Assembly: GCA_937926105.1 (NCBI GenBank) | Contig: CALANS010000175.1 | Span: forward strand, 62,001 to 126,000 | Direction of reading: 5' to 3' | Length of the DNA: 64,000 bases | From: an uncultured Actinomycetes bacterium | GTDB lineage: Bacteria; Actinomycetota; Actinomycetes; Mycobacteriales; Nakamurellaceae | In this document: positions 1 through 64,000 of the stretch, piece after piece | Layout: the number at the start of each line of letters is the position of its first letter | Numbering within the stretch: position 1 is the stretch's first letter | Notes under the pieces: generated by a model | Seen by the model: the letters and a program-made list of their open reading frames with translations, nothing else | Told to the model about the DNA's origin: nothing | Database searches by the model: none | Made by a program: the position numbers and the translations under genes

Positions 1-887
1 TTCTTGATGGAGGCCGTCGCCACCCGCAGCGCCTCCGGCAGGGACACCCCGGCCCCGATCATGGACGACATCAGCCGGCAGAACCGCTCCACCAGCGCGT
101 ACTGCACCGCCTCGCCGATGACCGGCAGCCGCAGCGTGAACCGGTTCCATTGGTACTTGCCCCACGAGGTCTGCAGCGCGCCGACGAACCCCAGCACCAG
201 CACCACCAGGCCGGCGACCACCGCCCACCACCAGTCCGCCAGGAAGTCCGTGAACCCCATCAGGATCCGGGTCGGCAACGGAAGCGTGGCATTGAAGCTG
301 GCGAAGAAGTCCCGGAATCGGGGCAGCACGAACACCGCCAGCACCACGACCGTCACCACCGACATGCAGGCCACCGCCGCCGGATAGATGGACGCCGACT
401 TGATCTTCTGCCGGGCAGCCATCTCCCGCTCGAGATACCCGGACAGCTGGTCCAGCACGGTGTCCAGCTGCCCGGTCAGCTCCGCCGAGCGCAGGATTCC
501 CCTATAGTATTCGGGGAACACCTTGGGGTACCGGTCGAAGCAGTCCGACAGCGTTTCCCCGCGCCGAAGCCGATCTTCGGTGTCGAACATCATCTTCTTC
601 ATGGAGGACTTCTTGGCGTCCTCGCCGAGGGTGTGAATCGCCGTGAGGATCGGCAGCCCCGCCCGGATGAATGCCGCGAGCTGTCGCGACATGTGCATCA
701 CTTCGGCGCGTTTGATCTTGGGCGGGGTGATCTCCCGCTTGAGCAGGCTCGGCTTTTCCGTGACCCGGATCTCGCGGAGTTCCTTTTCGTATAGCGCAAT
801 CTCGGCGGCTTCCCGACTGTTCGCCTTCCAGGTGCCGGCGACCGCGTCGCCTTGCGGATCCACCGCGACATAGGCCCAACGAGACAT
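1..887 (-). CDS. pilC: Type IV pilus inner-membrane platform protein PilC (3' end cut by the window)
   Basis: Type II secretion/type IV pilus F-family protein, the polytopic platform on which the pilus ATPases act. The translation starts MSRWAYVAVDPQGD and shows a first GspF-type domain (about residues 65-190, with RQLAAFIRAGLPI and RSAELTGQLDTVL), then membrane segments around residues 165-190 and 215-240. The beginning of the second F domain (FCRLMSSMIGAGVSLPEAL) runs off the left edge, so about 295 residues are present of a usual ~400. The ATG lies 2 bp after the pilB stop, indicating one pilT-pilB-pilC transcription unit. Confidence 0.93.
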   Translation of the reverse strand, partial: MSRWAYVAVDPQGDAVAGTWKANSREAAEIALYEKELREIRVTEKPSLLKREITPPKIKRAEVMHMSRQLAAFIRAGLPILTAIHTLGEDAKKSSMKKMMFDTEDRLRRGETLSDCFDRYPKVFPEYYRGILRSAELTGQLDTVLDQLSGYLEREMAARQKIKSASIYPAAVACMSVVTVVVLAVFVLPRFRDFFASFNATLPLPTRILMGFTDFLADWWWAVVAGLVVLVLGFVGALQTSWGKYQWNRFTLRLPVIGEAVQYALVERFCRLMSSMIGAGVSLPEALRVATASIK

Positions 888-889
888 CG

Positions 890-2671
890 TCACCCACCTA
901 CCACGTAGATCGACCGGAGCACCTCGGGCACCGTGGTGATTCCCGCCTGCACCAGCGAGGCCGCCTCTTCCTGCAGGGTCCGCATACCTTCGGATCGGGC
1001 CAGCTTGCGCAGATCCTCGTGCGACGCACGTTCCAGCACCATCTCCCGGATTCCTTCGGTGACGGGCATCAGCTCGTACACCCCGATCCGATCCAGAAAC
1101 CCGGTCTGCGAGCAGAAATTGCAGCCGGTGCCGTGCGCGAAATCGCCCCGGGTGGCCGAGTCGCCGAATTGCCGCAGAAACTCCACCTGCTCGGGTGGCG
1201 GCGTGAACGACTCCTTGCAGTGCGGGCACACCCGGCGGACCAGGCGCTGTGCCACGACCGCCGTCACCGACGAGGCGATCAGGAATGTCTCGATGCCCAT
1301 GTCCAGCAACCGGTGCAGCGCCGACACGGCGTCGGTGGCGTGCACCGACGAGAGCACGAAGTGCCCGGTCAGCGCCGATTGCACGGCGATCCGGGCGGTC
1401 TCCACGTCCCGAATCTCGCCGACCAGGATGACGTCCGGATCCTGCCGCAGAATCGAGCGCAGGCCGCCGGCGAACGTGACACCGGCGGCCTCGTTGATCT
1501 GGATCTGGTTGATCGACTCGAAGGTATACTCAACCGGATCCTCAATGGTCATGACATTCCGGTCGGGAGAATTGATCTCACCCAGCGAGCCGTACAGCGT
1601 GGTCGTCTTGCCGGCGCCCGTCGGCCCCGCGCAGATCACCATGCCGTAGGGGGAGTGCAGCAGTTGCGAATACCGGGCGGCGATGTCGGTGGGCATGCCG
1701 AGGTCGTGCAGCTTGTACAGCGGCCGGGACTTGTCCAGCAGCCGCATCACCACCTTCTCACCCCAGATGGTGGCGGTGGTGGCAACCCGGATGTCGACGT
1801 CGCGACCCTCCACCGACATCGCGATCTGGCCATCCTGTGGGCGGCGCCGCTCCACGATGTTCATGCCGCCCATGATCTTGATGCGGCTGACCACCGCCGG
1901 CCCGATGGACACCGGCAGATCCAGCGCGTCGTGCAGCGCACCGTCGACCCGGAACCGCACCCGGATCTTGTCTTCCTGCGGCTCGATGTGGATGTCGGAG
2001 GCCCGGTCTCGCAGACCCTGGGTGATGACCCGCTGCACCACCTGCACCACCGGGGCGGCGTCGCTGGCGACCGCGGTCTCCATCTTGGCGGCCTCGCGGC
2101 GCACCTCGTCCTGGATCTGGAATTCCTTGACCTGCGACTCGATCCCGGTCAGCGCGCGGTAGCTGCTGCCGATCGCCAGCTCGACCTCCGAGGCGGGTGC
2201 CACCTGCACGTCGATCGGCTTGCCGACCGCGGCGCGCACCTCGGCGACATGCTCGGCGGTCGGATCGGCCAGCACGACCCGCACGGTGCCGTCCTCGGCG
2301 ACCGACAACGGCAGCGCAACCAGGGCGCGGGCGCGAGGCTCGGTGAGCAGCGCGGTGGCGCCGGGCTCGGGCCCGACCAACCGCAGATCGACCAGCGGAA
2401 CATGCTGCTGGGCAGCAAGTGTCGCCGTCAGCGCATGCTCGGAGACGGCGCCCTGCCCCAACAGGATCTCGCCCAACCGGTGGCCGGGCTGCTCCGCCTG
2501 GGCGCGCAGGGCGGCGACCACCTGGGAGGCCGACAGGCGGCCGGCGTCGACCAGGAGTTCGCCCAGCCGCAGACCGCCCGCCCGCACCGACTCGTCGGCG
2601 GGATCGTGCCGCGGGGTGGCGAGTACCGGCTCCGGGACCGGCTCCGCCATCCGGTGCCGGCCCAGCTTCAC
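890..2671 (-). CDS. pilB: Type IV pilus extension ATPase PilB/GspE
   Basis: 593-residue hexameric assembly ATPase that powers pilin addition. An N-terminal MshEN/GspE_N-like domain (about 30-170) is followed by the ATPase core: Walker A GPTGAGKTTTLYG near residue 350, Asp box EDPVEYTF, Walker B RQDPDVILVGEIRD, and the His box SSVHATDAVSAL. A tetracysteine zinc motif (CPHCKE and CNFCSQTG) sits near residues 495-540. The GTG start overlaps the pilT stop by 4 bp (GTGA) and has GGAGG 6 bp upstream inside pilT, so translation is coupled. A later ATG at 2650 lacks a ribosome-binding site. Confidence 0.95.
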   Translation of the reverse strand: MKLGRHRMAEPVPEPVLATPRHDPADESVRAGGLRLGELLVDAGRLSASQVVAALRAQAEQPGHRLGEILLGQGAVSEHALTATLAAQQHVPLVDLRLVGPEPGATALLTEPRARALVALPLSVAEDGTVRVVLADPTAEHVAEVRAAVGKPIDVQVAPASEVELAIGSSYRALTGIESQVKEFQIQDEVRREAAKMETAVASDAAPVVQVVQRVITQGLRDRASDIHIEPQEDKIRVRFRVDGALHDALDLPVSIGPAVVSRIKIMGGMNIVERRRPQDGQIAMSVEGRDVDIRVATTATIWGEKVVMRLLDKSRPLYKLHDLGMPTDIAARYSQLLHSPYGMVICAGPTGAGKTTTLYGSLGEINSPDRNVMTIEDPVEYTFESINQIQINEAAGVTFAGGLRSILRQDPDVILVGEIRDVETARIAVQSALTGHFVLSSVHATDAVSALHRLLDMGIETFLIASSVTAVVAQRLVRRVCPHCKESFTPPPEQVEFLRQFGDSATRGDFAHGTGCNFCSQTGFLDRIGVYELMPVTEGIREMVLERASHEDLRKLARSEGMRTLQEEAASLVQAGITTVPEVLRSIYVVGG

Positions 2672-4203
2672 CTTCGGCCTCCGGACCAGCGGGCGCCGAA
2701 GCCGGCGTAGGAGGCTCCGGGAGCATTGGCGGTGACGGAATCCGTGGGCGGCACGTCGGATCCGGCGGTGGCGCTCGGACCCGGCCCGACACCGGCACCG
2801 ACCAGCGCGGGTTCGGCACCGGGGCGGACGACCGGAGTGGAGCCGGGGCCGCCGGGCGCCCCGTACCCGGGTGCAGGCACGGAGCCGGTCGCACGGTTCG
2901 CGCCGCCCTGCGGCGCACCGGGGGTGCCGTTCGGGCCGGCCGGCATTGGGCGGGGGCGTTCGAGCTCGTTCGGGTACAGGCTGCGCGAGGCTGCCGCCTC
3001 GAAGTCGATCGCGCCGGCCTGCACCAGCGCGTTCAGCGACTGCTCCAGGGTGACCATGCCCTCGCGCTGCCCGGTGACCAGGATGTTGCGCAGCTGGTGG
3101 GTCTTGCCCTCCTTGATCAGGTTCCGGGCGGCGGTGTTGGCCAGCAGCACCTCGTAGGCGGCGACCAGACCACCGCCGGTGCGGGGAATCAACCGCTGGT
3201 ACACGATGCCCGATAGCGCGGCGGCGAGCTGGGTGCGGATCTGCGCCTGCTGGTCGCCGGGGAACACGTCCACGATGCGCGCCAGGGACTGCGCGGTGTC
3301 GTTGGTGTGCAGGGTGGCGAAGACCAGGTGGCCGGTCTCGGCGATGGTCAGCGCGAACCGGATGGATTCCAGGTCGCGCATCTCACCGACCAGCAGAACG
3401 TCCGGGTCCTCGCGGAGGACGGCGCGCAGCGCCTGGGCGAAACTCGGTGTGTCCGTGCCGACCTCGCGCTGGTTCACCAGCGACCGGCCGTGCCGGTGCA
3501 CGTATTCGATCGGGTCCTCGATGGTGATGATGTGGCAGGCCCGATCGTGATTGATCTGGTTGATCATGGCGGCCAGGCTGGTGGACTTGCCGGAGCCGGT
3601 CGGCCCGGTGAACAGGATCAGCCCCTGGTGCTGCTTGATCAGCTCGAAAAGGATCGGCGGCAGGCCCAGGCCCGCCATGGTGGGAACTTCGCGGGGAATC
3701 AGCCGGAGCGCGATGGCCACCGCGCCCTGTTGCCGGAACGCGTTGCCCCGAACCCGACCGAGATCCCGCCAGGAGAAGGAGAAGTCGTGCTCGTGGCCGT
3801 CGGCGAAGATCGCCATGCGGTCCTCGTCCAGCAATTCGGTGAGCAGGCTCTCGGTGTCGTGTGGCGTCAGGATCGGGTCGTCGACGATGGGGAACAGCTC
3901 GCCATGTACCCGGATCGTGGGCCGGGCGCCTGCGGTGAGTTGCAGATCGGTGCCGCCGGCGTCCCAGAGCAGTTCGAGCATGCGGTCGATGGTGGAGCGG
4001 GGGTGATCGGTGACGTAGAGAACGGGGTCGGCGGCGGGTTCGGTATCGGGAACGAGACCGGTTGTGGCGTCGGCTGATTCGGTGATGACGCGGCCTTCGG
4101 TGCTGTTGGTGGTACTGGCTGGTGGTGCGTCGTCGGTGTCGTCGTCACGGTGGTTCTCACCGACAGCCGGAGCCGCCGTGGCGGGGGTGGTGCTTGATTC
4201 CAT
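2668..4203 (-). CDS. pilT: Type IV pilus retraction ATPase PilT with Pro/Gly-rich C-terminal tail
   Basis: 511-residue twitching-motility ATPase. The PilT core has Walker A GPTGSGKSTSLAAM, Walker B REDPDVLLVGEMRD and the characteristic ATLHTNDTAQSLARIVDVFP. It is followed by a normal PilT C-domain (GIVYQRLIPR). The last ~120 residues are an unusual Pro/Gly/Ala-rich tail not found in a standard ~350-residue PilT, and the first ~70 residues are a Thr/Asp-rich acidic leader. The ATG at 4203 has CGGAG 7 bp upstream. The in-frame extension to 4272 would run toward the hairpin after the prepilin, so I reject it. First gene of the pilT-pilB-pilC unit. Confidence 0.94.
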   Translation of the reverse strand: MESSTTPATAAPAVGENHRDDDTDDAPPASTTNSTEGRVITESADATTGLVPDTEPAADPVLYVTDHPRSTIDRMLELLWDAGGTDLQLTAGARPTIRVHGELFPIVDDPILTPHDTESLLTELLDEDRMAIFADGHEHDFSFSWRDLGRVRGNAFRQQGAVAIALRLIPREVPTMAGLGLPPILFELIKQHQGLILFTGPTGSGKSTSLAAMINQINHDRACHIITIEDPIEYVHRHGRSLVNQREVGTDTPSFAQALRAVLREDPDVLLVGEMRDLESIRFALTIAETGHLVFATLHTNDTAQSLARIVDVFPGDQQAQIRTQLAAALSGIVYQRLIPRTGGGLVAAYEVLLANTAARNLIKEGKTHQLRNILVTGQREGMVTLEQSLNALVQAGAIDFEAAASRSLYPNELERPRPMPAGPNGTPGAPQGGANRATGSVPAPGYGAPGGPGSTPVVRPGAEPALVGAGVGPGPSATAGSDVPPTDSVTANAPGASYAGFGARWSGGRR

Positions 4204-4263
4204 GGCGGGCTCCGGGTCATAGGGGCGGTTCGGGTGCGGTGTACCGCCTGCAGCGAATAGACC

Positions 4264-4306
4264 CTCTGGCAACGGACCGGTGTGAGCAACCGATCCGTTG
4301 CCAGAG
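4264..4306 (-). terminator. Hairpin between the prepilin gene and pilT
   Basis: Perfect 13-bp inverted repeat CTCTGGCAACGGA / TCCGTTGCCAGAG with a 17-nt loop. It starts 16 bp after the prepilin stop and lies 61 bp before the pilT start. No U-tract follows, which is common for actinobacterial terminators. It probably stops or attenuates transcription so that pilin is made in excess over PilT, PilB and PilC. Confidence 0.7.
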
Positions 4307-4322
4307 TGTCCTCTGGGTCAGC

Positions 4323-4778
4323 TCAGCTCACTGTGATCGTGGTGCACTTGTCGAGCGTGACTCCGGTTCCCCCGCTGGGGGTCAGTGTGTACCCCGAGCC
4401 CGTGGTGGCGTAGGCGATCGTGTAGCCGCCACCCTGGACAATCTTGTTCGTGGTGTCGAGCTTGATATTCGTCAGGAGAGACTTGCCGGATGCCGTCAAG
4501 GCTGAAAGGTCCGTAGGGTAGGAGCCATTCTGCGCGTAGTACGCCTGTACGGCTGTATTTACAGACGCGGCGTCGGATGCGCATGCGGCGTCTTGGCCCT
4601 TATCCTGAATGCCCTGCACCGAGAACACCACCACCGCGGCGAGGATGCCGAGGATGACGATCACGATCAGGAGCTCGATCAGGGTGAAGCCGGCCTCGGC
4701 GAGCTTCCGGTCCTGCTGGTGGGCGGCCTCGCGCCGCTCGGTGATGTCGGAGCGGGTCCGACCGAGTTGGTACAGCAT
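4323..4778 (-). CDS. Type IV prepilin (major-pilin-like)
   Basis: 151-residue type IVa-like pilin precursor. Residues 1-30 form a long charged leader (MLYQLGRTRSDITERREAAH and on) ending in AEAG, followed by the mature N-terminus FTLIELLIVIVILGILAAVV, with Glu at mature position 5. PilD should cleave at G30/F31. Two cysteines (ACASD and LDKCTT) could close a C-terminal disulfide loop. The ATG at 4778 has a strong GGGAGGAA site upstream, and the longer in-frame extension to 4892 is not needed. A hairpin separates it from pilT. The 30-residue leader is longer than the 6-25 usual in the family. Confidence 0.93.
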   Translation of the reverse strand: MLYQLGRTRSDITERREAAHQQDRKLAEAGFTLIELLIVIVILGILAAVVVFSVQGIQDKGQDAACASDAASVNTAVQAYYAQNGSYPTDLSALTASGKSLLTNIKLDTTNKIVQGGGYTIAYATTGSGYTLTPSGGTGVTLDKCTTITVS

Positions 4779-4865
4779 GGAGTTCCTCCCGGATGTGGGA
4801 TAGATGGGGGCTGGGATTCGGCCTCGGTAGCGCCCCGCCACACCTACGGTCGAACTGGCGAGAAG

Positions 4866-4892
4866 CATGTAACTCTGCGTGGTCACTGTCAA
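4866..4892 (-). promoter_or_regulatory. Possible promoter of the prepilin gene
   Basis: On the minus strand a perfect TTGACA (4892-4887) is followed 15 bp later by TACATG (4871-4866). This is about 90 bp upstream of the prepilin start. The spacer is short and the -10 box weak, so this is only a candidate. Confidence 0.3.
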
Positions 4893-5523
4893 GCGTCGTC
4901 AACCAAATTGACCACCCGTTCGGCGTAGATCAGCCATTCAGCCGCTACCGGCTGGGCCGGCTCTACGTAACGACAGTCTCTCCGGCTGCTGAATGGTTGA
5001 TGGCCTCCACTCCACCGAGTGAATGGACGACCCTGTGGTTGGACGAGGAGGCGACGCGCCGATCGGTCCTGATCGGCGCCGGGGACCCCGCCGCAGTCGT
5101 CATTCCGTATGTGGCGCAGGAAATATGATCATGACCGCCGGCGTCGCCGAGGCCGGGTTCGTGGCCCGGTTTGGAGTCGGATCGGACCCGCTCGGAGCGG
5201 ATTGCCGGTCACAGGTCCCTCGCAGTGCGAGTAACCCGTGAGGCGGATTCTCACCCATCTGGCGTCGCCGGTATGAGTGCTCGGGCGGCGCCGGTGCGGC
5301 TCCCATGCTGGTGACGGACCGTGATGCCCGGCCCGCCGTCCGGCCGATCCGACCCGTTCGGGGGATGCCGGGCACCCCGCGCGCCCAACCGGGCCTGCGC
5401 GCTCTCCTGGCTGCTGCGCGCCGAGGACGCCGATCGCGTCGCGCAGTGCGGGATGGCCGGCTTCTGCCATGCTGATCGACGCCATCTCCGATTTCCCGTC
5501 ACCGCTCTGGGAGAGACTCGCCG
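4893..5523. other. Intergenic region between divergent prepilin and prepilin peptidase genes
   Basis: No convincing gene is seen. The open frames here have no ribosome-binding site and no recognisable protein features. The stretch 4893-5010 is AT-richer than its surroundings and holds an inverted repeat (4929-5001), so it probably carries the divergent control elements for pilin and pilD. The rest (5010-5523) shows nothing I can name. Confidence 0.4.
4929..5001. repeat. Inverted repeat in the pilA-pilD intergenic region
   Basis: ATCAGCCATTCAGC (4929-4942) and GCTGAATGGTTGAT (4988-5001) are reverse complements with one mismatch, 45 bp apart. The arrangement suits a looping operator or a dyad of regulator sites for the divergent pilus genes. 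Confidence 0.45.
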
Positions 5524-6315
5524 GTGCTCGCCGCCCTGCTCGTGATCGTCGCCCTGCTGGGGCTGGCGATCGGCTCCTTCCTGAACGTGGTGATCTATCG
5601 GGTGCCGGCGGGCCTGTCGACCGTGCGGCCGGCCTCGCACTGCCCGGCGTGCGACGCCCCCATCCGCGCGCGGCACAACATTCCGGTCCTCGGGTGGCTC
5701 GTCCTGCGGGGCAGGTGCGCGGATTGCCGCGCGCCGATCAGCGCCCGCTATCCGTTGGTGGAACTGGGCACCGGGATCCTGTTCGCCGCGACCGCCCTGC
5801 TCGTCTGGCACCGCTCGCAGCTACCGCTGCTGCCCGCGCTGCTCTACCTGGTCGCGATCGGGATCGCGCTGGCACTGATCGACATCGATGTGCACCGACT
5901 GCCCAATGCGATCGTGGTGCCGTCCTACCCCGTCCTGGCCGTGCTGCTGACCGGTGCGTCGGCGTGGTCGGGGGACTGGGGCGCGTTGGCCCGGGCCGGC
6001 ATCGGCGGCGCCGCGCTGTTCGGCTTCTACCTGGTGATCGTGCTGGTGTACCCGGCGGGCATGGGTTGGGGCGACGTCAAGCTGGCCGGACTGCTCGGCG
6101 GTGTGCTGGGCTATGTGGGCTGGTCGGCGCTGTTGGTCGGCGGGTTTGCCGGATTCTTCTTCGGGGCCGTGGTCGCCGTGATTGCGCTGGCTATCGGCCG
6201 AGCGGGGCGCAAGACGGCGCTGCCGTTCGGCCCCTTCATGATCCTCGGGACGGCGTTCGGCATCGCCCTGGGTAGTTGGCTGGGCGAGATCTATCTCGGC
6301 GCCAGCGGGTTCTGA
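5524..6315 (+). CDS. pilD: Prepilin peptidase / N-methyltransferase PilD (A24 family)
   Basis: 263-residue polytopic membrane aspartyl protease that cleaves and N-methylates prepilins. The N-terminal domain has GSFLNVVIYRVP and two CxxC pairs (HCPACDAP and RCADCRAP, residues about 40-70). The two catalytic aspartates lie in ALIDIDVHRLPN and GMGWGDVKLAGLLG. Seven or eight hydrophobic segments are visible. The GTG start has GGGAGAG about 10 bp upstream. It diverges from the pilin operon whose product it should process. Confidence 0.94.
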   Translation: MLAALLVIVALLGLAIGSFLNVVIYRVPAGLSTVRPASHCPACDAPIRARHNIPVLGWLVLRGRCADCRAPISARYPLVELGTGILFAATALLVWHRSQLPLLPALLYLVAIGIALALIDIDVHRLPNAIVVPSYPVLAVLLTGASAWSGDWGALARAGIGGAALFGFYLVIVLVYPAGMGWGDVKLAGLLGGVLGYVGWSALLVGGFAGFFFGAVVAVIALAIGRAGRKTALPFGPFMILGTAFGIALGSWLGEIYLGASGF

Positions 6316-6586
6316 GTCGGTCGCGACACGCCCGGGCCCGGCCCCGGGACCGGACTAATTCTCCCGGACTCGGTGAATGGTGTTCACGCAGGTGGGACGG
6401 GGCGCCATGGGGCGGAAGCGGCGCCCCGGACTCGCCTGGTCGGTTGACGGACCGGACCGGCCCGGCAACCGTGGAGAAGACACAGCCGGTGTGAGAGCAC
6501 CGGGGCGCCACCGGGCTGGGGACCGTACGGATGGTTCCGAACCCCGGGCGCCCGATACGAAACCGACGAGACGAAGGAGTCCGACT

Positions 6587-6898
6587 GTGCTCACCCTGAC
6601 CGACAACGCCACCAGCGCGATCCGCACTCTCACCGCTCAACCGGAGGCCCCGGACGGGGCAGGCTTGCGCATCGCCAACGATCCGGCAGCCGGGGGATTG
6701 ACCCTGGCCGTCGCCGCCGCCCCGCAGGACGGGGATCAGGTGATCGACTCCTCCGGCGTGCGGGTGTTCGTGGAGGAGCAGGCCGCCACCCTGCTGGACG
6801 ACAAGGCACTGGACGCCGCGGTGGACGACGGCGGCCGCATGCAGTTTGCGGTGGCTCCGCAGCCCGGGGCCGGCAGCGTCGACGGCGGCATCGGCTGA
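6587..6898 (+). CDS. HesB/IscA-like protein lacking cysteines
   Basis: 103 residues with the A-type Fe-S carrier fold pattern: LTDNATSAIRTL at the start, GLRI in the middle, VFVEEQAATLLDDKALDAAVDD toward the end. Canonical carriers ligate iron-sulfur through three cysteines, one central and a CxC near the end. This protein has none and ends FAVAPQPGAGSVDGGIG. It belongs to the cysteine-free actinobacterial branch whose function is not settled. The GTG has AAGGAGT 7 bp upstream, so in-frame extension further left is unnecessary. A perfect palindrome follows the stop. Confidence 0.8.
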   Translation: MLTLTDNATSAIRTLTAQPEAPDGAGLRIANDPAAGGLTLAVAAAPQDGDQVIDSSGVRVFVEEQAATLLDDKALDAAVDDGGRMQFAVAPQPGAGSVDGGIG

Positions 6899-6902
6899 TC
6901 CT

Positions 6903-6940
6903 GTCCGTTTTGTCGTAGCACGTGCTACGACAAAACGGAC
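6903..6940. terminator. 38-bp perfect palindrome, probable bidirectional terminator
   Basis: The arm GTCCGTTTTGTCGTAGCA is followed by CG and then by its exact reverse complement, starting 5 bp after the HesB-like stop. It forms a stem with essentially no loop and carries T4/A4 runs inside the stem. Position and symmetry suit an intrinsic terminator, although a regulator site cannot be excluded. Confidence 0.7.
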
Positions 6941-6986
6941 GGGTCGCACCGGTCGCTAGTGGCGTCGCCCGCACAGGTACGTCGCC

Positions 6987-6992
6987 TACGCT
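6987..6992 (+). promoter_or_regulatory. -10 box of lnt (probable leaderless transcript)
   Basis: TACGCT lies exactly six bases before the GTG of lnt. There is no ribosome-binding site, so the transcript probably begins at the start codon. Confidence 0.5.
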
Positions 6993-6998
6993 GGCCGG

Positions 6999-8864
6999 GT
7001 GACCCGCCGCCGTGACCCCGAGCGGTGGCATCGTCGCTGGCGGGCGTTGTGGGGGCTGGGCGGCCTGCGCATTGTGCTGGTCGCGGCCGGTGGCCTGCTG
7101 CTCTACGCCGGATATGCCCCGTCCACCCAGTGGTGGGCGCCCATCCTGGGGTTTGCGCTGCTGGGCGGGGCGGTGCACGGCCGATCCTGGAAGGCGGCAT
7201 CCGGGCTGGGCCTGGTCTTCGGGGCGCTGCTGTTCTTCCCGCTGCTGAGCTGGACCAACGTCTACGTCGGGAACGTCCCGTGGGCGGGTCTGGCCGGAGC
7301 GGAGGCCGTACTGACCATGCCGGCGGTCGCCCTGATGGGGCCGGCCTCGCGTCGGCTGCCGGCGTGGCCGGTGTGGGGAGCCGCCGTCTGGGTCGCGGGT
7401 GAGACGCTGCGCGCGGTGTTCCCGTTCGGCGGGTTCCCGTGGGGCGGGGTCGCGTTCACCCAGCCCGACGGGCCGCTGCTACCCCTCGCGGCGGTCCTGG
7501 GCGAGGCGGGGCTCGCGCTGGCGGTTCCGCTGGCCGGGCTGTCGCTGGCGGAGTTGGCGCGTCGATGCTGGCGGTGGTCGCGGCGGGCCCAGCAGGGCGC
7601 ACCCGAGGCCCAGCAGGGCACGGCCGAGTTCCGGCAGGGGGCGCCGGAGTCCCGGCAGGACACGCCGGAGTCCCGGCAGGACACGCCGGAGCCCCGGCAG
7701 GACACGCCGGAGCCCCGGCAGGGCGTGGCCGAGCCACCGCAGGGCGCGTCCCTCGTCTCGCCGCCCGGCCCCCCGACGGACCCCGTCACCGCCGTATCGC
7801 CCGCCCGCCGTATCGCCTCCCTCGTCGTTCCCGCGGTGTTGGTCGCCCTGCCGTTCCTCGGGTCGCTCGCGTCCCGCCCCGCGGTACAGACCGGCGCGGG
7901 CGCACCCACCAGCCCCATCGCCCTCGTGCAGGGCAACGTGCCCGAGCCCGGCCTGGAGTTCAACGCCCGCCGCCGCGCGGTGTTGGACATGCACGCCGCC
8001 GAGACCGCGAAGCTCGCCGCCGCCGTCCGGGAGGGGACCGTCCAGCAACCGCGCCTGGTGCTCTGGCCGGAGAACTCCTCCGACATCGACCCGTACCGGA
8101 ATCCGGACGCCGCCGCCGTGATCGACCAGGCGGCCAAGCAGGTCGGCGTGCCCATCCTGGTCGGCGCCGTGGTCGGCGCGACGGAGCCCGACCGGGTCTA
8201 CAACATGGGCATCGTCTGGGACCCCGTCACCGGCCCGGGCGCCTCCTACACCAAGCGACACCCGGTGCCCTTCGCCGAATACATCCCCTGGCGCAGCTTC
8301 TTCCGGATCTTCTCCGACAAGGTCGACCTGGTGCAGGCCGAGTTCCTGCCCGGCGACCGGCCCGGCAACCTGAGTATCGCCGGAGTGCCGGTGGGCGACG
8401 TGATCTGCTTCGAGATCGTCGAGGACGACCTGGTGCGGGATGTCGTCTCCGGCGGCGCGCAGGTCCTGGTGGTGCAGACCAACAACGCCACCTTCGGCTA
8501 TACCGACGAGACCTACCAGCAGCAGGCCATGAGCCGGGTCCGGGCCGTCGAGTACGGCCGGGAGGTGCTGATCGCGGCGACTAGCGGGGTGTCGGCGGTG
8601 ATCCGGCCGGACGGCTCGGTGGCCTCGTCGGTGCCGCTGTTCACCCCCGGCTTTCTGGTGCCACAGGTTCCGCTGATCACGGCGACCACTCCCGGTACCG
8701 TGCTGGGAGCGCCCCTGCTGTGGGTGCTGACGGCCGCCACGCCGGTCGCACTGGCCGGGGCGGTGCTGCTGGGTTGGCATCGGGTCTCGCGTCGCGGCGC
8801 GATCGGCGCGCCGCGCCAGGAACGGGAGGGGACCGAGGGTGGCAGAAGCGCCGTCAACCGGTGA
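6999..8864 (+). CDS. lnt: Apolipoprotein N-acyltransferase Lnt
   Basis: 621-residue membrane enzyme that adds the third acyl chain to lipoproteins. It has an N-terminal block of transmembrane segments (about 20-190), a C-N hydrolase domain (about 300-560) and a final membrane segment (about 575-600). The catalytic triad is visible as E358 (LWPENSSD), K419 (YTKRHPVPF) and C470 ([10 protein letters not shown]). Residues 197-245 are a run of seven heptapeptide repeats, listed separately, inserted between the membrane block and the next membrane helix. The 3' end overlaps ppm1 by 26 bp. In M. tuberculosis the two activities are fused in one protein; here they are separate but coupled. Confidence 0.95.
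7587..7733 (+). repeat. Seven 21-bp tandem repeats inside lnt
   Basis: In-frame 21-bp units encode [42 protein letters not shown] and PRQGVAE (residues 197-245), with a degenerate PPQGA after them. Units 4-6 are nearly identical, so copy number is likely to vary between strains. They form a polar Gln/Pro/Glu linker between membrane segments. Confidence 0.9.
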
Positions 8865-9627
8865 CGATCCGTACGCCAACTTGCCGTCCACCGGTCGGGT
8901 GCTGGTGATCGTCCCGACCTACAACGAGCGGCAGAACCTGCCGCTGATCCTGGATCGGCTGCTGGGCGCGGTGCCCGGGGTCGACGCGCTGGTGGTCGAC
9001 GACGGATCCCCCGACGGCACCGGCGATGTCGCCGACGCCCGGGCTGAATCCGATCCACGGGTGCACGTGCTGCACCGAACGGCCAAGCAGGGGCTGGGCG
9101 CCGCCTACCTCGCCGGTTTTGCCTGGGGCCTGGAGCGCCGATACGACGCCTTGGTCGAGATGGATGCAGACGGCTCGCACGCTCCGGAGCAACTGCCCCG
9201 GCTGCTGCACGCGCTGGCGCATGCGGACCTGGTGATCGGATCCCGCTACGTGGCGGGCGGGTCGGTGGTGAACTGGCCGCGCAATCGGGAGGTGCTCTCC
9301 CGCGGGGCGAACCTGTATGCCCGGGTGGCGCTGGGCGCCGGGGTGCACGACATGACGGCGGGATATCGGGTCTACCGGGCTGCGGTGCTGCGTGCCGTTC
9401 GGCTGGAGGACGTGGCGTCGCAGGGCTACTGCTTCCAGGTGGACCTGACCTGGCGCACGCTGTCGGCGGGGTACCGGGTCGCGGAGGTGCCGATCACGTT
9501 CACCGAGCGGGCGATCGGGGTGTCCAAGATGAGCGGCTCGATCATGCGGGAGGCGTTCGTCAAGATCGCGTCGTGGGGCGCGCGGCGGCGGTGGGCGCAG
9601 CTGACGGGGCTGCTGCGGCGTCGGTGA
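8839..9627 (+). CDS. ppm1: Polyprenol monophosphomannose synthase Ppm1 (GT2)
   Basis: 262-residue GT2 glycosyltransferase that transfers mannose from GDP-mannose to polyprenyl phosphate, the donor for lipomannan and protein mannosylation. Typical motifs are [27 protein letters not shown], the metal-binding [14 protein letters not shown] and GSRYVAGGS, plus the DPM-family [13 protein letters not shown] and VPITFTER. The GTG start overlaps lnt by 26 bp. Lnt-Ppm1 coupling is a known actinobacterial arrangement. Confidence 0.95.
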
Positions 9628-9662
9628 GATGGCCTCGCGGGCGACGACACCGGGCCGGGGGC

Positions 9663-9768
9663 CTGAAAATCTGCCCCCAGATCTGGACGCTCGACTCGGC
9701 GATGTGAATCGCTGCAGGTCACAGCCCCGGGCGGTGATCGGGGACCGAATCTAGCGGCAGGTTTTCAG
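9663..9768. mobile_element. 106-bp inverted-end element, copy 1
   Basis: Begins CTGAAAATCTGCCCCCAGAT and ends AATCTAGCGGCAGGTTTTCAG-like sequence, the ends being imperfect inverted complements. Same length and end design as the elements at 10879 and 28698. It shares GCTGCAGGTCA in the middle with the 28698 copy. Located 36 bp after the ppm1 stop. No coding capacity is evident. It could be a MITE/REP-type element or a structured RNA or terminator. Confidence 0.75.
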
Positions 9769-9784
9769 AACGGTCGCGTGTTGG

Positions 9785-9909
9785 CGCCTCTGCCGTCGGG
9801 TGCGCTGCCGTCGGGTGCGCTGCCGTCGGGTGCGCTGCTGTCGGGTGCCCTTGCTGTCGGGTGCCTCTGCTGTCGAGTGCCTCTGCCGTCGGGTGCCCTT
9901 GCTGTCGGG
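9785..9909. repeat. Array of 15/16-bp tandem repeats, non-coding
   Basis: Eight consecutive units built on TGC(G/C)CT(C/T)TGC(C/T)GTCGGG: three 15-bp copies of TGCGCTGCYGTCGGG, then 16-bp copies of TGCCYTTGCTGTCGGG type, with one GTCGAG variant. Open frames across it have no start signal or known domain, so I treat it as a minisatellite between copy 1 of the 106-bp element and the next gene. Confidence 0.8.
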
Positions 9910-10007
9910 TGTCGCCACTGCCGGATGTTGTCCCCCTGTCCGGCTTCCGTCCACATCTCCGCTCCGGCGCCCCCGGTCCGGGCTCGGCGGGACGCACGCT
10001 GCTAGTC

Positions 10008-10868
10008 ATGAACCGAGCCATCGCCGAACTGCTGGACGTGAACGCGGGTGTGCTCAGCCGCCGGAGGTACCCCGAGCTGGCCACCCAACTGGATTACCTC
10101 TGTCGGCGGGGGATCCTGACGACCCCGCTGCCCGGGGTGCACGTGCACCGCGACTTGGAGGCAGACTGGCGAACCCTGGCCCGCGCGGTGAACGAATGGG
10201 ACCAGCGGGCGCAGATCACCGGCGCCGCCGCGGCGGCCTTGTCCTTCTGGCCGGAGTTGGTGCCCAGCACCGTGGAGGTCGCGGGGCGGCGGGCGAGCTT
10301 CGAGCGGCCGCATCTGTCGTTCAGTCGCCGAGTCGTGCCAGAGGACATGGTGGTGGAGCTGGCGGGCGTCCGACTGACCACTCCGGCGCTCACGGCCATG
10401 GACCTGGTGCCGCGCTACGGCGGCGACCCGATCGATCGGGCGCTGCGCAGCCGGATGGCCACTCTGGACGGGATGCGCGAGGCGCTGCGCCGCTCGCCGG
10501 GACGGCACGGCAACGTCGACCGTCGGCTGATGCTGCTGGACTCCCGGGACGAGCCATGGTCAGAGGGCGAACGACTGTCGCACCGGCTGCTGCGGGGCGG
10601 CGGCATCACCGGCTGGCGCACCAATGTTCCGATCGTGTGCGATGGGCACACCTATTACCAGGACATCGCGTTCGACGATTGCCCGGTGGTGCTGGAGATA
10701 GACGGCCGCATCCACCTGCGTCGCGACCTGTTCGAGACCGACCGATTCCGCGGCAACTATTTGCTGCTGGCCGGCAAGCAGGTGCTGCACTACACCTGGC
10801 TGATGCTCAACGAGCAGCCGGACTGGTTTGTGGCCACCACGCAACGGGCGATCGACCTGTTCCGATGA
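10008..10868 (+). CDS. AbiEi-like winged-helix / DUF559 nuclease-fold protein
   Basis: 286 residues. The N-terminal ~60 residues (IAELLDVNAGVLSRRRYPEL, then LCRRGILTTPLPGVHV) resemble the winged-helix of AbiEi-type antitoxin proteins. The middle follows the usual transcriptional-regulator-like domain (PALTAMDLVPRYGGDPIDRALR). The C-terminus (DIAFDDCPVVLEIDGRIHLRRD near 215-240) fits the DUF559/Vsr-like restriction-endonuclease fold with acidic D/E/D residues. Such proteins are common singletons in actinobacteria and of unproven function; no AbiEii partner is adjacent. The ATG is chosen because upstream frame sequence is repeat-derived. Confidence 0.75.
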   Translation: MNRAIAELLDVNAGVLSRRRYPELATQLDYLCRRGILTTPLPGVHVHRDLEADWRTLARAVNEWDQRAQITGAAAAALSFWPELVPSTVEVAGRRASFERPHLSFSRRVVPEDMVVELAGVRLTTPALTAMDLVPRYGGDPIDRALRSRMATLDGMREALRRSPGRHGNVDRRLMLLDSRDEPWSEGERLSHRLLRGGGITGWRTNVPIVCDGHTYYQDIAFDDCPVVLEIDGRIHLRRDLFETDRFRGNYLLLAGKQVLHYTWLMLNEQPDWFVATTQRAIDLFR

Positions 10869-10878
10869 TGGTGGGATT

Positions 10879-10984
10879 CTGAAATTCTGCCGCCAGACTT
10901 GCGACCCTGGACATCGCCAGCGCCCCTACCTGCGCAAACGCTCCAGGGGTGAAAACGTACCGGGATCCAGGGGCAGATTTTCAG
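10879..10984. mobile_element. 106-bp inverted-end element, copy 2
   Basis: Begins CTGAAATTCTGCCGCCAGAC and ends with GGGGCAGATTTTCAG. Its reverse complement aligns better to copies 1 and 3, so it is probably inserted in the opposite orientation. It fills the gap between two convergent genes (10008-10868 and rbpA), starting 10 bp after the first stop. Confidence 0.75.
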
Positions 10985-11017
10985 AATCGCCCAGTGCGAA
11001 GACCACTGGCGGCGTCG

Positions 11018-11359
11018 TTACGACGCGGTGCGGCGCGCCTTCAGCTCGGCCAGGCGCTCGTTGAGGATCTCCTCGAGTTCCTCGATGGACCGGCGCTCCA
11101 GCAGCATGTCCCAGTGCGTACGCGGCGGCTTGGCCGGCTTGCTGTCCGGTGTCGAGCCATCGACCAGGGTGGACTCCAGTCCGTGCATCCGGCAGTCCCA
11201 CACCGACGGCACCTCGGCGTCGTCGGCCATCGGCACGGTGAACTCGTGCTCCCGCGGGCACAGGTATGTGGCCGTGCGCCGCGGCGCCAGGTCGTGGTTG
11301 CGGTCCGCCTCGTAGCTGGTCGCGCCGAGTCGGCTGCCGCGCAGGACACGGTCTGCCAT
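11018..11359 (-). CDS. rbpA: RNA polymerase-binding protein RbpA
   Basis: 113-residue actinobacterial transcription factor that binds the principal sigma subunit and stabilises open complexes. Family hallmarks are MADRVLRGSRLGATSYE, the core domain with TYLCPREHEFTVPMADDAEVP and WDCRMHG, and the sigma-interaction tail RTHWDMLLERRSIEELEEIL. The ATG at 11359 has AGGAGG 7-8 bp upstream; the frame extending to 11416 is not needed. A sigma-R-like promoter lies about 105 bp upstream. Confidence 0.97.
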   Translation of the reverse strand: MADRVLRGSRLGATSYEADRNHDLAPRRTATYLCPREHEFTVPMADDAEVPSVWDCRMHGLESTLVDGSTPDSKPAKPPRTHWDMLLERRSIEELEEILNERLAELKARRTAS

Positions 11360-11463
11360 GGTGGTTCCTCCTGATGTTGGTGCCCGATGCTGCGCTGCCG
11401 CCTCGGGCCCGTGCACCCGTCACCGGGTGTCTACCCGCCGCGACCCGCGGCGTCACTACCTCC

Positions 11464-11490
11464 AACGCCACGATCAGCGCTTTCGTTCCC
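11464..11490 (-). promoter_or_regulatory. Sigma-R-type (thiol stress) promoter candidate for rbpA
   Basis: On the minus strand GGGAAC (11490-11485) is followed by an 18-bp spacer and GTT (11466-11464). This matches the actinobacterial sigma-R pattern GGAAT-N18-GTT. In Streptomyces rbpA is a known sigma-R target, which supports the call. Confidence 0.55.
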
Positions 11491-11623
11491 GATCCGGGTG
11501 CGCAGCAGCTGGGTGTGGCCTGTGAGTGACCCGCGGAATGCGGCTAGTGAACGTAACGCGAACACCGTGGCGCTGTCCAATCGACGCGCCCGTCCGGCCG
11601 CCGATGATCATCCGACTGGGCGA

Positions 11624-11652
11624 TTGCCCCGGTGATCGGGCGGACCTAGCCT
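11624..11652 (+). promoter_or_regulatory. Promoter candidate of the kinase-like gene
   Basis: TTGCCC (11624-11629), 17-bp spacer, TAGCCT (11647-11652), about 44 bp before the GTG start. Confidence 0.45.
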
Positions 11653-11695
11653 GTGCAGACTTCGCTCGATCGGTCCGCTTTCGGAGGTGTCGGAC

Positions 11696-13069
11696 GTGGG
11701 CGTGCTGCAGACGGACGAACGGGCGCCAGATCAGAACATGGTGTCAACACGCGCCGAGTCCGGCCTGACATCGATGGATCACCTATCGGCCGACCGTCTC
11801 GTGCCGGTGCCGGGCCTGCTGGTGGTCGGTGGGGCGCCGGCTGGACTACCCATGCGGTGGCGGCCCGGGGGAACCGACGATGGCGACGGACTCCGTTGGC
11901 GAGATGCGCTGCGGCGCAGCGCAAGCGGTGAGCCAGCGGCGGTCTCGACGTCGCCCGATGCGACCGGCCCGGCGCGATACCTGAGACGAAGTGTCTCGGG
12001 CAACCACGAGACGGCCGCGCCTGCAGCAGACCGCGACGCCACGCTGACGCCGGCCATCGCCGCGCTGCGGCGTTCGTCCGCGCGCTCGGATCCCACACCG
12101 GCCGGGACGGGCGTGATCAGGCGCGCCCTGGGCGACGACTTCGGCTGGGCCCAGGCCGGTGCGATCCAGCGATCGGGCGCCGGGGCAGAGGGTGTCATCT
12201 TCGTGACCTCCCCCGGCAACCAGATCGTCGTGAAATTCCTCAAGCGCGCGGCGGGCGCCGATCGGGCGGATAAGACGCTCCGCGAGACCGGCATCGCCGT
12301 CCCGGACTCGCGGATCGTGAAGAACGCGGACACGGATCCGCTCGGCGCACAGATCCGGGCGACGATCCAGGCGCATCTGAACACCTTGACGCAGGTGCAG
12401 CAGCAACAGGTGACGAACCAGCTGAACAGCTACGCGTACATCCAGCTCCAGGAGATGACGAACGGCATTCCCCTCGACAGGCTCAATGCCCAGCAGATCC
12501 AGACATTCCTGCAGGACGCCGACCTGCTCCAGGAGGTCGGGAAGATCGCCGCCATCGACTCATTCCTCGGCAATACCGACCGGCTGAGCAGGTCGACGGT
12601 CAATACCGGCAACTACCTGCTCACCGCCGGGGTTGGCGGCTCGACCTTGGTCGCCATCGACAACGAGATGAAGGCGCAGACCGCCTCCAAGAAGACGGTG
12701 CGCGAGGGTGAGGTTCGGTTCATCATGAGCCAGGACGGGGTCAACACCATTGCGGACGCCTTCCTGACGCGGCTCACCGGCGGCGGGATGAAGTACATGT
12801 TCAGCGACGAGGACCAGAAGAACGTCCGCAAGTTCGTCGGGCGCGGCGTCCGCGAGGGTGCTCATGCGCTCGCGGACCTGCTGAAGACCCAGCCTGGCTT
12901 CATCGACACCGCCAAACAGACCGAGAAGACCCAGCTTCCCGGGCCGGACGGGACCGGTGAGAAGCATCGCGAGATCGTCCGCGCCACCCTCAAGGCGAGG
13001 GCAAAGGCCATGGAGGAGGAGTACCTCAAGGGCGGTTGGGCGCGCCTGCAGCCCGCGTTGGATCAATGA
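11696..13069 (+). CDS. PI4K/actin-fragmin-kinase-like protein kinase, possible secreted effector
   Basis: 457 residues. The N-terminal ~150 are low-complexity with three LRRS repeats (ALRRSASGE, YLRRSVSGN, ALRRSSARS) and a VIRRALG segment. The rest fits a PI3/4-kinase-like fold: ATP lysine K180 in QIVVKFLKRA, catalytic segment AAIDSFLGNTDRL (D288, N293, D295, R296) and metal-binding VAIDNEM (D322). These parallel the DxxxxNxDR and AIDN motifs of type II PI4K and actin-fragmin kinases. A GTG at 11696 with GGAGG 8-9 bp upstream is preferred. Repeated RR motifs ahead of the kinase resemble leader regions of contractile-injection-system cargo, but no injection genes are in the window. Substrate unknown. 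Confidence 0.6.
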   Translation: MGVLQTDERAPDQNMVSTRAESGLTSMDHLSADRLVPVPGLLVVGGAPAGLPMRWRPGGTDDGDGLRWRDALRRSASGEPAAVSTSPDATGPARYLRRSVSGNHETAAPAADRDATLTPAIAALRRSSARSDPTPAGTGVIRRALGDDFGWAQAGAIQRSGAGAEGVIFVTSPGNQIVVKFLKRAAGADRADKTLRETGIAVPDSRIVKNADTDPLGAQIRATIQAHLNTLTQVQQQQVTNQLNSYAYIQLQEMTNGIPLDRLNAQQIQTFLQDADLLQEVGKIAAIDSFLGNTDRLSRSTVNTGNYLLTAGVGGSTLVAIDNEMKAQTASKKTVREGEVRFIMSQDGVNTIADAFLTRLTGGGMKYMFSDEDQKNVRKFVGRGVREGAHALADLLKTQPGFIDTAKQTEKTQLPGPDGTGEKHREIVRATLKARAKAMEEEYLKGGWARLQPALDQ

Positions 13070-13608
13070 GCAGCACCGAGAAGGATGCTCGGCTGGGCTA
13101 TCTGCAGCATGTGATCGACGGTCTGGAGGTGGCGAGCCCGGATCGGCTGCACGGCACCGTCCGGCTCGCACCGCTCGCCGGTCTGTCGTTCCCGATGCTG
13201 CAGATCCTCGCCGACATGAACGACACCGCCATCGACGCCGGGCCGGTGGCGGACCTGGCTGCCCTACAGCGGCTGCGCACCCTCACCACGCGCCGCGTGG
13301 TGGCGGAGCAGCAGGACATGCGGTCGGCGCCGGCCGGCGCGATCCGATCGCCGGATGCGGATGAGCGCCGTGTCCGGGGAGAGCTGATGACCGTCGAGGT
13401 GCTGCTGCTCGGTGCGCCGGAGCGCCTGCTCGGGTTGGCGGTGGAGAGGTTGCGTGCCGTGGCGTCGAAGGATCTCACGGCCGGCCAACGCCACCTGCGG
13501 GACGCGGTGGTGGCGGATCTGGACCGGGGTGATGTCGACGCGGCGCTGCTGCCCCTGCGCTCGCTGCTGGTCGACTGCGGCGTTCGCCCGCTTCCGGTGG
13601 CCGGCTGA
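13066..13608 (+). CDS. Coupled partner of the kinase-like protein, unknown function
   Basis: 180-residue, Leu/Ala/Arg-rich, mostly helical protein without signal peptide or membrane segment. I recognise no family. The ATG overlaps the kinase stop by 4 bp (ATGA), so the two are translationally coupled and probably act together, for example as an immunity or chaperone protein. It contains helices such as ADLAALQRLRTLTTRRVVAE and LVDCGVRPLPVAG at the end. The stop codon lies in the first unit of a 14-bp tandem repeat. Confidence 0.65.
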   Translation: MSSTEKDARLGYLQHVIDGLEVASPDRLHGTVRLAPLAGLSFPMLQILADMNDTAIDAGPVADLAALQRLRTLTTRRVVAEQQDMRSAPAGAIRSPDADERRVRGELMTVEVLLLGAPERLLGLAVERLRAVASKDLTAGQRHLRDAVVADLDRGDVDAALLPLRSLLVDCGVRPLPVAG

Positions 13609-13659
13609 CCGAGCCCCGCTGACCGAGCCCCGCTAGCCGACCCCCGCTGACCGACCCCC
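13604..13659. repeat. Four 14-bp tandem repeats at a gene end
   Basis: GCTGACCGAGCCCC twice, then GCTAGCCGACCCCC and GCTGACCGACCCCC. The first unit includes the stop codon of the preceding gene. The array lies between convergent genes. Confidence 0.8.
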
Positions 13660-13678
13660 GGCGGATCCGTGATTCCCG

Positions 13679-14986
13679 TCAGGGCGGGCCCAGCACCCGC
13701 TCCAGGTAGGCGTTGCTGAACAGTCCGTGCGGGTCGACCTCGGCGCGCAGGGCGGCGACCTGGTCGAACAGTGGGTACCGGGCGCGCAGCCGGTCGGCGT
13801 CCAGCGAATGCAGCTTGCCCCAATGCGGGCGGCCACCGCAGGCCAGCAGGATCTGCTCGACGCCCAGGAAGTAGCGGGCGAACGGATCGGCGACGAAGCG
13901 GTGCACGGCGATGTACGCGGTGGGCCGGCGGTACGCGGTGGACAGCGGAACGTCGTCGGCGGCCGCCACCCGGATCTCCATCGGGAAGGAGATCCGCCAG
14001 CCCCGGTCGGCGATCAGCGCCCGGATGCGCCGGATCGCGCGGGGCAGCTCCACCAGGTCGATGCCGTACTCCATTTCCCGGAACCGCACCCGGCGCGGCG
14101 TGGTGAACACCGCCGCCGACCGGTCGGTGTAGCGACGCGCCGACACCGCCGAGGCCGCAAGCCGATTGATGGCCGGCACCAGCGGGGGCGCCGCCGACCC
14201 GACCGCGCAAGCCATCGCGAACATCCCGTTGGCGGTGACCTCGTCGTCCAGCAGCGCGCGCCAGCGGGGCAGCGGATCGGCCACGCTGGTCACCGCAAGC
14301 CGGCGGTTCTGCTTGACCAGCGCGGTGTCGGTGTGCGGGAACAGGTAGAACTCCAGGTGGTCGACGGCCGCCGCCCGCTCTGCGAACGAGTCCAGCAGGT
14401 CGTCCAGCGGCTCGGGGTGTTCGTCGGCGGCCAGCAGGAACTCCGGTACGCACCGGATGCGCACCCTGGTCAGGATGCCGAACGCGCCCAGCCCGAGCCG
14501 CGCCGCGGCGAACAGCTCCGGCCGGTGGGCCGCATCGAGATCCAGCACGCTGCCGTCGGCGAGCACCATCCGCAGCCCCGTCACCTGCCCGGCCAGCCCG
14601 GTGAATGCGGCGCCGGTGCCGTGCGTCCCGGTCGAGATCGCGCCGGCGATGGTCTGCCGGTCGATGTCGCCGAGGTTCTCCATGGCCAGCCGGTGCGGCG
14701 CCAGCAGAGCTGGGATGTCGGCCAGTCGGGTGCCGGCCCCCAGGGTGGCCTCGCCGGTGACGGGATCGACGGCGTGCAGCCCGGCCAGCCGGTCCAGTCG
14801 CACCAGCACGGAATCGGTGACGGCGATCGGGGTGAACGAGTGCCCGGAGCCCACCGGCCGGATCCGGCGGCCCTCGCGAGCACCGGCGGTGACGAGGTCG
14901 ACGACGGCCTGCTCGTCCGCCGGCACGGCGATGTGTTCGGGGCGCGCCACGGCACAGTGGCCCCAGTTGCGCCAGATCGCCGCCAT
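13679..14986 (-). CDS. FAD-linked D-arabinono-1,4-lactone / L-gulonolactone oxidase family protein
   Basis: 435-residue VAO-family flavoprotein. FAD_binding_4 domain: GSGHSFTPIAVTD (the His is the usual covalent FAD attachment), GAGTRLADI, DRQTIAGAISTGTHGTG. C-terminal ALO domain: SFPMEIRVAAADDV and CGGRPHWGKLHSLDADRL. The family oxidises aldonolactones such as L-gulono-lactone; the exact substrate cannot be read. The ATG shares one base with the upstream stop (TGATG), so it is the third gene of a tetR / PLP-enzyme / oxidase operon. Confidence 0.9.
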   Translation of the reverse strand: MAAIWRNWGHCAVARPEHIAVPADEQAVVDLVTAGAREGRRIRPVGSGHSFTPIAVTDSVLVRLDRLAGLHAVDPVTGEATLGAGTRLADIPALLAPHRLAMENLGDIDRQTIAGAISTGTHGTGAAFTGLAGQVTGLRMVLADGSVLDLDAAHRPELFAAARLGLGAFGILTRVRIRCVPEFLLAADEHPEPLDDLLDSFAERAAAVDHLEFYLFPHTDTALVKQNRRLAVTSVADPLPRWRALLDDEVTANGMFAMACAVGSAAPPLVPAINRLAASAVSARRYTDRSAAVFTTPRRVRFREMEYGIDLVELPRAIRRIRALIADRGWRISFPMEIRVAAADDVPLSTAYRRPTAYIAVHRFVADPFARYFLGVEQILLACGGRPHWGKLHSLDADRLRARYPLFDQVAALRAEVDPHGLFSNAYLERVLGPP

Positions 14987-16191
14987 CAGAACGCCTTTCC
15001 CTCGCCGCGGTAGGTCGCAAGCGGCTCGACGATGCGCCCGCCGTCCACCAGGTGCAGCTCGCCCAGGTGCTCGCACACCTCCCCGGACTTGGCGTGCCGA
15101 AACCACACCTGATCGCCGATCCGCAGCGCCCGCGCCGCGCTGCCCCGCAGCGGTGTCTGCACCTCGCCGGCGGCCTCGGTGCCGAGATAGCGCAGGCCGG
15201 GTGGATACGCCACCGTCGGCAGCCGATCCGAGCCGGGTGGGCCGGAGGCGATCCACCCGCCGCCCGCGACGGTGACGAGGCCGCGCGCGGGGCGCCGGAC
15301 GACGGGGAGCACGAAGTATGCGGCGGGGGCGGGCCGGAATGCGGTGTAGTGGTCGAACAGCGCGGGCCCGAGCAGCCCGGAGCCGGCGGCCACCTCGGTG
15401 ACGGATCCGTCGGCGACCGTCGATTCGACCGAGCCGGTGCCCCCGCCGTTGACGAACTCCAGGTCGGCCAGCTTCCGCACTGCCGCGACGACCGCGGCGC
15501 GCCGCTCGGCGAGTTCGGCGGCCGACCGGTGCTGCATGGCGCGGACCGCGACGGCGCGGGGGTGGCGGCCGGCGTTGCCGACCCCGGCGATCTGACCCTC
15601 GTAGGCCATCAGCCCGACCAGCGAGAAGCCGGGCCGGCCCGCGATATGCCGCGCGAGCGCGGTGGCCTGCCCCGGGGTGCGAATGGGGGAGCGGCGAGCG
15701 CCCAGGGTGACGGCACGACCGGCCGGCCGGTAGGCGGCGTCCAGCTCCAGGCAGACCCGGATCCGCGCCCGGCCCGGCCAGGGCGCGGCGGCGTCGATCA
15801 GGTCCAGCTGGGCGGGGTCGTCGACCATCAGGGTGATCTGTGACGCGAGCTCGTCGTCGGCGCCCAGCTGGCCGATCGCCGCGCGGTCGACCGTCGGGTA
15901 TCCGACGACCAGGTCTCGGAAGCCGGTGCGGCGCAGCCAGATCGCCTCTGGCAGTGCGTAGCACAGCACGCCCGCGAAGCCCGGCTCGGCCAGCACCCGG
16001 GACAGCACCGTTCGCATCCGGACCGACTTGCTGGCGACCCGGATGGGAGTGCCCGCGGCGCGCCGGCGCAGGTCGTCGATGTTGTGCCGCAGCGCCCGGG
16101 CGTCCAGCACGCCGAACGGTGTGGCGAGCCCGGCGACGGCGGCGCGTAGCTCGGGGCCGGGGCCGGACGGGGACCGGTCAGCGGTGCGCAT
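14986..16191 (-). CDS. PLP-dependent amino acid deaminase/aldolase (alanine-racemase fold)
   Basis: 401-residue fold-type III PLP enzyme related to D-threonine aldolase and D-serine dehydratase-like proteins. PFGVLDARALRHNIDDL opens the barrel and the PLP lysine is in PIRVASKSVRMR. NGGGTGSVESTV and AAGSGLLGPALFDHY follow, then a C-terminal beta domain with WFRHAKSGEVCEHLGELHLV carrying His/Cys residues. Such two-gene pairs with an ALO-type oxidase recur in actinobacteria. The ATG at 16191 has AGGGAGC upstream and overlaps the tetR gene by 14 bp. Confidence 0.85.
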   Translation of the reverse strand: MRTADRSPSGPGPELRAAVAGLATPFGVLDARALRHNIDDLRRRAAGTPIRVASKSVRMRTVLSRVLAEPGFAGVLCYALPEAIWLRRTGFRDLVVGYPTVDRAAIGQLGADDELASQITLMVDDPAQLDLIDAAAPWPGRARIRVCLELDAAYRPAGRAVTLGARRSPIRTPGQATALARHIAGRPGFSLVGLMAYEGQIAGVGNAGRHPRAVAVRAMQHRSAAELAERRAAVVAAVRKLADLEFVNGGGTGSVESTVADGSVTEVAAGSGLLGPALFDHYTAFRPAPAAYFVLPVVRRPARGLVTVAGGGWIASGPPGSDRLPTVAYPPGLRYLGTEAAGEVQTPLRGSAARALRIGDQVWFRHAKSGEVCEHLGELHLVDGGRIVEPLATYRGEGKAF

Positions 16192-16852
16192 GGCGGGGCT
16201 CCCTGCTGGTCGGTGCCCAGCGCCGCGAGCCGCCCGCCGTCCCGCCGGGCGGGGAGACGGCCCGCTTGCCGACGGCGGCCAGGTCGGCGGCGAAGGCCGC
16301 CAGCGTGGCCCGCGCCGCGTCGCCATCGCGGTCCACGGCGTAGTGCAGGGTCAGCCCGTCGAGCACCGTCACCACCTGCCGGGCCAGCACATCCAGCGGA
16401 CGCTGCCACACCAGGTGGCGCACCTCGGCAATGCGCCGCAACACCTGGCGCGCCCCATCCAGATACCGGTCGTACTGCTGCTCGGCGATGTCCCGATTTC
16501 CCGGATCCCGCAGCGCCGCGGTGGTGATCTCGTACAGCACCTGGTGCGCACCCAGGTCGGCCTCGACCAGTGACCAGTACGCCAGCAAAGCGCGCTCGAT
16601 GCTGCGCGCGAGGGTGCCGGTCCGGTCGATCACGGCACCTGCGGCGCTGATCTCGCCCGCCAGCAGCCCGGCGGCGACCTCGCGAAGCAACTCCTCACGG
16701 CTGGCGAAGCAGTAGTGGAAGGCGCCCTGGGGCATGCCCGCCTCGGCGCAGATGGCGCGCGTGGTAGCCGCCGCGAGCCCCTGGGTGGACAGCACTCGCC
16801 AGGCCGCGGCGAGCAGTTGCTCGCGCCGCCGGGCCAGGGGCAGGTGTGCCAC
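16178..16852 (-). CDS. TetR-family regulator
   Basis: 224 residues. N-terminal HTH: REQLLAAAWRVLSTQGLAAATTRAICAEAGMPQGAFHYCFASREEL. The C-terminal ligand domain is helical, with a disordered Arg/Pro tail. The GTG start has AAAGGGG upstream. It is first gene of the operon with the PLP enzyme and lactone oxidase, and divergent from an MFS transporter, so probably controls both. Confidence 0.9.
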   Translation of the reverse strand: MAHLPLARRREQLLAAAWRVLSTQGLAAATTRAICAEAGMPQGAFHYCFASREELLREVAAGLLAGEISAAGAVIDRTGTLARSIERALLAYWSLVEADLGAHQVLYEITTAALRDPGNRDIAEQQYDRYLDGARQVLRRIAEVRHLVWQRPLDVLARQVVTVLDGLTLHYAVDRDGDAARATLAAFAADLAAVGKRAVSPPGGTAGGSRRWAPTSREPRHAHR

Positions 16853-16887
16853 GTCGTCACCCCTTTCGATGTCGCACTGCCAGACAT

Positions 16888-16937
16888 GGTCGCACGACCT
16901 GGTCGCAGGACCAAGAGTTCGCGCGAGGTCCTTGACC
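16888..16937. promoter_or_regulatory. Candidate TetR operator / promoter between divergent genes
   Basis: TGGTCGCA occurs twice 12 bp apart (16888 and 16900), followed by the inverted pair AGGACC (16907-16912) / GGTCCT (16927-16932). The latter overlaps a TTGACC -35 candidate (16932-16937) for the MFS gene. A TAGTGC box ends six bases before the MFS ATG. Confidence 0.4.
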
Positions 16938-16968
16938 GGCGCCCGCCGGGCGGGAATAGTGCCCGGAT

Positions 16969-18243
16969 ATGGCGCGCCCCGACGTTCCCGTCACCGCTAC
17001 GGTCGTTCGTCGTGGGCGGGCGGCCGCCAGTGCGGCCTTCTTCGCCCAGGGCTTCGGCTTCGCCGTCGTGCTCACCCACCTGGGATCGTTCAAGGACCGC
17101 TGGGGCATCGACGATCTCGCCGTCACTGAGATCATGTTCGTGGTGGCGCTGCTGGCGGCGGTCGGATCCGTGCTGGCGGCCCGGCTGGCCGGTCGACGGG
17201 GGAGCGGTGCGGCGCTGCGACTCGGGCTGGTCGGGCTGGCCATCGGGTTGCTGATCGCCGCCCTGGCACCGGTGTTCGCGGTGTTCTGCGTGGGGATCGG
17301 GCTGTACGGCGTGGCACTGGGCTGCGTGGACGCGACCACCAACATGCAGGCGGTCGCGTGTGAAGCGCTGCAGGGGCGCTCCATCCTGACCTCGTTCCAC
17401 GGGGCGTGGAGCGCCGGCGGCATTCTCGGGGCGCTGGAAACGTCCGGCACCGGGTCGTGGGGCTGGGCGGTGGCGGCCTCCGTGGCGCCGGTGGCGGCGG
17501 TGCCGTTGGCGGTCGCGACCGCCCCGTTCCTGCCCACCCGTACCGGCGGGCCACTCGAAGCCGGCGCCGACCCCGGTGCCGGCTTCAAGGCCTCGGTGAG
17601 AGTCGTTCCGTGGCGGGCGCTGTCGGTACTGGGCGTGGCGATCGTGCTGTTCTACGTGGCGGACTCGGCGACGTCCTCCTGGTCCACCATTTACCTGTCG
17701 GATGTGCTGCTGGCCGGGGCCGGGGTGGCGCCGCTCGGATATGCCGCCTACCAGGCCACCAGCCTGGCGTCCCGATTGGCCGGCGATCACCTGGTGCGCC
17801 GGTTCGGCCCGGTGATGGTGGTCCGGGCGGCAGCCGGGATCGGTGCCGTGGGGCTGCTGGCGGTCGTGGTGTCGTCGTCGGCGTGGCTGGCGGTAGCCGG
17901 GTTCGCGGTCCTCGGCATCGGTATCGCGGTGGTGGCACCGCTGACGTTCGCCGCGGCCGGGCGACTGGCGGCGGTCGATGCCCAGGGAAACCTGGTCACC
18001 GACGAGCGCGTCCGACGGGTGGCGGCGGACGCGATCGTCGCGCGTATCAACCAATTCAACTATCTCGGGTTCGTGCTGGGCGGGGTGCTGACCGGGCTGG
18101 TCGCCTCCGGATCGACCATGCGGGAGGGGTTCGTCGTGCCGCTGGTGGGCATCTGTCTGATCCTGCCGCTGGCGCGGGTGTTTGCCCCGCGCCGCGGTGG
18201 CCGAGACCCCATGGCACCGCCCGCCTCCGGGGTGTCCGCGTGA
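16969..18243 (+). CDS. MFS transporter
   Basis: 424-residue major facilitator with about 12 hydrophobic segments. The family-like loop AARLAGRRGSG lies between TM2 and TM3, and IARINQFNYLGFVLGGVLTGL is in the last third. It resembles the FucP/YbjJ-type inner-membrane carriers. Substrate unknown. It overlaps the following GH1 gene by one base, so a glycoside import/hydrolysis role is plausible. Confidence 0.88.
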   Translation: MARPDVPVTATVVRRGRAAASAAFFAQGFGFAVVLTHLGSFKDRWGIDDLAVTEIMFVVALLAAVGSVLAARLAGRRGSGAALRLGLVGLAIGLLIAALAPVFAVFCVGIGLYGVALGCVDATTNMQAVACEALQGRSILTSFHGAWSAGGILGALETSGTGSWGWAVAASVAPVAAVPLAVATAPFLPTRTGGPLEAGADPGAGFKASVRVVPWRALSVLGVAIVLFYVADSATSSWSTIYLSDVLLAGAGVAPLGYAAYQATSLASRLAGDHLVRRFGPVMVVRAAAGIGAVGLLAVVVSSSAWLAVAGFAVLGIGIAVVAPLTFAAAGRLAAVDAQGNLVTDERVRRVAADAIVARINQFNYLGFVLGGVLTGLVASGSTMREGFVVPLVGICLILPLARVFAPRRGGRDPMAPPASGVSA

Positions 18244-19589
18244 TGCCCGGCCTGCCACCGGGCTTCGTGTTCGGGGTGGCCACGTCGGCTGCCCAGACCG
18301 AGGGCGCCGCCGAGGTCGGCGGGCGCGGCCCGTCGGTGTGGGACGCGTTCGCCCGGGTGCCGGGCGCGATCGCCGACGGATCGGACCCGTCGCTGGCCGT
18401 CGACCACTTTCACCGATGGCGCGAGGATGTGGCGCTGCTGGCCGATCTCGGCGTGGACGCCTACCGATTCTCGCTATCGTGGTCGCGACTGCTGCCGGGT
18501 GGGCGGGGGCCGGCGAACCCCAGCGGCATCGACTTCTACTCCCGGCTGATCGACGCGCTGGTGGAACGCGGGATCGCACCGTGGGTAACACTGTTCCACT
18601 GGGACATGCCGGTGGAGATCATGCAGGGCGGCGGCTGGCTGGACCGGTCGGGTGTCGACGCCTTCACCGAGTTCGTATCGGTCGCGGCGGCCGCCTTCGG
18701 CGACCGGGTGGCGGCCTGGATGACGCTGAACGAACCGGTCGTCCACACCGGATTCGGCTACGCACTGGGCATCGATGCGCCCGGGCTGACCTTGCTGGGC
18801 GGGGCGTTCCAGGCGGCGCACCACCAATTGCTGGCGCACGCCCGGGCGGTGCAGGTGCTGCGCGCGACGCCCGGGTTGGTTGGTGATGTGGGCATCGTCA
18901 ACAACCACACTGTGGTGCGGCCCGCCTCGGATCGGGACGAGGATCTGCTCGCGGCCGGCATGTACGACCTCTATCACAACGGCCAGTACGCGCAACCGGT
19001 GCTGGCCGGCGGTTACCCGGAGGCATTGGCGATGCTGCCCGGAGCGGCATGGGAGTGCATTCACGACGGTGACGAGGCCGAGATTGCAACGCCGCTGGAC
19101 TTCTACGGCGTGAACTACTACCAACCCACGACCGTGGCGGCCGCGCCCGATAACCCGAACCTGCCCTTCACCTTCGTGGATCCCACGGACGGCCCGGTGA
19201 CGGCGTCCGGGTGGCCTGTCGATCCCGCCGCGTTGACCGATCTGCTGGAGCGACTGCGCGGCGACTATCCGGAGATGCCGCCGATATATATCACCGAAAA
19301 TGGTTGCGCCTACGACGATGTGATAGGCGACGGCGGCGCGATGGCGGACGATACGGAGCGGATCGACTACCTGGATACGCACCTGGCGGCGGTGGCCGCC
19401 GCGGTGGCGGCCGGAGTCGACGTGCGCGGCTACTTCCATTGGTCGTTGATGGACAACTGGGAGTGGGCCGAGGGCTTCACCCAGCGTTTCGGCCTGGTGC
19501 GCATCGATCCGGCGACCCTGGATCGCACCCCACGGGCATCCTTTGCGCACTACCGCACACTGATCGCGGAGCATCGCAGGGGACGGTAG
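18243..19589 (+). CDS. GH1 family beta-glucosidase
   Basis: 448-residue glycoside hydrolase family 1 enzyme without signal peptide. PPGFVFGVATSAAQTEGA is the N-signature, WMTLNEPVVH carries the acid/base Glu, PPIYITENGCAYDD the nucleophile Glu, and GYFHWSLMDNWEWAEGF the substrate-binding Trp loop. It hydrolyses a beta-linked glucoside or similar in the cytosol. The ATG at 18243 shares one base with the MFS stop (TGATG); in-frame sequence further upstream belongs to the MFS gene in another frame. Confidence 0.95.
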   Translation: MPGLPPGFVFGVATSAAQTEGAAEVGGRGPSVWDAFARVPGAIADGSDPSLAVDHFHRWREDVALLADLGVDAYRFSLSWSRLLPGGRGPANPSGIDFYSRLIDALVERGIAPWVTLFHWDMPVEIMQGGGWLDRSGVDAFTEFVSVAAAAFGDRVAAWMTLNEPVVHTGFGYALGIDAPGLTLLGGAFQAAHHQLLAHARAVQVLRATPGLVGDVGIVNNHTVVRPASDRDEDLLAAGMYDLYHNGQYAQPVLAGGYPEALAMLPGAAWECIHDGDEAEIATPLDFYGVNYYQPTTVAAAPDNPNLPFTFVDPTDGPVTASGWPVDPAALTDLLERLRGDYPEMPPIYITENGCAYDDVIGDGGAMADDTERIDYLDTHLAAVAAAVAAGVDVRGYFHWSLMDNWEWAEGFTQRFGLVRIDPATLDRTPRASFAHYRTLIAEHRRGR

Positions 19590-19703
19590 CGGTAGCGGTA
19601 CGGACTTGCAGTGCGCGCGTTGGATCGGAACTCGCGGCCGGGTGGTTCCGGGATCGGGGCTGGAGTTGCCGAGTGCCGGGCTGCGGGCGTCGGGTGCTCA
19701 GGC

Positions 19704-20561
19704 ATGGCGACTACCGTGGCGCGGATGGGTGAGGACAGTTGGGCTGCGCTGGCCGACCGGTTCGCCGACGACGCGTATGCCTCGGTGAAGGGGTATGTGC
19801 GCACCTCCGTGATGCACCACCAGCTGCTGGAGCACCTGCCGGCCGCTCCGGCATCGGTGTTGGACGTGGGCGGCGGCGCCGGGCATCAGTCGTTTCCGCT
19901 GGCGGAGCTGGGTTACGACGTGACCCTGCTGGACTCGTCGCCGGCCATGCTGGACAAGGCACGGCAGCGACTCAAGGTGCTGTCCGAGGAGGCGCGCGGC
20001 CGGGTCACCCTGCTGGAGGCCAATGGTGAGCGGTCGGCGGACGCGGTCGGCGGGCGCCGATTCGCGGCAGTGCTGTGCCACGGCGTGCTGGGATACCTGG
20101 ACGACCCCGCGCCCATGGTCGATCAGCTGTGCCGGTGTACGGCGGCCGGGGGCATCGTGTCCATCATGACGGGCAACGCCCGGACCATGGCGATTCGCCC
20201 GGCGCTGGAGCGCCGCTGGGAGGACGCCCTCGCGGCGTTCGACGCCCACACCGAGGTCGGCGTGCTGGGCACGCGGGCGCGGGCCGACACCGTGGAGGGG
20301 ATCGGATCGCTGCTCCGGGATCGCGGTGTGCACCCGGTTCGCTGGTACGGGGTATGGCTATTCGTCGACTGGCTCGAGTTCGGTGGTGCCGCACTGGATC
20401 CCACCGATGTGACACAGCTTGCTGCAACGGCGGCGGTGAAACTCGAGGCGAGCCGGCGCGACCCGTACCGGCAGCTGAGCCGGGTATTCCATCTGGTGGG
20501 GCGCAAGGGCTCGACCGCCGGTCGCCGTTCGCGGCCGGACAGTGACACGGAACGGATCTGA
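19704..20561 (+). CDS. SAM-dependent methyltransferase (CmoM/SmtA-like)
   Basis: 285-residue class I methyltransferase. Motif I VLDVGGGAGHQSFPLAELG, acidic loop DVTLLDSSPAML, motif IV AAVLCHGVLGYLDD and IVSIMTGNAR follow the tRNA-uridine methyltransferase CmoM/SmtA pattern. Alternative ATG at 19725 is possible; neither has a clear ribosome-binding site. It ends at the start region of the next gene. Confidence 0.85.
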   Translation: MATTVARMGEDSWAALADRFADDAYASVKGYVRTSVMHHQLLEHLPAAPASVLDVGGGAGHQSFPLAELGYDVTLLDSSPAMLDKARQRLKVLSEEARGRVTLLEANGERSADAVGGRRFAAVLCHGVLGYLDDPAPMVDQLCRCTAAGGIVSIMTGNARTMAIRPALERRWEDALAAFDAHTEVGVLGTRARADTVEGIGSLLRDRGVHPVRWYGVWLFVDWLEFGGAALDPTDVTQLAATAAVKLEASRRDPYRQLSRVFHLVGRKGSTAGRRSRPDSDTERI

Positions 20562-20565
20562 TGGC

Positions 20566-21519
20566 ATGCCGTCGCGCCAGGAAACACACACGCTGTCCGT
20601 GCGGCTCCCCGCCGGCCAGACCGAGATCGACTATGTCGATGTACGCGGTGCTCGGCCCGGACCGCATCTGACGGTGATCGCCGGCATTCATGGCACCGAG
20701 TACACCTCGATCGCGGCGGCCCGGGAATTCGCCCGTTCCGTGGATGGCGAACGGCTGTCCGGCCGGGTGACCGTGGTGCCGGTGGTCAACGTGACGGCGT
20801 TCTGGGCACGCGCTCCGTTCGTGGTACCGGAGGACGGTCGCAACCTCAATCGCAGCTTTCCGGGGGATGCGGACGGCAGCGCGGCGGAGATCCTCGCGGA
20901 CGCGGTAAACCGACACTTCATCCGGGGTTCGGATGCCCTGTTGGACCTGCACGCGGGTGACCTGCCCGAAGCGCTGGAGCCGTTCGCCCTCTACGACGAG
21001 TCGCCGGTGCAGGACGGCGCCCGCGAGCTCGCCCTGGCATACGGGCTCGGCCACGTGGTCCGGCAGAGCCGGTCGGCGCGGACCGTCGGTGGCAGTACCT
21101 CGGCGACGGCGGCGGATCTCGGGATCCCGTCGATCACGGCGGAGGCCGGACAGTGCGGAATCCTGGACCGGCCCAGCGTGCACCGGCACCTGCGCGGGTT
21201 GCGCAACGTCTGCCGGTCGCTCGGGCTGGTGGACGAACCCGTCGAGGCGTTCCCGGCGCCTGCGGAACACGACGGCTGGCTGTGGCTGCGTAGTGATCGC
21301 GCCGGCTGGTGGCAGCCCGCCGTGGCGGTGGGTGCGCCGGTGACGGCGGGCCAGGTGTTGGGCACGGTCGGGGACCTGGTCGGGGATCAGGTTGGGGATC
21401 GAACGGACACGGTGACGGCGCCGGCCGACGGCGTCCCGCTGTTCATCACCAGCAGCCCGGCGGTGCAGCAGGATGGACTGTTGCTCGGGCTGGCGTTGCC
21501 GGCGGGGCCGCGCCCCTGA
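20566..21519 (+). CDS. Succinylglutamate desuccinylase / aspartoacylase-like metallo-amidohydrolase
   Basis: 317-residue M14-like AstE/AspA family zinc enzyme. The zinc site is in IAGIHGTEYTS and LLDLHAGDLPE, NLNRSFPGDADG gives the substrate arginine, and the catalytic Glu is in SITAEAGQCG. The C-terminal beta domain is typical (VTAGQVLGTV). It hydrolyses an N-acyl or related amide; the substrate is not predictable. An in-frame GTG at 20542 is an alternative start overlapping the methyltransferase gene. Confidence 0.88.
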   Translation: MPSRQETHTLSVRLPAGQTEIDYVDVRGARPGPHLTVIAGIHGTEYTSIAAAREFARSVDGERLSGRVTVVPVVNVTAFWARAPFVVPEDGRNLNRSFPGDADGSAAEILADAVNRHFIRGSDALLDLHAGDLPEALEPFALYDESPVQDGARELALAYGLGHVVRQSRSARTVGGSTSATAADLGIPSITAEAGQCGILDRPSVHRHLRGLRNVCRSLGLVDEPVEAFPAPAEHDGWLWLRSDRAGWWQPAVAVGAPVTAGQVLGTVGDLVGDQVGDRTDTVTAPADGVPLFITSSPAVQQDGLLLGLALPAGPRP

Positions 21520-21530
21520 TATCCGGGCCG

Positions 21531-22175
21531 CTAGTCCTGCGCGACCAACGGCAGGGTGTCACCCGCCGCGCCCGGGCCGAGGTCACCGGACCGATGATGG
21601 GTTCGGCACAGCACCTGGTATCGGACGTCGGGGCCGGCGCCGGTGTCGGCGACCACCACCTGCTCGCCCTCCCTGGCCACCACGCCGTCCACCACCCGGG
21701 CATTGAACCGGCCCGGACGCCCGCACCAGCACAGCACCTCCACCTGCAGCGGCACGATCTCGTCGGCCAGCTCGAAGAGCCGCATCGAGCCCGGAAACAT
21801 CCGGCCGCGGAAGTCGGTGGCGATGCCGAACGCGTACACGTCGACCTGCACGTCGTCGGCCAGCTGGGCCAGCTGCTCGATCTGGGCCGGGGTGAAGAAC
21901 TGCGCCTCATCGACGATCAGGTAGTCCACCCGCCGCCCGGCCGCCCAGGACTGCCGCACCAGTTCGGTGATGTCCAGGTCGTCGTCCGCCTGCACCGCGG
22001 CACGGGTCAGACCCATCCGCGAGGTGATCTGGCCGCGCCGAGACCGATCCAGCCGGGTCAGCAGGATGCCGCGCCGGCCCTGGCGGGCGTGGTTGTGATC
22101 CACCTGCAGTGCCAGGGTGGACTTGCCGCAGTCCATCGGGCCGTAGAAGTACTTGACCACTCCGGCGGGCGCCAT
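21531..22175 (-). CDS. tdk: Thymidine kinase, type II
   Basis: 214-residue deoxynucleoside kinase for thymidine salvage. Walker A FYGPMDCGKSTLALQ, Walker B YLIVDEAQFF, the lasso AFGIATDFRGRMFPGS, and zinc cysteines in LCWCGRPGRF and VLCRTHH. The ATG at 22175 gives the usual length. An in-frame GTG at 22325 would add 50 Pro/Asp-rich residues with no family counterpart. Convergent with the aspartoacylase-like gene, 11 bp apart. Confidence 0.93.
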   Translation of the reverse strand: MAPAGVVKYFYGPMDCGKSTLALQVDHNHARQGRRGILLTRLDRSRRGQITSRMGLTRAAVQADDDLDITELVRQSWAAGRRVDYLIVDEAQFFTPAQIEQLAQLADDVQVDVYAFGIATDFRGRMFPGSMRLFELADEIVPLQVEVLCWCGRPGRFNARVVDGVVAREGEQVVVADTGAGPDVRYQVLCRTHHRSGDLGPGAAGDTLPLVAQD

Positions 22176-22358
22176 GCCGCGACGCGACCCGGCCGCCGGC
22201 ACCGACGACAGTGCGGAGGCTCGTTCGCCGTCGGCCACGCCGCCGAGGGCGAGCACATCGAACGGGGAACTGTCCGCGGGCGGGTCGGGCACGATCACGT
22301 CCGGACTGTACGTGCTGGCCGGCACCGCACACGACGGGGCCGTGTCCGGTCCGCGGCG

Positions 22359-23117
22359 TCAGTGCCAGTCGCCGCGGCGCCGCAGCACATCACGCAGCAG
22401 ATCCGGGCGGTCGGTCATGATCCCGTCCACTCCCAGGTCCAGCAGCCTGCCCATCTCGCCCGGATCGTCGATGGTCCACACGTGCACCTCGAGGCCGGCA
22501 CGGTGCGCAGCGCGGACGAAACGGGGAGTGGTGACGGGGATGCGACCGAACCGCACCGGGACCTGTGCGGCCACCGCGCCCGTCGAACGCAGGGGCAGTC
22601 CGGTGACGGCGCCGCGCGCCAGCCGGGCCACCTCGCGGGGGCCGAGCGAGGTGGCAACATCGGGGCCGGCGGCCCCCCGGATGGTGCGCAGCCGCCGGTC
22701 GGAGAACGCGCCGATGCACACCCGGGTCAGGGCCCGCATGTCGTGTAGCAGATCCAACAGCGGCCCCACCGCCGCATCCGCCTTCGGATCGATGTTGAAG
22801 CAGGCATCAGGGCACGCGTCGAGCACCTCAGCCATCGTCGGGATGGGCTCGCGACCGCCGATCCGGACCCGGCGCAGTGCGTCGAAGGTGGCCGCCGCGA
22901 TCGGGCCGTGCCCGTCGGTCACGCGGTCCAGCACCGTGTCGTGAAAGGCGACCAGCACCCCATCGGCGGTCAGGTGCACGTCGGTTTCCAGGTACCGGAA
23001 ACCCTCCTGCACGGCGCGCCGGAACGCCGCGAGGGAGTTCTCGCAGCCGGCCAGGTCGCCGGTGTGCCAGCCGCGGTGCGCGAACGCCCGCGGGCCCGGC
23101 CCGTCCAGGAAACTCAC
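22359..23117 (-). CDS. Glycerophosphodiester phosphodiesterase (GDPD)
   Basis: 252-residue TIM-barrel enzyme, no signal peptide, so a cytosolic UgpQ-type activity releasing glycerol-3-phosphate. Motifs: AHRGWHTGDLAGCENSL, YLETDVHLTADGVLVAFHD, CFNIDPKAD and VHVWTIDDPGEM. GTG start. Upstream of tdk on the same strand. Confidence 0.93.
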   Translation of the reverse strand: MSFLDGPGPRAFAHRGWHTGDLAGCENSLAAFRRAVQEGFRYLETDVHLTADGVLVAFHDTVLDRVTDGHGPIAAATFDALRRVRIGGREPIPTMAEVLDACPDACFNIDPKADAAVGPLLDLLHDMRALTRVCIGAFSDRRLRTIRGAAGPDVATSLGPREVARLARGAVTGLPLRSTGAVAAQVPVRFGRIPVTTPRFVRAAHRAGLEVHVWTIDDPGEMGRLLDLGVDGIMTDRPDLLRDVLRRRGDWH

Positions 23118-23220
23118 CCCGCGAGTGTCTCAGACCTGCGCCCCGCTCCGGCAGCTGCCGGGCCGGGGCGCGTGTCGGTGACGAGGCTCGAACCCGGCAC
23201 GCCGTAGCCTCGTGCGCATC

Positions 23221-23652
23221 ATGAGCCGCACCGCCACCAGCACCCTGTCCGCTCGCCGCCCGGGGGGCGCCACCGGGCCCGCCGCACCGACCGCCGTGAC
23301 GGCCGCGTCGGGGGACCTGCCGCGCCGCCGCCGGGGCCCGCAGCGCTGCTCCTGGTGCGGGAGACAGTTACCCGACCAGCTCGGCGTCGGCCGGCGCCGG
23401 CTGTATTGCGGGCAGTCGTGCCGGCAGCGGGCCTACGAGAACCGCACCGCCCTGCAGCGCAGTGACCTGCCCGATGACGCGGTGGTGCTGTCCGTCGACG
23501 AGCGCGACGATCTGGCCGACCGGTTGTTCCAGATGCGCTGCGCCGCGGAGGATGTCGCGACGGCGTTGGGTGAATCGGCGCCACGGGCGGATCTCGTCGA
23601 ACTGGTCGAGGTGCTGCTGGAGGCGGCCCGAGCCGCCGAGCGCATTCGCTGA
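23221..23652 (+). CDS. Small zinc-ribbon protein, unknown function
   Basis: 143 residues. A Cys4 ribbon at about 45-75 (RCSWCGRQLP and RLYCGQSCRQRAYENR) resembles the FCS/recombination-type CxxC...CxxxCRxxxY fingers. A disordered Ala/Gly/Pro leader precedes it and a helical acidic tail follows. TAGCCT lies 10 bases before the ATG, so the transcript is probably nearly leaderless. Diverges from the GDPD gene. Confidence 0.75.
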   Translation: MSRTATSTLSARRPGGATGPAAPTAVTAASGDLPRRRRGPQRCSWCGRQLPDQLGVGRRRLYCGQSCRQRAYENRTALQRSDLPDDAVVLSVDERDDLADRLFQMRCAAEDVATALGESAPRADLVELVEVLLEAARAAERIR

Positions 23653-23686
23653 GCGTGCCCGGACAGGAACCCCGTGGCACGGCCGA

Positions 23687-24874
23687 TCAGGCGCAGTACC
23701 GGACGGCGGCGCGCTCCAGCGTGTCGGTGACGGTGGCCAGGGAGTCCAGGGTCACCCACTCGACGGCGGCATGCGCTCCGCCGCCGGCCACACCGAACAT
23801 CACCGTGTCGATGCCCGCATCGTGCAGCAGCGCGCAGTCGGTCCAGAACGGCTCGCCGCGACGCACGATCTCCGTCCCGGCGACCTCGCTGAAGCTGGCC
23901 GCCAGGGTGGCTCCCACGGCCGAGTCGGGGTCGGCCTGGAACGGGGCGCGATGCGTGGTGATCTGCACGTCGGCGGCGACGTCCGGGTCCTGCCGGGAGA
24001 TATCGGCGACGATCCCCTCGAGCTCGCGCCGGAATGTCTGCTCGTCCTCGCCGGGAATCGTGCGTCGCTCCAGTGTCACGGTGCAGTCCGCAGGGTAGCT
24101 GGACACCTCCACGCCGCCGGCGATCGTGCCGGCGTGCACGTTGCCCGTGGCCAGCAGGGGATGGGGTGTGGAGGCCGCGAGCCGGCCGGCCAGGGAGTCG
24201 ATCTCGGCCAGCAGCCGGCCCGTCTTTGCGATCGCATCCAGCCCGAGGTCCGGCCGGGAGCCGTGCGCAGCGCGGCCCCGGACGGTGACGGTGGCCCAGA
24301 CGAACCCGCGGTGGGCGGTGACGAGGTCCATCCCGGTGGGCTCGACGACGATGGCGGCATCGGTGGTGACGGCGCCGAGCACCTCGGCGGTACCGTCGCT
24401 GGCGTACTCCTCGTCGGCGACCAGCGCCAGCACGATGTCGCCGGCATGCCTCCGCCGATGTGCCCGGTCGGCCGCGAGCATCATCGCGGCCAGGCCCGAT
24501 TTCATGTCGTAGGCGCCGCGGCCGTACAGCGAACCGTCCCGCACCACCGAGGTCAGCCCGTCGCCGTCGTAGCTGGCCAGCGAGACGGTGTCCAGGTGCC
24601 CGTTGAGCATCAGCGAGCGTCCGCCGCCGGTTCCCGGTGCGACGGCGAGGATCGACGGCCGGCCGGCGGTGGATTCCAGCCTGCGGCAGTCGAATCCGCG
24701 GCCGGCGAGCCAGGCGGTGACGGCGTCGGCGATCCGCGCCTCGCCGGCACCGCCCGGCACCAGGTCGGGGTTCACCGAGTCGATGCCGATCAGGGTGCGC
24801 AGCAACGCGACGGCTTCCGGGGCGATGCCGTCGGATGCCGGTCGCGCACCGGCCCGGTCGGGGGAGCCGTTCAT
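23687..24874 (-). CDS. M20-family metallopeptidase / deacylase (ArgE/DapE-like)
   Basis: 395 residues. Di-zinc ligands lie in LMLNGHLDTVS, GRGAYDMKSG, ALVADEEYASDG and the terminal GGGAHAAVEWV, with the lid/dimerisation domain in between (HRGFVWATVTVRGRAAHGS). Releases an amino acid from an N-acyl or peptide conjugate. It overlaps the upstream ammonia-lyase by 4 bp (ATGA), suggesting a joint amino-acid salvage route that ends in deamination. Confidence 0.9.
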   Translation of the reverse strand: MNGSPDRAGARPASDGIAPEAVALLRTLIGIDSVNPDLVPGGAGEARIADAVTAWLAGRGFDCRRLESTAGRPSILAVAPGTGGGRSLMLNGHLDTVSLASYDGDGLTSVVRDGSLYGRGAYDMKSGLAAMMLAADRAHRRRHAGDIVLALVADEEYASDGTAEVLGAVTTDAAIVVEPTGMDLVTAHRGFVWATVTVRGRAAHGSRPDLGLDAIAKTGRLLAEIDSLAGRLAASTPHPLLATGNVHAGTIAGGVEVSSYPADCTVTLERRTIPGEDEQTFRRELEGIVADISRQDPDVAADVQITTHRAPFQADPDSAVGATLAASFSEVAGTEIVRRGEPFWTDCALLHDAGIDTVMFGVAGGGAHAAVEWVTLDSLATVTDTLERAAVRYCA

Positions 24875-25998
24875 GGCTGCTGCAGGGGGTTGGCGGCGCG
24901 GCCCTCCGTCGAGACGAGCAGCACGGTGGCATCGGGACCGATCGCCAGCCGGCCGGCCGGGTCGCTGCGCAGGGCCCGCACCCCGGCGAGCGTCGCGGCG
25001 CCGCACGGTCCGGCATCCACGCCGTGCTCGGCCAACTCGTGGACGGCGGCCACGGCGAGGGCGTCGGTGACGGCGATGGCGGCGTCCAGCCCCGACCGCA
25101 GCACCGGCCACGCGTCGGCGGACGGGGTGCCGCAGTTCAACCCCGTCATCACCGTCGGCGATGTCGGCACGCTGGTCGGCTCGCCGGAACGCAGCGAGGC
25201 CAGGATGGCCGGCGCCGCCGCGGGCTCCACCGCCAGCAGCACCGGGGACGCGCTGCCGGAGCGATAGTGCCGCACCGCGGCCTGCGCCAGCGATCCGACG
25301 CCTACCGGAATGACCACCAGATCCGGTGCGTCGATGCCGCTCTCGGCCAGTTGTGTGTCCGCCTCGGCGAACAGCGTGCCGTACCCGTCGACGATCCAGC
25401 CCGGCACCTGCTGGTAGCCGGGCCACGAGGTGTCCTGGACCAGCATGGCGTTCGGCTGCTGCCCGACGGCCGCCGCGGCGCGCGCCACCGCCTCGTCGTA
25501 GCCGCCGGTGACCTCGACGAGCTCGGCGCCCTCGCCGGCGATCGCCTCCTTGGCCGCGTGGGTGATGCCCGCCGGGAACCAGATCTGCGCCGGCAAGCCC
25601 AGCAGCCGGGCGGTGCGTGCCACCGCACGACCGTGGTTGCCGTCGGTCGCCGTCACGACCGTCACCGAGCCCGGATGGCCCGGCGGCGCCAGTTCGCGGC
25701 GCAACTCATCCAGCGGTAGGGCCCGATCGGGCACGCCGAGCCGTGCCGACAGGGCGCGGGCGATGGCATAACCGGCCCCAAGGATCTTGAACGCGGGCAG
25801 TCCGAATCGGCCGTTCTCGACCTTGACCAGCAGCCGGGCCACGCCCAGACTGGTGGCCAGTGGCGGAATTTCGACCAGATCAGTGGGCCGGTAGCCGGGC
25901 ATGCTGCGATGGAACTCGATCACCGCGGGCGGCGGCTCGCAGCGCCAGCCGCGGGCAGTCGGATTCCAGTACGGCGTGCCGGGTTTGGCATCGGTCAT
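24871..25998 (-). CDS. Diaminopropionate ammonia-lyase-like PLP enzyme
   Basis: 375-residue fold-type II PLP enzyme of the DpaL/threonine-synthase group. The PLP lysine is in GLPAFKILGAGYA, TATDGNHGRAVARTARLLG is the phosphate/active-site loop, and SWPGYQQVPGWIVDGYGTLFAEA and PVGVGSLAQA follow the diaminopropionate ammonia-lyase signature. It would convert 2,3-diaminopropionate or serine-like amino acids to pyruvate and ammonia. Coupled to the M20 gene. Confidence 0.88.
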   Translation of the reverse strand: MTDAKPGTPYWNPTARGWRCEPPPAVIEFHRSMPGYRPTDLVEIPPLATSLGVARLLVKVENGRFGLPAFKILGAGYAIARALSARLGVPDRALPLDELRRELAPPGHPGSVTVVTATDGNHGRAVARTARLLGLPAQIWFPAGITHAAKEAIAGEGAELVEVTGGYDEAVARAAAAVGQQPNAMLVQDTSWPGYQQVPGWIVDGYGTLFAEADTQLAESGIDAPDLVVIPVGVGSLAQAAVRHYRSGSASPVLLAVEPAAAPAILASLRSGEPTSVPTSPTVMTGLNCGTPSADAWPVLRSGLDAAIAVTDALAVAAVHELAEHGVDAGPCGAATLAGVRALRSDPAGRLAIGPDATVLLVSTEGRAANPLQQP

Positions 25999-26077
25999 GC
26001 GGCCTCCACTGGTATGACGGGTCCGACGCTACCGGTACGGCGGATCAACTCGTCCGGGCCGCGGACGCGTCGGGCGC

Positions 26078-26530
26078 CTACCGCACGATCGGCAGGCCCC
26101 GCTCGTCCAACGGCCAGCCGGGGTTGTGCGCGATCTCCCACAGGTGACCGTCCGGATCGGCGAAGTACCCGGAATACCCACCCCAGTCGGCCGTCACGGG
26201 TGGCTTGACGATCCGCGCACCGGCCGCCGAGGCCGCCGCGAACGCCGCATCCACCGCCTCGCGGGACTCCACGTTGATGGCCAGCGCCACGCCGCGGAAT
26301 CCCGCCGACACCGCCTCGGCGGCGGCACCGTCCAACTCGGCGTCGGCGGCGAGATCGGCCACGCCGAACAGGCTTAGCGCCGCGCCCGCGGTCGGGAAGA
26401 ACGTCACCACCCCAGCCTCCGATGCGGCGGCGCGCGGCCAGCCCAGCGCGGCGTAGAAGTCGGTGGCACGCTGCAGGTCTGCCACGCCGAGGGTGGCCAG
26501 GCTGATGCGCGCGGGCACGGGTCCGGTCAT
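26078..26530 (-). CDS. VOC (glyoxalase/bleomycin-resistance) family protein
   Basis: 150 residues with paired beta-alpha-beta-beta-beta modules: ISLATLGVADLQRATDFYAALGW at the start and YSGYFADPDGHLWEIAHNPGWPL at the end. Substrate unknown; many such proteins are small-molecule binding or isomerase/dioxygenase-like. Confidence 0.88.
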   Translation of the reverse strand: MTGPVPARISLATLGVADLQRATDFYAALGWPRAAASEAGVVTFFPTAGAALSLFGVADLAADAELDGAAAEAVSAGFRGVALAINVESREAVDAAFAAASAAGARIVKPPVTADWGGYSGYFADPDGHLWEIAHNPGWPLDERGLPIVR

Positions 26531-26570
26531 GGTGCTCCTGTCGTCGAAGGGCCCCCCGCGGTCACCGCCG

Positions 26571-27227
26571 TCACCGCCCCGGGCTGTTTTCCAGATACGC
26601 CAGCACGGCCAGCACCCGGCGGTTGTCGTCCTCGTGGGGTTCCAGCCCGAGCTTGCTGAAGATCGAGTTGGTGTGCTTGCCGACGGCCTTTTCGGTGACG
26701 AACATGGCGGCGGCGATCGCGGCGTTGGACCGGCCCTCCGCCATGTGCTCGAGCACCTCGCGCTCCCGCGGAGTCAGCGACGCGACGGGGGACGATTCGC
26801 GGTGCCGGGTCAGCAGTTGGCTGATGACCTCGGGATCCATGGCCGTGCCCCCGGCGGCAACCCGCTTGATGGCGTCCACGAACTGGGCGACGTCGGACAC
26901 CCGATCCTTGAGCAGGTAGCCAACCCCGCCCGTGCCCTGGCCGAGCAGTTCGCGGGCGTAGAGCTGCTCCACGTATTGGCTGAGCACCAGCACCGGCAGC
27001 CCGGGGATCTGCTCCCGCGCGGACAGCGCCGCTCGCAGCCCCTCGTCGGTGAACGTCGGCGGCAGCCGGACGTCGACCACTGCCACGTCGGGCCGGTGGG
27101 TGGTGAGCGCCCGCAGCAGGGACGGGCCGTTGTCGACGGCCTCGACCACCTCGAAGTCGTAGGCGGCCAGCAGCCGGATCAGTCCGTCGCGTAGCAGCGC
27201 CAGGTCCTCGGCCAGCACCACTCGCAC
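26571..27227 (-). CDS. NarL/LuxR-type response regulator
   Basis: 218 residues. Receiver domain with DVAVVDVRLPP (phospho-acceptor Asp about 52) and VGYLLKDRV, then LuxR HTH: LTPREREVLEHMAEGRSNAAIAAAMFVTEKAVGKHTNSIFSKLGL. GTG start. Lies just downstream of the histidine kinase gene on the same strand, its evident partner. A 106-bp gap separates the two. Confidence 0.93.
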   Translation of the reverse strand: MRVVLAEDLALLRDGLIRLLAAYDFEVVEAVDNGPSLLRALTTHRPDVAVVDVRLPPTFTDEGLRAALSAREQIPGLPVLVLSQYVEQLYARELLGQGTGGVGYLLKDRVSDVAQFVDAIKRVAAGGTAMDPEVISQLLTRHRESSPVASLTPREREVLEHMAEGRSNAAIAAAMFVTEKAVGKHTNSIFSKLGLEPHEDDNRRVLAVLAYLENSPGR

Positions 27228-27333
27228 GTGCCTGCTCCCTCGCCGTCGATCGCGTTCCCGTCGCGAGAACTGTAGCGAGCGGCCTGGGGACGACGCGCGG
27301 TCGCGTCGCCGGGCCGGGCGATCGCACGGTCGG

Positions 27334-28614
27334 TTACCGGGTCGGCGCCCGGGAGACTCCGCCGGCTGTCCGAGTCACTGCGGCGGCCGTCCGAGCCACC
27401 CCGGCGGTGCCGACGGCCGCGAGTGCGCAGGGCACGGTCACGGTGACGATGGTCGGCCCGCCGGGTGGGCTGGCCACGGTGATGGTCCCGTCGAAGGCGG
27501 CCAGCCGCCGTTCCAGCCCGGCCAAACCGCCCTCCGGGGTCAGACGGGCGCCGCCGACGCCGTCGTCGCCGACGAGCGCGGTGAGCTGCGCGCCGTCGTG
27601 CCGCAACCACACCCAGGTGTGCTGCGCGGCCGAGTATTTCGCCGAGTTGGTGAGCGCCTCGGCCACGGCGAAGTACACCGCCGACTCCACCGGTGCCGGC
27701 GGCCGCCCGGGCAGGTCGACGTCCACATCCACGTCGCGCGGGTGGGCCAGGGCAAGCGCCTCGATGCCACCCGCCAGACCCCGGTCGGCCAGCACCGGCG
27801 GGTGGATGCCCCGCACCAGCGAGCGCAGCTCGGCGAGTGCGGTGCGGGACGACGCCCGCGCGTCCGCGATCAGCTCGGCCGCCGCGCGCGGGTCCCGCGA
27901 TACGAGTTCTTCGGCCAGTCCGAGGTTCATGCCGAGCGCCACCAGCTGGGCCTGGGCGCCGTCGTGCAGGTCCCGCTCGATGCGGCGCAGCTCGGCGGCG
28001 GAGTGGTCCACCGTCTCGGAGCGGGACTCCTCCAGCTGGCCGATGCGCTGCTGCAGTGCCTGCTCGCCGGACGGGCCGATGATGGATCGGGTGGTGCCGG
28101 CCCAGATGCGCAGCAGCAGCGGCGAGAGCCAGTACCCGACGGGGAAGATGAGGAACGCGATCAGCGCCGACAGGGACATCGCGAACCCGAGCGAGACGGC
28201 GAAGAAGACGTAGGCGACATCCCGCCAGCGGGCGGGATCGGCCAGAACGACCCGCAGCCTTGCGAACAGATTCCCTCGGGTGGGCCGATACGCGGAACGG
28301 ATGTGCTCGCCCAGCACGCACCCGGCGATCGAGCGATAGGCCCCGGAGACCAGGTGCAGCACGCCCATGGTGACCAGCCAGCCCACCAGCCCGACCCACA
28401 CCACGGCGGAGGCCACCGAGGCGATCAACAACCCGAACCCCACCCAGGCGGGGACCACGAGCAGCACCAGGAGCCAGGAAGAGAGGAACAGCTTCGGCCG
28501 GCCGGCGGGGCGGCGACTGCTGGAGGCGGATCCGGCCGGAACGGCAGCCTGCGGCATGACGTCATCCACCCACGGCATCGGGGTCGTCGCGGCGGCAGGC
28601 TGGGGTGCACTCAC
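27334..28614 (-). CDS. HisKA_3 sensor histidine kinase
   Basis: 426 residues. A putative-sensor membrane domain with four hydrophobic segments (about 45-190), then the HisKA_3 dimerisation helix ELRRIERDLHDGAQAQLVALGMNLG (phospho-His in DLHDG) and a HATPase domain (YFAVAEALTNSAKYS, VGDDGVGGA, GLAGLERRL). The GTG at 28614 has GGAG immediately upstream. It should phosphorylate the adjacent LuxR-type regulator. Signal unknown. Confidence 0.92.
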   Translation of the reverse strand: MSAPQPAAATTPMPWVDDVMPQAAVPAGSASSSRRPAGRPKLFLSSWLLVLLVVPAWVGFGLLIASVASAVVWVGLVGWLVTMGVLHLVSGAYRSIAGCVLGEHIRSAYRPTRGNLFARLRVVLADPARWRDVAYVFFAVSLGFAMSLSALIAFLIFPVGYWLSPLLLRIWAGTTRSIIGPSGEQALQQRIGQLEESRSETVDHSAAELRRIERDLHDGAQAQLVALGMNLGLAEELVSRDPRAAAELIADARASSRTALAELRSLVRGIHPPVLADRGLAGGIEALALAHPRDVDVDVDLPGRPPAPVESAVYFAVAEALTNSAKYSAAQHTWVWLRHDGAQLTALVGDDGVGGARLTPEGGLAGLERRLAAFDGTITVASPPGGPTIVTVTVPCALAAVGTAGVARTAAAVTRTAGGVSRAPTR

Positions 28615-28697
28615 CGCTCCATTGTGGCTGCTCGGGCCGCGCCCACACAGTAGGTCTAGCCCCCGGATCCGGCCGGGTGCCAAGGCAGCGGTCGAGT

Positions 28698-28804
28698 CTG
28701 AAAACTTGCCCCCGGATGGCGCCGCGATCTCCCCGCCCGGTGCATTGCTGCAGGTCAGGTGCTTGTGCCCGGATCGGCCCGCGAATCTAGGGGCAGATTT
28801 TCAG
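28698..28804. mobile_element. 107-bp inverted-end element, copy 3
   Basis: Begins CTGAAAACTTGCCCCCGGAT and ends AATCTAGGGGCAGATTTTCAG-like sequence; the centre shares GCTGCAGGTCA with copy 1. Its right end overlaps the 3' end of the metallophosphoesterase gene and supplies that gene's last codons and stop. Confidence 0.75.
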
Positions 28805-29948
28805 AGTCTCTCGGTCGGCGGCGCAGCGTCAGCACCGTGACCTCGCTCGGTGCGAACACCCGGAACGGCGGGCCCCAGAAGCCGCTGCCCCGCGTGGTGT
28901 ACAGCCAGGTGCGCTCGTCGGGCAGGGTCAGGCCGTGCAGGGTCTTCTGGTCGGCCCGCACGAGCAGGTGGAATGGCCAGATCTGGCCGCCGTGGGTGTG
29001 ACCTGATAGCTGCAGGTCCACTCCCGCGGCGACCGCGGCGGGCACCGTTTTCGGCTGGTGGGACAGCAGCACGACCGGAGCGTTGTCGGGAATGCCGGCC
29101 AGCGCCGCGGCCAGGTCGGCACCGTGCCCTTGGATGCCGGATCGGCTCGCCGTGGCGTCGTCGACCCCCGCCAACACCAACGCGTCGCCGCCGCGCCGGA
29201 CGACGGTGTGTCGGTTGTGCAGCACGGTCCATCCGGAAGCCGCCAGGTGCTCGACCCAGCCGGGTGCGTCGGAAAAGTACTCGTGATTGCCGGTCACGTA
29301 GACCCTGGCCAGGGCGGCTCTCATGTCCGCCAGCGGAGCCGCTTGATCGCGTCGCCGGCGCACCGTCCCGTCGGCGATGTCCCCGGCATGTGCCAGCACA
29401 TCGGCGTCCAGGGTGTTCACCAGGTCGGCCAGCCGCCGCGACCAGCCGGTCCGGTCGATCGGTCCGTAATGGGTGTCGGCGATCAGCACCAGCCGCAGCC
29501 CGTCCAGCCGGGGACCCAATCGTGCGAGGGGCACGTCGAGCCGCCGCACCCGCGGGGTGCGCATCGCCTCCACGAGGCCCCAGCAACACAGCCCCGTCAC
29601 CCCTACCAGCACGACGACGGCGACGACGCGTGCTGCGGTGACGGCATCCGCGCCGGCCGCCACCGCGATGCCGAGCGCCGCCGCCCCGGGCACTGCCCAG
29701 GCGAACAGCTGCCAGACGATGCCCAACCAGGTGTCGCCCGCCACCGCCGCGGCGTCCCGCTGGGCCGGTCCGTGGCCGAGCACCATCGCCAGCGGGAAGC
29801 CCAACACCGCCAGCACCGTCACCGCCGTGACCACCGTCGTCGTCGCGGTCGGCCAGCCCGGGGCCCACACCAGCAGCCACCACGGCAGCCCATGCAGCAA
29901 CGCGAGCACGGCGACCAGCGCGACGGCGAACCCCAAGCGACGCAACAC
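28755..29948 (-). CDS. Membrane-anchored metallophosphoesterase
   Basis: 397 residues. Four hydrophobic segments (about 1-140) precede a calcineurin-like domain: VLIADTHYGPIDR, AHAGDIADG, VTGNHEYFS, LLSHQPKTVP and SGHTHGGQIWPFH. This is the YkuE-type layout, cleaving phosphoester or lipid-linked phosphate near the membrane. The natural family end is near EVTVLTLR; the last residues RDSENLPLDSRADPGTST are encoded by the 106-bp repeat element. GTG start 8 bp after the prs stop; no good ribosome-binding site, so likely coupled. Confidence 0.85.
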   Translation of the reverse strand: MLRRLGFAVALVAVLALLHGLPWWLLVWAPGWPTATTTVVTAVTVLAVLGFPLAMVLGHGPAQRDAAAVAGDTWLGIVWQLFAWAVPGAAALGIAVAAGADAVTAARVVAVVVLVGVTGLCCWGLVEAMRTPRVRRLDVPLARLGPRLDGLRLVLIADTHYGPIDRTGWSRRLADLVNTLDADVLAHAGDIADGTVRRRRDQAAPLADMRAALARVYVTGNHEYFSDAPGWVEHLAASGWTVLHNRHTVVRRGGDALVLAGVDDATASRSGIQGHGADLAAALAGIPDNAPVVLLSHQPKTVPAAVAAGVDLQLSGHTHGGQIWPFHLLVRADQKTLHGLTLPDERTWLYTTRGSGFWGPPFRVFAPSEVTVLTLRRRPRDSENLPLDSRADPGTST

Positions 29949-29956
29949 AGCCGGCG

Positions 29957-30940
29957 CTAGAACAGCCCCGGCCCGCTGACCGGCTCGGGCGAGGCGAACA
30001 GCGCGCTGACCGACTCGCCGTCGTGGATCCGGCGCATCGCCTCGGCCAACGCGGGAGCCACCGACAGCACGGTGAGCGTCTCGGTGCGCTCGGCCTGCGG
30101 AATCGGCACCGTGTTGGTGCACACGATCTCCGTCACCTCCGGCTGCGACCCGATGCGTTCCAGCGCCCCGTCGGCGAACAGTCCGTGCGTGCAGGCGACC
30201 CGGATGCGCCGGACGCCCTGGTGTCGTAGCACCCGGATGAGTTCGAGAGTGGTGCTGCCCTTGGCGATTTCGTCGTCCAGCACGATCACGTCCCGGCCGG
30301 CCACGTCGCCGATGATGGAGGTGATGGTGACCGTGTCGCCGGCCACCCGCTCTTTGGCGCCGGCCGCCACCGGGACGCCCAGCATCTTGGCGAACGCCGC
30401 CGCCTGCTTGGCGTTGCCCAGGTCGGGGGAGACCACCGTGGTGTTGGACAGGTCGTTCGAGTCCGACTGCGCCGCGAAGTGCGCGGCCAGCTCCCGCAGC
30501 GCGTGCAGGTGATCCACTGGCACCGAAAAGAAGCCGTGCACCTGCGGGGAGTGCATCGTCATGGCCAGCACCCGGCTCGCCCCGGCGGTGACCATCAGGT
30601 CGGCCATCAGCCGGCCACCGATGGAGATCCGCGGAGCGTCCTTCTTGTCGCTGCGCGCGTAGGCGTAGTGGGGGAGCACCACGGTGGTCCGGGCGGCGGA
30701 GGCACCACGGGCGGCGTCCAGCATCAGCAGCAACTCGACCAGGTGCTCCTGCACCGGCTTGACCAGCGGCTGGATGAGGAACACGTCCCGCTCCCGGCAA
30801 TTGGCCTGCAGCTGCACCTCGAGGCAGTCGTTGGCGAAGCGTTGCAGGTGCACCGGGAGCAGCGGCACCCCGAGTTCGGAGCACACCTCGGCGGCCAGCT
30901 CGGGATGGGCACTACCGGAGAAGACGGCGATGTCGCGCAC
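29957..30940 (-). CDS. prs: Ribose-phosphate pyrophosphokinase (PRPP synthase)
   Basis: 327 residues making PRPP from ribose-5-phosphate and ATP. Class I features: FSGSAHPELAAEV at the start, RDVFLIQPLVKPVQEHLVEL, the flexible loop YARSDKKDAPRISIGGRLMADLM, and the PRPP-binding loop VLDDEIAKGSTTLEL, which departs from the canonical DDMIDTGGT form. It is probably a divergent paralog rather than the only housekeeping copy. GTG start at 30940. Confidence 0.88.
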   Translation of the reverse strand: MRDIAVFSGSAHPELAAEVCSELGVPLLPVHLQRFANDCLEVQLQANCRERDVFLIQPLVKPVQEHLVELLLMLDAARGASAARTTVVLPHYAYARSDKKDAPRISIGGRLMADLMVTAGASRVLAMTMHSPQVHGFFSVPVDHLHALRELAAHFAAQSDSNDLSNTTVVSPDLGNAKQAAAFAKMLGVPVAAGAKERVAGDTVTITSIIGDVAGRDVIVLDDEIAKGSTTLELIRVLRHQGVRRIRVACTHGLFADGALERIGSQPEVTEIVCTNTVPIPQAERTETLTVLSVAPALAEAMRRIHDGESVSALFASPEPVSGPGLF

Positions 30941-30995
30941 GGGGCAAGCCTGCCACGTCCCGGCGACCCGCGCCCGCGGCGGGGGCCTGGAGCAT

Positions 30996-32120
30996 TCAGC
31001 CGGTGGGCGCCTGGACGTAGGCGGACCCGCCATCGGTGACGGCGATCGTGTTGCGGTCCACCGTCGGGGCGTCCGGGCCCTGGGTCCAGATGCCGTAGAA
31101 CTGGCCGGTGATGGTGTTCCGTGACACGACGGTGTGCAGGGTGGACTGGCCGAGGTCGGCGTGCGCAAGCCAGGAGCTGACGACCACGCCGACGGTGTTG
31201 TCGACCTCGCTGCCGGGCTGGGCGTAGCCGAGGTTGTTTCCGGACACCGTGTTGCGGGTGACCATCACGTTCTCGGTGTGCGAGTCCGGGGCGGCCGCGT
31301 GCACGATGACCCCGGCCTCCAGCGAGTCGGTCACGGTGTTCCGGCTGATGGTGATGTCGGCGACCGTGCTGCCGACACCGTTGCTCTGCGCGACGATGCC
31401 ACCAACATCGGCACCGCCCAGATTGAACTGCGTGCCGGTGATGGTGTTGCGGGTGATCGACACGTCGCTGACCCGGTTGTCGGTGTTGAACGCTGACACC
31501 ACAATGGCGCAGCCGTTGAAGTTGGCCCACAGGGTGTTGCGGGAGACCTCGACGTTCGAGACCGCGACCGGCCCGTTGAGCGGGATGCCCTGGCCGACCA
31601 CGTGTCCCGGGTCGAATGGACCGGTGTCCATGATGCCGATTCCGCCGCGGCCGTTGTGATAAACGGTGTTGCGGGTAACGACCGCGTCCGACACCCCGAA
31701 CAGGCTGATGCCGAACGCCTGGGGCAGGTCGCCGAGTTCGTAGCTGTCGTGGGAGGCGGGCATCTGGGTGTGCATGCCATTGTCGTGCACGGTCGAGCGC
31801 TGGACGGTGAGGTGTGAGGTGTTCTCCGCCAGGATTCCGGCGCCGTTCGCACCCGTCACCGTCACGCGGTCGATCGTGACGTCGACGGCGCCGTCTGCCA
31901 CGTAGATGCCCACGTCGCAGCCCGTGGCGTCGATGTTCTGCCGGCTGATGGTTTCCCCGGCGGCGGCCACCACCTTGGCGGTGAACCCGGAGGTGCCCGC
32001 CGTCAAGCAGCCTTCATCCGGAGCGGCCGCGGCCACCCCGACGCTCGCCGTCATCATGCCTGCGGCGAGTACCACGCCACCGGCCATAAGACCCCATTGC
32101 CTGAATACCGCTCTGCTCAT
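30996..32120 (-). CDS. Secreted right-handed beta-helix protein
   Basis: 374 residues. A signal peptide (MSRAVFRQWGLMAGGVVLAA and on, cleavage near AAAAPDEG) is followed by a pectate-lyase-like parallel beta-helix with repeated coils of the VTRNTVxxN / ISRNTVTDS type (at least nine RNT repeats). Likely binds or cleaves a polysaccharide outside the cell; no catalytic residues can be assigned. The ATG at 32120 has AAGG 8 bp upstream. Confidence 0.85.
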   Translation of the reverse strand: MSRAVFRQWGLMAGGVVLAAGMMTASVGVAAAAPDEGCLTAGTSGFTAKVVAAAGETISRQNIDATGCDVGIYVADGAVDVTIDRVTVTGANGAGILAENTSHLTVQRSTVHDNGMHTQMPASHDSYELGDLPQAFGISLFGVSDAVVTRNTVYHNGRGGIGIMDTGPFDPGHVVGQGIPLNGPVAVSNVEVSRNTLWANFNGCAIVVSAFNTDNRVSDVSITRNTITGTQFNLGGADVGGIVAQSNGVGSTVADITISRNTVTDSLEAGVIVHAAAPDSHTENVMVTRNTVSGNNLGYAQPGSEVDNTVGVVVSSWLAHADLGQSTLHTVVSRNTITGQFYGIWTQGPDAPTVDRNTIAVTDGGSAYVQAPTG

Positions 32121-32296
32121 TCTCATCGCCTTCGATGGGCCGCGGGCCCCCACGTCAGGGACCCTGTCGTCACCATTTGAGGGCACTCTCCTGGCGTGCC
32201 GAGGTCAAGGCACCAAGCGGGCGACCCGGGACCCCCACTCGGCAGCGGGCGATGACGAATCGACGCGACCACACGGGACCCAGGTCGATGGTGTGA

Positions 32297-34450
32297 TCAT
32301 CCGGCGGCAGCCAGGTGCTCGCGGGCGAGGTTCGCGGGCATGGCCTCGTAACTGTGCGGTTCCCGGCTGAATATCCCGGTGCCGCGCGAGATGGAGCGCA
32401 AATCGATGGCGTAGCGCAGGATCTCGCTGGTGGGAATCTCGGCGTGCACGACGGTTCGGCCCTCGCCGGCGGGCTCGGTGCCGCCGACTCGGGCCCGCCG
32501 GGACTGCAGGTCACCCAGCACCGGCCCGACGAATTCGTCGTCGACGGTGACGTCGATCCGGTCGATCGGTTCCAGCAGGGTGACGGTCTTGTCGGAGGCG
32601 GCATCCTTGAGCGCCAGCGCCCCCGCCGTTTGGAAGGCCATATCCGAGGAGTCCACCGAGTGCGCCTTTCCGTCGTGCAGCGTCACCCGCACGTCGACCA
32701 TGGGGTGGCCGGCCAACACCCCCTTCTCCAGCTGGGCACGTACCCCCTTCTCGACGCTCGGGATGAACTGGCGCGGCACGGCGCCACCGACCACCTTGTC
32801 CACGAACTCGAATCCGCCGCCCCGGGGCAGCGGCTCCACGGTGATGTCGCAGACGGCGTACTGGCCGTGCCCACCGGACTGCTTGACGTGCCGGCCGTGC
32901 CCGTTCGCGGTGGTGGTGAACGTTTCTCGCAGCGCCACCTTGACAGACTCGGTGTCCACGGTGACGCCGAACCGGTCGGCCAGCCGGGCGATCAGCATCT
33001 CCACGTGCGCCTGGCCCATGGTCCACAACACTTCCTGGTGTGTTTGCCCGTTGTGCTCCAGGCGCAGGGTCGGGTCCTCGGCGACCAGTCGGGCCAGCGC
33101 GCCTCCGAGCTTGTCCTCGTCGGACTTGGAGTGCGCCACGATGGCGACCGGCAGCAGTGCGTCCGGCAGCTGCCAGGGTTCCAGCAGCAGCGGAGTCTCC
33201 TTGCCCGACAAAGTATCTCCGGTCTCGGCCTGGACCAGCTTGGCGATGACACAGACGTCCCCGGCGATCGCCTCGGGGCGTGGTCGCAGGGCGTCGCCCA
33301 GCGGCGAGGACATCGGACCGATCCGCTCGTCGTCGTCGTGGTCGGGGTGGCCGGCCATCTCCTGACCGGAGAAGTCGCCCCAGTGACCGGAGATGTGCAC
33401 CGGTTCCTCCGGGCGCAGCGTGCCGGAAAACACCCGCACCACCGAGAGCCGGCCGACGTACGGGTCGGAGGCGGTACGCACCACCTCGGCGACCAACGGA
33501 CCGGCGGGGTCGCAGGTCAGCGGCGGCTGCAGCACCCCGGCGGGCGAGTACACCGCGGGCAGCGGGTGCAACGTCGGGGGCGGAAAGCCGGCGGAGAGCA
33601 GGTGCAGCAGTTCGACCGTGCCGACCTTGGTGTCGGTCGAGACCGGTACCAGGGGGAAGAAGCTCGCGTGCGAGACGGCGGTGAGCAGGTCGGCTATCAA
33701 CACGTCCAGTTCGATCTGCTCGCCGCCCAGGTAGCGCTCCAGCAGCGAGTCGTCCTCGGACTCGGTGATGATCGTCTCCAGCAGCGCGGCGCGGCCAACC
33801 TCCAGATCGTCCCGCTCGCCCGCCTGCGCGTCCCGGACCACGCGGGCGCCGCTGGCGTAGTCGTAGACATTCTCCGACAGCAGGCCGATGGTGGCGGTGA
33901 TGGTGCCGTCGACGCCGGTGATCGGTAGATACATCGGGGCCACTCCGGATCCGAAGGTCTCCCGGCAGGCGGCCATGGTCTCGGCGACCGCGGAGCGGGC
34001 GGCGTCCAGCCGGGTCAGCGCGATGGCACGCGGCATGCCGACGGCGGCGCACTCCTGCCAGAGCATGGTGGTCGCGGTATCCAACCCGTCGGCGGCGGAG
34101 ATGACGAACAACGCGGCGTCGGCGGCGCGCAGCCCCGCCCGCAGTTCGCCGACGAAGTCGGGGTAGCCGGGTGTGTCGATCAGATTGATGGTGATGGGGT
34201 CGGGGCCGGGGACGGTGTGGTCGGCGCCGGGATCGGTGCCGGAGCCGACGGCGATTGCGGCGATGGACAGTTGGGTGGATCGCTCGATGCCCGGCGGGCG
34301 GGGGCGGTAGTCCGGGGTGGTGGCGGCGATCAGGTAGTCGAACAGGGCGCTCTTGCCGGCTCCGCTGCGCCCGATGAGGACCACGTTGCGCAGCCTGTCC
34401 GGCGAGGCGGCGATCGGAGCGGGGGCGGCGGAGGCAGCTTTCGGGCTCAT
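32297..34450 (-). CDS. EF-G-like translational GTPase with atypical G motifs
   Basis: 717 residues with EF-G domains I-V. The P-loop is LIGRSGAGKSALFD rather than AHIDHGKTT, the DTPGYPDF G3 box is intact, and the G4 box reads ALTRLDAA instead of NKxD. Domain II includes VVRVFSGTLRPEEPV, domain IV GHGRHVKQSGGHGQYAVCDITVEPL, and the C-terminus TSEILRYAIDLRSISRGTGIFS is typical. It matches the actinobacterial FusA2-like group, whose role in translation is unclear. Confidence 0.88.
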   Translation of the reverse strand: MSPKAASAAPAPIAASPDRLRNVVLIGRSGAGKSALFDYLIAATTPDYRPRPPGIERSTQLSIAAIAVGSGTDPGADHTVPGPDPITINLIDTPGYPDFVGELRAGLRAADAALFVISAADGLDTATTMLWQECAAVGMPRAIALTRLDAARSAVAETMAACRETFGSGVAPMYLPITGVDGTITATIGLLSENVYDYASGARVVRDAQAGERDDLEVGRAALLETIITESEDDSLLERYLGGEQIELDVLIADLLTAVSHASFFPLVPVSTDTKVGTVELLHLLSAGFPPPTLHPLPAVYSPAGVLQPPLTCDPAGPLVAEVVRTASDPYVGRLSVVRVFSGTLRPEEPVHISGHWGDFSGQEMAGHPDHDDDERIGPMSSPLGDALRPRPEAIAGDVCVIAKLVQAETGDTLSGKETPLLLEPWQLPDALLPVAIVAHSKSDEDKLGGALARLVAEDPTLRLEHNGQTHQEVLWTMGQAHVEMLIARLADRFGVTVDTESVKVALRETFTTTANGHGRHVKQSGGHGQYAVCDITVEPLPRGGGFEFVDKVVGGAVPRQFIPSVEKGVRAQLEKGVLAGHPMVDVRVTLHDGKAHSVDSSDMAFQTAGALALKDAASDKTVTLLEPIDRIDVTVDDEFVGPVLGDLQSRRARVGGTEPAGEGRTVVHAEIPTSEILRYAIDLRSISRGTGIFSREPHSYEAMPANLAREHLAAAG

Positions 34451-34479
34451 GATTCAACCTTCACCCGTGGCGGCCCGGA

Positions 34480-36189
34480 TCACAAGGGGGCGGCGACCGC
34501 CGGTGGCCCGAAGGCGACGGCATGCACCCGTGCGGCCACCGCGGGCCAGGCCGGGTCGCCCGGATCCGCGGGGAAGCCCAGCCGCGGGCCGATCTGCCGG
34601 AACGCCGCCGGGTGCGCGCGCTGGTATTCCTTGAGCACGCGCAGGGTTTCGCCGGCGTCCAGGAACCGCTGGTGTGGCGCCACCCAGTGGTTTCGGCCGG
34701 TGCGAACCTCGATCGCCGGAGCGGCTCGCAGATTCCGGTACCACTGGGGGATTCCGCCCCAGGCCGCGATGACCGTGACCTCGTGGGTCGCGGGGTCGAA
34801 CCGGACCGCCTCGACCACCACCTCACGCCGTTGGCCGCTGGTCCGGCCGCGGTGCGCCAGGTACACCAGCCGGTGGCCGAGAATCCAGCCCAGGTGGGCA
34901 CGGTAGAGCCAGATCGGCAGCCGAAGCGCCCAACGCAGCAGCCCGGTGGGACGCTTGCTGGTGACCGGCGCCTTTCCGCCGGACGGCTTCGCGGTGGCCG
35001 CACCGACGGCGCGAGCCTCGGCCAGGATCGCGCTCGGCTTCCCGGTCAGCCGGCGGGTGACGATCTGGTTGATGCCGGGCAGCCGCGCACCGGCCAGCAT
35101 CACCCGACGCACCGCGAGGGCGGACCGGGAGGCGGGCACGAACCACCGGGCGGTGCGGCGGCCGGAACGCTGCCGATCCTCGATCATCGGGCGCAGGGTG
35201 TTCTGATAGTCATGCAACGCGGCCTGCAGATCACCCGAACCGGCGGCGCTCGCGATGCGCTCGGCCAGCACCTGGCCCCCGGCGATGGCCATGGAGGCGC
35301 CCTGGCCGGCGAGCAAGGACACCGCGTAGCAGGCATCACCGACCAGCGCCACCCGACCGTTGATCCAATGCGGCATCCGGACCTGTGCCACCTGGTCGTA
35401 GTAGACCGCCGATGCGGGCGGGCAGGCCAGGAGCAGTTGCGGCGTCACCCAGCCGAGCCCGGCGTAGGTCTGGCGGATCGCGGCGCGGGCGTCGCCGGGC
35501 ATCGTCGGATCGGGGGTGCGGTGCACCGCGAAGACGGCCACCCGATCATCCCGCAGTCCGTAGCAGCCCAGCATGCGGTTCACACTGTCGGTCAGGGCGA
35601 ACTCCGCGGACAGTTGCCGGCTCAACTCCGGATCGGCAAACGTGTACGCGGCGGTGTGGTATCCGAGGTAGTGCAGGAAGTCTCGCTCCGGCCCGAAGAT
35701 CAGCTCGCGCACCGTGGAGTGGATACCATCCGCGCCGATCAGCAGGTCGGCGCGCAGGATGTCGCCGTCGGCTGTGGTGACGGTGACACCGTCACCGCTC
35801 CGGTCGATGCCCTGCAGCCTGCTGCCGTACCGGATCTGCACCGTCGGCGGAAGTGCCTCGCGCAGCACGGATTCCAGGTCGGGTCGCATGATGCTCACCA
35901 GGCCATCGCCGAGCGCGGCGCCCACCGAGTCGTAGGAGATCCGCGCCCGCTCCCGGCCCCGGGCGTCGCGGTAGCGTGCCGACGTGACCTGGTAGCCACG
36001 CTCTCGCAGCATGGGCAGCAAGCCGCCCGCGCGCAACACCTCGAGGCCCGGCCCGAATAAGTCGATCATGTAGCCCTGATCGCGCGGCGCGGCCGCCCGT
36101 TCGAGCACCGTCACCCGTACATCCAGCGCGCTCAGCCGCAGTGCCGTTGCCAGGCCAGCGATTCCGGCTCCACAGACGATGACGTTCAT
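34480..36189 (-). CDS. FAD-dependent monooxygenase fused to a deazaflavin (F420)-type oxidoreductase domain
   Basis: 569 residues. Residues 1-390 are a p-hydroxybenzoate-hydroxylase-fold monooxygenase: GAGIAGLATALRLSALDVRVTVLE (FAD), ADLLIGADGIHSTVRE (DG motif) and GRVALVGDACYAVSLLAGQGASMA (GD motif). After a ~35-residue linker, residues about 430-569 match the DDN/nitroreductase family of F420-dependent enzymes: GWILGHRLVYLAHRGRTSGQRREVVVEAVRF and AAWGGIPQWYRNLRAAPAIEV. One polypeptide would pair a flavin hydroxylase with an F420-type domain. The ATG overlaps the tetR stop by 4 bp. Confidence 0.88.
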   Translation of the reverse strand: MNVIVCGAGIAGLATALRLSALDVRVTVLERAAAPRDQGYMIDLFGPGLEVLRAGGLLPMLRERGYQVTSARYRDARGRERARISYDSVGAALGDGLVSIMRPDLESVLREALPPTVQIRYGSRLQGIDRSGDGVTVTTADGDILRADLLIGADGIHSTVRELIFGPERDFLHYLGYHTAAYTFADPELSRQLSAEFALTDSVNRMLGCYGLRDDRVAVFAVHRTPDPTMPGDARAAIRQTYAGLGWVTPQLLLACPPASAVYYDQVAQVRMPHWINGRVALVGDACYAVSLLAGQGASMAIAGGQVLAERIASAAGSGDLQAALHDYQNTLRPMIEDRQRSGRRTARWFVPASRSALAVRRVMLAGARLPGINQIVTRRLTGKPSAILAEARAVGAATAKPSGGKAPVTSKRPTGLLRWALRLPIWLYRAHLGWILGHRLVYLAHRGRTSGQRREVVVEAVRFDPATHEVTVIAAWGGIPQWYRNLRAAPAIEVRTGRNHWVAPHQRFLDAGETLRVLKEYQRAHPAAFRQIGPRLGFPADPGDPAWPAVAARVHAVAFGPPAVAAPL

Positions 36190-36782
36190 TCCTGGTTCTC
36201 CTCGTGTTGGAGCGCTCGGCCAAGCACCCGGCTGACGGTGGCCGCCGGCAGCGCCAGCCCGAGCGCGCGGTGCAGCACCACGCCGTCGAGCGCGGCGGCC
36301 AGCACCCCGGCGGTGCCTGCAGGGTCGGGCACCTGCCGGTCGCGCAGCACCGCGGCCAGCTCATCCCGGAAGTCGGCTACCACCGCCATGAGGCCCTCGC
36401 GGAGCGTGTCGTCCCGGCCGGCGGCCAGGTACGTCTCGACCATCAGGAGGGAGAACGGATCCCGGCCGCTGTAACTGTCCAGCGCCGAGAACAGCTGGTT
36501 CAGCACCTGACGAGCGGTGCGGGCATCGTGCAACTGGGCTCCCATACCGCCGATGACGGCCCGGATCGCATCCAGCGCGGCGCGGGACAGCAGCGCCTGC
36601 ACGGAACCGAAGTGATAGTGCACCAAACCCGGTGTGACGCCGGCCTGTTCGGCGATCATCCGGGTGCTGACTGCCCCCCAGCCATGCCGGGGGATGAGCT
36701 CAGCGGCGGCCTGCAGCAGTCGTGCGCGTACGTCGGCGCTGCGCGAGTCCGGGCCGGGAGTGCTGCGGGTGTGTCCGGGCAT
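36186..36782 (-). CDS. TetR-family regulator of the fused monooxygenase
   Basis: 198 residues. HTH: RARLLQAAAELIPRHGWGAVSTRMIAEQAGVTPGLVHYHFGSVQALL, then a helical ligand domain. The ATG at 36782 has AAGGAG 7 bp upstream; the frame reaching 36884 is not needed. Translation is coupled to the downstream monooxygenase, so it probably autoregulates that pair. Confidence 0.92.
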   Translation of the reverse strand: MPGHTRSTPGPDSRSADVRARLLQAAAELIPRHGWGAVSTRMIAEQAGVTPGLVHYHFGSVQALLSRAALDAIRAVIGGMGAQLHDARTARQVLNQLFSALDSYSGRDPFSLLMVETYLAAGRDDTLREGLMAVVADFRDELAAVLRDRQVPDPAGTAGVLAAALDGVVLHRALGLALPAATVSRVLGRALQHEENQE

Positions 36783-36838
36783 GGCAGCTCCTTGGATGTC
36801 GTGGCCGTGTCTCGGCCGAGCGTCGTGGCTGGTTGGCT

Positions 36839-36930
36839 TGGTCATTCGACTGAGGTGAATGCCTAGGGCAGCCAGCTTGGACAAACAGCTTGGGCAGGCA
36901 GCTTGGACAATCAGCTTGGGCGAATGACCA
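36839..36930. promoter_or_regulatory. Dyads and 13-bp tandem repeats upstream of the TetR gene
   Basis: A CATTC-N9-GAATG dyad (36843-36861) fits a TetR operator. TGGTCATTCG (36839-36848) recurs inverted as CGAATGACCA (36921-36930). Between them lie four exact-period 13-bp repeats starting with CAGCTTGG at 36873, 36886, 36899 and 36912, alternately followed by ACAA and GC(A/G)(A/G). Confidence 0.6.
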
Positions 36931-36994
36931 ATGTCAGAGTAGCGCCGATTCGGCGGTCAGGCAACCGCGGCCCGCCGGATGATCCGGTGTCGGA

Positions 36995-37732
36995 TCAGAG
37001 CGCGTCGCGCGTCCGGGCCGCCGGGCCGTCCTGACGTGCTGGGCTGTCCTGACTGGTCAGTGCTGCCATGACGGCCCGCTGTGCGCGCCCGAGGTGCTCG
37101 CGCATCACGGCTTCTGCCCGATCGGCGTCGCCCTTGGAGACTGCGGTGACGATTGAGGCGTGCGCCCTGCAGGTGCGGGAACTCTCGCCCTGGACGACCG
37201 CGGAGGAGCGCGCCTGGACCGCCTCGATCTGCCGGACGGTGCGCTCCACCAGCTCGGCGATCACCGGATTGCCGGCGAGCGCCGTGATCTCACGGTGGAA
37301 GTCCGCGTCCATCGGCGGCTCATGCGCCGGACGGCCGTGGGCAAGCGCCTGCTGCTGCCGGCGGACGATCTCCCGGACGGTCCCCAGGGCCGCCTTGGCT
37401 GGGCGCTGCTCGGCGGCCTTGCGGACCGCATAGCACTCCAAGACGGTGCGGGTCTCGTACAACTGGGCGACCTCGTTCGAGGAGATGGAGACGACCTCGG
37501 CGCCGCGCCGCGGGTACACCTTGACCAGACCGTCGTGCTCGAGCTTGCGGATGGCCTCCCGGACCGGCGTGGTCGAGCAGCCGAAGTGCGCGGCGAGTGG
37601 GATCTCGCGCAATCGGAAACCGGCTGGCAGCGCCCCGCTGGCGATCGCGGTGCCGAGCGAGCTGTGGATCCCGTCCACCAGCGACGTAGCGGCGGCGGGG
37701 ATCGCTGGGCCCAACACGGAGAGGTCGCTCAT
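36995..37732 (-). CDS. GntR/FCD-family regulator
   Basis: 245 residues. GntR wHTH (LGTAIASGALPAGFRLREIPLAAHFGCSTTPVREAIRKLEHDGLVKVYPRRGAEVV) followed by an FCD ligand domain (VLECYAVRKAAEQ, DADFHREITALAGNPVI, HASIVTAVSKGDADRAEAVMREHL). Lies after the creatininase gene on the same strand. Likely controls that gene and the divergent ABC/amidohydrolase genes through the dyad at 38783-38818. Confidence 0.92.
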   Translation of the reverse strand: MSDLSVLGPAIPAAATSLVDGIHSSLGTAIASGALPAGFRLREIPLAAHFGCSTTPVREAIRKLEHDGLVKVYPRRGAEVVSISSNEVAQLYETRTVLECYAVRKAAEQRPAKAALGTVREIVRRQQQALAHGRPAHEPPMDADFHREITALAGNPVIAELVERTVRQIEAVQARSSAVVQGESSRTCRAHASIVTAVSKGDADRAEAVMREHLGRAQRAVMAALTSQDSPARQDGPAARTRDAL

Positions 37733-37823
37733 CTGGGTATTGTGCACAGCGCGCGTCCCGTCGGCCGGCGGTGGTCGGTCCGCACGGCGTCGGTCAGGAG
37801 GGCGGGCGTCGGGCGTGGCGTGG

Positions 37824-38585
37824 TCATCGAGCCGCGTGGTGGAACTCGACCACGAACTCGGCCAAGCGCTCCGCGACGGCGGCCAGCACGCGTTCCCCGA
37901 TCGCCGGATCGGCCCGGCGGGCGTCGTCGGTTCGACCGTCGCTGAGTTCCCAGACACCGCCGCGCCGGACCGCCGCACCGGGGATGGCGATCTCCGCCAG
38001 CGGCTGCAGCTTCTGCTCAGCCTCCGGCAGCCGGTCGGTTCGGACCAGGTCCGGCCGCAGCGCCATCAGACACGAGGTCTCGAAGCCGCCCGCGTGCCCT
38101 GGTACCGGTCCTACGTCCAGGTTCAGCCCGCGCAGGGCGTCCGCCGCGCACGTCCAATAGGAGGTCCCGCCCGCCAGCACATCGAGCCCGAGCCCGAACA
38201 CCAGCCGATCACCAACCTCGCGGACCGGCCCGTCGTTGCCGCCGTGCCCGTTGAGGAACAGGATCCGGCGGAATCCGTCCAGCGCCAGGCTGCGACCGAT
38301 TCCGGTCAGCACGTCGAGATACACCGGCAGGTCGATGCTGATGGTGCCGCCGAAGGGCAGGTGATGGTGCGCGAAGCCGAACGGCAGCGCCGGGGTGACC
38401 ACCACGGGGACTCGCTCAGACGCAATTTGCGCCGAGCGGTCCGCCAGGTGACACACGACGGCGGTGTCGACACATACCGGAAGGTGCGGGCCGTGCTGCT
38501 CGGTCGACCCCAGTGGAACGATGGCGGTCGCATCCGGTGCAAGGCGGCGGAGGTCGTCGCGTGTCAGTTCGTCGAAGCGAATCAT
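37824..38585 (-). CDS. Creatininase-family amidohydrolase
   Basis: 253 residues. Metal ligands in VPLGSTEQHGPHLPVCVDTAVV, HHHLPFGGTI and FLNGHGGNDG, plus the family Glu in GHAGGFETSCLM. This family includes creatinine amidohydrolase and other cyclic-amide hydrolases such as the mycofactocin and FAPy proteins. In this cluster, with an N-carbamoylsarcosine-amidase-like hydrolase and a peptide-type importer, a creatinine- or hydantoin-like substrate is plausible. Confidence 0.9.
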   Translation of the reverse strand: MIRFDELTRDDLRRLAPDATAIVPLGSTEQHGPHLPVCVDTAVVCHLADRSAQIASERVPVVVTPALPFGFAHHHLPFGGTISIDLPVYLDVLTGIGRSLALDGFRRILFLNGHGGNDGPVREVGDRLVFGLGLDVLAGGTSYWTCAADALRGLNLDVGPVPGHAGGFETSCLMALRPDLVRTDRLPEAEQKLQPLAEIAIPGAAVRRGGVWELSDGRTDDARRADPAIGERVLAAVAERLAEFVVEFHHAAR

Positions 38586-38924
38586 CGATGGGCCAATCCG
38601 GAGTCGATATTGACGGTGGCGCCGAATGTCTCGCTCACGTCACCCTGGACCAACGCCTGCATTTCCGTGGAGCTGACACCGCGGCGCTGACGTCTGAGAG
38701 GGACCATACACCCCGCGCCGCCCGGCCGGTCGCCTATCGATCTGACATCACGCGTTATGCAGAATGTCCAATCGGAATCCATTGACAAGGCCCTGTAGAC
38801 GTCCCTACAGTCTTGTCAGCCAGCAGATCCTAGATTCCATCAGGTGGCACACGTCCATCGCGGCCGGAACCGGGCGCCGCGGTGGCTCGGTCTCCCATCG
38901 GATGACGAAACGAGGGCCAGGATA
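38586..38924. other. Divergent control region creatininase / ABC operon
   Basis: About 340 bp with a strong sigma-70-like promoter and overlapping dyad (38782-38819, described separately). A 68-codon minus-strand frame (38788-38582) overlaps the creatininase start by ATGA, but shows no recognisable domain. It could be a short leader peptide; I do not call it a gene. Confidence 0.4.
38782..38819 (+). promoter_or_regulatory. Promoter with overlapping GntR-type operator
   Basis: TTGACA (38782-38787), 18-bp spacer, TACAGT (38806-38811). Inside it a perfect CTGTAG-N6-CTACAG dyad (38793-38810) is framed by TGACAAG (38783-38789) and CTTGTCA (38812-38818). This is typical of repression by a dimeric regulator, here most likely the adjacent GntR protein acting on the ABC operon. 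Confidence 0.7.
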
Positions 38925-41093
38925 GTGATTGCGCGCGCGCCCGAGACGACGAGCAGCGCCGTGCCGGTCGCGGAGACCCAGCCGTCGGCCGGTACTGGCC
39001 GGTCGTCGGACCGCCCTCTGCTGTCCATTCGGGACCTGGTCGTCGAATTCTCGACGCCCGGCGGCGTCGTCCGGGTCGTCGACGAGGTCAGCTACGACGT
39101 CTTCGCCGGCGAGACCCTCGGCGTGGTGGGAGAAAGTGGCAGTGGCAAGACGGTGACCGTGCTGGCGGCCATGGGGCTGCTGCCGCGCCGCCGGCTGCAC
39201 GCGGTGCGCGGCCAGGTGATCTACGACGGCGATGACCTGCTGTCCATGCCGGCCGAGCAGCTCCGGGCGGTGCGGGGCAGCGACATTGCCATGGTCTTCC
39301 AGGATCCAATCTCCGCGCTGAACCCGGTTCAGCGCATCGGCGACCAGATCGCCGAGGCGGTCGAGCTGCACGAGCGGGTGGGCAGCAGGGCGGCCCGTAG
39401 CCGGGCGGTTGAGTTGCTCGGCCTGGTCGGTGTCCCGCAACCGGCACTGCGCGCGGACCAGTTCCCGCACCAGTTCTCCGGGGGGATGTGCCAGCGCGCG
39501 ATGATCGCCATGGCCATCGCGAACCGGCCCAAGGTCCTGATCGCGGACGAACCGACGACTGCCGTGGACGTGAGCGTGCAGGCTCAGCTGCTCGAGGTGC
39601 TGCGGGTGGCCCAGCGCGAGACCGGAGCCGCCATCGTGCTGATCTCGCACGACCTGGGCGTCATCGCCGAGACGGCCGACCGGCTGTGCGTGATGTACGC
39701 CGGTCGGGTGGTGGAAAGCGGCACGGTGCCCGAGGTGTTCGCCCGCCCGCGCCACCCGTACACGATCGGCCTGCTGTCCTGCATCCCCCGACTGGACCGG
39801 GAGGTGTCCAGCCTGGAACCCATTCCGGGTCAACCCCCGGATCCGGCCAGGCTGCCGGCGGGGTGCGCGTTCCACCCGAGGTGCGCCCTGGCGGCGGGGC
39901 GGCCTGCGTGTGTCGAACGACGACCAGGTCCGGCCGAATGGTCGCAAGGCGGGCGGCGCAGTGCTTGCCACTTCGCGGATGAGCTGCCGCAGTTGGTGGA
40001 TCCTGATGCGGGCGAGCGGCACGGCGCCGCCTTGACGGTTCCAGCCGGCGATCTCGCGCCCGCCGATCCGCATGCTGGCGACGGTTCGGCGATGCTGTCG
40101 GTGCGTGGGCTCGTCAAGCAGTTTCCCATTCGCAAGGGTGTGCTGTCCGCCACCCGCGGATGGGTGCACGCCGTCGACGACGTCTCGTTCTCGATCCCGG
40201 CCGGCCAGACGCTCGGCCTGGTGGGGGAGTCCGGATGTGGCAAGTCGACCACGGCGCGGCTGCTGATCCGGTTGGACGATCCGACCGCAGGCACCGTCAT
40301 GGTCGGTGGCACGGATGTCGCGGCTGCCGGGCGGTCCGCGCTCCGCCGGGTCCGGCAACGGGTCCAGATGGTCTTCCAAGATCCGTACGGGTCGCTCAAT
40401 CCGACGCTGACCGTGGGGGACAACGTGGCAGAGCCGCTGCGGGTGGCGGGCGGCGTCACTCGCGCGCGTCGCGCCGCCCGGGCGGACGAGCTGCTGGGTC
40501 GAGTCGGCCTGAACGCCGGTCATGCCGCGCGATACCCGCATGAGCTGTCCGGTGGACAGCGCCAACGCGTGGCGATCGCCCGGGCGCTCGCGCTGCGCCC
40601 GGACCTGCTGCTGCTCGACGAGCCGGTGTCCGCCTTGGACGTATCGGTGCAGGCGCAGGTGCTCAACCTGCTCAACGAGCTGAAGGCGGAGTTCGGCCTG
40701 GCGTACCTGCTGGTGAGCCACGACCTGTCGGTGGTCAGGTACATGAGCGACCGGGTCGCAGTGATGTATCTGGGAAAGATCGTGGAGATCGGGCCTGCTG
40801 CCGAGGTATTCGGCGCCCCGGCGCATCCGTACACCCGCGCGCTGCTGGCGTCGGTTCCGCAGCCGCGTCCGCGGGAGCCGGGGCAGGACTATCGCGCGCC
40901 GCTGCGCGGTGAGGTGCCCAGTCCGGCCGACCCGCCCTCGGGCTGCCGGTTCCGCACCAGGTGCCCGCTGGCGGCCGAGATCTGCGCCACGCAGGAGCCG
41001 GCCCTGATGGTCCGTCCGGCGGACGGAGTGGAGCACGGACGAACCGCCATGGTCGCCTGTCACTTCGCGGGCGCGCCGGTGCTGGGCCGATGA
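38925..41093 (+). CDS. Peptide/opine-type ABC transporter, fused ATPases (DppD-DppF)
   Basis: 722 residues with two complete ATP-binding halves: Walker A VVGESGSGKTVTVLA and VGESGCGKSTTARLL, signatures QFSGGMCQRAMIAMAIA and ELSGGQRQRVAIARALA, plus two oligopeptide_C tails with RLPAGCAFHPRCALA and PPSGCRFRTRCPLA. A GsiA-type single-chain pair. GTG at 38925 is preferred (AGGATA upstream); a GTG at 38844, close to the predicted transcription start, remains possible. First gene of the ATPase-permease-permease-binding-protein-hydrolase operon. Confidence 0.92.
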   Translation: MIARAPETTSSAVPVAETQPSAGTGRSSDRPLLSIRDLVVEFSTPGGVVRVVDEVSYDVFAGETLGVVGESGSGKTVTVLAAMGLLPRRRLHAVRGQVIYDGDDLLSMPAEQLRAVRGSDIAMVFQDPISALNPVQRIGDQIAEAVELHERVGSRAARSRAVELLGLVGVPQPALRADQFPHQFSGGMCQRAMIAMAIANRPKVLIADEPTTAVDVSVQAQLLEVLRVAQRETGAAIVLISHDLGVIAETADRLCVMYAGRVVESGTVPEVFARPRHPYTIGLLSCIPRLDREVSSLEPIPGQPPDPARLPAGCAFHPRCALAAGRPACVERRPGPAEWSQGGRRSACHFADELPQLVDPDAGERHGAALTVPAGDLAPADPHAGDGSAMLSVRGLVKQFPIRKGVLSATRGWVHAVDDVSFSIPAGQTLGLVGESGCGKSTTARLLIRLDDPTAGTVMVGGTDVAAAGRSALRRVRQRVQMVFQDPYGSLNPTLTVGDNVAEPLRVAGGVTRARRAARADELLGRVGLNAGHAARYPHELSGGQRQRVAIARALALRPDLLLLDEPVSALDVSVQAQVLNLLNELKAEFGLAYLLVSHDLSVVRYMSDRVAVMYLGKIVEIGPAAEVFGAPAHPYTRALLASVPQPRPREPGQDYRAPLRGEVPSPADPPSGCRFRTRCPLAAEICATQEPALMVRPADGVEHGRTAMVACHFAGAPVLGR

Positions 41094-42001
41094 GTACGCC
41101 GAGCACCGAACCGGCAACCGTGGCGGCCGAAAGGGTCCGCAGGGACGGGGGAGTAGTCGCCCGGGCGCGCCGGTTTGCCGGGGATCGGGTCGCGCTGGGC
41201 AGCCTGGTGATCCTGCTGGTGCTGCTGGTCGCGTCCGGCCTGCTCGAGTGGTTACGGCCGCAGTCCGCCACCCAGACCAGCGCAGACCTGCTGCGCGCTC
41301 CCAGCTTCGATCATCTGCTCGGCACCGACGAGCTGGGACGCGACCTCGGACTCCGGCTGCTCGTGGGGGCGCGGTCCTCGCTGGAGGTCGCCTTCGGCTC
41401 CGCCCTGTTCGGCTTGCTCATCGGGGTGGCGGTCGGGCTGGTCGGTGGCTACTTCGGCCGCTGGATCGACGCGGTGTTCATGCGGATGATGGACCTGCTG
41501 CTGGCGGTGCCGATGCTGCTGGTCGCGTTGGTGGTGGTGGTGATGCTCGGGCCGAGCAGCATCAACGTGGTGGTGGCGATCGGGGTGGCCAGCGTGCCGC
41601 TGTTCGCCAGGCTGGCCCGCGCCAGCGTGCTGGAGGTCAGGGAGCGGGACTACGTCGCCGCCGCCAAGGCGATGGGAGCCGGCAGCCCGGACGTGATGGT
41701 CAAGACCATCCTGCCGAACATCGTCGGTCCGATCATCGTGCAGTTCGTGGTGACATCGGCGAGCGCGGTGGTGGTCGCCGCGAGCCTCAGCTTCCTGGGT
41801 CTCGGGGTGCCTCCGCCCGCACCGACCTGGGGCGCGATGCTGCACCAGGCACAATCGTTCCTGTTCGACAACCCTTGGTACGGCGTCTTTCCCGGTATTG
41901 CGTTGGCCATCACCGTGCTGCTGCTGGATCGGATCGGTAAGGGTCTGGAGCGCGCGTTCGGCACCAGGGGAGCGCTGGACGCGATGGCGGGGAGCAGCTG
42001 A
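41090..42001 (+). CDS. ABC permease, DppC-like
   Basis: 303 residues. Starts with a soluble leader, then DRVALGSLVILLVLLVASGL. HLLGTDELGRDLGLRLLVGARSSLEVAFG is the DppC signature and DYVAAAKAMGAGSPDVMVKTILPNIVGPIIV the EAA loop. ATGA overlap with the ATPase gene and one-base overlap with the next. Confidence 0.93.
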   Translation: MSTPSTEPATVAAERVRRDGGVVARARRFAGDRVALGSLVILLVLLVASGLLEWLRPQSATQTSADLLRAPSFDHLLGTDELGRDLGLRLLVGARSSLEVAFGSALFGLLIGVAVGLVGGYFGRWIDAVFMRMMDLLLAVPMLLVALVVVVMLGPSSINVVVAIGVASVPLFARLARASVLEVRERDYVAAAKAMGAGSPDVMVKTILPNIVGPIIVQFVVTSASAVVVAASLSFLGLGVPPPAPTWGAMLHQAQSFLFDNPWYGVFPGIALAITVLLLDRIGKGLERAFGTRGALDAMAGSS

Positions 42002-42948
42002 TGCGCGCCTACCTGCTGCGACGCCTCGTGCAGTTCGTCCCGGTGCTGGCACTGGCGACCGTAGTGATCTGGGCGATGATCTACGCGCTGCCCGGCAATC
42101 CTGCGCTGGTGGTCGGGGGAACCGACGCGACCCCGGAACAGCTCGCCGCGATCACTGCCAGAATGGGCCTGGACCGGCCACTGCCCGCCCAGTTCGCCAC
42201 CTGGCTCGGTCATGCCGTTCGCGGTGACATGGGTTCGTCGTTCATCTCCGGACGCTCCGTCACCTCCCTGATCGCCGATCGATTGCCCGCGACGGTCCAG
42301 CTTGCGGTGCTCGCGATGGTGGTGGTGATCCTGGTCGGGGTGCCGCTGGGCATGGCCGCCGCGCTGGCCCCGCGGAGCTGGCTGGGCAGACTGGTCAACG
42401 TGGTGCTGGCCTTCGGCCTGGCGGTGCCCACGTTCTGGCTCGGCATCCTGCTCATCCTGGCGCTCAGCATCCAATTCAATCTGCTGCCAGCCGCGTCGGT
42501 GTTCGTGCCGATCTGGCAGGACCCGTTCGCAGCGCTGCAGAACACGGTGCTGCCGGCCCTCGCCCTCGGCATTCCGCCGGCGACCATCACGGCCCGCTTC
42601 GTGGCGGCGTCGATGTCGGACGTGATGGAGCGGGATTTCGTCCGCACTGCCAGGGCCAAGGGCGCCAGCGAGCGAGTGGTGGTGGTGCGGCATGCCCTGC
42701 GCAACGCGCTGCTTCCGGCGGTGACCATGACCGGCGTCCAGCTCGGGCACCTGCTGGGCGGAGCCATCGTTGTCGAGGTGGTCTTCACCTATCCCGGGCT
42801 GGGGCGACTGCTGTACTCCGCCCTCAGCTCGCGCGACTACGCGCTGATCCAGGGCATCGTGCTGCTGGCGGTGCTGATCTTCTTGGTGCTGAACATGGCC
42901 ATCGACATTCTGTATGCCTATCTCGATCCCCGCATCCGCATGGGCTAG
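42001..42948 (+). CDS. ABC permease, DppB-like
   Basis: 315 residues: MRAYLLRRLVQFVPVLALATVVIWAMIYALPGNPA at the N-terminus, GRSVTSLIADRLPATVQLAV, and the EAA loop DFVRTARAKGASERVVVVRHALRNALLP. Forms the pore with the DppC-like protein. Order here is C then B, the reverse of most dpp operons. Confidence 0.93.
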   Translation: MRAYLLRRLVQFVPVLALATVVIWAMIYALPGNPALVVGGTDATPEQLAAITARMGLDRPLPAQFATWLGHAVRGDMGSSFISGRSVTSLIADRLPATVQLAVLAMVVVILVGVPLGMAAALAPRSWLGRLVNVVLAFGLAVPTFWLGILLILALSIQFNLLPAASVFVPIWQDPFAALQNTVLPALALGIPPATITARFVAASMSDVMERDFVRTARAKGASERVVVVRHALRNALLPAVTMTGVQLGHLLGGAIVVEVVFTYPGLGRLLYSALSSRDYALIQGIVLLAVLIFLVLNMAIDILYAYLDPRIRMG

Positions 42949-43015
42949 CGCTACGCCCGTCACGGCCGCGCCACGTTACCGACGGCCGCATCCACCGCAC
43001 ACAAAGGAGAACATC

Positions 43016-44707
43016 ATGAGCAATCACGTTGGACCCGAGGGGAATGAGACGTCGGGTGCAGTGCTGGGTAGGAGCATCGGCCGGCGGACGCTGATCAGGG
43101 CGCTGGCGCTCGGCGGTGGGTCACTGGCGTTGGGCGCCAGCCTGATCGGCTGCTCCAGCGATGCCGCGGGCGCCCCGAGCGGCAGTTCCTCCCCGGGCGG
43201 GACGGGTGGCGCCAGCACCCCACCGGCGGGCACCGGAGGGACGAGTGGCGGCGCCAGCGCTCCCGCCGGCGGCACGCCGACGATGGGGGGCAAGCTGACC
43301 ATCGGCATCGCGTCCAGCCTGGCCGATTTCGACCCCTACAACCATCTCGCGGTGAACTTCCCGATGATGGCGACGTTGTACTCGTACCTGATCACCTACG
43401 ACGACGACTACCAGCCCCACCCCGACCTGGCCACGAAGTGGACCATCGCCGACGACCACCTGTCCGCGACCATCACCTTGCGCGACACCGTGTTCCACGA
43501 CGGTTCCCCCGTCACCGGCCAGGACGTGGTCGCGGGGATCACCAGGGCGCTCGACCCGAAGCTGGGTCTGAGCGAGGCGGCCACCGCGTCCATCATCAAG
43601 ACCGCGACCGCCCCCGACGAGCACACGGTCAAGCTGGAGTTCACCGGACCGACCGCCGAGTCGCGCATTCTGGACTTCATGTACTGGTTCCCGGTGGTTC
43701 AGGCGTCCAAGAACACCCCGGAGCAGCTCAAGCAGACCGGAGCCGGATCCGGGCCGTTCATGCTGGACTCCTACTCGCCGGGAGACAGCCTGGTACTGAA
43801 GAAGAACCCGCACTACTACGACAGCCCCAAGCCGTATCTGGACGAGTTGCAATTTCGCTTCTTCGACACCAAGGACGCCTTGGTTTCCGCACTGCGCGGC
43901 GGCAGCGTGGACGGCGCGCTCGCCGTGGATGCCCGGTATAACAACCAGCTCAAGGATCAGTACACGGTCGTGCAGGGGGCGCCCGGCGCGCTGATCACGC
44001 TATTCCGACTCAACCCGTTGCAGGCGCCGTTTGACAACAAGCTGGTGCGGCAGGCGGTCGCCCGGTCGATCGATCGCGAGCGGTTGATCAAGGAGGTGCA
44101 GGGTGGGCTCGGACAGCCGGTCTACACCAGCTTCCCGCCGAACTCGGCCGGGTTCGATGCCGCGCTGTTGCAGAAGTACGGATTCGACCTGGACGCGGCG
44201 AAGGCACTGCTGGAGCAGTCGGGCGGTGGCAAGAGCGCGAAGGTGATCGTCGACTCCGCCGACCAGGCGACGACCAGCGCGCTGCTGATCATCAAGGAGG
44301 ATCTCGCGAAGATCGGCTTCGAGCTGACCCTGGACCCGATGGACGCCACCACTGTCAACGCCAAGTACCTGGAGGGCTCGGAGCAGTGCGTGATCAGGGC
44401 GTCGTCCAACGCCTACAGCAGCCCGACCGGAATCACCCAGGACTCGGGCTTCCGGCTGGCCAACAACGCGCTGTGGAAGGACCAGATCCCCCAGGACTAC
44501 CAGGACGCCATCGCGGCGCTGACCGCGGCGGCCACTCCCGAGGCGGTGCAGGCAGCCACCGCCCAGCTGAACACCGTGTTGACCGACGAGTCGTGGGCGA
44601 TCGGCATGTACACCCAGGTCAACCTCAGCGCGATGGACAGCAAGATCAAGGGCTTTACGCGCTCGCCGGCCGACCACCCGGTCTTCACCGAGGTGTACGT
44701 GGCCTGA
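43016..44707 (+). CDS. Tat-exported substrate-binding lipoprotein (SBP_bac_5)
   Basis: 563 residues. Twin-arginine signal GRRTLIRALALGGGSLALGA with lipobox SLIGC at Cys 46, then a ~45-residue Gly/Ser/Pro/Thr linker. The solute-binding domain has KLTIGIASSLADFDPYNH, TWTIxx-like FHDGSPVTGQDVV and VRQAVARSIDRERLI. Strong AAAGGAGA ribosome-binding site. Captures the oligopeptide-like or small amide substrate for the importer. Confidence 0.93.
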   Translation: MSNHVGPEGNETSGAVLGRSIGRRTLIRALALGGGSLALGASLIGCSSDAAGAPSGSSSPGGTGGASTPPAGTGGTSGGASAPAGGTPTMGGKLTIGIASSLADFDPYNHLAVNFPMMATLYSYLITYDDDYQPHPDLATKWTIADDHLSATITLRDTVFHDGSPVTGQDVVAGITRALDPKLGLSEAATASIIKTATAPDEHTVKLEFTGPTAESRILDFMYWFPVVQASKNTPEQLKQTGAGSGPFMLDSYSPGDSLVLKKNPHYYDSPKPYLDELQFRFFDTKDALVSALRGGSVDGALAVDARYNNQLKDQYTVVQGAPGALITLFRLNPLQAPFDNKLVRQAVARSIDRERLIKEVQGGLGQPVYTSFPPNSAGFDAALLQKYGFDLDAAKALLEQSGGGKSAKVIVDSADQATTSALLIIKEDLAKIGFELTLDPMDATTVNAKYLEGSEQCVIRASSNAYSSPTGITQDSGFRLANNALWKDQIPQDYQDAIAALTAAATPEAVQAATAQLNTVLTDESWAIGMYTQVNLSAMDSKIKGFTRSPADHPVFTEVYVA

Positions 44708-44734
44708 CCGGGCCGACTGAGGAAGGGTCGCACG

Positions 44735-45436
44735 ATGGCCAGACAGCGTGAACCGTCCTTCGGATCTCCTGATCTCCGCATGCCCGAGCAGTTGCGCGGG
44801 CCGCTGCGAGAGCATCTCGACCACCTGCGCCGGCAGTACCAGCAGCGCGGCTGGGCCGGTCGGGTGGGCTTCGGGCAGCGGCCCGCCCTGGTGGTGATCG
44901 ACATGGCCGGCTACTGGACCCGGCCGGACACCGCGCTCGGCTCGGATGTCCAGTCGGTGCTGGATGGGTGCCTGATCGTGTTGGCGGCGGCCAGGGCAGC
45001 GGGAGTTCCGGTGTACTTCACCACCTATGCCGTTGATCCCGCGCATCCGCCGAGCCCGCACGACCGGAAGCTGGTCCGGCGCGACGAGCCGGGCGACGAG
45101 CAGCTGTTCGAGCTGGACCCCCGACTGGCGCGTCGGGCCGACGAGAAGATCATCCGCAAGCGCTATGCATCGGCGTTCAAGGGCACCAACTTCCACGAGA
45201 TGCTCACCGCGCAGGGCATCGACACGGTGATCGTCACCGGAATCAGCACCAGCCACTGTGTGTACGCGACCTGCCGGGATGCCACCGACAGCTTCCGGGT
45301 GATCGTGCCGCGGGAGGCGGTCGGTGAGCGCTGCGAACTGTTCCACGAGGTGAACCTGCTGGACATCGATATCGACCTTGGTGACGTGTTGCCGGTAGGC
45401 GAGGTGGTCGCCGCGTTGGGCAGCTTGGGCAGGTGA
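44735..45436 (+). CDS. Isochorismatase-fold cysteine hydrolase, N-carbamoylsarcosine amidase-like
   Basis: 233 residues. Catalytic triad visible as Asp in ALVVIDMAGYW, Lys in KIIRKRYASAF and Cys in GISTSHCVYATCRDATD. The long N-terminal helix and RKRYASAFKGTNFHEML follow N-carbamoylsarcosine amidohydrolases. With the divergent creatininase it could act on an N-carbamoyl intermediate. GGAAGGG ribosome-binding site; last gene of the operon. Confidence 0.85.
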   Translation: MARQREPSFGSPDLRMPEQLRGPLREHLDHLRRQYQQRGWAGRVGFGQRPALVVIDMAGYWTRPDTALGSDVQSVLDGCLIVLAAARAAGVPVYFTTYAVDPAHPPSPHDRKLVRRDEPGDEQLFELDPRLARRADEKIIRKRYASAFKGTNFHEMLTAQGIDTVIVTGISTSHCVYATCRDATDSFRVIVPREAVGERCELFHEVNLLDIDIDLGDVLPVGEVVAALGSLGR

Positions 45437-45525
45437 TGTGAGGCGGCGGTAACGAGATCCGCCGGCACGGTGACTCCGGAGCGGTCCGCAGAGGGTCGGG
45501 TGCCGGTCATGGCAGAGTGAACGTC

Positions 45526-45954
45526 ATGACGACAGCAGATGCCCACCGATCGGTCACCATCACCCGGACGGCACCCGGGCGGTTCCGCGCCGTCAACGCG
45601 CGGGGCGGCGCGCTCGAGTTCGGCAGCGGTGACGACGCCGACTTCACGCCGGTCGAGTTGCTGCTGACGGCGATCGGCGGATGCAGCGGAATCGACGTCG
45701 ACCTGATCACCGGCCGGCGTGCCCAGCCAGACGCCTTCTCGATGACGGTCCAGGCCGATAAGGTCCGCGACGAGAACGGCAGCCATCTCGCGAACGTCGA
45801 GCTGACCTTCGCGGTGACGTTCCCGGCAGGGGAAGGCGGTGACGCCGCGCGAGCGGTGCTGCCCGATGCCGTGCAACGATCACACGACCGGCTGTGCACG
45901 GTGTCCCGGACGGTGGAGCTTGCGACGCCGGTGTCGGTGTCGATCAAGGAGTGA
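45526..45954 (+). CDS. OsmC/Ohr-family peroxiredoxin-like protein
   Basis: 142 residues. Both redox cysteines are present (LTAIGGCSGIDVDL and HDRLCTVSRTV), with DDADFTPVELLL between. It reduces organic hydroperoxides in characterised members. ATG at 45526; an in-frame GTG nine bases upstream is possible. Followed by a hairpin. Confidence 0.9.
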   Translation: MTTADAHRSVTITRTAPGRFRAVNARGGALEFGSGDDADFTPVELLLTAIGGCSGIDVDLITGRRAQPDAFSMTVQADKVRDENGSHLANVELTFAVTFPAGEGGDAARAVLPDAVQRSHDRLCTVSRTVELATPVSVSIKE

Positions 45955-46316
45955 TCCGGCGAGCCAGACGGTCATGCCGGCGCCCGGGTCCGTCCCGGAC
46001 AATACGTCACAGTGACGTTTTGTCCGGTGTGAGGCGGATGCCGCCGCCCGGGGTGGGTGCCCGGAGGATCGCCCGAGCGAGGTCCGTCGGCGCAAGCCCC
46101 GGTGCGCCCGCCGGCCTTCGTCCGTCACCGGCTGCGCTGCCTCCGTGGGCGCGACAGGTCGATGTTCGGGTGCGCGCGCGGAGGCGCGGCCGTCCTTGGC
46201 TTACCGTCCCGGGCCCGGTGAGGCAGAGTCGTCGGCGCCGACTCAAGTGCCGATTCGGGTGTCGATTCGGGATGGGGCAGATTGGGGTGCCATCGCGGCT
46301 CGCCGTGCCCTGCTGA
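45955..46316. other. Non-coding left flank of dif
   Basis: About 360 bp between osmC and the left attachment site. Holds the hairpin at 45995-46027. The rest codes for no recognisable protein, except that a minus-strand frame from the mobile element reads through 46243-46316. Confidence 0.4.
45995..46027. terminator. Hairpin after osmC
   Basis: CCGGACAATACGTCAC (45995-46010) and GTGACGTTTTGTCCGG (46012-46027) are inverted with one mismatch and one centre base, 40 bp after the osmC stop. Like the palindrome at 6903 it carries a GACAAAACG block in the stem, so both look like one class of terminator. Confidence 0.6.
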
Positions 46317-46809
46317 CGATCCGATAATGTACATCGTCTGGTTTGTCCTTTGTGGCGGCGTCGAGCCACTGGATGATGCGGTGTATCTCGTTCCAGAGGG
46401 ATGCCGGGTTGACGCGGCGGGCGGCTTCCAGCTCGGTCAGGTGGTGGACGGTGACGGCTGCTGCTAGCCATAGGGCGGCGGCGGCGCCGGCTTCCTCTCG
46501 GGCGGCCTGGATGCTGGTCAGGGTGTGGTCTGGGGCCGGCGCGGGTGGTGGTGTCATCCGTTTGTGGTAGCGGAATTGCAGGGCCTCGACGGCGGCGCGT
46601 CTGGTGTCCCACGGCCGTTTGAACGGTGGGGAGGTGTCTTCGGCGGGCAGGTCCGCGTACCAGTCGTTGCGGTGGCTGGCGCCGTTCGGTCGTTTCGAGT
46701 GGACGTGCGCAATGGTGCCGATGGATTGCCCGTCCTGAGTGACCGCGAATGCTCGTAGGGCTGTCGGGTGGTTGCTGGGCGGCTCGATGGGTCGCAGTTC
46801 TGCTGGCAT
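46243..46809 (-). CDS. Element protein reading across attL (copy 1), unknown function
   Basis: 188 residues. The first ~163 are encoded by the element (MPAELRPIEPPSNHPTALRA; DWYADLPAEDTSPPFKRPWD; a helical LTELEAARRVNPASLWNEI) and the rest by host DNA beyond the attachment site. The att core itself is translated as DVHYR; from there this copy ends IVSRARRAAMAPQ and on, unlike copy 2. GGAG ribosome-binding site. No known domain; the AAGAAAALWLAAAVTVHHLTE stretch is mildly hydrophobic. Confidence 0.65.
   Translation of the reverse strand: MPAELRPIEPPSNHPTALRAFAVTQDGQSIGTIAHVHSKRPNGASHRNDWYADLPAEDTSPPFKRPWDTRRAAVEALQFRYHKRMTPPPAPAPDHTLTSIQAAREEAGAAAALWLAAAVTVHHLTELEAARRVNPASLWNEIHRIIQWLDAATKDKPDDVHYRIVSRARRAAMAPQSAPSRIDTRIGT
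46317..46344. other. Left attachment site (attL) of the dif-integrated array
   Basis: Chromosomal XerC-type arm CGATCCGATAA (46317-46327), centre TGTACA (46328-46333), then the element's degenerate XerD-type arm TCGTCTGGTTT. Aligns base for base with the other two att sites across CCGATAATGTACAT. Confidence 0.85.
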
Positions 46810-46851
46810 GGCTTCTCCGGCGTGCTGGGGGGCCCGGTCCCGCTGGGTGGT

Positions 46852-46905
46852 CGCCAGTCCGAGGGCCGGGCCGAAAGCGGAGCGGGCCCGCCCCTCGGAC
46901 TGGCG
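46852..46905. repeat. Large hairpin in the element's divergent intergenic region, copy 1
   Basis: CGCCAGTCCGAGGG (46852-46865) and CCCTCGGACTGGCG (46892-46905) are perfect inverted arms, with GC-rich inner pairing around a GAAAGCGGAGC loop. Candidate single-strand origin, packaging signal or bidirectional control structure. Confidence 0.6.
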
Positions 46906-46926
46906 GGCGCCGTCGGAGCGGGTCCG

Positions 46927-46932
46927 TAGCTT
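46927..46932 (+). promoter_or_regulatory. -10 box of the first zinc-ribbon gene, copy 1 (leaderless)
   Basis: TAGCTT exactly six bases before the GTG, the same box and spacing as at rep. Confidence 0.5.
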
Positions 46933-46938
46933 CGGGGT

Positions 46939-47166
46939 GTGACGGTTGATGCGGTTGCTGGTCCCGGTCCGGCTCCTGCCGGCTCGGGCGTCTGCGCGTC
47001 GTGTGGGGGGAGTAGTTGGTGGGTCTCGGAGCCGGTTCCGTGCGTGGTGGCGGGCGGCCCGGCCGGGTTGAACGCGGTGGTTCGGGGTTGGCGCTGCGCC
47101 GGCTGCGGCCTCGAGTGGTCTGTGATTGAGGTGGTTGGCGATGGTGACCAGACGAGTGAGCGATGA
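46939..47166 (+). CDS. Small zinc-ribbon protein A of the element, copy 1
   Basis: 75 residues with CASCGG (about 19-24) and CAGCGLEWS (about 54-62), a Cys4 ribbon. GTG start preceded by TAGCTT-N6, so probably leaderless. Overlaps the next gene by 26 bp. Could bind nucleic acid; no closer assignment possible. Confidence 0.6.
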   Translation: MTVDAVAGPGPAPAGSGVCASCGGSSWWVSEPVPCVVAGGPAGLNAVVRGWRCAGCGLEWSVIEVVGDGDQTSER

Positions 47167-47332
47167 CTATCCGCTGTATTGGCGCGGCCGGTGGAACCGG
47201 TTGCAGTGCGAGCGGTGCTACTTCGCCGGCCTGCGTCTCTGGCAGACACGCAAGGTGTGCTCGGAGTGTGCGCGACGAATGGCGCTCGGCCGTCCGGCTT
47301 TGGGCCTGTCGCCGTTGCCCGGTCGTGGCTAG
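47141..47332 (+). CDS. Small zinc-finger protein B of the element, copy 1
   Basis: 63 residues: MVTRRVSDDYPLYWRGRWNR, then LQCERCYFAGLR and KVCSECARRMAL, a second Cys4 finger. Starts inside zinc-ribbon gene A and ends 4 bp into the convergent HTH gene. Confidence 0.55.
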   Translation: MVTRRVSDDYPLYWRGRWNRLQCERCYFAGLRLWQTRKVCSECARRMALGRPALGLSPLPGRG

Positions 47333-47580
47333 CCCGTTGCGCCCGATGGCCGGCTGGTAGCGCGGCGTCGGCGGAGCTTGCGCGCTAGGCGCAGCTCGTG
47401 GGCCTGGTCGCGTTCCTCGCCGGTGCCGAACCGCTGTTGGGCGAGCAGGCTCGGGATGCCCAGCGCGCCGGCGATCTCCGTCCAGCTGTCGCCGGCGGCT
47501 CTCGCCTCCCGAACAGCCTGCCGGAGTGCGGCCGCCGCGATGTTGGCGTGCTTGTGAGCTCGGCGTAGTGCGTCGTTCAC
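47329..47580 (-). CDS. Small HTH protein of the element, copy 1
   Basis: 83 residues: VNDALRRAHKHANIAAAALR, then an HTH-like EARAAGDSWTEIAGALGIPSLLAQQRFG and a very basic tail (RLARKLRRRRATSR). The GTG at 47580 has AAGGAGG upstream. Likely a repressor or copy-control protein. Confidence 0.65.
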   Translation of the reverse strand: MNDALRRAHKHANIAAAALRQAVREARAAGDSWTEIAGALGIPSLLAQQRFGTGEERDQAHELRLARKLRRRRATSRPSGATG

Positions 47581-47964
47581 GATGCCTCCTTGGTTGGGTC
47601 CCGCGAGGGGGGCGGATGCCCTCCTCGGCGGGGCACCCGTACCTCCGGCCGCGGGGCCCGCGGTCAAGGCCCGCAGGGTCAGCGCTGCGGGTGGATCCGG
47701 GATGCTCACGGCCGCCCGGCCGGGGTCGGTGGCCGGATTCACCCGGAGGGCTCGGCCCGGAGCGGCCTTGACGGTGGGTCGGCCGGTGGTACGGGACGGC
47801 GAGGTGAGTGCGTCGGCGAGTAGCTACGGATGCCCGGCGGGCGTCCCGCTGCGGCACCGCCGGGCTTGTAACACGGGGGTGCAAACACCAGCAGACGGCT
47901 GGGACCTGCGGAAACGCGAAACGGGGTCCAGGGTCTCGTCGGCTGCTCGGGGTAGTCTCAGGCT
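47581..47964. other. Divergent intergenic region of the element, copy 1
   Basis: 384 bp without a supported gene. Contains the inverted pair GCCCGGCGG (47832-47840) / CCGCCGGGC (47857-47865) and the leaderless promoter of the 142-residue protein. Likely regulatory. The same region recurs at 50836-51219. Confidence 0.5.
47953..47958 (+). promoter_or_regulatory. -10 box of the 142-residue element gene, copy 1 (leaderless)
   Basis: TAGTCT exactly six bases before the ATG; no ribosome-binding site. Confidence 0.5.
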
Positions 47965-48393
47965 ATGACGTCCGAATTGGTGGAGCCGGTCGATTTCCGG
48001 TCGAAGAAGATGCCCACGCGTGATGGGTACGGCATGGCGAGTTCGTTGGCTGGCGCGGCCCGTATCGAGTCGCTCTGGGATGGCATCGAGACTGGGGCTC
48101 GGCGTGCCGCTCTCCAGGTCGTGATGGATCGGGTCGGCTTCTGGCTGGTGTGGAAACTTGAAGGCGGCTTCGACGGTTTGCGCAGGCTGGGCTACTCGGA
48201 CGCCACCATCTACCGCAAGATCAAGGGCTTCCGCGAGAGCTTCGGCGCCCACCCGGATGACTACAGCTTCCCGGGTGTGAGTGTGGATGTTGGCGAGTAC
48301 GCCCGCGCTATTCGGTCCGATGACGTCCGAGTGCCGCTGGTTATCAAGAACGCGGTCAACGGTCCGGCGAGGTTGCGCGGACACACCGGCTGA
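47965..48393 (+). CDS. Putative DNA-binding protein of the element, copy 1
   Basis: 142 residues. RLGYSDATIYRKIKGFRESFGAH near residues 75-97 looks like the recognition helix region of an HTH. The rest is unassigned. Lies immediately before rep in the same direction (39-bp gap), so it may be a regulator or accessory replication factor. Confidence 0.65.
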   Translation: MTSELVEPVDFRSKKMPTRDGYGMASSLAGAARIESLWDGIETGARRAALQVVMDRVGFWLVWKLEGGFDGLRRLGYSDATIYRKIKGFRESFGAHPDDYSFPGVSVDVGEYARAIRSDDVRVPLVIKNAVNGPARLRGHTG

Positions 48394-48420
48394 TTGTCGC
48401 AGAATGTGAGAGTTGCCTGG

Positions 48421-48426
48421 TAGCTT
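48421..48426 (+). promoter_or_regulatory. -10 box of rep, copy 1 (leaderless)
   Basis: TAGCTT exactly six bases before the rep GTG. Confidence 0.5.
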
Positions 48427-48432
48427 TGCCGT

Positions 48433-49575
48433 GTGGACCTACTCGCGGCTTCTGCTAGTAGCAGTGGTGCGCGATCGCGCGAGTTGCCGGCGGGGGCCGG
48501 CGGGGGTTTCCCCTATCTAACAGAAGGGGAAACTTGGCCAAATTGGCCACGGCCCGTGGGCCTGCCGGGGGTGGGGATCGACCGCCTGTCGATGTCGTTC
48601 CCGGTTGCTGAGCACGCGCCGCCGGGTGCCTGGGATAGCCACACGTACCGGTATGAGAGCGGCCAGCACGCGTACTCGAAGCGGGTGCCGGTCTCCGACG
48701 GTGATGGCCCGGCGGTAATGGTCGGCGTGACGACGATCAACGGAAGGCCGTGGGGGAAGGCCGAGTGCAACCCTGCGAGGTTTGCGGACCCGTACGGGTG
48801 CGAGCTGCTCGACCCGCGGATGCTGCCGGCGGCGGTCACGGTGATGTGGCTGGCGGTCGGCGAGCTGGTGCGGCCGGCTGAGTCGTTGGAGCAGGCGCGG
48901 GTAACTCGGTTAGACGTGGCTCGCGATTTCCGGGCGGTCACGTCGCCGGCGCTTTACGTCGAGGGTCTGGGGCCTCTGCGTCGGCCGTGGGCTCGGCGCT
49001 CGTTCACCTATAACGATCCGGGCCGGGGTGACGCGCAAACGCTGTTCGTCGGTTCCGGTGCTGGGGGCGTGCGCTTGTACGACCAGCACCAGGCCTACGC
49101 CGACAAGGGAGCGCCCGAGGGTTCGTTGCGGTGGGAGGCCGAGGTCCGGAAAGGTTGGTTGCAGCGCGCAGGTATTCGTCACGTGACGGATTTGGACCCA
49201 GTGGCCGTGGACAGGCTCGCGCTGGATCGTTGGAAGTGGTCAGCTATGGGCACTGAGGTGACGGGCCCGGTTAACGCCGTTCAGGTTGTACAGCGGGCCA
49301 TGGTTGAGGGTCGTGTGACCCGAGCTGTGGGAGCGAAATTGTTGGGCGAGCTGATGTTGGAGTCGTTTGGGTTCGGCCGTCAGGCCGGGCGGAGCGAACG
49401 CCGTCACCGCGATGTGATGGACGAGCTCGGTGTTACCGCGCCGGCCTTGTGGAACAACGACCTTTCGCGGCAAGCGGTGGGGCGCTTGGACTTTGAGGAG
49501 GGCACCGAGGTTCTGTCGATGGTGGGTGCTCGGTCTCCGTCGTCATCTGGTGAGTTGTCGGCGCTTCCGCGTTAG
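48433..49575 (+). CDS. Rolling-circle replication initiator, gene II/G2P-like (Phage_CRI), copy 1
   Basis: 380 residues. VTRLDVARDF (R159, D161, D165) is the RxDxxxDF signature of filamentous-phage gene II/CRI initiators. VRLYDQHQAYADKG (Y216, Y222, K225) followed by SLRWEAEVRKGWLQRAG (E235, E237) matches their YDK...LRxExxLR region, giving catalytic tyrosine candidates. The first ~25 residues are low-complexity. Its stop codon (TAG, 49573-49575) lies within the XerC-type arm of the junction att site. It should nick and initiate rolling-circle replication of the excised or looped-out element. Confidence 0.8.
   Translation: MDLLAASASSSGARSRELPAGAGGGFPYLTEGETWPNWPRPVGLPGVGIDRLSMSFPVAEHAPPGAWDSHTYRYESGQHAYSKRVPVSDGDGPAVMVGVTTINGRPWGKAECNPARFADPYGCELLDPRMLPAAVTVMWLAVGELVRPAESLEQARVTRLDVARDFRAVTSPALYVEGLGPLRRPWARRSFTYNDPGRGDAQTLFVGSGAGGVRLYDQHQAYADKGAPEGSLRWEAEVRKGWLQRAGIRHVTDLDPVAVDRLALDRWKWSAMGTEVTGPVNAVQVVQRAMVEGRVTRAVGAKLLGELMLESFGFGRQAGRSERRHRDVMDELGVTAPALWNNDLSRQAVGRLDFEEGTEVLSMVGARSPSSSGELSALPR
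48506..48549 (+). other. Candidate double-strand origin inside rep, copy 1
   Basis: GTTTCCCCT (48506-48514) and AGGGGAAAC (48525-48533) flank a ten-base loop ATCTAACAGA. Directly after is a second dyad, TGGCCAA (48535-48541) / TTGGCCA (48543-48549). An AT-rich, doubly palindromic island in GC-rich coding DNA suggests a Rep nick site in the loop. Confidence 0.45.
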
Positions 49576-50064
49576 CCGATAATGTACATCGTCTGGTTTG
49601 TCCTTTGTGGCGGCGTCGAGCCACTGGATGATGCGGTGTATCTCGTTCCAGAGGGATGCCGGGTTGACGCGGCGGGCGGCTTCCAGCTCGGTCAGGTGGT
49701 GGACGGTGACGGCTGCTGCTAGCCATAGGGCGGCGGCGGCGCCGGCTTCCTCTCGGGCGGCCTGGATGCTGGTCAGGGTGTGGTCTGGGGCCGGCGCGGG
49801 TGGTGGTGTCATCCGTTTGTGGTAGCGGAATTGCAGGGCCTCGACGGCGGCGCGTCTGGTGTCCCACGGCCGTTTGAACGGTGGGGAGGTGTCTTCGGCG
49901 GGCAGGTCCGCGTACCAGTCGTTGCGGTGGCTGGCGCCGTTCGGTCGTTTCGAGTGGACGTGCGCAATGGTGCCGATGGATTGCCCGTCCTGAGTGACCG
50001 CGAATGCTCGTAGGGCTGTCGGGTGGTTGCTGGGCGGCTCGATGGGTCGCAGTTCTGCTGGCAT
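49543..50064 (-). CDS. Element protein reading across the junction att site (copy 2)
   Basis: 173 residues, the form the circular element would encode: after DKPDDVHYR it ends LTRKRRQLTR, using antisense of the rep 3' end (overlap of 33 bp). The XerD-type arm of the att site lies inside this coding region, which may be why it has drifted from dif. No known domain. Confidence 0.7.
   Translation of the reverse strand: MPAELRPIEPPSNHPTALRAFAVTQDGQSIGTIAHVHSKRPNGASHRNDWYADLPAEDTSPPFKRPWDTRRAAVEALQFRYHKRMTPPPAPAPDHTLTSIQAAREEAGAAAALWLAAAVTVHHLTELEAARRVNPASLWNEIHRIIQWLDAATKDKPDDVHYRLTRKRRQLTR
49572..49599. other. Junction attachment site (attP-like) between the two copies
   Basis: XerC-type arm TTAGCCGATAA (49572-49582), centre TGTACA (49583-49588), degenerate XerD-type arm TCGTCTGGTTT (49589-49599). 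This is the sequence the circular element would carry. Confidence 0.85.
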
Positions 50065-50106
50065 GGCTTCTCCGGCGTGCTGGGGGGCCCGGTCCCGCTG
50101 GGTGGT

Positions 50107-50160
50107 CGCCAGTCCGAGGGCCGGGCCGAAAGCGGAGCGGGCCCGCCCCTCGGACTGGCG
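50107..50160. repeat. Large hairpin, copy 2
   Basis: Same inverted arms as at 46852-46905, shifted by 3,255 bp. Confidence 0.6.
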
Positions 50161-50181
50161 GGCGCCGTCGGAGCGGGTCCG

Positions 50182-50187
50182 TAGCTT
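50182..50187 (+). promoter_or_regulatory. -10 box of zinc-ribbon gene A, copy 2
   Basis: TAGCTT six bases before the GTG, as in copy 1. Confidence 0.5.
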
Positions 50188-50193
50188 CGGGGT

Positions 50194-50421
50194 GTGACGG
50201 TTGATGCGGTTGCTGGTCCCGGTCCGGCTCCTGCCGGCTCGGGCGTCTGCGCGTCGTGTGGGGGGAGTAGTTGGTGGGTCTCGGAGCCGGTTCCGTGCGT
50301 GGTGGCGGGCGGCCCGGCCGGGTTGAACGCGGTGGTTCGGGGTTGGCGCTGCGCCGGCTGCGGCCTCGAGTGGTCTGTGATTGAGGTGGTTGGCGATGGT
50401 GACCAGACGAGTGAGCGATGA
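50194..50421 (+). CDS. Small zinc-ribbon protein A of the element, copy 2
   Basis: Same 75-residue Cys4-ribbon protein as in copy 1 (CASCGG and CAGCGLEWS), with the same leaderless promoter and the same overlap with gene B. Confidence 0.6.
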   Translation: MTVDAVAGPGPAPAGSGVCASCGGSSWWVSEPVPCVVAGGPAGLNAVVRGWRCAGCGLEWSVIEVVGDGDQTSER

Positions 50422-50587
50422 CTATCCGCTGTATTGGCGCGGCCGGTGGAACCGGTTGCAGTGCGAGCGGTGCTACTTCGCCGGCCTGCGTCTCTGGCAG
50501 ACACGCAAGGTGTGCTCGGAGTGTGCGCGACGAATGGCGCTCGGCCGTCCGGCTTTGGGCCTGTCGCCGTTGCCCGGTCGTGGCTAG
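50396..50587 (+). CDS. Small zinc-finger protein B of the element, copy 2
   Basis: Same 63-residue protein as in copy 1 (CERCYF and CSECARR); overlaps gene A and the convergent HTH gene. Confidence 0.55.
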   Translation: MVTRRVSDDYPLYWRGRWNRLQCERCYFAGLRLWQTRKVCSECARRMALGRPALGLSPLPGRG

Positions 50588-50835
50588 CCCGTTGCGCCCG
50601 ATGGCCGGCTGGTAGCGCGGCGTCGGCGGAGCTTGCGCGCTAGGCGCAGCTCGTGGGCCTGGTCGCGTTCCTCGCCGGTGCCGAACCGCTGTTGGGCGAG
50701 CAGGCTCGGGATGCCCAGCGCGCCGGCGATCTCCGTCCAGCTGTCGCCGGCGGCTCTCGCCTCCCGAACAGCCTGCCGGAGTGCGGCCGCCGCGATGTTG
50801 GCGTGCTTGTGAGCTCGGCGTAGTGCGTCGTTCAC
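50584..50835 (-). CDS. Small HTH protein of the element, copy 2
   Basis: Same 83-residue protein as in copy 1, with WTEIAGALGIPS helix-turn-helix-like segment, basic tail and AAGGAGG ribosome-binding site. Confidence 0.65.
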   Translation of the reverse strand: MNDALRRAHKHANIAAAALRQAVREARAAGDSWTEIAGALGIPSLLAQQRFGTGEERDQAHELRLARKLRRRRATSRPSGATG

Positions 50836-51207
50836 GATGCCTCCTTGGTTGGGTCCCGCGAGGGGGGCGGATGCCCTCCTCGGCGGGGCACCCGTACCTC
50901 CGGCCGCGGGGCCCGCGGTCAAGGCCCGCAGGGTCAGCGCTGCGGGTGGATCCGGGATGCTCACGGCCGCCCGGCCGGGGTCGGTGGCCGGATTCACCCG
51001 GAGGGCTCGGCCCGGAGCGGCCTTGACGGTGGGTCGGCCGGTGGTACGGGACGGCGAGGTGAGTGCGTCGGCGAGTAGCTACGGATGCCCGGCGGGCGTC
51101 CCGCTGCGGCACCGCCGGGCTTGTAACACGGGGGTGCAAACACCAGCAGACGGCTGGGACCTGCGGAAACGCGAAACGGGGTCCAGGGTCTCGTCGGCTG
51201 CTCGGGG

Positions 51208-51213
51208 TAGTCT
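51208..51213 (+). promoter_or_regulatory. -10 box of the 142-residue gene, copy 2
   Basis: TAGTCT six bases before the ATG, as in copy 1. Confidence 0.5.
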
Positions 51214-51219
51214 CAGGCT

Positions 51220-51648
51220 ATGACGTCCGAATTGGTGGAGCCGGTCGATTTCCGGTCGAAGAAGATGCCCACGCGTGATGGGTACGGCATGGCGAGTTCG
51301 TTGGCTGGCGCGGCCCGTATCGAGTCGCTCTGGGATGGCATCGAGACTGGGGCTCGGCGTGCCGCTCTCCAGGTCGTGATGGATCGGGTCGGCTTCTGGC
51401 TGGTGTGGAAACTTGAAGGCGGCTTCGACGGTTTGCGCAGGCTGGGCTACTCGGACGCCACCATCTACCGCAAGATCAAGGGCTTCCGCGAGAGCTTCGG
51501 CGCCCACCCGGATGACTACAGCTTCCCGGGTGTGAGTGTGGATGTTGGCGAGTACGCCCGCGCTATTCGGTCCGATGACGTCCGAGTGCCGCTGGTTATC
51601 AAGAACGCGGTCAACGGTCCGGCGAGGTTGCGCGGACACACCGGCTGA
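51220..51648 (+). CDS. Putative DNA-binding protein of the element, copy 2
   Basis: Same 142-residue HTH-like protein as in copy 1, again directly upstream of rep. The 384-bp region before it (50836-51219) repeats the copy 1 intergenic region. Confidence 0.65.
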   Translation: MTSELVEPVDFRSKKMPTRDGYGMASSLAGAARIESLWDGIETGARRAALQVVMDRVGFWLVWKLEGGFDGLRRLGYSDATIYRKIKGFRESFGAHPDDYSFPGVSVDVGEYARAIRSDDVRVPLVIKNAVNGPARLRGHTG

Positions 51649-51675
51649 TTGTCGCAGAATGTGAGAGTTGCCTGG

Positions 51676-51681
51676 TAGCTT
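51676..51681 (+). promoter_or_regulatory. -10 box of rep, copy 2
   Basis: TAGCTT six bases before the rep GTG, as in copy 1. Confidence 0.5.
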
Positions 51682-51687
51682 TGCCGT

Positions 51688-52830
51688 GTGGACCTACTCG
51701 CGGCTTCTGCTAGTAGCAGTGGTGCGCGATCGCGCGAGTTGCCGGCGGGGGCCGGCGGGGGTTTCCCCTATCTAACAGAAGGGGAAACTTGGCCAAATTG
51801 GCCACGGCCCGTGGGCCTGCCGGGGGTGGGGATCGACCGCCTGTCGATGTCGTTCCCGGTTGCTGAGCACGCGCCGCCGGGTGCCTGGGATAGCCACACG
51901 TACCGGTATGAGAGCGGCCAGCACGCGTACTCGAAGCGGGTGCCGGTCTCCGACGGTGATGGCCCGGCGGTAATGGTCGGCGTGACGACGATCAACGGAA
52001 GGCCGTGGGGGAAGGCCGAGTGCAACCCTGCGAGGTTTGCGGACCCGTACGGGTGCGAGCTGCTCGACCCGCGGATGCTGCCGGCGGCGGTCACGGTGAT
52101 GTGGCTGGCGGTCGGCGAGCTGGTGCGGCCGGCTGAGTCGTTGGAGCAGGCGCGGGTAACTCGGTTAGACGTGGCTCGCGATTTCCGGGCGGTCACGTCG
52201 CCGGCGCTTTACGTCGAGGGTCTGGGGCCTCTGCGTCGGCCGTGGGCTCGGCGCTCGTTCACCTATAACGATCCGGGCCGGGGTGACGCGCAAACGCTGT
52301 TCGTCGGTTCCGGTGCTGGGGGCGTGCGCTTGTACGACCAGCACCAGGCCTACGCCGACAAGGGAGCGCCCGAGGGTTCGTTGCGGTGGGAGGCCGAGGT
52401 CCGGAAAGGTTGGTTGCAGCGCGCAGGTATTCGTCACGTGACGGATTTGGACCCAGTGGCCGTGGACAGGCTCGCGCTGGATCGTTGGAAGTGGTCAGCT
52501 ATGGGCACTGAGGTGACGGGCCCGGTTAACGCCGTTCAGGTTGTACAGCGGGCCATGGTTGAGGGTCGTGTGACCCGAGCTGTGGGAGCGAAATTGTTGG
52601 GCGAGCTGATGTTGGAGTCGTTTGGGTTCGGCCGTCAGGCCGGGCGGAGCGAACGCCGTCACCGCGATGTGATGGACGAGCTCGGTGTTACCGCGCCGGC
52701 CTTGTGGAACAACGACCTTTCGCGGCAAGCGGTGGGGCGCTTGGACTTTGAGGAGGGCACCGAGGTTCTGTCGATGGTGGGTGCTCGGTCTCCGTCGTCA
52801 TCTGGTGAGTTGTCGGCGCTTCCGCGTTAG
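51688..52830 (+). CDS. Rolling-circle replication initiator, gene II/G2P-like, copy 2
   Basis: Same 380-residue Rep as in copy 1 (RLDVARDF; YDQHQAYADK; LRWEAEVRKG). Its stop codon sits in the XerC-type arm of the right-hand dif, so insertion does not alter the protein. Confidence 0.8.
   Translation: MDLLAASASSSGARSRELPAGAGGGFPYLTEGETWPNWPRPVGLPGVGIDRLSMSFPVAEHAPPGAWDSHTYRYESGQHAYSKRVPVSDGDGPAVMVGVTTINGRPWGKAECNPARFADPYGCELLDPRMLPAAVTVMWLAVGELVRPAESLEQARVTRLDVARDFRAVTSPALYVEGLGPLRRPWARRSFTYNDPGRGDAQTLFVGSGAGGVRLYDQHQAYADKGAPEGSLRWEAEVRKGWLQRAGIRHVTDLDPVAVDRLALDRWKWSAMGTEVTGPVNAVQVVQRAMVEGRVTRAVGAKLLGELMLESFGFGRQAGRSERRHRDVMDELGVTAPALWNNDLSRQAVGRLDFEEGTEVLSMVGARSPSSSGELSALPR
51761..51804 (+). 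other. Candidate double-strand origin inside rep, copy 2
   Basis: Same pair of palindromes as at 48506-48549. Two origins in tandem would let Rep nick at one and terminate at the next, releasing a single-unit circle without excision. Confidence 0.45.
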
Positions 52831-52854
52831 CCGATAATGTACATTATGTCATTC
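52827..52854. other. dif site (attR of the array; chromosome dimer resolution site)
   Basis: XerC-type arm TTAGCCGATAA (52827-52837), centre TGTACA (52838-52843), XerD-type arm TTATGTCATTC (52844-52854). Matches E. coli dif at ATAATGTA and TTATGT, and matches the actinobacterial pattern CCGATAAT..ACATTATGTCA. A full-quality dif is thus preserved at one end of the array. Confidence 0.88.
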
Positions 52855-53052
52855 CATGCGCAGCGATCATGCCTACCCCGGCACGTCCGTGAAGCACCTC
52901 CTCCCCAGCTCGTGGCCGAGTCGTCCGCTCGGGTGCGGACCCGGCGTGCTCCGGGAGTCTCCGGCCGCCCAGCACCGATGAGTGCTTGACAGTCTGCTTG
53001 TTTTTTGCAAGTGTCAGTCCGACCGCACCCCAACCCGAAATGGAGACTCATC

Positions 53053-53487
53053 ATGGGCCCCATGTTCGTCAACCTGCCGGTGACCGATCTGGACCGCGCC
53101 AAGGCGTTTTACACAGCTGTCGGCTTTCGGATCAACCCGGTCTTCACCGATCACAATGCCGCGTGCGTCGTGGTCGATGAGGGCCACAACTACTTCATGA
53201 TCTTGGTCCGCGAGTTCTTCCAGACGTTCACCACACTCCCGATCGGAGACCCGACCTCGTCCGTGTCGTGCGCGACCGCCATCTTCCTGGACAGTCGAGA
53301 GGCAGTGGACGCGACCATGTCCGACGGCCTTGCGGCCGGCGGCTCGGAGGCCCAGCCGCCGACGGATCTCGGCTTCATGTACCAGAGGCAACTGACCGAT
53401 CCGGACGGCAACATCCTGGAGTTCGGCTACATGGACCCCGTTGCCGCCGAGCAAGGGCCGGAGGCGTTCATGGCCCAGCAGGCCTGA
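53053..53487 (+). CDS. VOC family protein next to dif
   Basis: 144 residues: MGPMFVNLPVTDLDRAKAFYTAVGF and RQLTDPDGNILEFGYMDP form the paired VOC modules, of the PhnB/YaeR-like lactoylglutathione-lyase-related type. ATG at 53053 with GGAG upstream. A TTGACA (52986-52991) and a CTTG-N7-CAAG dyad (52997-53011) precede it, probably promoter and regulator site for the following HxlR protein. Confidence 0.88.
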   Translation: MGPMFVNLPVTDLDRAKAFYTAVGFRINPVFTDHNAACVVVDEGHNYFMILVREFFQTFTTLPIGDPTSSVSCATAIFLDSREAVDATMSDGLAAGGSEAQPPTDLGFMYQRQLTDPDGNILEFGYMDPVAAEQGPEAFMAQQA

Positions 53488-53503
53488 GGGCAGTCGGCAG
53501 TCG

Positions 53504-54145
53504 GTGGGCGCGCGTGAGTACGGGCAGTACTGCGGTGTCACGCGCGCCCTGGAGCTGGTGGGCGAGCGCTGGGCACTGCTGATCGTCCGAGACCTGCTCG
53601 TCGGGCCGCGGCGCTACGGGGAACTCGCGGCGGGTCTCCCCCGCATCCCCAGCAACGTTCTGGCGGCGCGACTTAAGGAATTGCAGGCCGCCGGCATCAT
53701 CCGCCGCGTACCACGTTCGCGCATCATCGTCTACGAATTGACTCCATACGGCCACGAACTCGAACCCATCGTGCTGGCCCTCGGCGCCTGGGGTTTCAAG
53801 GCAATGGGCGCACCGCGAGAGGACCAGGTCATCACCGCGGACTCGATGACCATGGCGCTGCGCACGGCGTTCCAACCGCTCGTAGCGGCAACATTGCCTA
53901 CCACCGCCTACGCGGCTCGCTTGGGGCCCGCCGACCTGTTCATTCGAGTGGACCATGCCGTGCTGGACGTGGGGCGCGGCGACGGGCCGGCCGACCTGAC
54001 GTTCGCTGCGGGGCCGAGGATTCGCGACCTCATTTCCGGGCACCTCGACGCTGATCGCGCGATCGCGACGGGCGTTGTCGAAGTCCTGGGCGGTCGGGTC
54101 GAGCTCCTGGACCGATTCGCGAATACGTTCCACCTGGCAGCCTGA
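53504..54145 (+). CDS. HxlR-family regulator with SCP2-like C-terminal domain
   Basis: 213 residues. HxlR wHTH with its usual cysteine: YGQYCGVTRALELVGERWALLIVRDLLVGPRRYGELAAGLPRIPSNVLAARLKELQAAGIIRR. The C-terminal half (ADLFIRVDHAVLDVGRGDGPADLTFAA, LISGHLDADRAIATGVVEVLG) resembles the SCP2 sterol-carrier fold found in some regulators. GTG start 17 bp after the VOC stop, so the two are one operon. Confidence 0.85.
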   Translation: MGAREYGQYCGVTRALELVGERWALLIVRDLLVGPRRYGELAAGLPRIPSNVLAARLKELQAAGIIRRVPRSRIIVYELTPYGHELEPIVLALGAWGFKAMGAPREDQVITADSMTMALRTAFQPLVAATLPTTAYAARLGPADLFIRVDHAVLDVGRGDGPADLTFAAGPRIRDLISGHLDADRAIATGVVEVLGGRVELLDRFANTFHLAA

Positions 54146-54243
54146 TCCGGCCTGGGAGTGGGGCCGACCGGTAGGCCGGCGGAGCTCCCGTCCGGTCGCT
54201 CCCCGAAAGGACGCCATTCAGCACACCCGGGCCGTGGCTCGGC

Positions 54244-55125
54244 TCACGCGCTGGGTAACGCGGCAGCCAGCTTCCGGTGCAGCCCATCCACCTGATCGGC
54301 GGTCAGCGGTCCTGGCAGGAGGATGTGTTCGATCGCCTTCTTGACCCAGAGCACTCGGACCTGCCGCGTCACGAAGTCTCCGCCGATGAGCGGCCAGTCT
54401 GCCTCGATGAAGACCAGCATGCCCGCCAGCGGGACGTCGTGACCGATGATGGCCTGGACCAGGCCCAACTGCTTGTGCATGCCTTCGACGAGCGGGTTGC
54501 ACCGGCGGCCGCCGACCATGAGGGTTTCGGTTCGGGGTCGGAGTAGACCACCCTCGACGCGCAACGTCGGCCGTCCCTGGTACCGCTTGGCGTCCGGCAC
54601 ATACACGCCCGATCCACTGATCGCGATATGGTCGATATTGGCGCGGCTCTTCGGTATTCGCCGATCGTGCAGGACGCGAACACCATCGGCCGCCAGGTCG
54701 TTCAGGCGGCTGCCCAGTACCTCCTCTCCCCTCGCCCCGGTGCGCCACGCCGTGGTGCTTTGTGGGTCGTCCGACAGCGCCAGGATCAGCCCTCCCAGCT
54801 TGGGGTGACGGGCACGGATTCGCTGTTCTCGCTGGGCTGCGCGGCGTTCGAACTCACGCCGAGCAGAAGCGCCGGCGGTGCCGATCTCGACCGGGGTGGG
54901 CGGTGCCGATGAAGGTCCACTCGGGTGCGGCTCCCCGGCAGTGCGCGACTCCGTGGACACCGTCTGGCCGGCCCGCAGCACCCCTTCGCCGCACGGCAGG
55001 CAGATCACGTTGCGCGCCGACTTGTCGTAGATCGCCGCATCGCCCTGACCGATGCAGGTCCCGCATTCGCGACACACGCCCGCGTAGCGCAGCCGCATTC
55101 GCTTCCATGGCGCCGGTGTTGTCAC
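54244..55125 (-). CDS. NERD-domain protein with N-terminal zinc ribbon
   Basis: 293 residues. A four-Cys ribbon (CRECGTCIGQGD and VICLPCGEG, about 18-50), an Arg-rich helix, then the NERD nuclease-related domain: TGARGEEVLGSRLNDL, VLHDRRIPKSRANIDHIAISGSGVYVPDAKRYQG with the D-x(n)-DxK-like triad. The GTG has GGAGGG upstream. Often linked to DNA processing; biochemical activity is unproven. Confidence 0.85.
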   Translation of the reverse strand: MTTPAPWKRMRLRYAGVCRECGTCIGQGDAAIYDKSARNVICLPCGEGVLRAGQTVSTESRTAGEPHPSGPSSAPPTPVEIGTAGASARREFERRAAQREQRIRARHPKLGGLILALSDDPQSTTAWRTGARGEEVLGSRLNDLAADGVRVLHDRRIPKSRANIDHIAISGSGVYVPDAKRYQGRPTLRVEGGLLRPRTETLMVGGRRCNPLVEGMHKQLGLVQAIIGHDVPLAGMLVFIEADWPLIGGDFVTRQVRVLWVKKAIEHILLPGPLTADQVDGLHRKLAAALPSA

Positions 55126-55279
55126 GAACCCTCCACGAAGGATGGCAAAACGGACTGCCAGTGTTGCTCATGGTGTCCCAGATGTCACGCGATGCGCGGG
55201 TCGTTCGTGCTCGAACTGGTCGAAATCGCGACGGGCCCGAGTCACGTGTGGCAGACGCCCCGGAAGCTGTCCGCTGCTG

Positions 55280-55678
55280 TCAGACCGAAGCGCCGGCGAA
55301 GATGACTGCGCACGGCGGGTTCGACCGAGACAACCGGCCATCCGTCGTGACCAGCGGACACTGTCGTGCCTCTGCCAAGGCAACGTAGAGCCCGTCCAAA
55401 ATGCGGATGCTGTCCCGCAAGGTAAATGCTCGCATCAGGTGGTCCCGGTTCACCGGAACGACTTCTTGGACCAGCGCGGCGGCGTCCTCGAGTGCTCGCC
55501 CGGCTTCGGCGGCATCCAACTCCCCCGCTCGCAGCAGGTGGATCACCGCGGAACTCACCTCGGCCAGCTGATGTCCCGGCGCGACGATGTCCTCCCGGTC
55601 GATGTGCGCCAGCACCGCCTCCTTGGCGCCACGATCGGCGACGACGTCGACCAACGCCGAGGCATCGAGGACGATCAC
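55280..55678 (-). CDS. vapC: PIN-domain toxin VapC
   Basis: 132 residues. Acidic PIN residues in MIVLDASALVDVV, the Glu of LAEVSSAVIHLL, and DGLYVALAEARQCPLVTTDGRL. Ribonuclease toxin in the characterised family. GTG start overlaps the antitoxin stop by 4 bp. Confidence 0.92.
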   Translation of the reverse strand: MIVLDASALVDVVADRGAKEAVLAHIDREDIVAPGHQLAEVSSAVIHLLRAGELDAAEAGRALEDAAALVQEVVPVNRDHLMRAFTLRDSIRILDGLYVALAEARQCPLVTTDGRLSRSNPPCAVIFAGASV

Positions 55679-55893
55679 GCTTCGAACTCCTCGTCGACCG
55701 CCGTCATGATCGCCTCGGTCGTCAGCGCAGACGTGCGGATCGGCCGCTTGCGTGCTGCAGCGACCCAGGCCGCGTTTCGATCATTGCTCAGGGCGGCGAC
55801 GAAGGCGCGCTGCGCGACCTGCGACATGGGCAGCGCCCGGCGCTTGATCTCATCGTAGAGGGCGTCCGGGATGTAAATGCTCACCTTAGGCAT
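55675..55893 (-). CDS. vapB: VapB-type ribbon-helix-helix antitoxin
   Basis: 72 residues: MPKVSIYIPDALYDEIKRRA is a ribbon-helix-helix N-terminus, the rest a toxin-binding tail. TACACT lies six bases before the ATG, so transcription is probably leaderless. The direct repeat TACCCCCAG (55893-55901 and 55904-55912) covers promoter and start and is a likely VapBC autoregulatory site. Confidence 0.9.
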   Translation of the reverse strand: MPKVSIYIPDALYDEIKRRALPMSQVAQRAFVAALSNDRNAAWVAAARKRPIRTSALTTEAIMTAVDEEFEA

Positions 55894-55899
55894 ACCCCC

Positions 55900-55905
55900 A
55901 GTGTA
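55900..55905 (-). promoter_or_regulatory. -10 box of vapB (leaderless) within a direct repeat
   Basis: Minus-strand TACACT exactly six bases before the ATG, overlapped by two TACCCCCAG repeats 11 bp apart. Confidence 0.5.
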
Positions 55906-56015
55906 CCCCCAGCACCCGCCGATACCGACAGCCACGGCCGATCCCTTGCCGCCTTGTACATTCGACCCGGAACGGACCACATCCACGACCAGCGCGCGAC
56001 CAGGAATGAGGCGCC

Positions 56016-58433
<2,418 letters not shown>

Positions 58434-58488
58434 CGCCGCACCGGACCCGACGGCCGCGTCCCGGACTCCCGCGGGGAGGATGTCACCC

Positions 58489-59349
58489 ATGGGCGAGCCC
58501 CCGACGGAGTCCTGGCAGTGGGACCCCACGCTGTACCAGGGCAGCGCCGGCCACTACGTTCGCGGCCGGGTGCCCTACCCGACCGGCCTGATCGATCTGT
58601 TGGTCGGTGAACTCGGACTGGACGGGCGCGGCCGGCTGCTCGATATCGGCTGCGGGCCCGGAACACTGACCCTGCCGCTGGCGGGCCACGTGGAACACGT
58701 CGTCGGTGCGGACGCCGATGCCGGCATGTTGGCCGAAGCCCGGCGCCGCGCCACCGCCGTCGGCATCCGAAATGCCACCTGGCTGAACCGGCAGGCGGAG
58801 GACCTGTCACCCGATCTCGGACCGTTTGGCGCCGTGACCATGGCGCAGTCCTTCCACTGGATGGATCGACGTCGCGTCGCCGCCCTGCTGCACCAGCTGG
58901 TGCAGCCAGGCGGCGCGCTCGGCTACGTTCACGCGACCACTCATGAAGGCATGGACGGCACGCTGCCGCTGGCCAATCCCCGCCCGCCGCGACGGGAGAT
59001 GGACGCGCTGATCGCCGCATACCTGGGGCCCCGGCGCCGCGCGGGTCGCGGTCACCGCCCATTGGACCGGATCAGCGAGGAAGATCGGCACCGGACCGAG
59101 GCCGCGATGTTCACCGCGGCGGGATGGTCCGGACCGACAGCTCACGTCGTTCCCGGCTGGACCGTCGATCGCACCGCCGACGAGGTGGTGGCCAGTGTGT
59201 TCTCGCTCTCCTATGCGACGCCGCATCTCTTCGGCGATCGCCTGGCCGACTTCGAGCGGGAGCTGCGGGCGATGCTCCGACGGGCCAGCCCGGACGGCCT
59301 GTTCAGCGAACGGATGCGGGAGATCGCCGTCCAGGTGTGGCGCCGGTAA
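58489..59349 (+). CDS. SAM-dependent methyltransferase (UbiE-like)
   Basis: 286 residues. YQGSAGHYVRGRVPYPTGL precedes motif I LLDIGCGPGTLTLPLAGHV, acidic VVGADADAGMLAEA and AVTMAQSFHWMD. Substrate unknown. ATG at 58489 has GGGGAGGA about 9 bp upstream; the ATG at 58480 lies too close to that site. Confidence 0.88.
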   Translation: MGEPPTESWQWDPTLYQGSAGHYVRGRVPYPTGLIDLLVGELGLDGRGRLLDIGCGPGTLTLPLAGHVEHVVGADADAGMLAEARRRATAVGIRNATWLNRQAEDLSPDLGPFGAVTMAQSFHWMDRRRVAALLHQLVQPGGALGYVHATTHEGMDGTLPLANPRPPRREMDALIAAYLGPRRRAGRGHRPLDRISEEDRHRTEAAMFTAAGWSGPTAHVVPGWTVDRTADEVVASVFSLSYATPHLFGDRLADFERELRAMLRRASPDGLFSERMREIAVQVWRR

Positions 59350-59399
59350 CCAGCTGCCGATGCGATGGCGGCGCACCGGAGGTGAACGAACCGATCGGA

Positions 59400-60203
59400 C
59401 TACGGGATCCCGCGGTCGATCAGGCCGCCCAGCGCCGCCCGGCCGGACTCGTCACCGGAGATGGTCACGCTGCCGCCGCGGGTCCACGCCCAGAGCGCCA
59501 GGTCCTGCGCCGGCCCGGTGACCGTCACCGTCGGCGTTGCGCTGGGATCGGCGCGGGTGCCGTGCGGCTCGTCGAAGGCCTTGCCGGACTGCGGCCCCGT
59601 GCCCGCCCAGTGGCCGACGTCGACCAGCCACTGCTGCCCGGTGTCGGAGGCGACCAGCTCTACTGTGGCGAGCGATTCCCGCACCGCCCACTCCGGCATC
59701 CAGCCCCACATCACGTCGACGCAATGATCGACGGCGCCGGCCGCCACCGCGGGCGAGATGGACGAGAGGCCCACGCCGGCGGTCAGTTCCGCGTCCACCC
59801 GGTGCATGGTCGCCTCGTAGGTCTGCATGCGCCGGGTGAACCCGACGGTCTGGTCGGCCTCCCACCACGTCCAGCGGGGATCGGCGTCGTCCAGCGAGGA
59901 GAGCTGCTCGAGCAGATCGGCGGTGGCCCGTGCTCGCACCGGCAGCATGCCGGCCACCGTCTCGGGTCGCTCGGGCTTGCTCTGCTCGGCGGCCTCCGCC
60001 TGGTCGTCGGTGCGTAGGTCGTCGCCCAGGATCTTCGCCCAGAAGGCGTGTACCTCGGTCAGGTGCCACAGCAGGTCAGCGGCGTTCCAATCGGGGCAGG
60101 TGGGGCAGCGGGCCTCCGGTGGTGCGTCGGCCAGGACGTCGGCGAAGCGCTGGGCCTCCGCCCGGATGACGGCGATGCGGTCGATGGTCTCGGTGTTCGT
60201 CAT
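59400..60203 (-). CDS. Mycothiol-dependent maleylpyruvate isomerase-type (DinB-fold) protein
   Basis: 267 residues. The metal-binding MDMPI_N domain has LLWHLTEVHAFWAKIL and QTYEATMHRVDAEL, with GVDxC-like DHCVDVMWGWM; a C-terminal MDMPI_C-like domain follows (VTVTGPAQDLALWAWTRGG). The family includes mycothiol-dependent enzymes. Divergent from the WYL regulator, with a shared operator. Confidence 0.88.
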   Translation of the reverse strand: MTNTETIDRIAVIRAEAQRFADVLADAPPEARCPTCPDWNAADLLWHLTEVHAFWAKILGDDLRTDDQAEAAEQSKPERPETVAGMLPVRARATADLLEQLSSLDDADPRWTWWEADQTVGFTRRMQTYEATMHRVDAELTAGVGLSSISPAVAAGAVDHCVDVMWGWMPEWAVRESLATVELVASDTGQQWLVDVGHWAGTGPQSGKAFDEPHGTRADPSATPTVTVTGPAQDLALWAWTRGGSVTISGDESGRAALGGLIDRGIP

Positions 60204-60224
60204 GCGGCCCACCGTAGAGGCAAT

Positions 60225-60252
60225 CCAGGACAGACCACTTCCTGGTTACGAT
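60225..60252. promoter_or_regulatory. Operator and promoter of the WYL regulator
   Basis: Perfect dyad CCAGGA-N9-TCCTGG (60225-60245), directly followed by a TACGAT -10 box (60247-60252). It lies 22 bp from the divergent MDMPI gene and so can repress both. Confidence 0.6.
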
Positions 60253-60259
60253 GAATCTC

Positions 60260-61279
60260 ATGGCGCCGGCCGAGATCAGCCCCACGGCCCGGGCGCTGCT
60301 TGCGCTGGAGACGCTGCAGCAGCGGCCCGGTGTCACCGCCGATGAACTGGCCGTCCGGCTCGGCGTCACCGACCGTGCCGCGCGGCGGTACGTCGCGATC
60401 CTGCGCGAGGCGGGCATCGAAGTGCAGTCCACCCCCGGCCGGTACGGCGGCTACCGGATCGGTCGGGGACTTCGGCTGCCGCCCATGGTGTTCACCGCCG
60501 CCGAGGCCTTAGGGCTGGTGATGGCGGTGCTGGACGGTCAGCACGCCGCCGACGATCCGACCGAACCGGTGGGTGCGGCGCTGGGCAAATTGATCCGCGC
60601 GCTGCCCGACGGGGTGGCTGTCCCGGCCCGCACCCTGCGCGAGCACGCGCTGGCCGCGCCGCGTCGCGACACCGGGCGCCCCGATCCCGACGTCACCAGC
60701 GCACTCGTCGGCGCGGTGGCCGCCCGTCGCCGCGCCCGCGTGGGCTACCGCAGCGCCTCCGGACACGCGGCAGACCTGGAGGTCGACCCCTGGGCTGTCG
60801 TGGTGCGCTACGGCCGCTGGTATCTGCTGTGCTTCGCGCACGGGCCGGGTGAGGTGCGGACGCTGCGCATCGACCGGGTCACCTCGGTCGAGGTGCTTGC
60901 CGGCTCGTTCCGGCCGCCGGCGGACCTGGATCCGGCGGCGTCCCTGGAGGAGCATCTGGGCAGCGGCTGGGCGCTGCGCACCGAGGTCATTTTCGACGCG
61001 CCGCTGGCGGAGGTGCAGCCGTGGGTGTCGGCCACCATGGGCCGGTTGACGCCGTCCGACGACGGTGCCCGGTGCGTGCTGCTCGGCAGCACCCGCAATC
61101 CGGCGATGTACGCCGGCGAGCGGCTGGCCGCGGTGCCGTTCGAGTTTCATGTGGTGGGCGGGGACGAGCTACGGCAGGCGGTGACGGAGGTGGCCGAGCG
61201 GCTGGCACGGGCCGCACAGACCGACCACGATCCGGTAACACGGCCTCCGGCGACGACCCCGCGTCCCAGGGGGAGGTAG
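60260..61279 (+). CDS. YafY-type HTH_11/WYL regulator
   Basis: 339 residues. HTH ALLALETLQQRPGVTADELAVRLGVTDRAARRYVAILREAG, then the WYL domain (VDPWAVVVRYGRWYLLCFAHGPGEVRTLRIDRV) and WCX tail. ATG at 60260, seven bases after TACGAT, suits a leaderless transcript; an ATG at 60251 lies in the -10 box itself. Likely controls the divergent gene. Confidence 0.9.
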   Translation: MAPAEISPTARALLALETLQQRPGVTADELAVRLGVTDRAARRYVAILREAGIEVQSTPGRYGGYRIGRGLRLPPMVFTAAEALGLVMAVLDGQHAADDPTEPVGAALGKLIRALPDGVAVPARTLREHALAAPRRDTGRPDPDVTSALVGAVAARRRARVGYRSASGHAADLEVDPWAVVVRYGRWYLLCFAHGPGEVRTLRIDRVTSVEVLAGSFRPPADLDPAASLEEHLGSGWALRTEVIFDAPLAEVQPWVSATMGRLTPSDDGARCVLLGSTRNPAMYAGERLAAVPFEFHVVGGDELRQAVTEVAERLARAAQTDHDPVTRPPATTPRPRGR

Positions 61280-61330
61280 CCGACGTGGTGCGCGAGGTCT
61301 GGTTGTGTGCGCCCGTCGCCGAGCCGTGAC

Positions 61331-61648
61331 TCAGCCCCCGGAGATCGACCCCACCACCAGGAATGGCTCGGTGCCCGCCGCGACCGGCCCCGGCACCGGC
61401 GTGTCCACCGGGTCGTGGGACAGGTCCTGCTCGCAGGCGAAGAACCGCACGAACGGGCGTCGCGGTCCGCCGCCGTGATCCCGGATGGCGCCGCGGAGCA
61501 CCGGGAACCGATCCTCGATCGCGTCCAGCACGGCACCGATCGTCACCTGCTGGGCTGCGCCGGCGGCCGGGACATCCACCCGCACCTCGCCGGCCACCCT
61601 GGCCAGGCTGCGCAGGTGGCCGGGCAGGATCACCCGAATCTCCGTCAC
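61331..61648 (-). CDS. MoaD/ThiS-like ubiquitin-fold sulfur carrier
   Basis: 105 residues: VTEIRVILPGHLRSLARV, TIGAVLDAIEDRFPVLRGAI, and a terminal SISGG, the double glycine at which such carriers are adenylated or thiocarboxylated. The GTG at 61648 has AAAGG 8 bp upstream. Lies just after the BNR-repeat gene; the pair recurs in bacterial genomes, with unknown function. Confidence 0.85.
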   Translation of the reverse strand: MTEIRVILPGHLRSLARVAGEVRVDVPAAGAAQQVTIGAVLDAIEDRFPVLRGAIRDHGGGPRRPFVRFFACEQDLSHDPVDTPVPGPVAAGTEPFLVVGSISGG

Positions 61649-61672
61649 CGATGGCACCTTTCGTCACCGCCG

Positions 61673-62785
61673 TCAGGCGAGGGTCTGGACCTCGACCGAC
61701 AGCACCGCCGGCAGGTCTCGCACGATCGGTGACCAGTTGTCCCCGGCGTCCGCGGAGGCGTACACCTGCCCGCCGGTGGTACCGAAGTAGATGCCGCAGT
61801 CGTCCAGCGAGTCCACCGCCATTGCGTCGCGCAGCACGTTGACATAGCAATCCCGTTGCGGCAGGCCGGTGGTCAGCGCCTCCCACTCCCCGCCCCCGGT
61901 TCGGCTGCGGTAGACCCGCAGCTTGCCGTCCATCGGAACGTGGAACTCGTCGCTGGTGATCGGCACGACGTATACCGTGTCCGGCTCGTGCGCGTGCACG
62001 TCGATGACGAAGCCGAAGTCGGTGGGCAGGTCGCCGCTGATCTCGTACCAATTGTCGCCGGCGTCGTCGCTGCGCATCACGTCCCAGTGCTTTTGCATGT
62101 ACAGCGTGGACGGTTTGGCGGGGTGCAGCGCCAGCCGGTGCACGCAGTGTCCGATCTCCGCGTCCTGGTCCGGCAGGTGGCCGGAGTTGAGTCCATTGTT
62201 GATCGGCTTCCAACTCTGCGCGCCATCGTCGGTCCGAAACGCCCCTGCTGCGGAGATTGCCACGAACATCCGGTCCGGATCGGCCGGGTCGAGCTTGATG
62301 GTGTGCAGGCACATCCCGCCGGCGCCGGGCGCCCACTGCGACCCCTTGTAGGCGCGCAGGGCGGGCAGTTCCTGCCAGCTGGCGCCGGCGTCCGACGAGC
62401 GGAACAGGGCCGCGTCCTCCACCCCGGCCCAGACGACATCGGGGTCGGTCGCCGACGGCTCCAGGTGCCACACCCGGGAGAACTTCCACGGACGGGGCGT
62501 GCCGTCGTACCACTGGTGGTCGCCCGGGTCGCCGTCGTAGCCGAATTCGTTGCCTACCGGCTGCCAGCTCGCGCCGCCGTCGTCGGACCGCTGGATCTGC
62601 TGTCCGAACCAGCCGTTCGACTGGGAGGCCCACAGCCGGCTCGGGTCCACGGCCGATCCCGAGACGTGATACATCTCCCAGCCCGGGAAGAACGGCCCGT
62701 CGACCTTCCAGTCCAGCCGGGCGCCGTCGGCGGTCAGTACGAATGCACCCTTGCGGGTGCCCACCAGTACTCGCACTCCACTCAT
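61673..62785 (-). CDS. BNR/Asp-box beta-propeller protein (sialidase/VPS10-like)
   Basis: 370 residues with five Asp boxes: [32 protein letters not shown] and SADAGDNW. No signal peptide, so a cytosolic propeller rather than a secreted sialidase; no sialidase Arg triad recognised. The ATG at 62785 has GGGAG upstream. Coupled with the MoaD/ThiS-like carrier. Confidence 0.88.
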
Positions 62786-63024
62786 GGTGTTCTCCCTCGG
62801 AGTAGGCCACCGGCAACGGAATCGGCCGGGCTCTGCCGCACGTTTCGGACCAGCCAACCGGAATATTCACGGGCTGTCCATAGGGTGCCCGGAATACACC
62901 GCGATCGAACATTCGTCGGTCGACGCGGACCGGAATGACGGCGCATCGCAGCGGTGTGGCCGCGAACTCGCGCCGACGCCTTCGGCGAGGCCCGCGCCGG
63001 CGACGGTTGCTATCGTGACGAACC
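62786..63024. other. Divergent intergenic region
   Basis: 239 bp between the BNR gene and the Thr/Ser-rich membrane protein. A TATCGT box at 63011-63016 lies eight bases before the downstream GTG, consistent with a nearly leaderless transcript. Nothing else recognised. Confidence 0.35.
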
Positions 63025-63837
63025 GTGACCGACAGTGGTCCAGACCCGCACACCACGCATCCGCCCGACCGGCCGGTGTTCCTGGCGCATTCCGTGACCA
63101 GGCCGGTGGCCGTGACCGCGGGTGTGCGGATTCTCGTCACGATCGCCGTCGTGGCCGTGCTGGCGATGGTGGTGACGGTGGTCGGCGGCGTCGGGCTGCC
63201 GCCGCTCGCCGCCCCCGCCGGCAGCACCGCATCGTCGTCCGCCGGGGCCCCAAGCGACCCGCAGACGCGGACCGCGGCCGCCACCGGTCAGCCGTCCGAC
63301 CGGTCCACTCCACTCCGGGACGCGCCCGGACGAACGGATCCCCGCACCCCGTCAAGCACCAGCGCGCCCGACACGTCGCGCGGACTCGTGCCGGATGGTG
63401 CGCCGATCGGATTCGTGCCCGCCGCCCTCACGGTCACGCCCACAACCACTCCCGGCCCCGCCGACGCGCCGACGACGGGATCGCCCACCACCCGCACGAC
63501 CGGCTCCGCCGCGGGCCCGAGCACCGCCACGCCGACCACCGCCGGGGTGACCACGTCGACCGCGGTGAGTGCGCCCTCCCCCACGACCTCGACGCCGCCG
63601 GACGGCTCCGTCCCCGGCAGCACCGCGTCCGGTACCTCCGCCCCGGGCAGCACCGCGCCGACGACCGCGTCCTCCGCCGCAGCCAGCACCACGCCCAGCA
63701 CGACGTCGACGAGCGCGCCCACGGCCCGGCAGACCACGCCCACCCAGGCGGCCGACCCGACCACGAAGACGCGTCCCTCCCGGCACACCACTCCCGCGCC
63801 CCCCGTCCCCACCGGTCGTCCCGACTCTGGCGGCTGA
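63025..63837 (+). CDS. Single-pass membrane protein with Thr/Ser/Pro-rich tail
   Basis: 270 residues: a short cytosolic leader, one membrane segment (VRILVTIAVVAVLAMVVTVV), then ~200 residues of Thr/Ser/Pro/Ala low complexity (TTTPGPADAPTTGSP; TASSAAASTTPSTTSTS). Such surface stalks are often O-mannosylated in actinobacteria, for which ppm1 in this window would provide donor. No enzymatic domain. Confidence 0.8.
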   Translation: MTDSGPDPHTTHPPDRPVFLAHSVTRPVAVTAGVRILVTIAVVAVLAMVVTVVGGVGLPPLAAPAGSTASSSAGAPSDPQTRTAAATGQPSDRSTPLRDAPGRTDPRTPSSTSAPDTSRGLVPDGAPIGFVPAALTVTPTTTPGPADAPTTGSPTTRTTGSAAGPSTATPTTAGVTTSTAVSAPSPTTSTPPDGSVPGSTASGTSAPGSTAPTTASSAAASTTPSTTSTSAPTARQTTPTQAADPTTKTRPSRHTTPAPPVPTGRPDSGG

Positions 63838-63838
63838 T

Positions 63839-64000
63839 GTGGCCCCGGTGTCCCGACATGGCCGGCCGGCCACCGTTCGCTCGCACTGGATCCTGCTGGT
63901 TCTGTGCCTACTGCTGCTCGGCCTGCTGCTCGCGGTGTACTCGCTGACCGACGGCAAACCAGGCGAAGTGGTCGCGGCCGGCCCGGCAACTCCGGACGCC
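63839..64000 (+). CDS. Membrane-anchored protein, N-terminus only (cut by window)
   Basis: 54 codons from a GTG just after the previous stop: VAPVSRHGRPATVRSHWILL begins the protein and a membrane anchor (LVLCLLLLGLLLAVYSL) follows, then an extracytoplasmic start. The rest lies beyond the window, so the family cannot be named. Confidence 0.55.
   Translation, partial: MAPVSRHGRPATVRSHWILLVLCLLLLGLLLAVYSLTDGKPGEVVAAGPATPDA

Follow-up and report, generated by a model that had tools for sequence, protein, structure and literature searches.

The window analyzed here, a 64-kb stretch of DNA from an actinobacterium that is likely Nakamurella-like, carries two head-to-tail units of an element, each 3,255 bp long, with 0 of 3,255 positions differing between them. 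The units are delimited by a 14-nt dif core, CCGATAATGTACAT, which occurs exactly at only three places in the 64 kb (46321, 49576 and 52831) and is the sole sequence that unit and chromosome have in common, as the identity with the flank covers exactly 14 bases at the right and 0 bases left of the core. When up to 3 mismatches were allowed, the core was found at 6 places in the window, while shuffled sequences gave a mean of 1.02 and a maximum of 5. A 20-base dif pattern, CCGATAATNNACATTATGTC, was matched in the window by 52831-52850 only (0 matches in 100 shuffles), and the right boundary alone is thus a whole dif. The GC skew flips sign at the array, from +0.027 (1-46320) to -0.036 (52845-64000). 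A sequence-only reading of this DNA had described two identical head-to-tail units bounded by the core at these three positions, forming an integrase-less tandem element set exactly into an actinobacterial dif, and our analysis confirms this description, with no recombinase family recognized in the ORFs of the unit. All features are collected in Table 1.

Table 1. Features of the element array in the window.
Feature	Position	Second copy	Strand	Description
attL	46317..46344		+	chromosomal XerC arm CGATCCGATAA, center TGTACA, degenerate XerD arm of the element TCGTCTGGTTT
Unit 1	46321..49575		+	3,255 bp
ORF75	46939..47166	50194-50421	+	small, CxxC pairs, no family match
ORF63	47141..47332	50396-50587	+	small, CxxC pairs, no family match
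ORF137	47329..47742	50584-50997	-	HTH DNA-binding protein (phrog_686, 5.1e-06); candidate repressor
Conserved stretch	47585..47797	50840-51052	.	74% identical to Nakamurella L001 391-602
ORF142	47965..48393	51220-51648	+	small conserved protein; candidate regulator or Xer activator
Rep	48433..49575	51688-52830	+	longest ORF, 380 aa
Predicted double-strand origin	48507..48532	51762-51787	+	nick hairpin TTTCCCCTATCTAACAGAAGGGGAAA; sequence and fold
Second inverted repeat	48535..48549	51790-51804	+	TGGCCAAATTGGCCA; sequence and fold
ORF173	49543..50064		-	crosses the unit junction into the end of Rep; first-copy frame 46243-46809 enters the chromosome
Unit-unit junction, predicted attP	49572..49599		+	TTAGCCGATAA TGTACA TCGTCTGGTTT
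Unit 2	49576..52830		+	identical to unit 1
attR	52827..52854		+	the one complete dif of the window; element XerC arm and chromosomal XerD arm TTATGTCATTC

When the flanks are joined without the element, a 28-mer is obtained that agrees at 21 of 28 positions with the dif of Frankia alni, itself a suggested site in the available text of PMC3025954. The center TGTACA is identical in attP and attR, while the XerD arm matches at 4 of 11 positions in attP and at 8 of 11 in attR; the stop codon of Rep falls inside the XerC arm of the predicted attP. Insertion exactly in dif, a common XerC-side core and center, and a complete attR together give the pattern of a Xer-exploiting element (IMEX), i.e., a dif-like attP and a whole dif regenerated upon insertion. 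A dif-like XerC arm and center next to a divergent XerD arm are also what the accessible parts of PMC4246890 and PMC5357621 report for the attP of TLC-phi. CTX-phi, in contrast, integrates as folded ssDNA via two inverted attP sites (PMC4246890, same parts), whereas the unit has one exact core and, in inverted orientation, a single near-match (3 mismatches) that partly coincides with that core. A CTX-phi-type attachment site was rejected on account of this single core per unit, and the CTX-phi-like element of the sequence-only reading needs correction on this point. The VGJ-phi arrangement, in which the center is non-homologous to dif on the XerD side, does not apply either, as TGTACA is the same in attP and attR. 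Judged from its sequence, the attachment site is arranged as in TLC-phi and not as in CTX-phi.

No recombinase family was matched by 8 ORFs of the unit in Pfam and PHROG or by 6 ORFs in NCBIfam, even though the same Pfam library does detect the integrases near the distant Rep relatives L002, L069 and L071; the earlier claim that the unit has no recombinase of its own thus holds. Zot, coat, virion and membrane proteins were likewise not recognized in the unit by Pfam, PHROG, NCBIfam or hydropathy, for which the cut-off was our choice. The unit therefore lacks a recognizable form of the Zot/pI ATPase and coat genes that define Inoviridae and instead displays, like TLC-phi, a replication module of its own and no recognizable genes for morphogenesis or coat. 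Neither ORF142 nor ORF137 gave a match in Pfam, PHROG or NCBIfam that names a Xer activator such as XafT, the Xer activation factor of TLC-phi. The model of ORF142 is weak overall (mean pLDDT of 62), too weak to serve as a query for structure searches, whereas residues 51-100 are helical and better modeled (block means of 78-90). The conserved stretch lies over the 5' portion of ORF137, taken in its longest frame, and over the sequence upstream of it, and is a candidate regulatory, ssDNA-origin or packaging region.

In a database entry of the window's own protein (P0001), Rep has 339 aa and its start is placed at GTG 48556, so that the nick hairpin falls within the leader. The structure model of Rep is that expected of a Rep_trans (pT181-type) initiator, and Tyr216 is invariant across 61 aligned rows. 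The Rep_trans family (PF02486) was matched by 16 of the 61 aligned Reps at E<=1 (best 1.4e-04), as compared with 2 for the gene II family Phage_CRI, although the best single E-value, 3.5e-05, belongs to the latter. On these counts and on the model, we rejected a gene II kinship, and the Rep described as gene II-like from the sequence alone is better called Rep_trans-type by model. It should be noted that the window's Rep itself matched no Pfam, PHROG or NCBIfam model, neither Rep_trans nor Phage_CRI, that the Foldseek superposition of the model is poor (TM 0.26), and that in VIA 4cij (9.6) does no more than tie with TBP-fold proteins (9.2). In sequence, Rep is distant from pT181/MOBT-type proteins (12-15% identity in VIA rows); its profile retrieved nothing useful from PDB sequences, Rep had no match among phages and the unit DNA had none among plasmids. 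Further weak Rep matches were seen in L012, L013, L014 and L015. As the more distant relatives in L002, L069 and L071 have a tyrosine integrase (PF00589; E-values of 2.4e-30, 1.4e-17 and 1.2e-24, respectively) no farther than ~4 kb away, this type of Rep is not phage-specific.

Just 5' of the GTG start of rep lies a GC-rich hairpin with the nick motif CT/AA in its loop, followed directly at its 3' side by an inverted repeat in the position of the binding site of Rep_trans origins (PMC9371924, accessible portion). Both hallmarks of such an origin, CT/AA in a hairpin loop and an inverted repeat downstream, are thus present in sequence and fold, with nicking predicted. Traces of the hairpin were found in 35 of 69 database relatives, in two reading frames. 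Among viral contigs, two (L003 and L089) contain the hairpin pattern; as L089, by eye a tailed-phage fragment, has it without a Rep of this family, the hairpin alone is not diagnostic.

A related element in a Nakamurella MAG (HJP_bin23) is inserted in dif in the orientation of the window's unit and has in common with it a Rep (56% identical), the nick hairpin, the conserved stretch beside the HTH gene and an ORF173 homologue. This element is split over two contigs (L001 and L047) of a fragmentary MAG, and contig-end searches to join them returned only the contigs themselves and short chance matches. The left contig, L047, holds the ORF173 homologue (47%) adjoining attL, a weak match to an ssDNA-binding family and, in addition, small membrane ORFs; one of these looks coat-like by eye but has no credible family match. 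A search for ORF173 homologues found only the window's own, although L047 does contain one. In place of ORF137, L001 has an ORF with no HTH match that matches ORF137 over residues 11-56 only. No Zot was found in the MAG, where the best Pfam match was PhoH-like by eye (E 0.025). An empty dif matching the site of this element is present in G802, a genome of the same family as the MAG; G792 has a core without a dif arm, and no partner site was found nearby. A second core is present in G348. In IMG/VR, contig L003 (host unstated) carries a close Rep and a related origin hairpin near a Zot-type ATPase, which the unit lacks, while a dif core was not found in it. L003 was the only viral contig retrieved by the alignment search, a single-sequence Rep scan having given nothing; its Zot-type protein matched only itself in the viral contigs and nothing in the Nakamurella MAG. 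Contig L048 (G118) was considered as a helper and dropped, as no Rep or virion gene was recognized in it. Of the inovirus-like array proposed earlier, the kinship to filamentous phages is retained; the unit as an inovirus itself is not, with no virion gene recognized in it.

For the same reason, the unit, as read from its genes, should be classed with satellites or plasmid-like elements and not with inoviruses, and it most likely exploits the host XerCD. We consider it probable that the tandem pair is a TLC-phi-like satellite that uses the host XerC/XerD and travels with a related filamentous phage. XerCD would join the attP of the element, with its XerC arm, TGTACA and degenerate XerD arm, to dif; the layout is visible in the window and the reaction is our proposal. 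Each insertion would leave a whole dif at the right, so that dimer resolution of the host should be spared and more copies can stack. The Rep_trans-type Rep would cut the hairpin loop at TCT/AA, and replication that starts at one origin of the tandem array and stops at the following one would yield exactly one unit of ssDNA; Xer recombination between the junctions could also release a circle. As no coat, adsorption or extrusion gene was recognized in the unit, a helper would be needed for packaging, and a phage of the Nakamurella MAG kind could serve; no helper phage was found in the 64-kb window.

Several other explanations need to be considered. The element might be a Xer-integrating rolling-circle plasmid (a plasmid-like IMEX) with a Rep_trans initiator and no phage helper, spread by transformation or, given the kinship between Rep_trans proteins and MOBT relaxases, by mobilization through a conjugative element. 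The hairpin resembles MOBT nick sites, and the Rep_trans-type model, the integrases near distant Rep relatives and the fact that no virion gene was recognized in the unit all fit. However, the nearest Reps with a visible setting are phage-type (L001 with L047, and L003), and the ORF173 homologue, hairpin and conserved stretch recur in a dif-integrated phage-like element, so that we regard this explanation as unlikely. About equally improbable is that the tandem is an assembly effect, with one integrated copy and free circles or concatemers assembled as two; the perfect identity of the units would agree with it, but circles would still mean a mobile element and only the copy number is at stake.

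That same identity, which extends over 3,255 bases in which the main frames are open, speaks against a decayed filamentous prophage, whose structural module was lost and whose remnant is stuck at dif, even if the layout resembles that of the Nakamurella element with its two ends kept and the membrane-ORF block removed. Homologues of ORF142 (P0075) and Rep (P0010) that come from the same source, each with a longest contig of 3,401 bases and hence possibly on one small contig, also argue against such decay, which we find very unlikely. Least credible of all is a CTX-phi-like integration of folded ssDNA, which the tandem repetition and the Rep, as a predicted rolling-circle initiator, might evoke but for which the unit, with one exact core, lacks the two inverted attP sites that CTX-phi uses (PMC4246890, accessible parts).

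The TLC-phi-like satellite can be compared with known systems. TLC-phi, a satellite and IMEX of Vibrio cholerae, resides at dif, as a single copy or as several, with its own replication module and without morphogenesis genes (available text of PMC4246890 and PMC5357621); our unit differs in its actinobacterial host, in its pT181-type Rep and origin, as modeled, and in that no XafT-type activator was recognized when the small genes were compared via family models. The gonococcal genomic island and EludIMEX-1 are also strongly dif-like on the XerC side, the former being divergent on the XerD side (PMC5357621, same text), but are islands of 57 kb and 29 kb, as opposed to a minimal Rep unit. With pT181-family plasmids and the MOBT relaxases of Tn916, ICEBs1 and ICESt3, the unit has in common the Rep_trans-type model, a GC-rich hairpin that presents CT/AA and the inverted repeat downstream (PMC9371924, accessible portion). 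The Xer-exploiting elements named in the available parts of PMC5357621, PMC4246890 and PMC9765430 are proteobacterial, and actinobacterial dif was without experimental confirmation at the time of PMC3025954, in its available text. Our searches of an open-licence PMC library, subscription papers lying outside it, showed neither an actinobacterial element integrated at dif nor a filamentous satellite from this phylum, the accessible text of PMC6499999, PMC9903846, PMC3094311 and PMC6813254 included.

The dif arrays further recall those of RS1/CTX-phi in Vibrio cholerae, where RS1 is a satellite having a block for replication and regulation in common with its helper. The pT181-family plasmids and MOBT elements are not known to insert at dif. 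Propionibacterium phage B5 is an actinobacterial inovirus. A minimal recombinase-less element at an actinobacterial dif would offer a small system in which the control of XerCD could be tested beyond proteobacteria, and Rep and hairpin together provide a tag with which more members may be found. The findings also suggest that satellite parasitism of filamentous phages reaches into Actinobacteria. It is possible, albeit as a tentative proposal, that Actinobacteria have a dif-based filamentous-phage world of their own, in which XerCD is hijacked by full phages whose origins are of the pT181 type, while 3-kb satellites that have shed their virion genes keep the origin and control region of the helper, bring a Xer activator (ORF142) and stack in arrays that always return a working dif, which would make it an independent Gram-positive counterpart of TLC-phi/CTX-phi.

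Two 3,255-bp units lie head-to-tail at dif, with no base differing between the copies in the assembly sequence, from which the two-copy state is taken. The units are bounded by CCGATAATGTACAT, which was the sole sequence shared by the ends and the chromosome when unit and flanks were compared. Among the three boundaries, only the right one carries a whole dif; the XerD arm of the element matches at 4 of 11 positions, versus 8 of 11 at the right site. The three site sequences thus indicate that the element brought a XerC arm and centre without a XerD arm, and that the host keeps a whole dif on the right. When the flanks are joined, the resulting 28-mer resembles dif and agrees with the proposed Frankia alni dif at 21 of 28 positions, and the sign of the GC skew in the window flips at the insertion place. 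As stretches of the flanks are 69–86% identical to contigs L001, L046 and L047 of a MAG titled Nakamurella sp., and likewise to G802, a genome of the same family, we infer from synteny a Nakamurella-like actinobacterial host.

Coordinates and layouts of the array and of related loci (window positions unless a contig is named)
Feature	Position	Sequence or layout
Tandem array	46321-52830	
Left site		CGATCCGATAA-TGTACA-TCGTCTGGTTT
Middle site		TTAGCCGATAA-TGTACA-TCGTCTGGTTT
Right site		TTAGCCGATAA-TGTACA-TTATGTCATTC
Hairpin	48507-48532	TTTCCCCTATCTAACAGAAGGGGAAA, upstream of probable Rep start
ORF142	47965-48393	
ORF173	49543-50064	
Stretch 74% identical to L001 DNA	47585-47797	
L001 (contig C130)		minus-strand ORF, hairpin, Rep (56%), small membrane ORF, whole dif, chromosome
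L047 (C191)		chromosome, core, ORF173 homologue (47%), ssDNA-binding-like protein, small membrane ORFs
Third MAG core	L046 3072-3085	right flank syntenic to window
L001 last 46 bases, core included	L001 2084-2129	
Host left dif flank	L047 ~1658-1704	
Element between two dif cores	L048 5773-10875	
Hairpin without this Rep	L089 1994-2013	TCTAACAG
Distant Rep relatives near tyrosine integrases	L002 3665-4507; L069 4005-6146; L071 4475-5629	

When eight unit ORFs were scanned against Pfam and PHROGs, and six of these also against NCBIfam, no recombinase, Zot or coat family was matched; ORF137 encodes an HTH protein (phrog_686, E 5.1e-06). Membrane proteins were sought among ORFs of at least 30 aa, using a 19-residue mean hydropathy of at least 1.6, a cut-off of our own choosing. 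As none of the 51 ORFs of the circularised unit reached it (top value 1.54), a coat protein in the unit is unlikely. The same test was passed by five ORFs in the IMG/VR contig L003 and, for the Nakamurella element, by six at its left end (L047 1-1700) and four at its right end (L001 1-2130). Across these three sets, some ORFs are on the strand opposite to likely genes and are probably spurious. The satellite phage TLC-phi carries its own XerD activator, XafT, and ORF142, judged solely by its position and small size, is a candidate counterpart. In database counts, the ORF142 protein is on seven contigs and that of ORF173 on four, the longest contig being 656,438 bases for these, and Rep is on two (longest 85,541); the higher counts possibly reflect further assemblies with the element.

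All 26 bases of the hairpin are unchanged in L001, despite the Reps being only 56% identical, and variants occur in L003 and L002. The 59-nt origin stretch folds much better than its shuffles (z -5.3). Excerpts of PMC9371924 locate the nick at CT/AA in a GC-rich hairpin loop, an arrangement shared with Rep_trans origins, in which an inverted repeat directly follows; the window carries the inverted repeat TGGCCAAATTGGCCA just downstream of its hairpin. The Rep is predicted to nick at TCT/AA. Protein sequences alone reveal a trace of the motif near the N-terminus in 35 of 69 Rep relatives, LTEGE-like in 22 and SNRR/SNRK-like in 13, these being two frames of the same DNA; the other 34, many of them fragments or downstream starts, have neither. 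This conservation across reading frames points to a role at the DNA level. A hairpin of the same type also occurs on L089, an IMG/VR fragment that is tailed-phage-like by eye.

In the Nakamurella MAG, the L047 core has a divergent XerD arm (2/11), and the ssDNA-binding match on this contig is weak (phrog_2866, 4.9e-04, residues 13-44). One small membrane ORF of L047 is coat-like by eye, a credible family match being absent, and the L001 minus-strand ORF in ORF137's place has no HTH match. G802 has a single, insert-free dif where the L047 and L001 flanks join. Given these layouts and this empty dif, the two contigs are most simply read as the ends of one dif-integrated filamentous-phage-like element, with its middle missing; Zot was not found in the MAG. 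The third core suggests a mixed bin, or a mixed or rearranged terminus locus. The last bases of L001 are 93% identical to the host's own left dif flank. About 32 bases of that flank, not counting the core, recur at the right end of the element, as if the attP had picked up host sequence adjoining the XerC arm.

Independently of the Nakamurella element, L003 has a Rep at 52% identity, its HTH protein falls in the same PHROG as ORF137 (1.4e-03), and it encodes a Zot-type ATPase (phrog_20922, 1.9e-35; phrog_197, 9.3e-09; the Pfam Zot match was under its cut-off). A second actinobacterial element, in G118 (L048) of the same class, is bounded by two dif cores spaced 5,102 bp apart; one end has a divergent XerD arm (3/11), whereas the arm at the opposite end is fuller (8/11). 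It carries CAP12/Pycsar TIR-domain (PF10137, 4.2e-33), HTH_3 and DUF2188 genes, no recombinase or Rep was recognised in its seven scanned ORFs, and it is possibly a defence-carrying IMEX (integrative mobile element exploiting Xer).

Across the class, the 14-base core occurs in 113 of 394 genomes, with the MAG counted among them, and more than once in at least three among the matches listed (the MAG, G118 and G348). Within the family it occurs in 12 of 17 genomes; the 11 other than the MAG have one each, with the TATGT XerD arm in 10. For Rep relatives (E up to 1e-3), the counts were 5 of the 394 class genomes, 6 of 395 genomes from L002's class, and one of the 17 family genomes, namely the Nakamurella MAG.

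A plasmid-like element, instead of a phage satellite, should be considered possible, because distant Rep relatives in other actinobacterial genomes have tyrosine integrases at a distance of no more than about 4 kb (PF00589; L002, L069, L071), so that integrase-bearing elements, too, use this Rep type. The L069 relative also lies within about 4 kb of a serine recombinase. In the excerpts of PMC4246890 and PMC5357621, TLC-phi is a satellite that lacks morphogenesis genes and integrates in a reaction started by XerD, and the unit attP matches the TLC-phi class as given there; XafT is mentioned in PMC9765430. Our searches of open-licence literature turned up no such satellite for this host group. 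Our verdict is that the element is most likely an IMEX satellite. Beyond the boundaries, copies, genes, hairpin, related insertion ends and empty site, which were observed, host XerCD would integrate and excise the element, which would replicate by rolling circle; origin-to-origin replication of the array would yield unit-length ssDNA, and a helper may package the unit.
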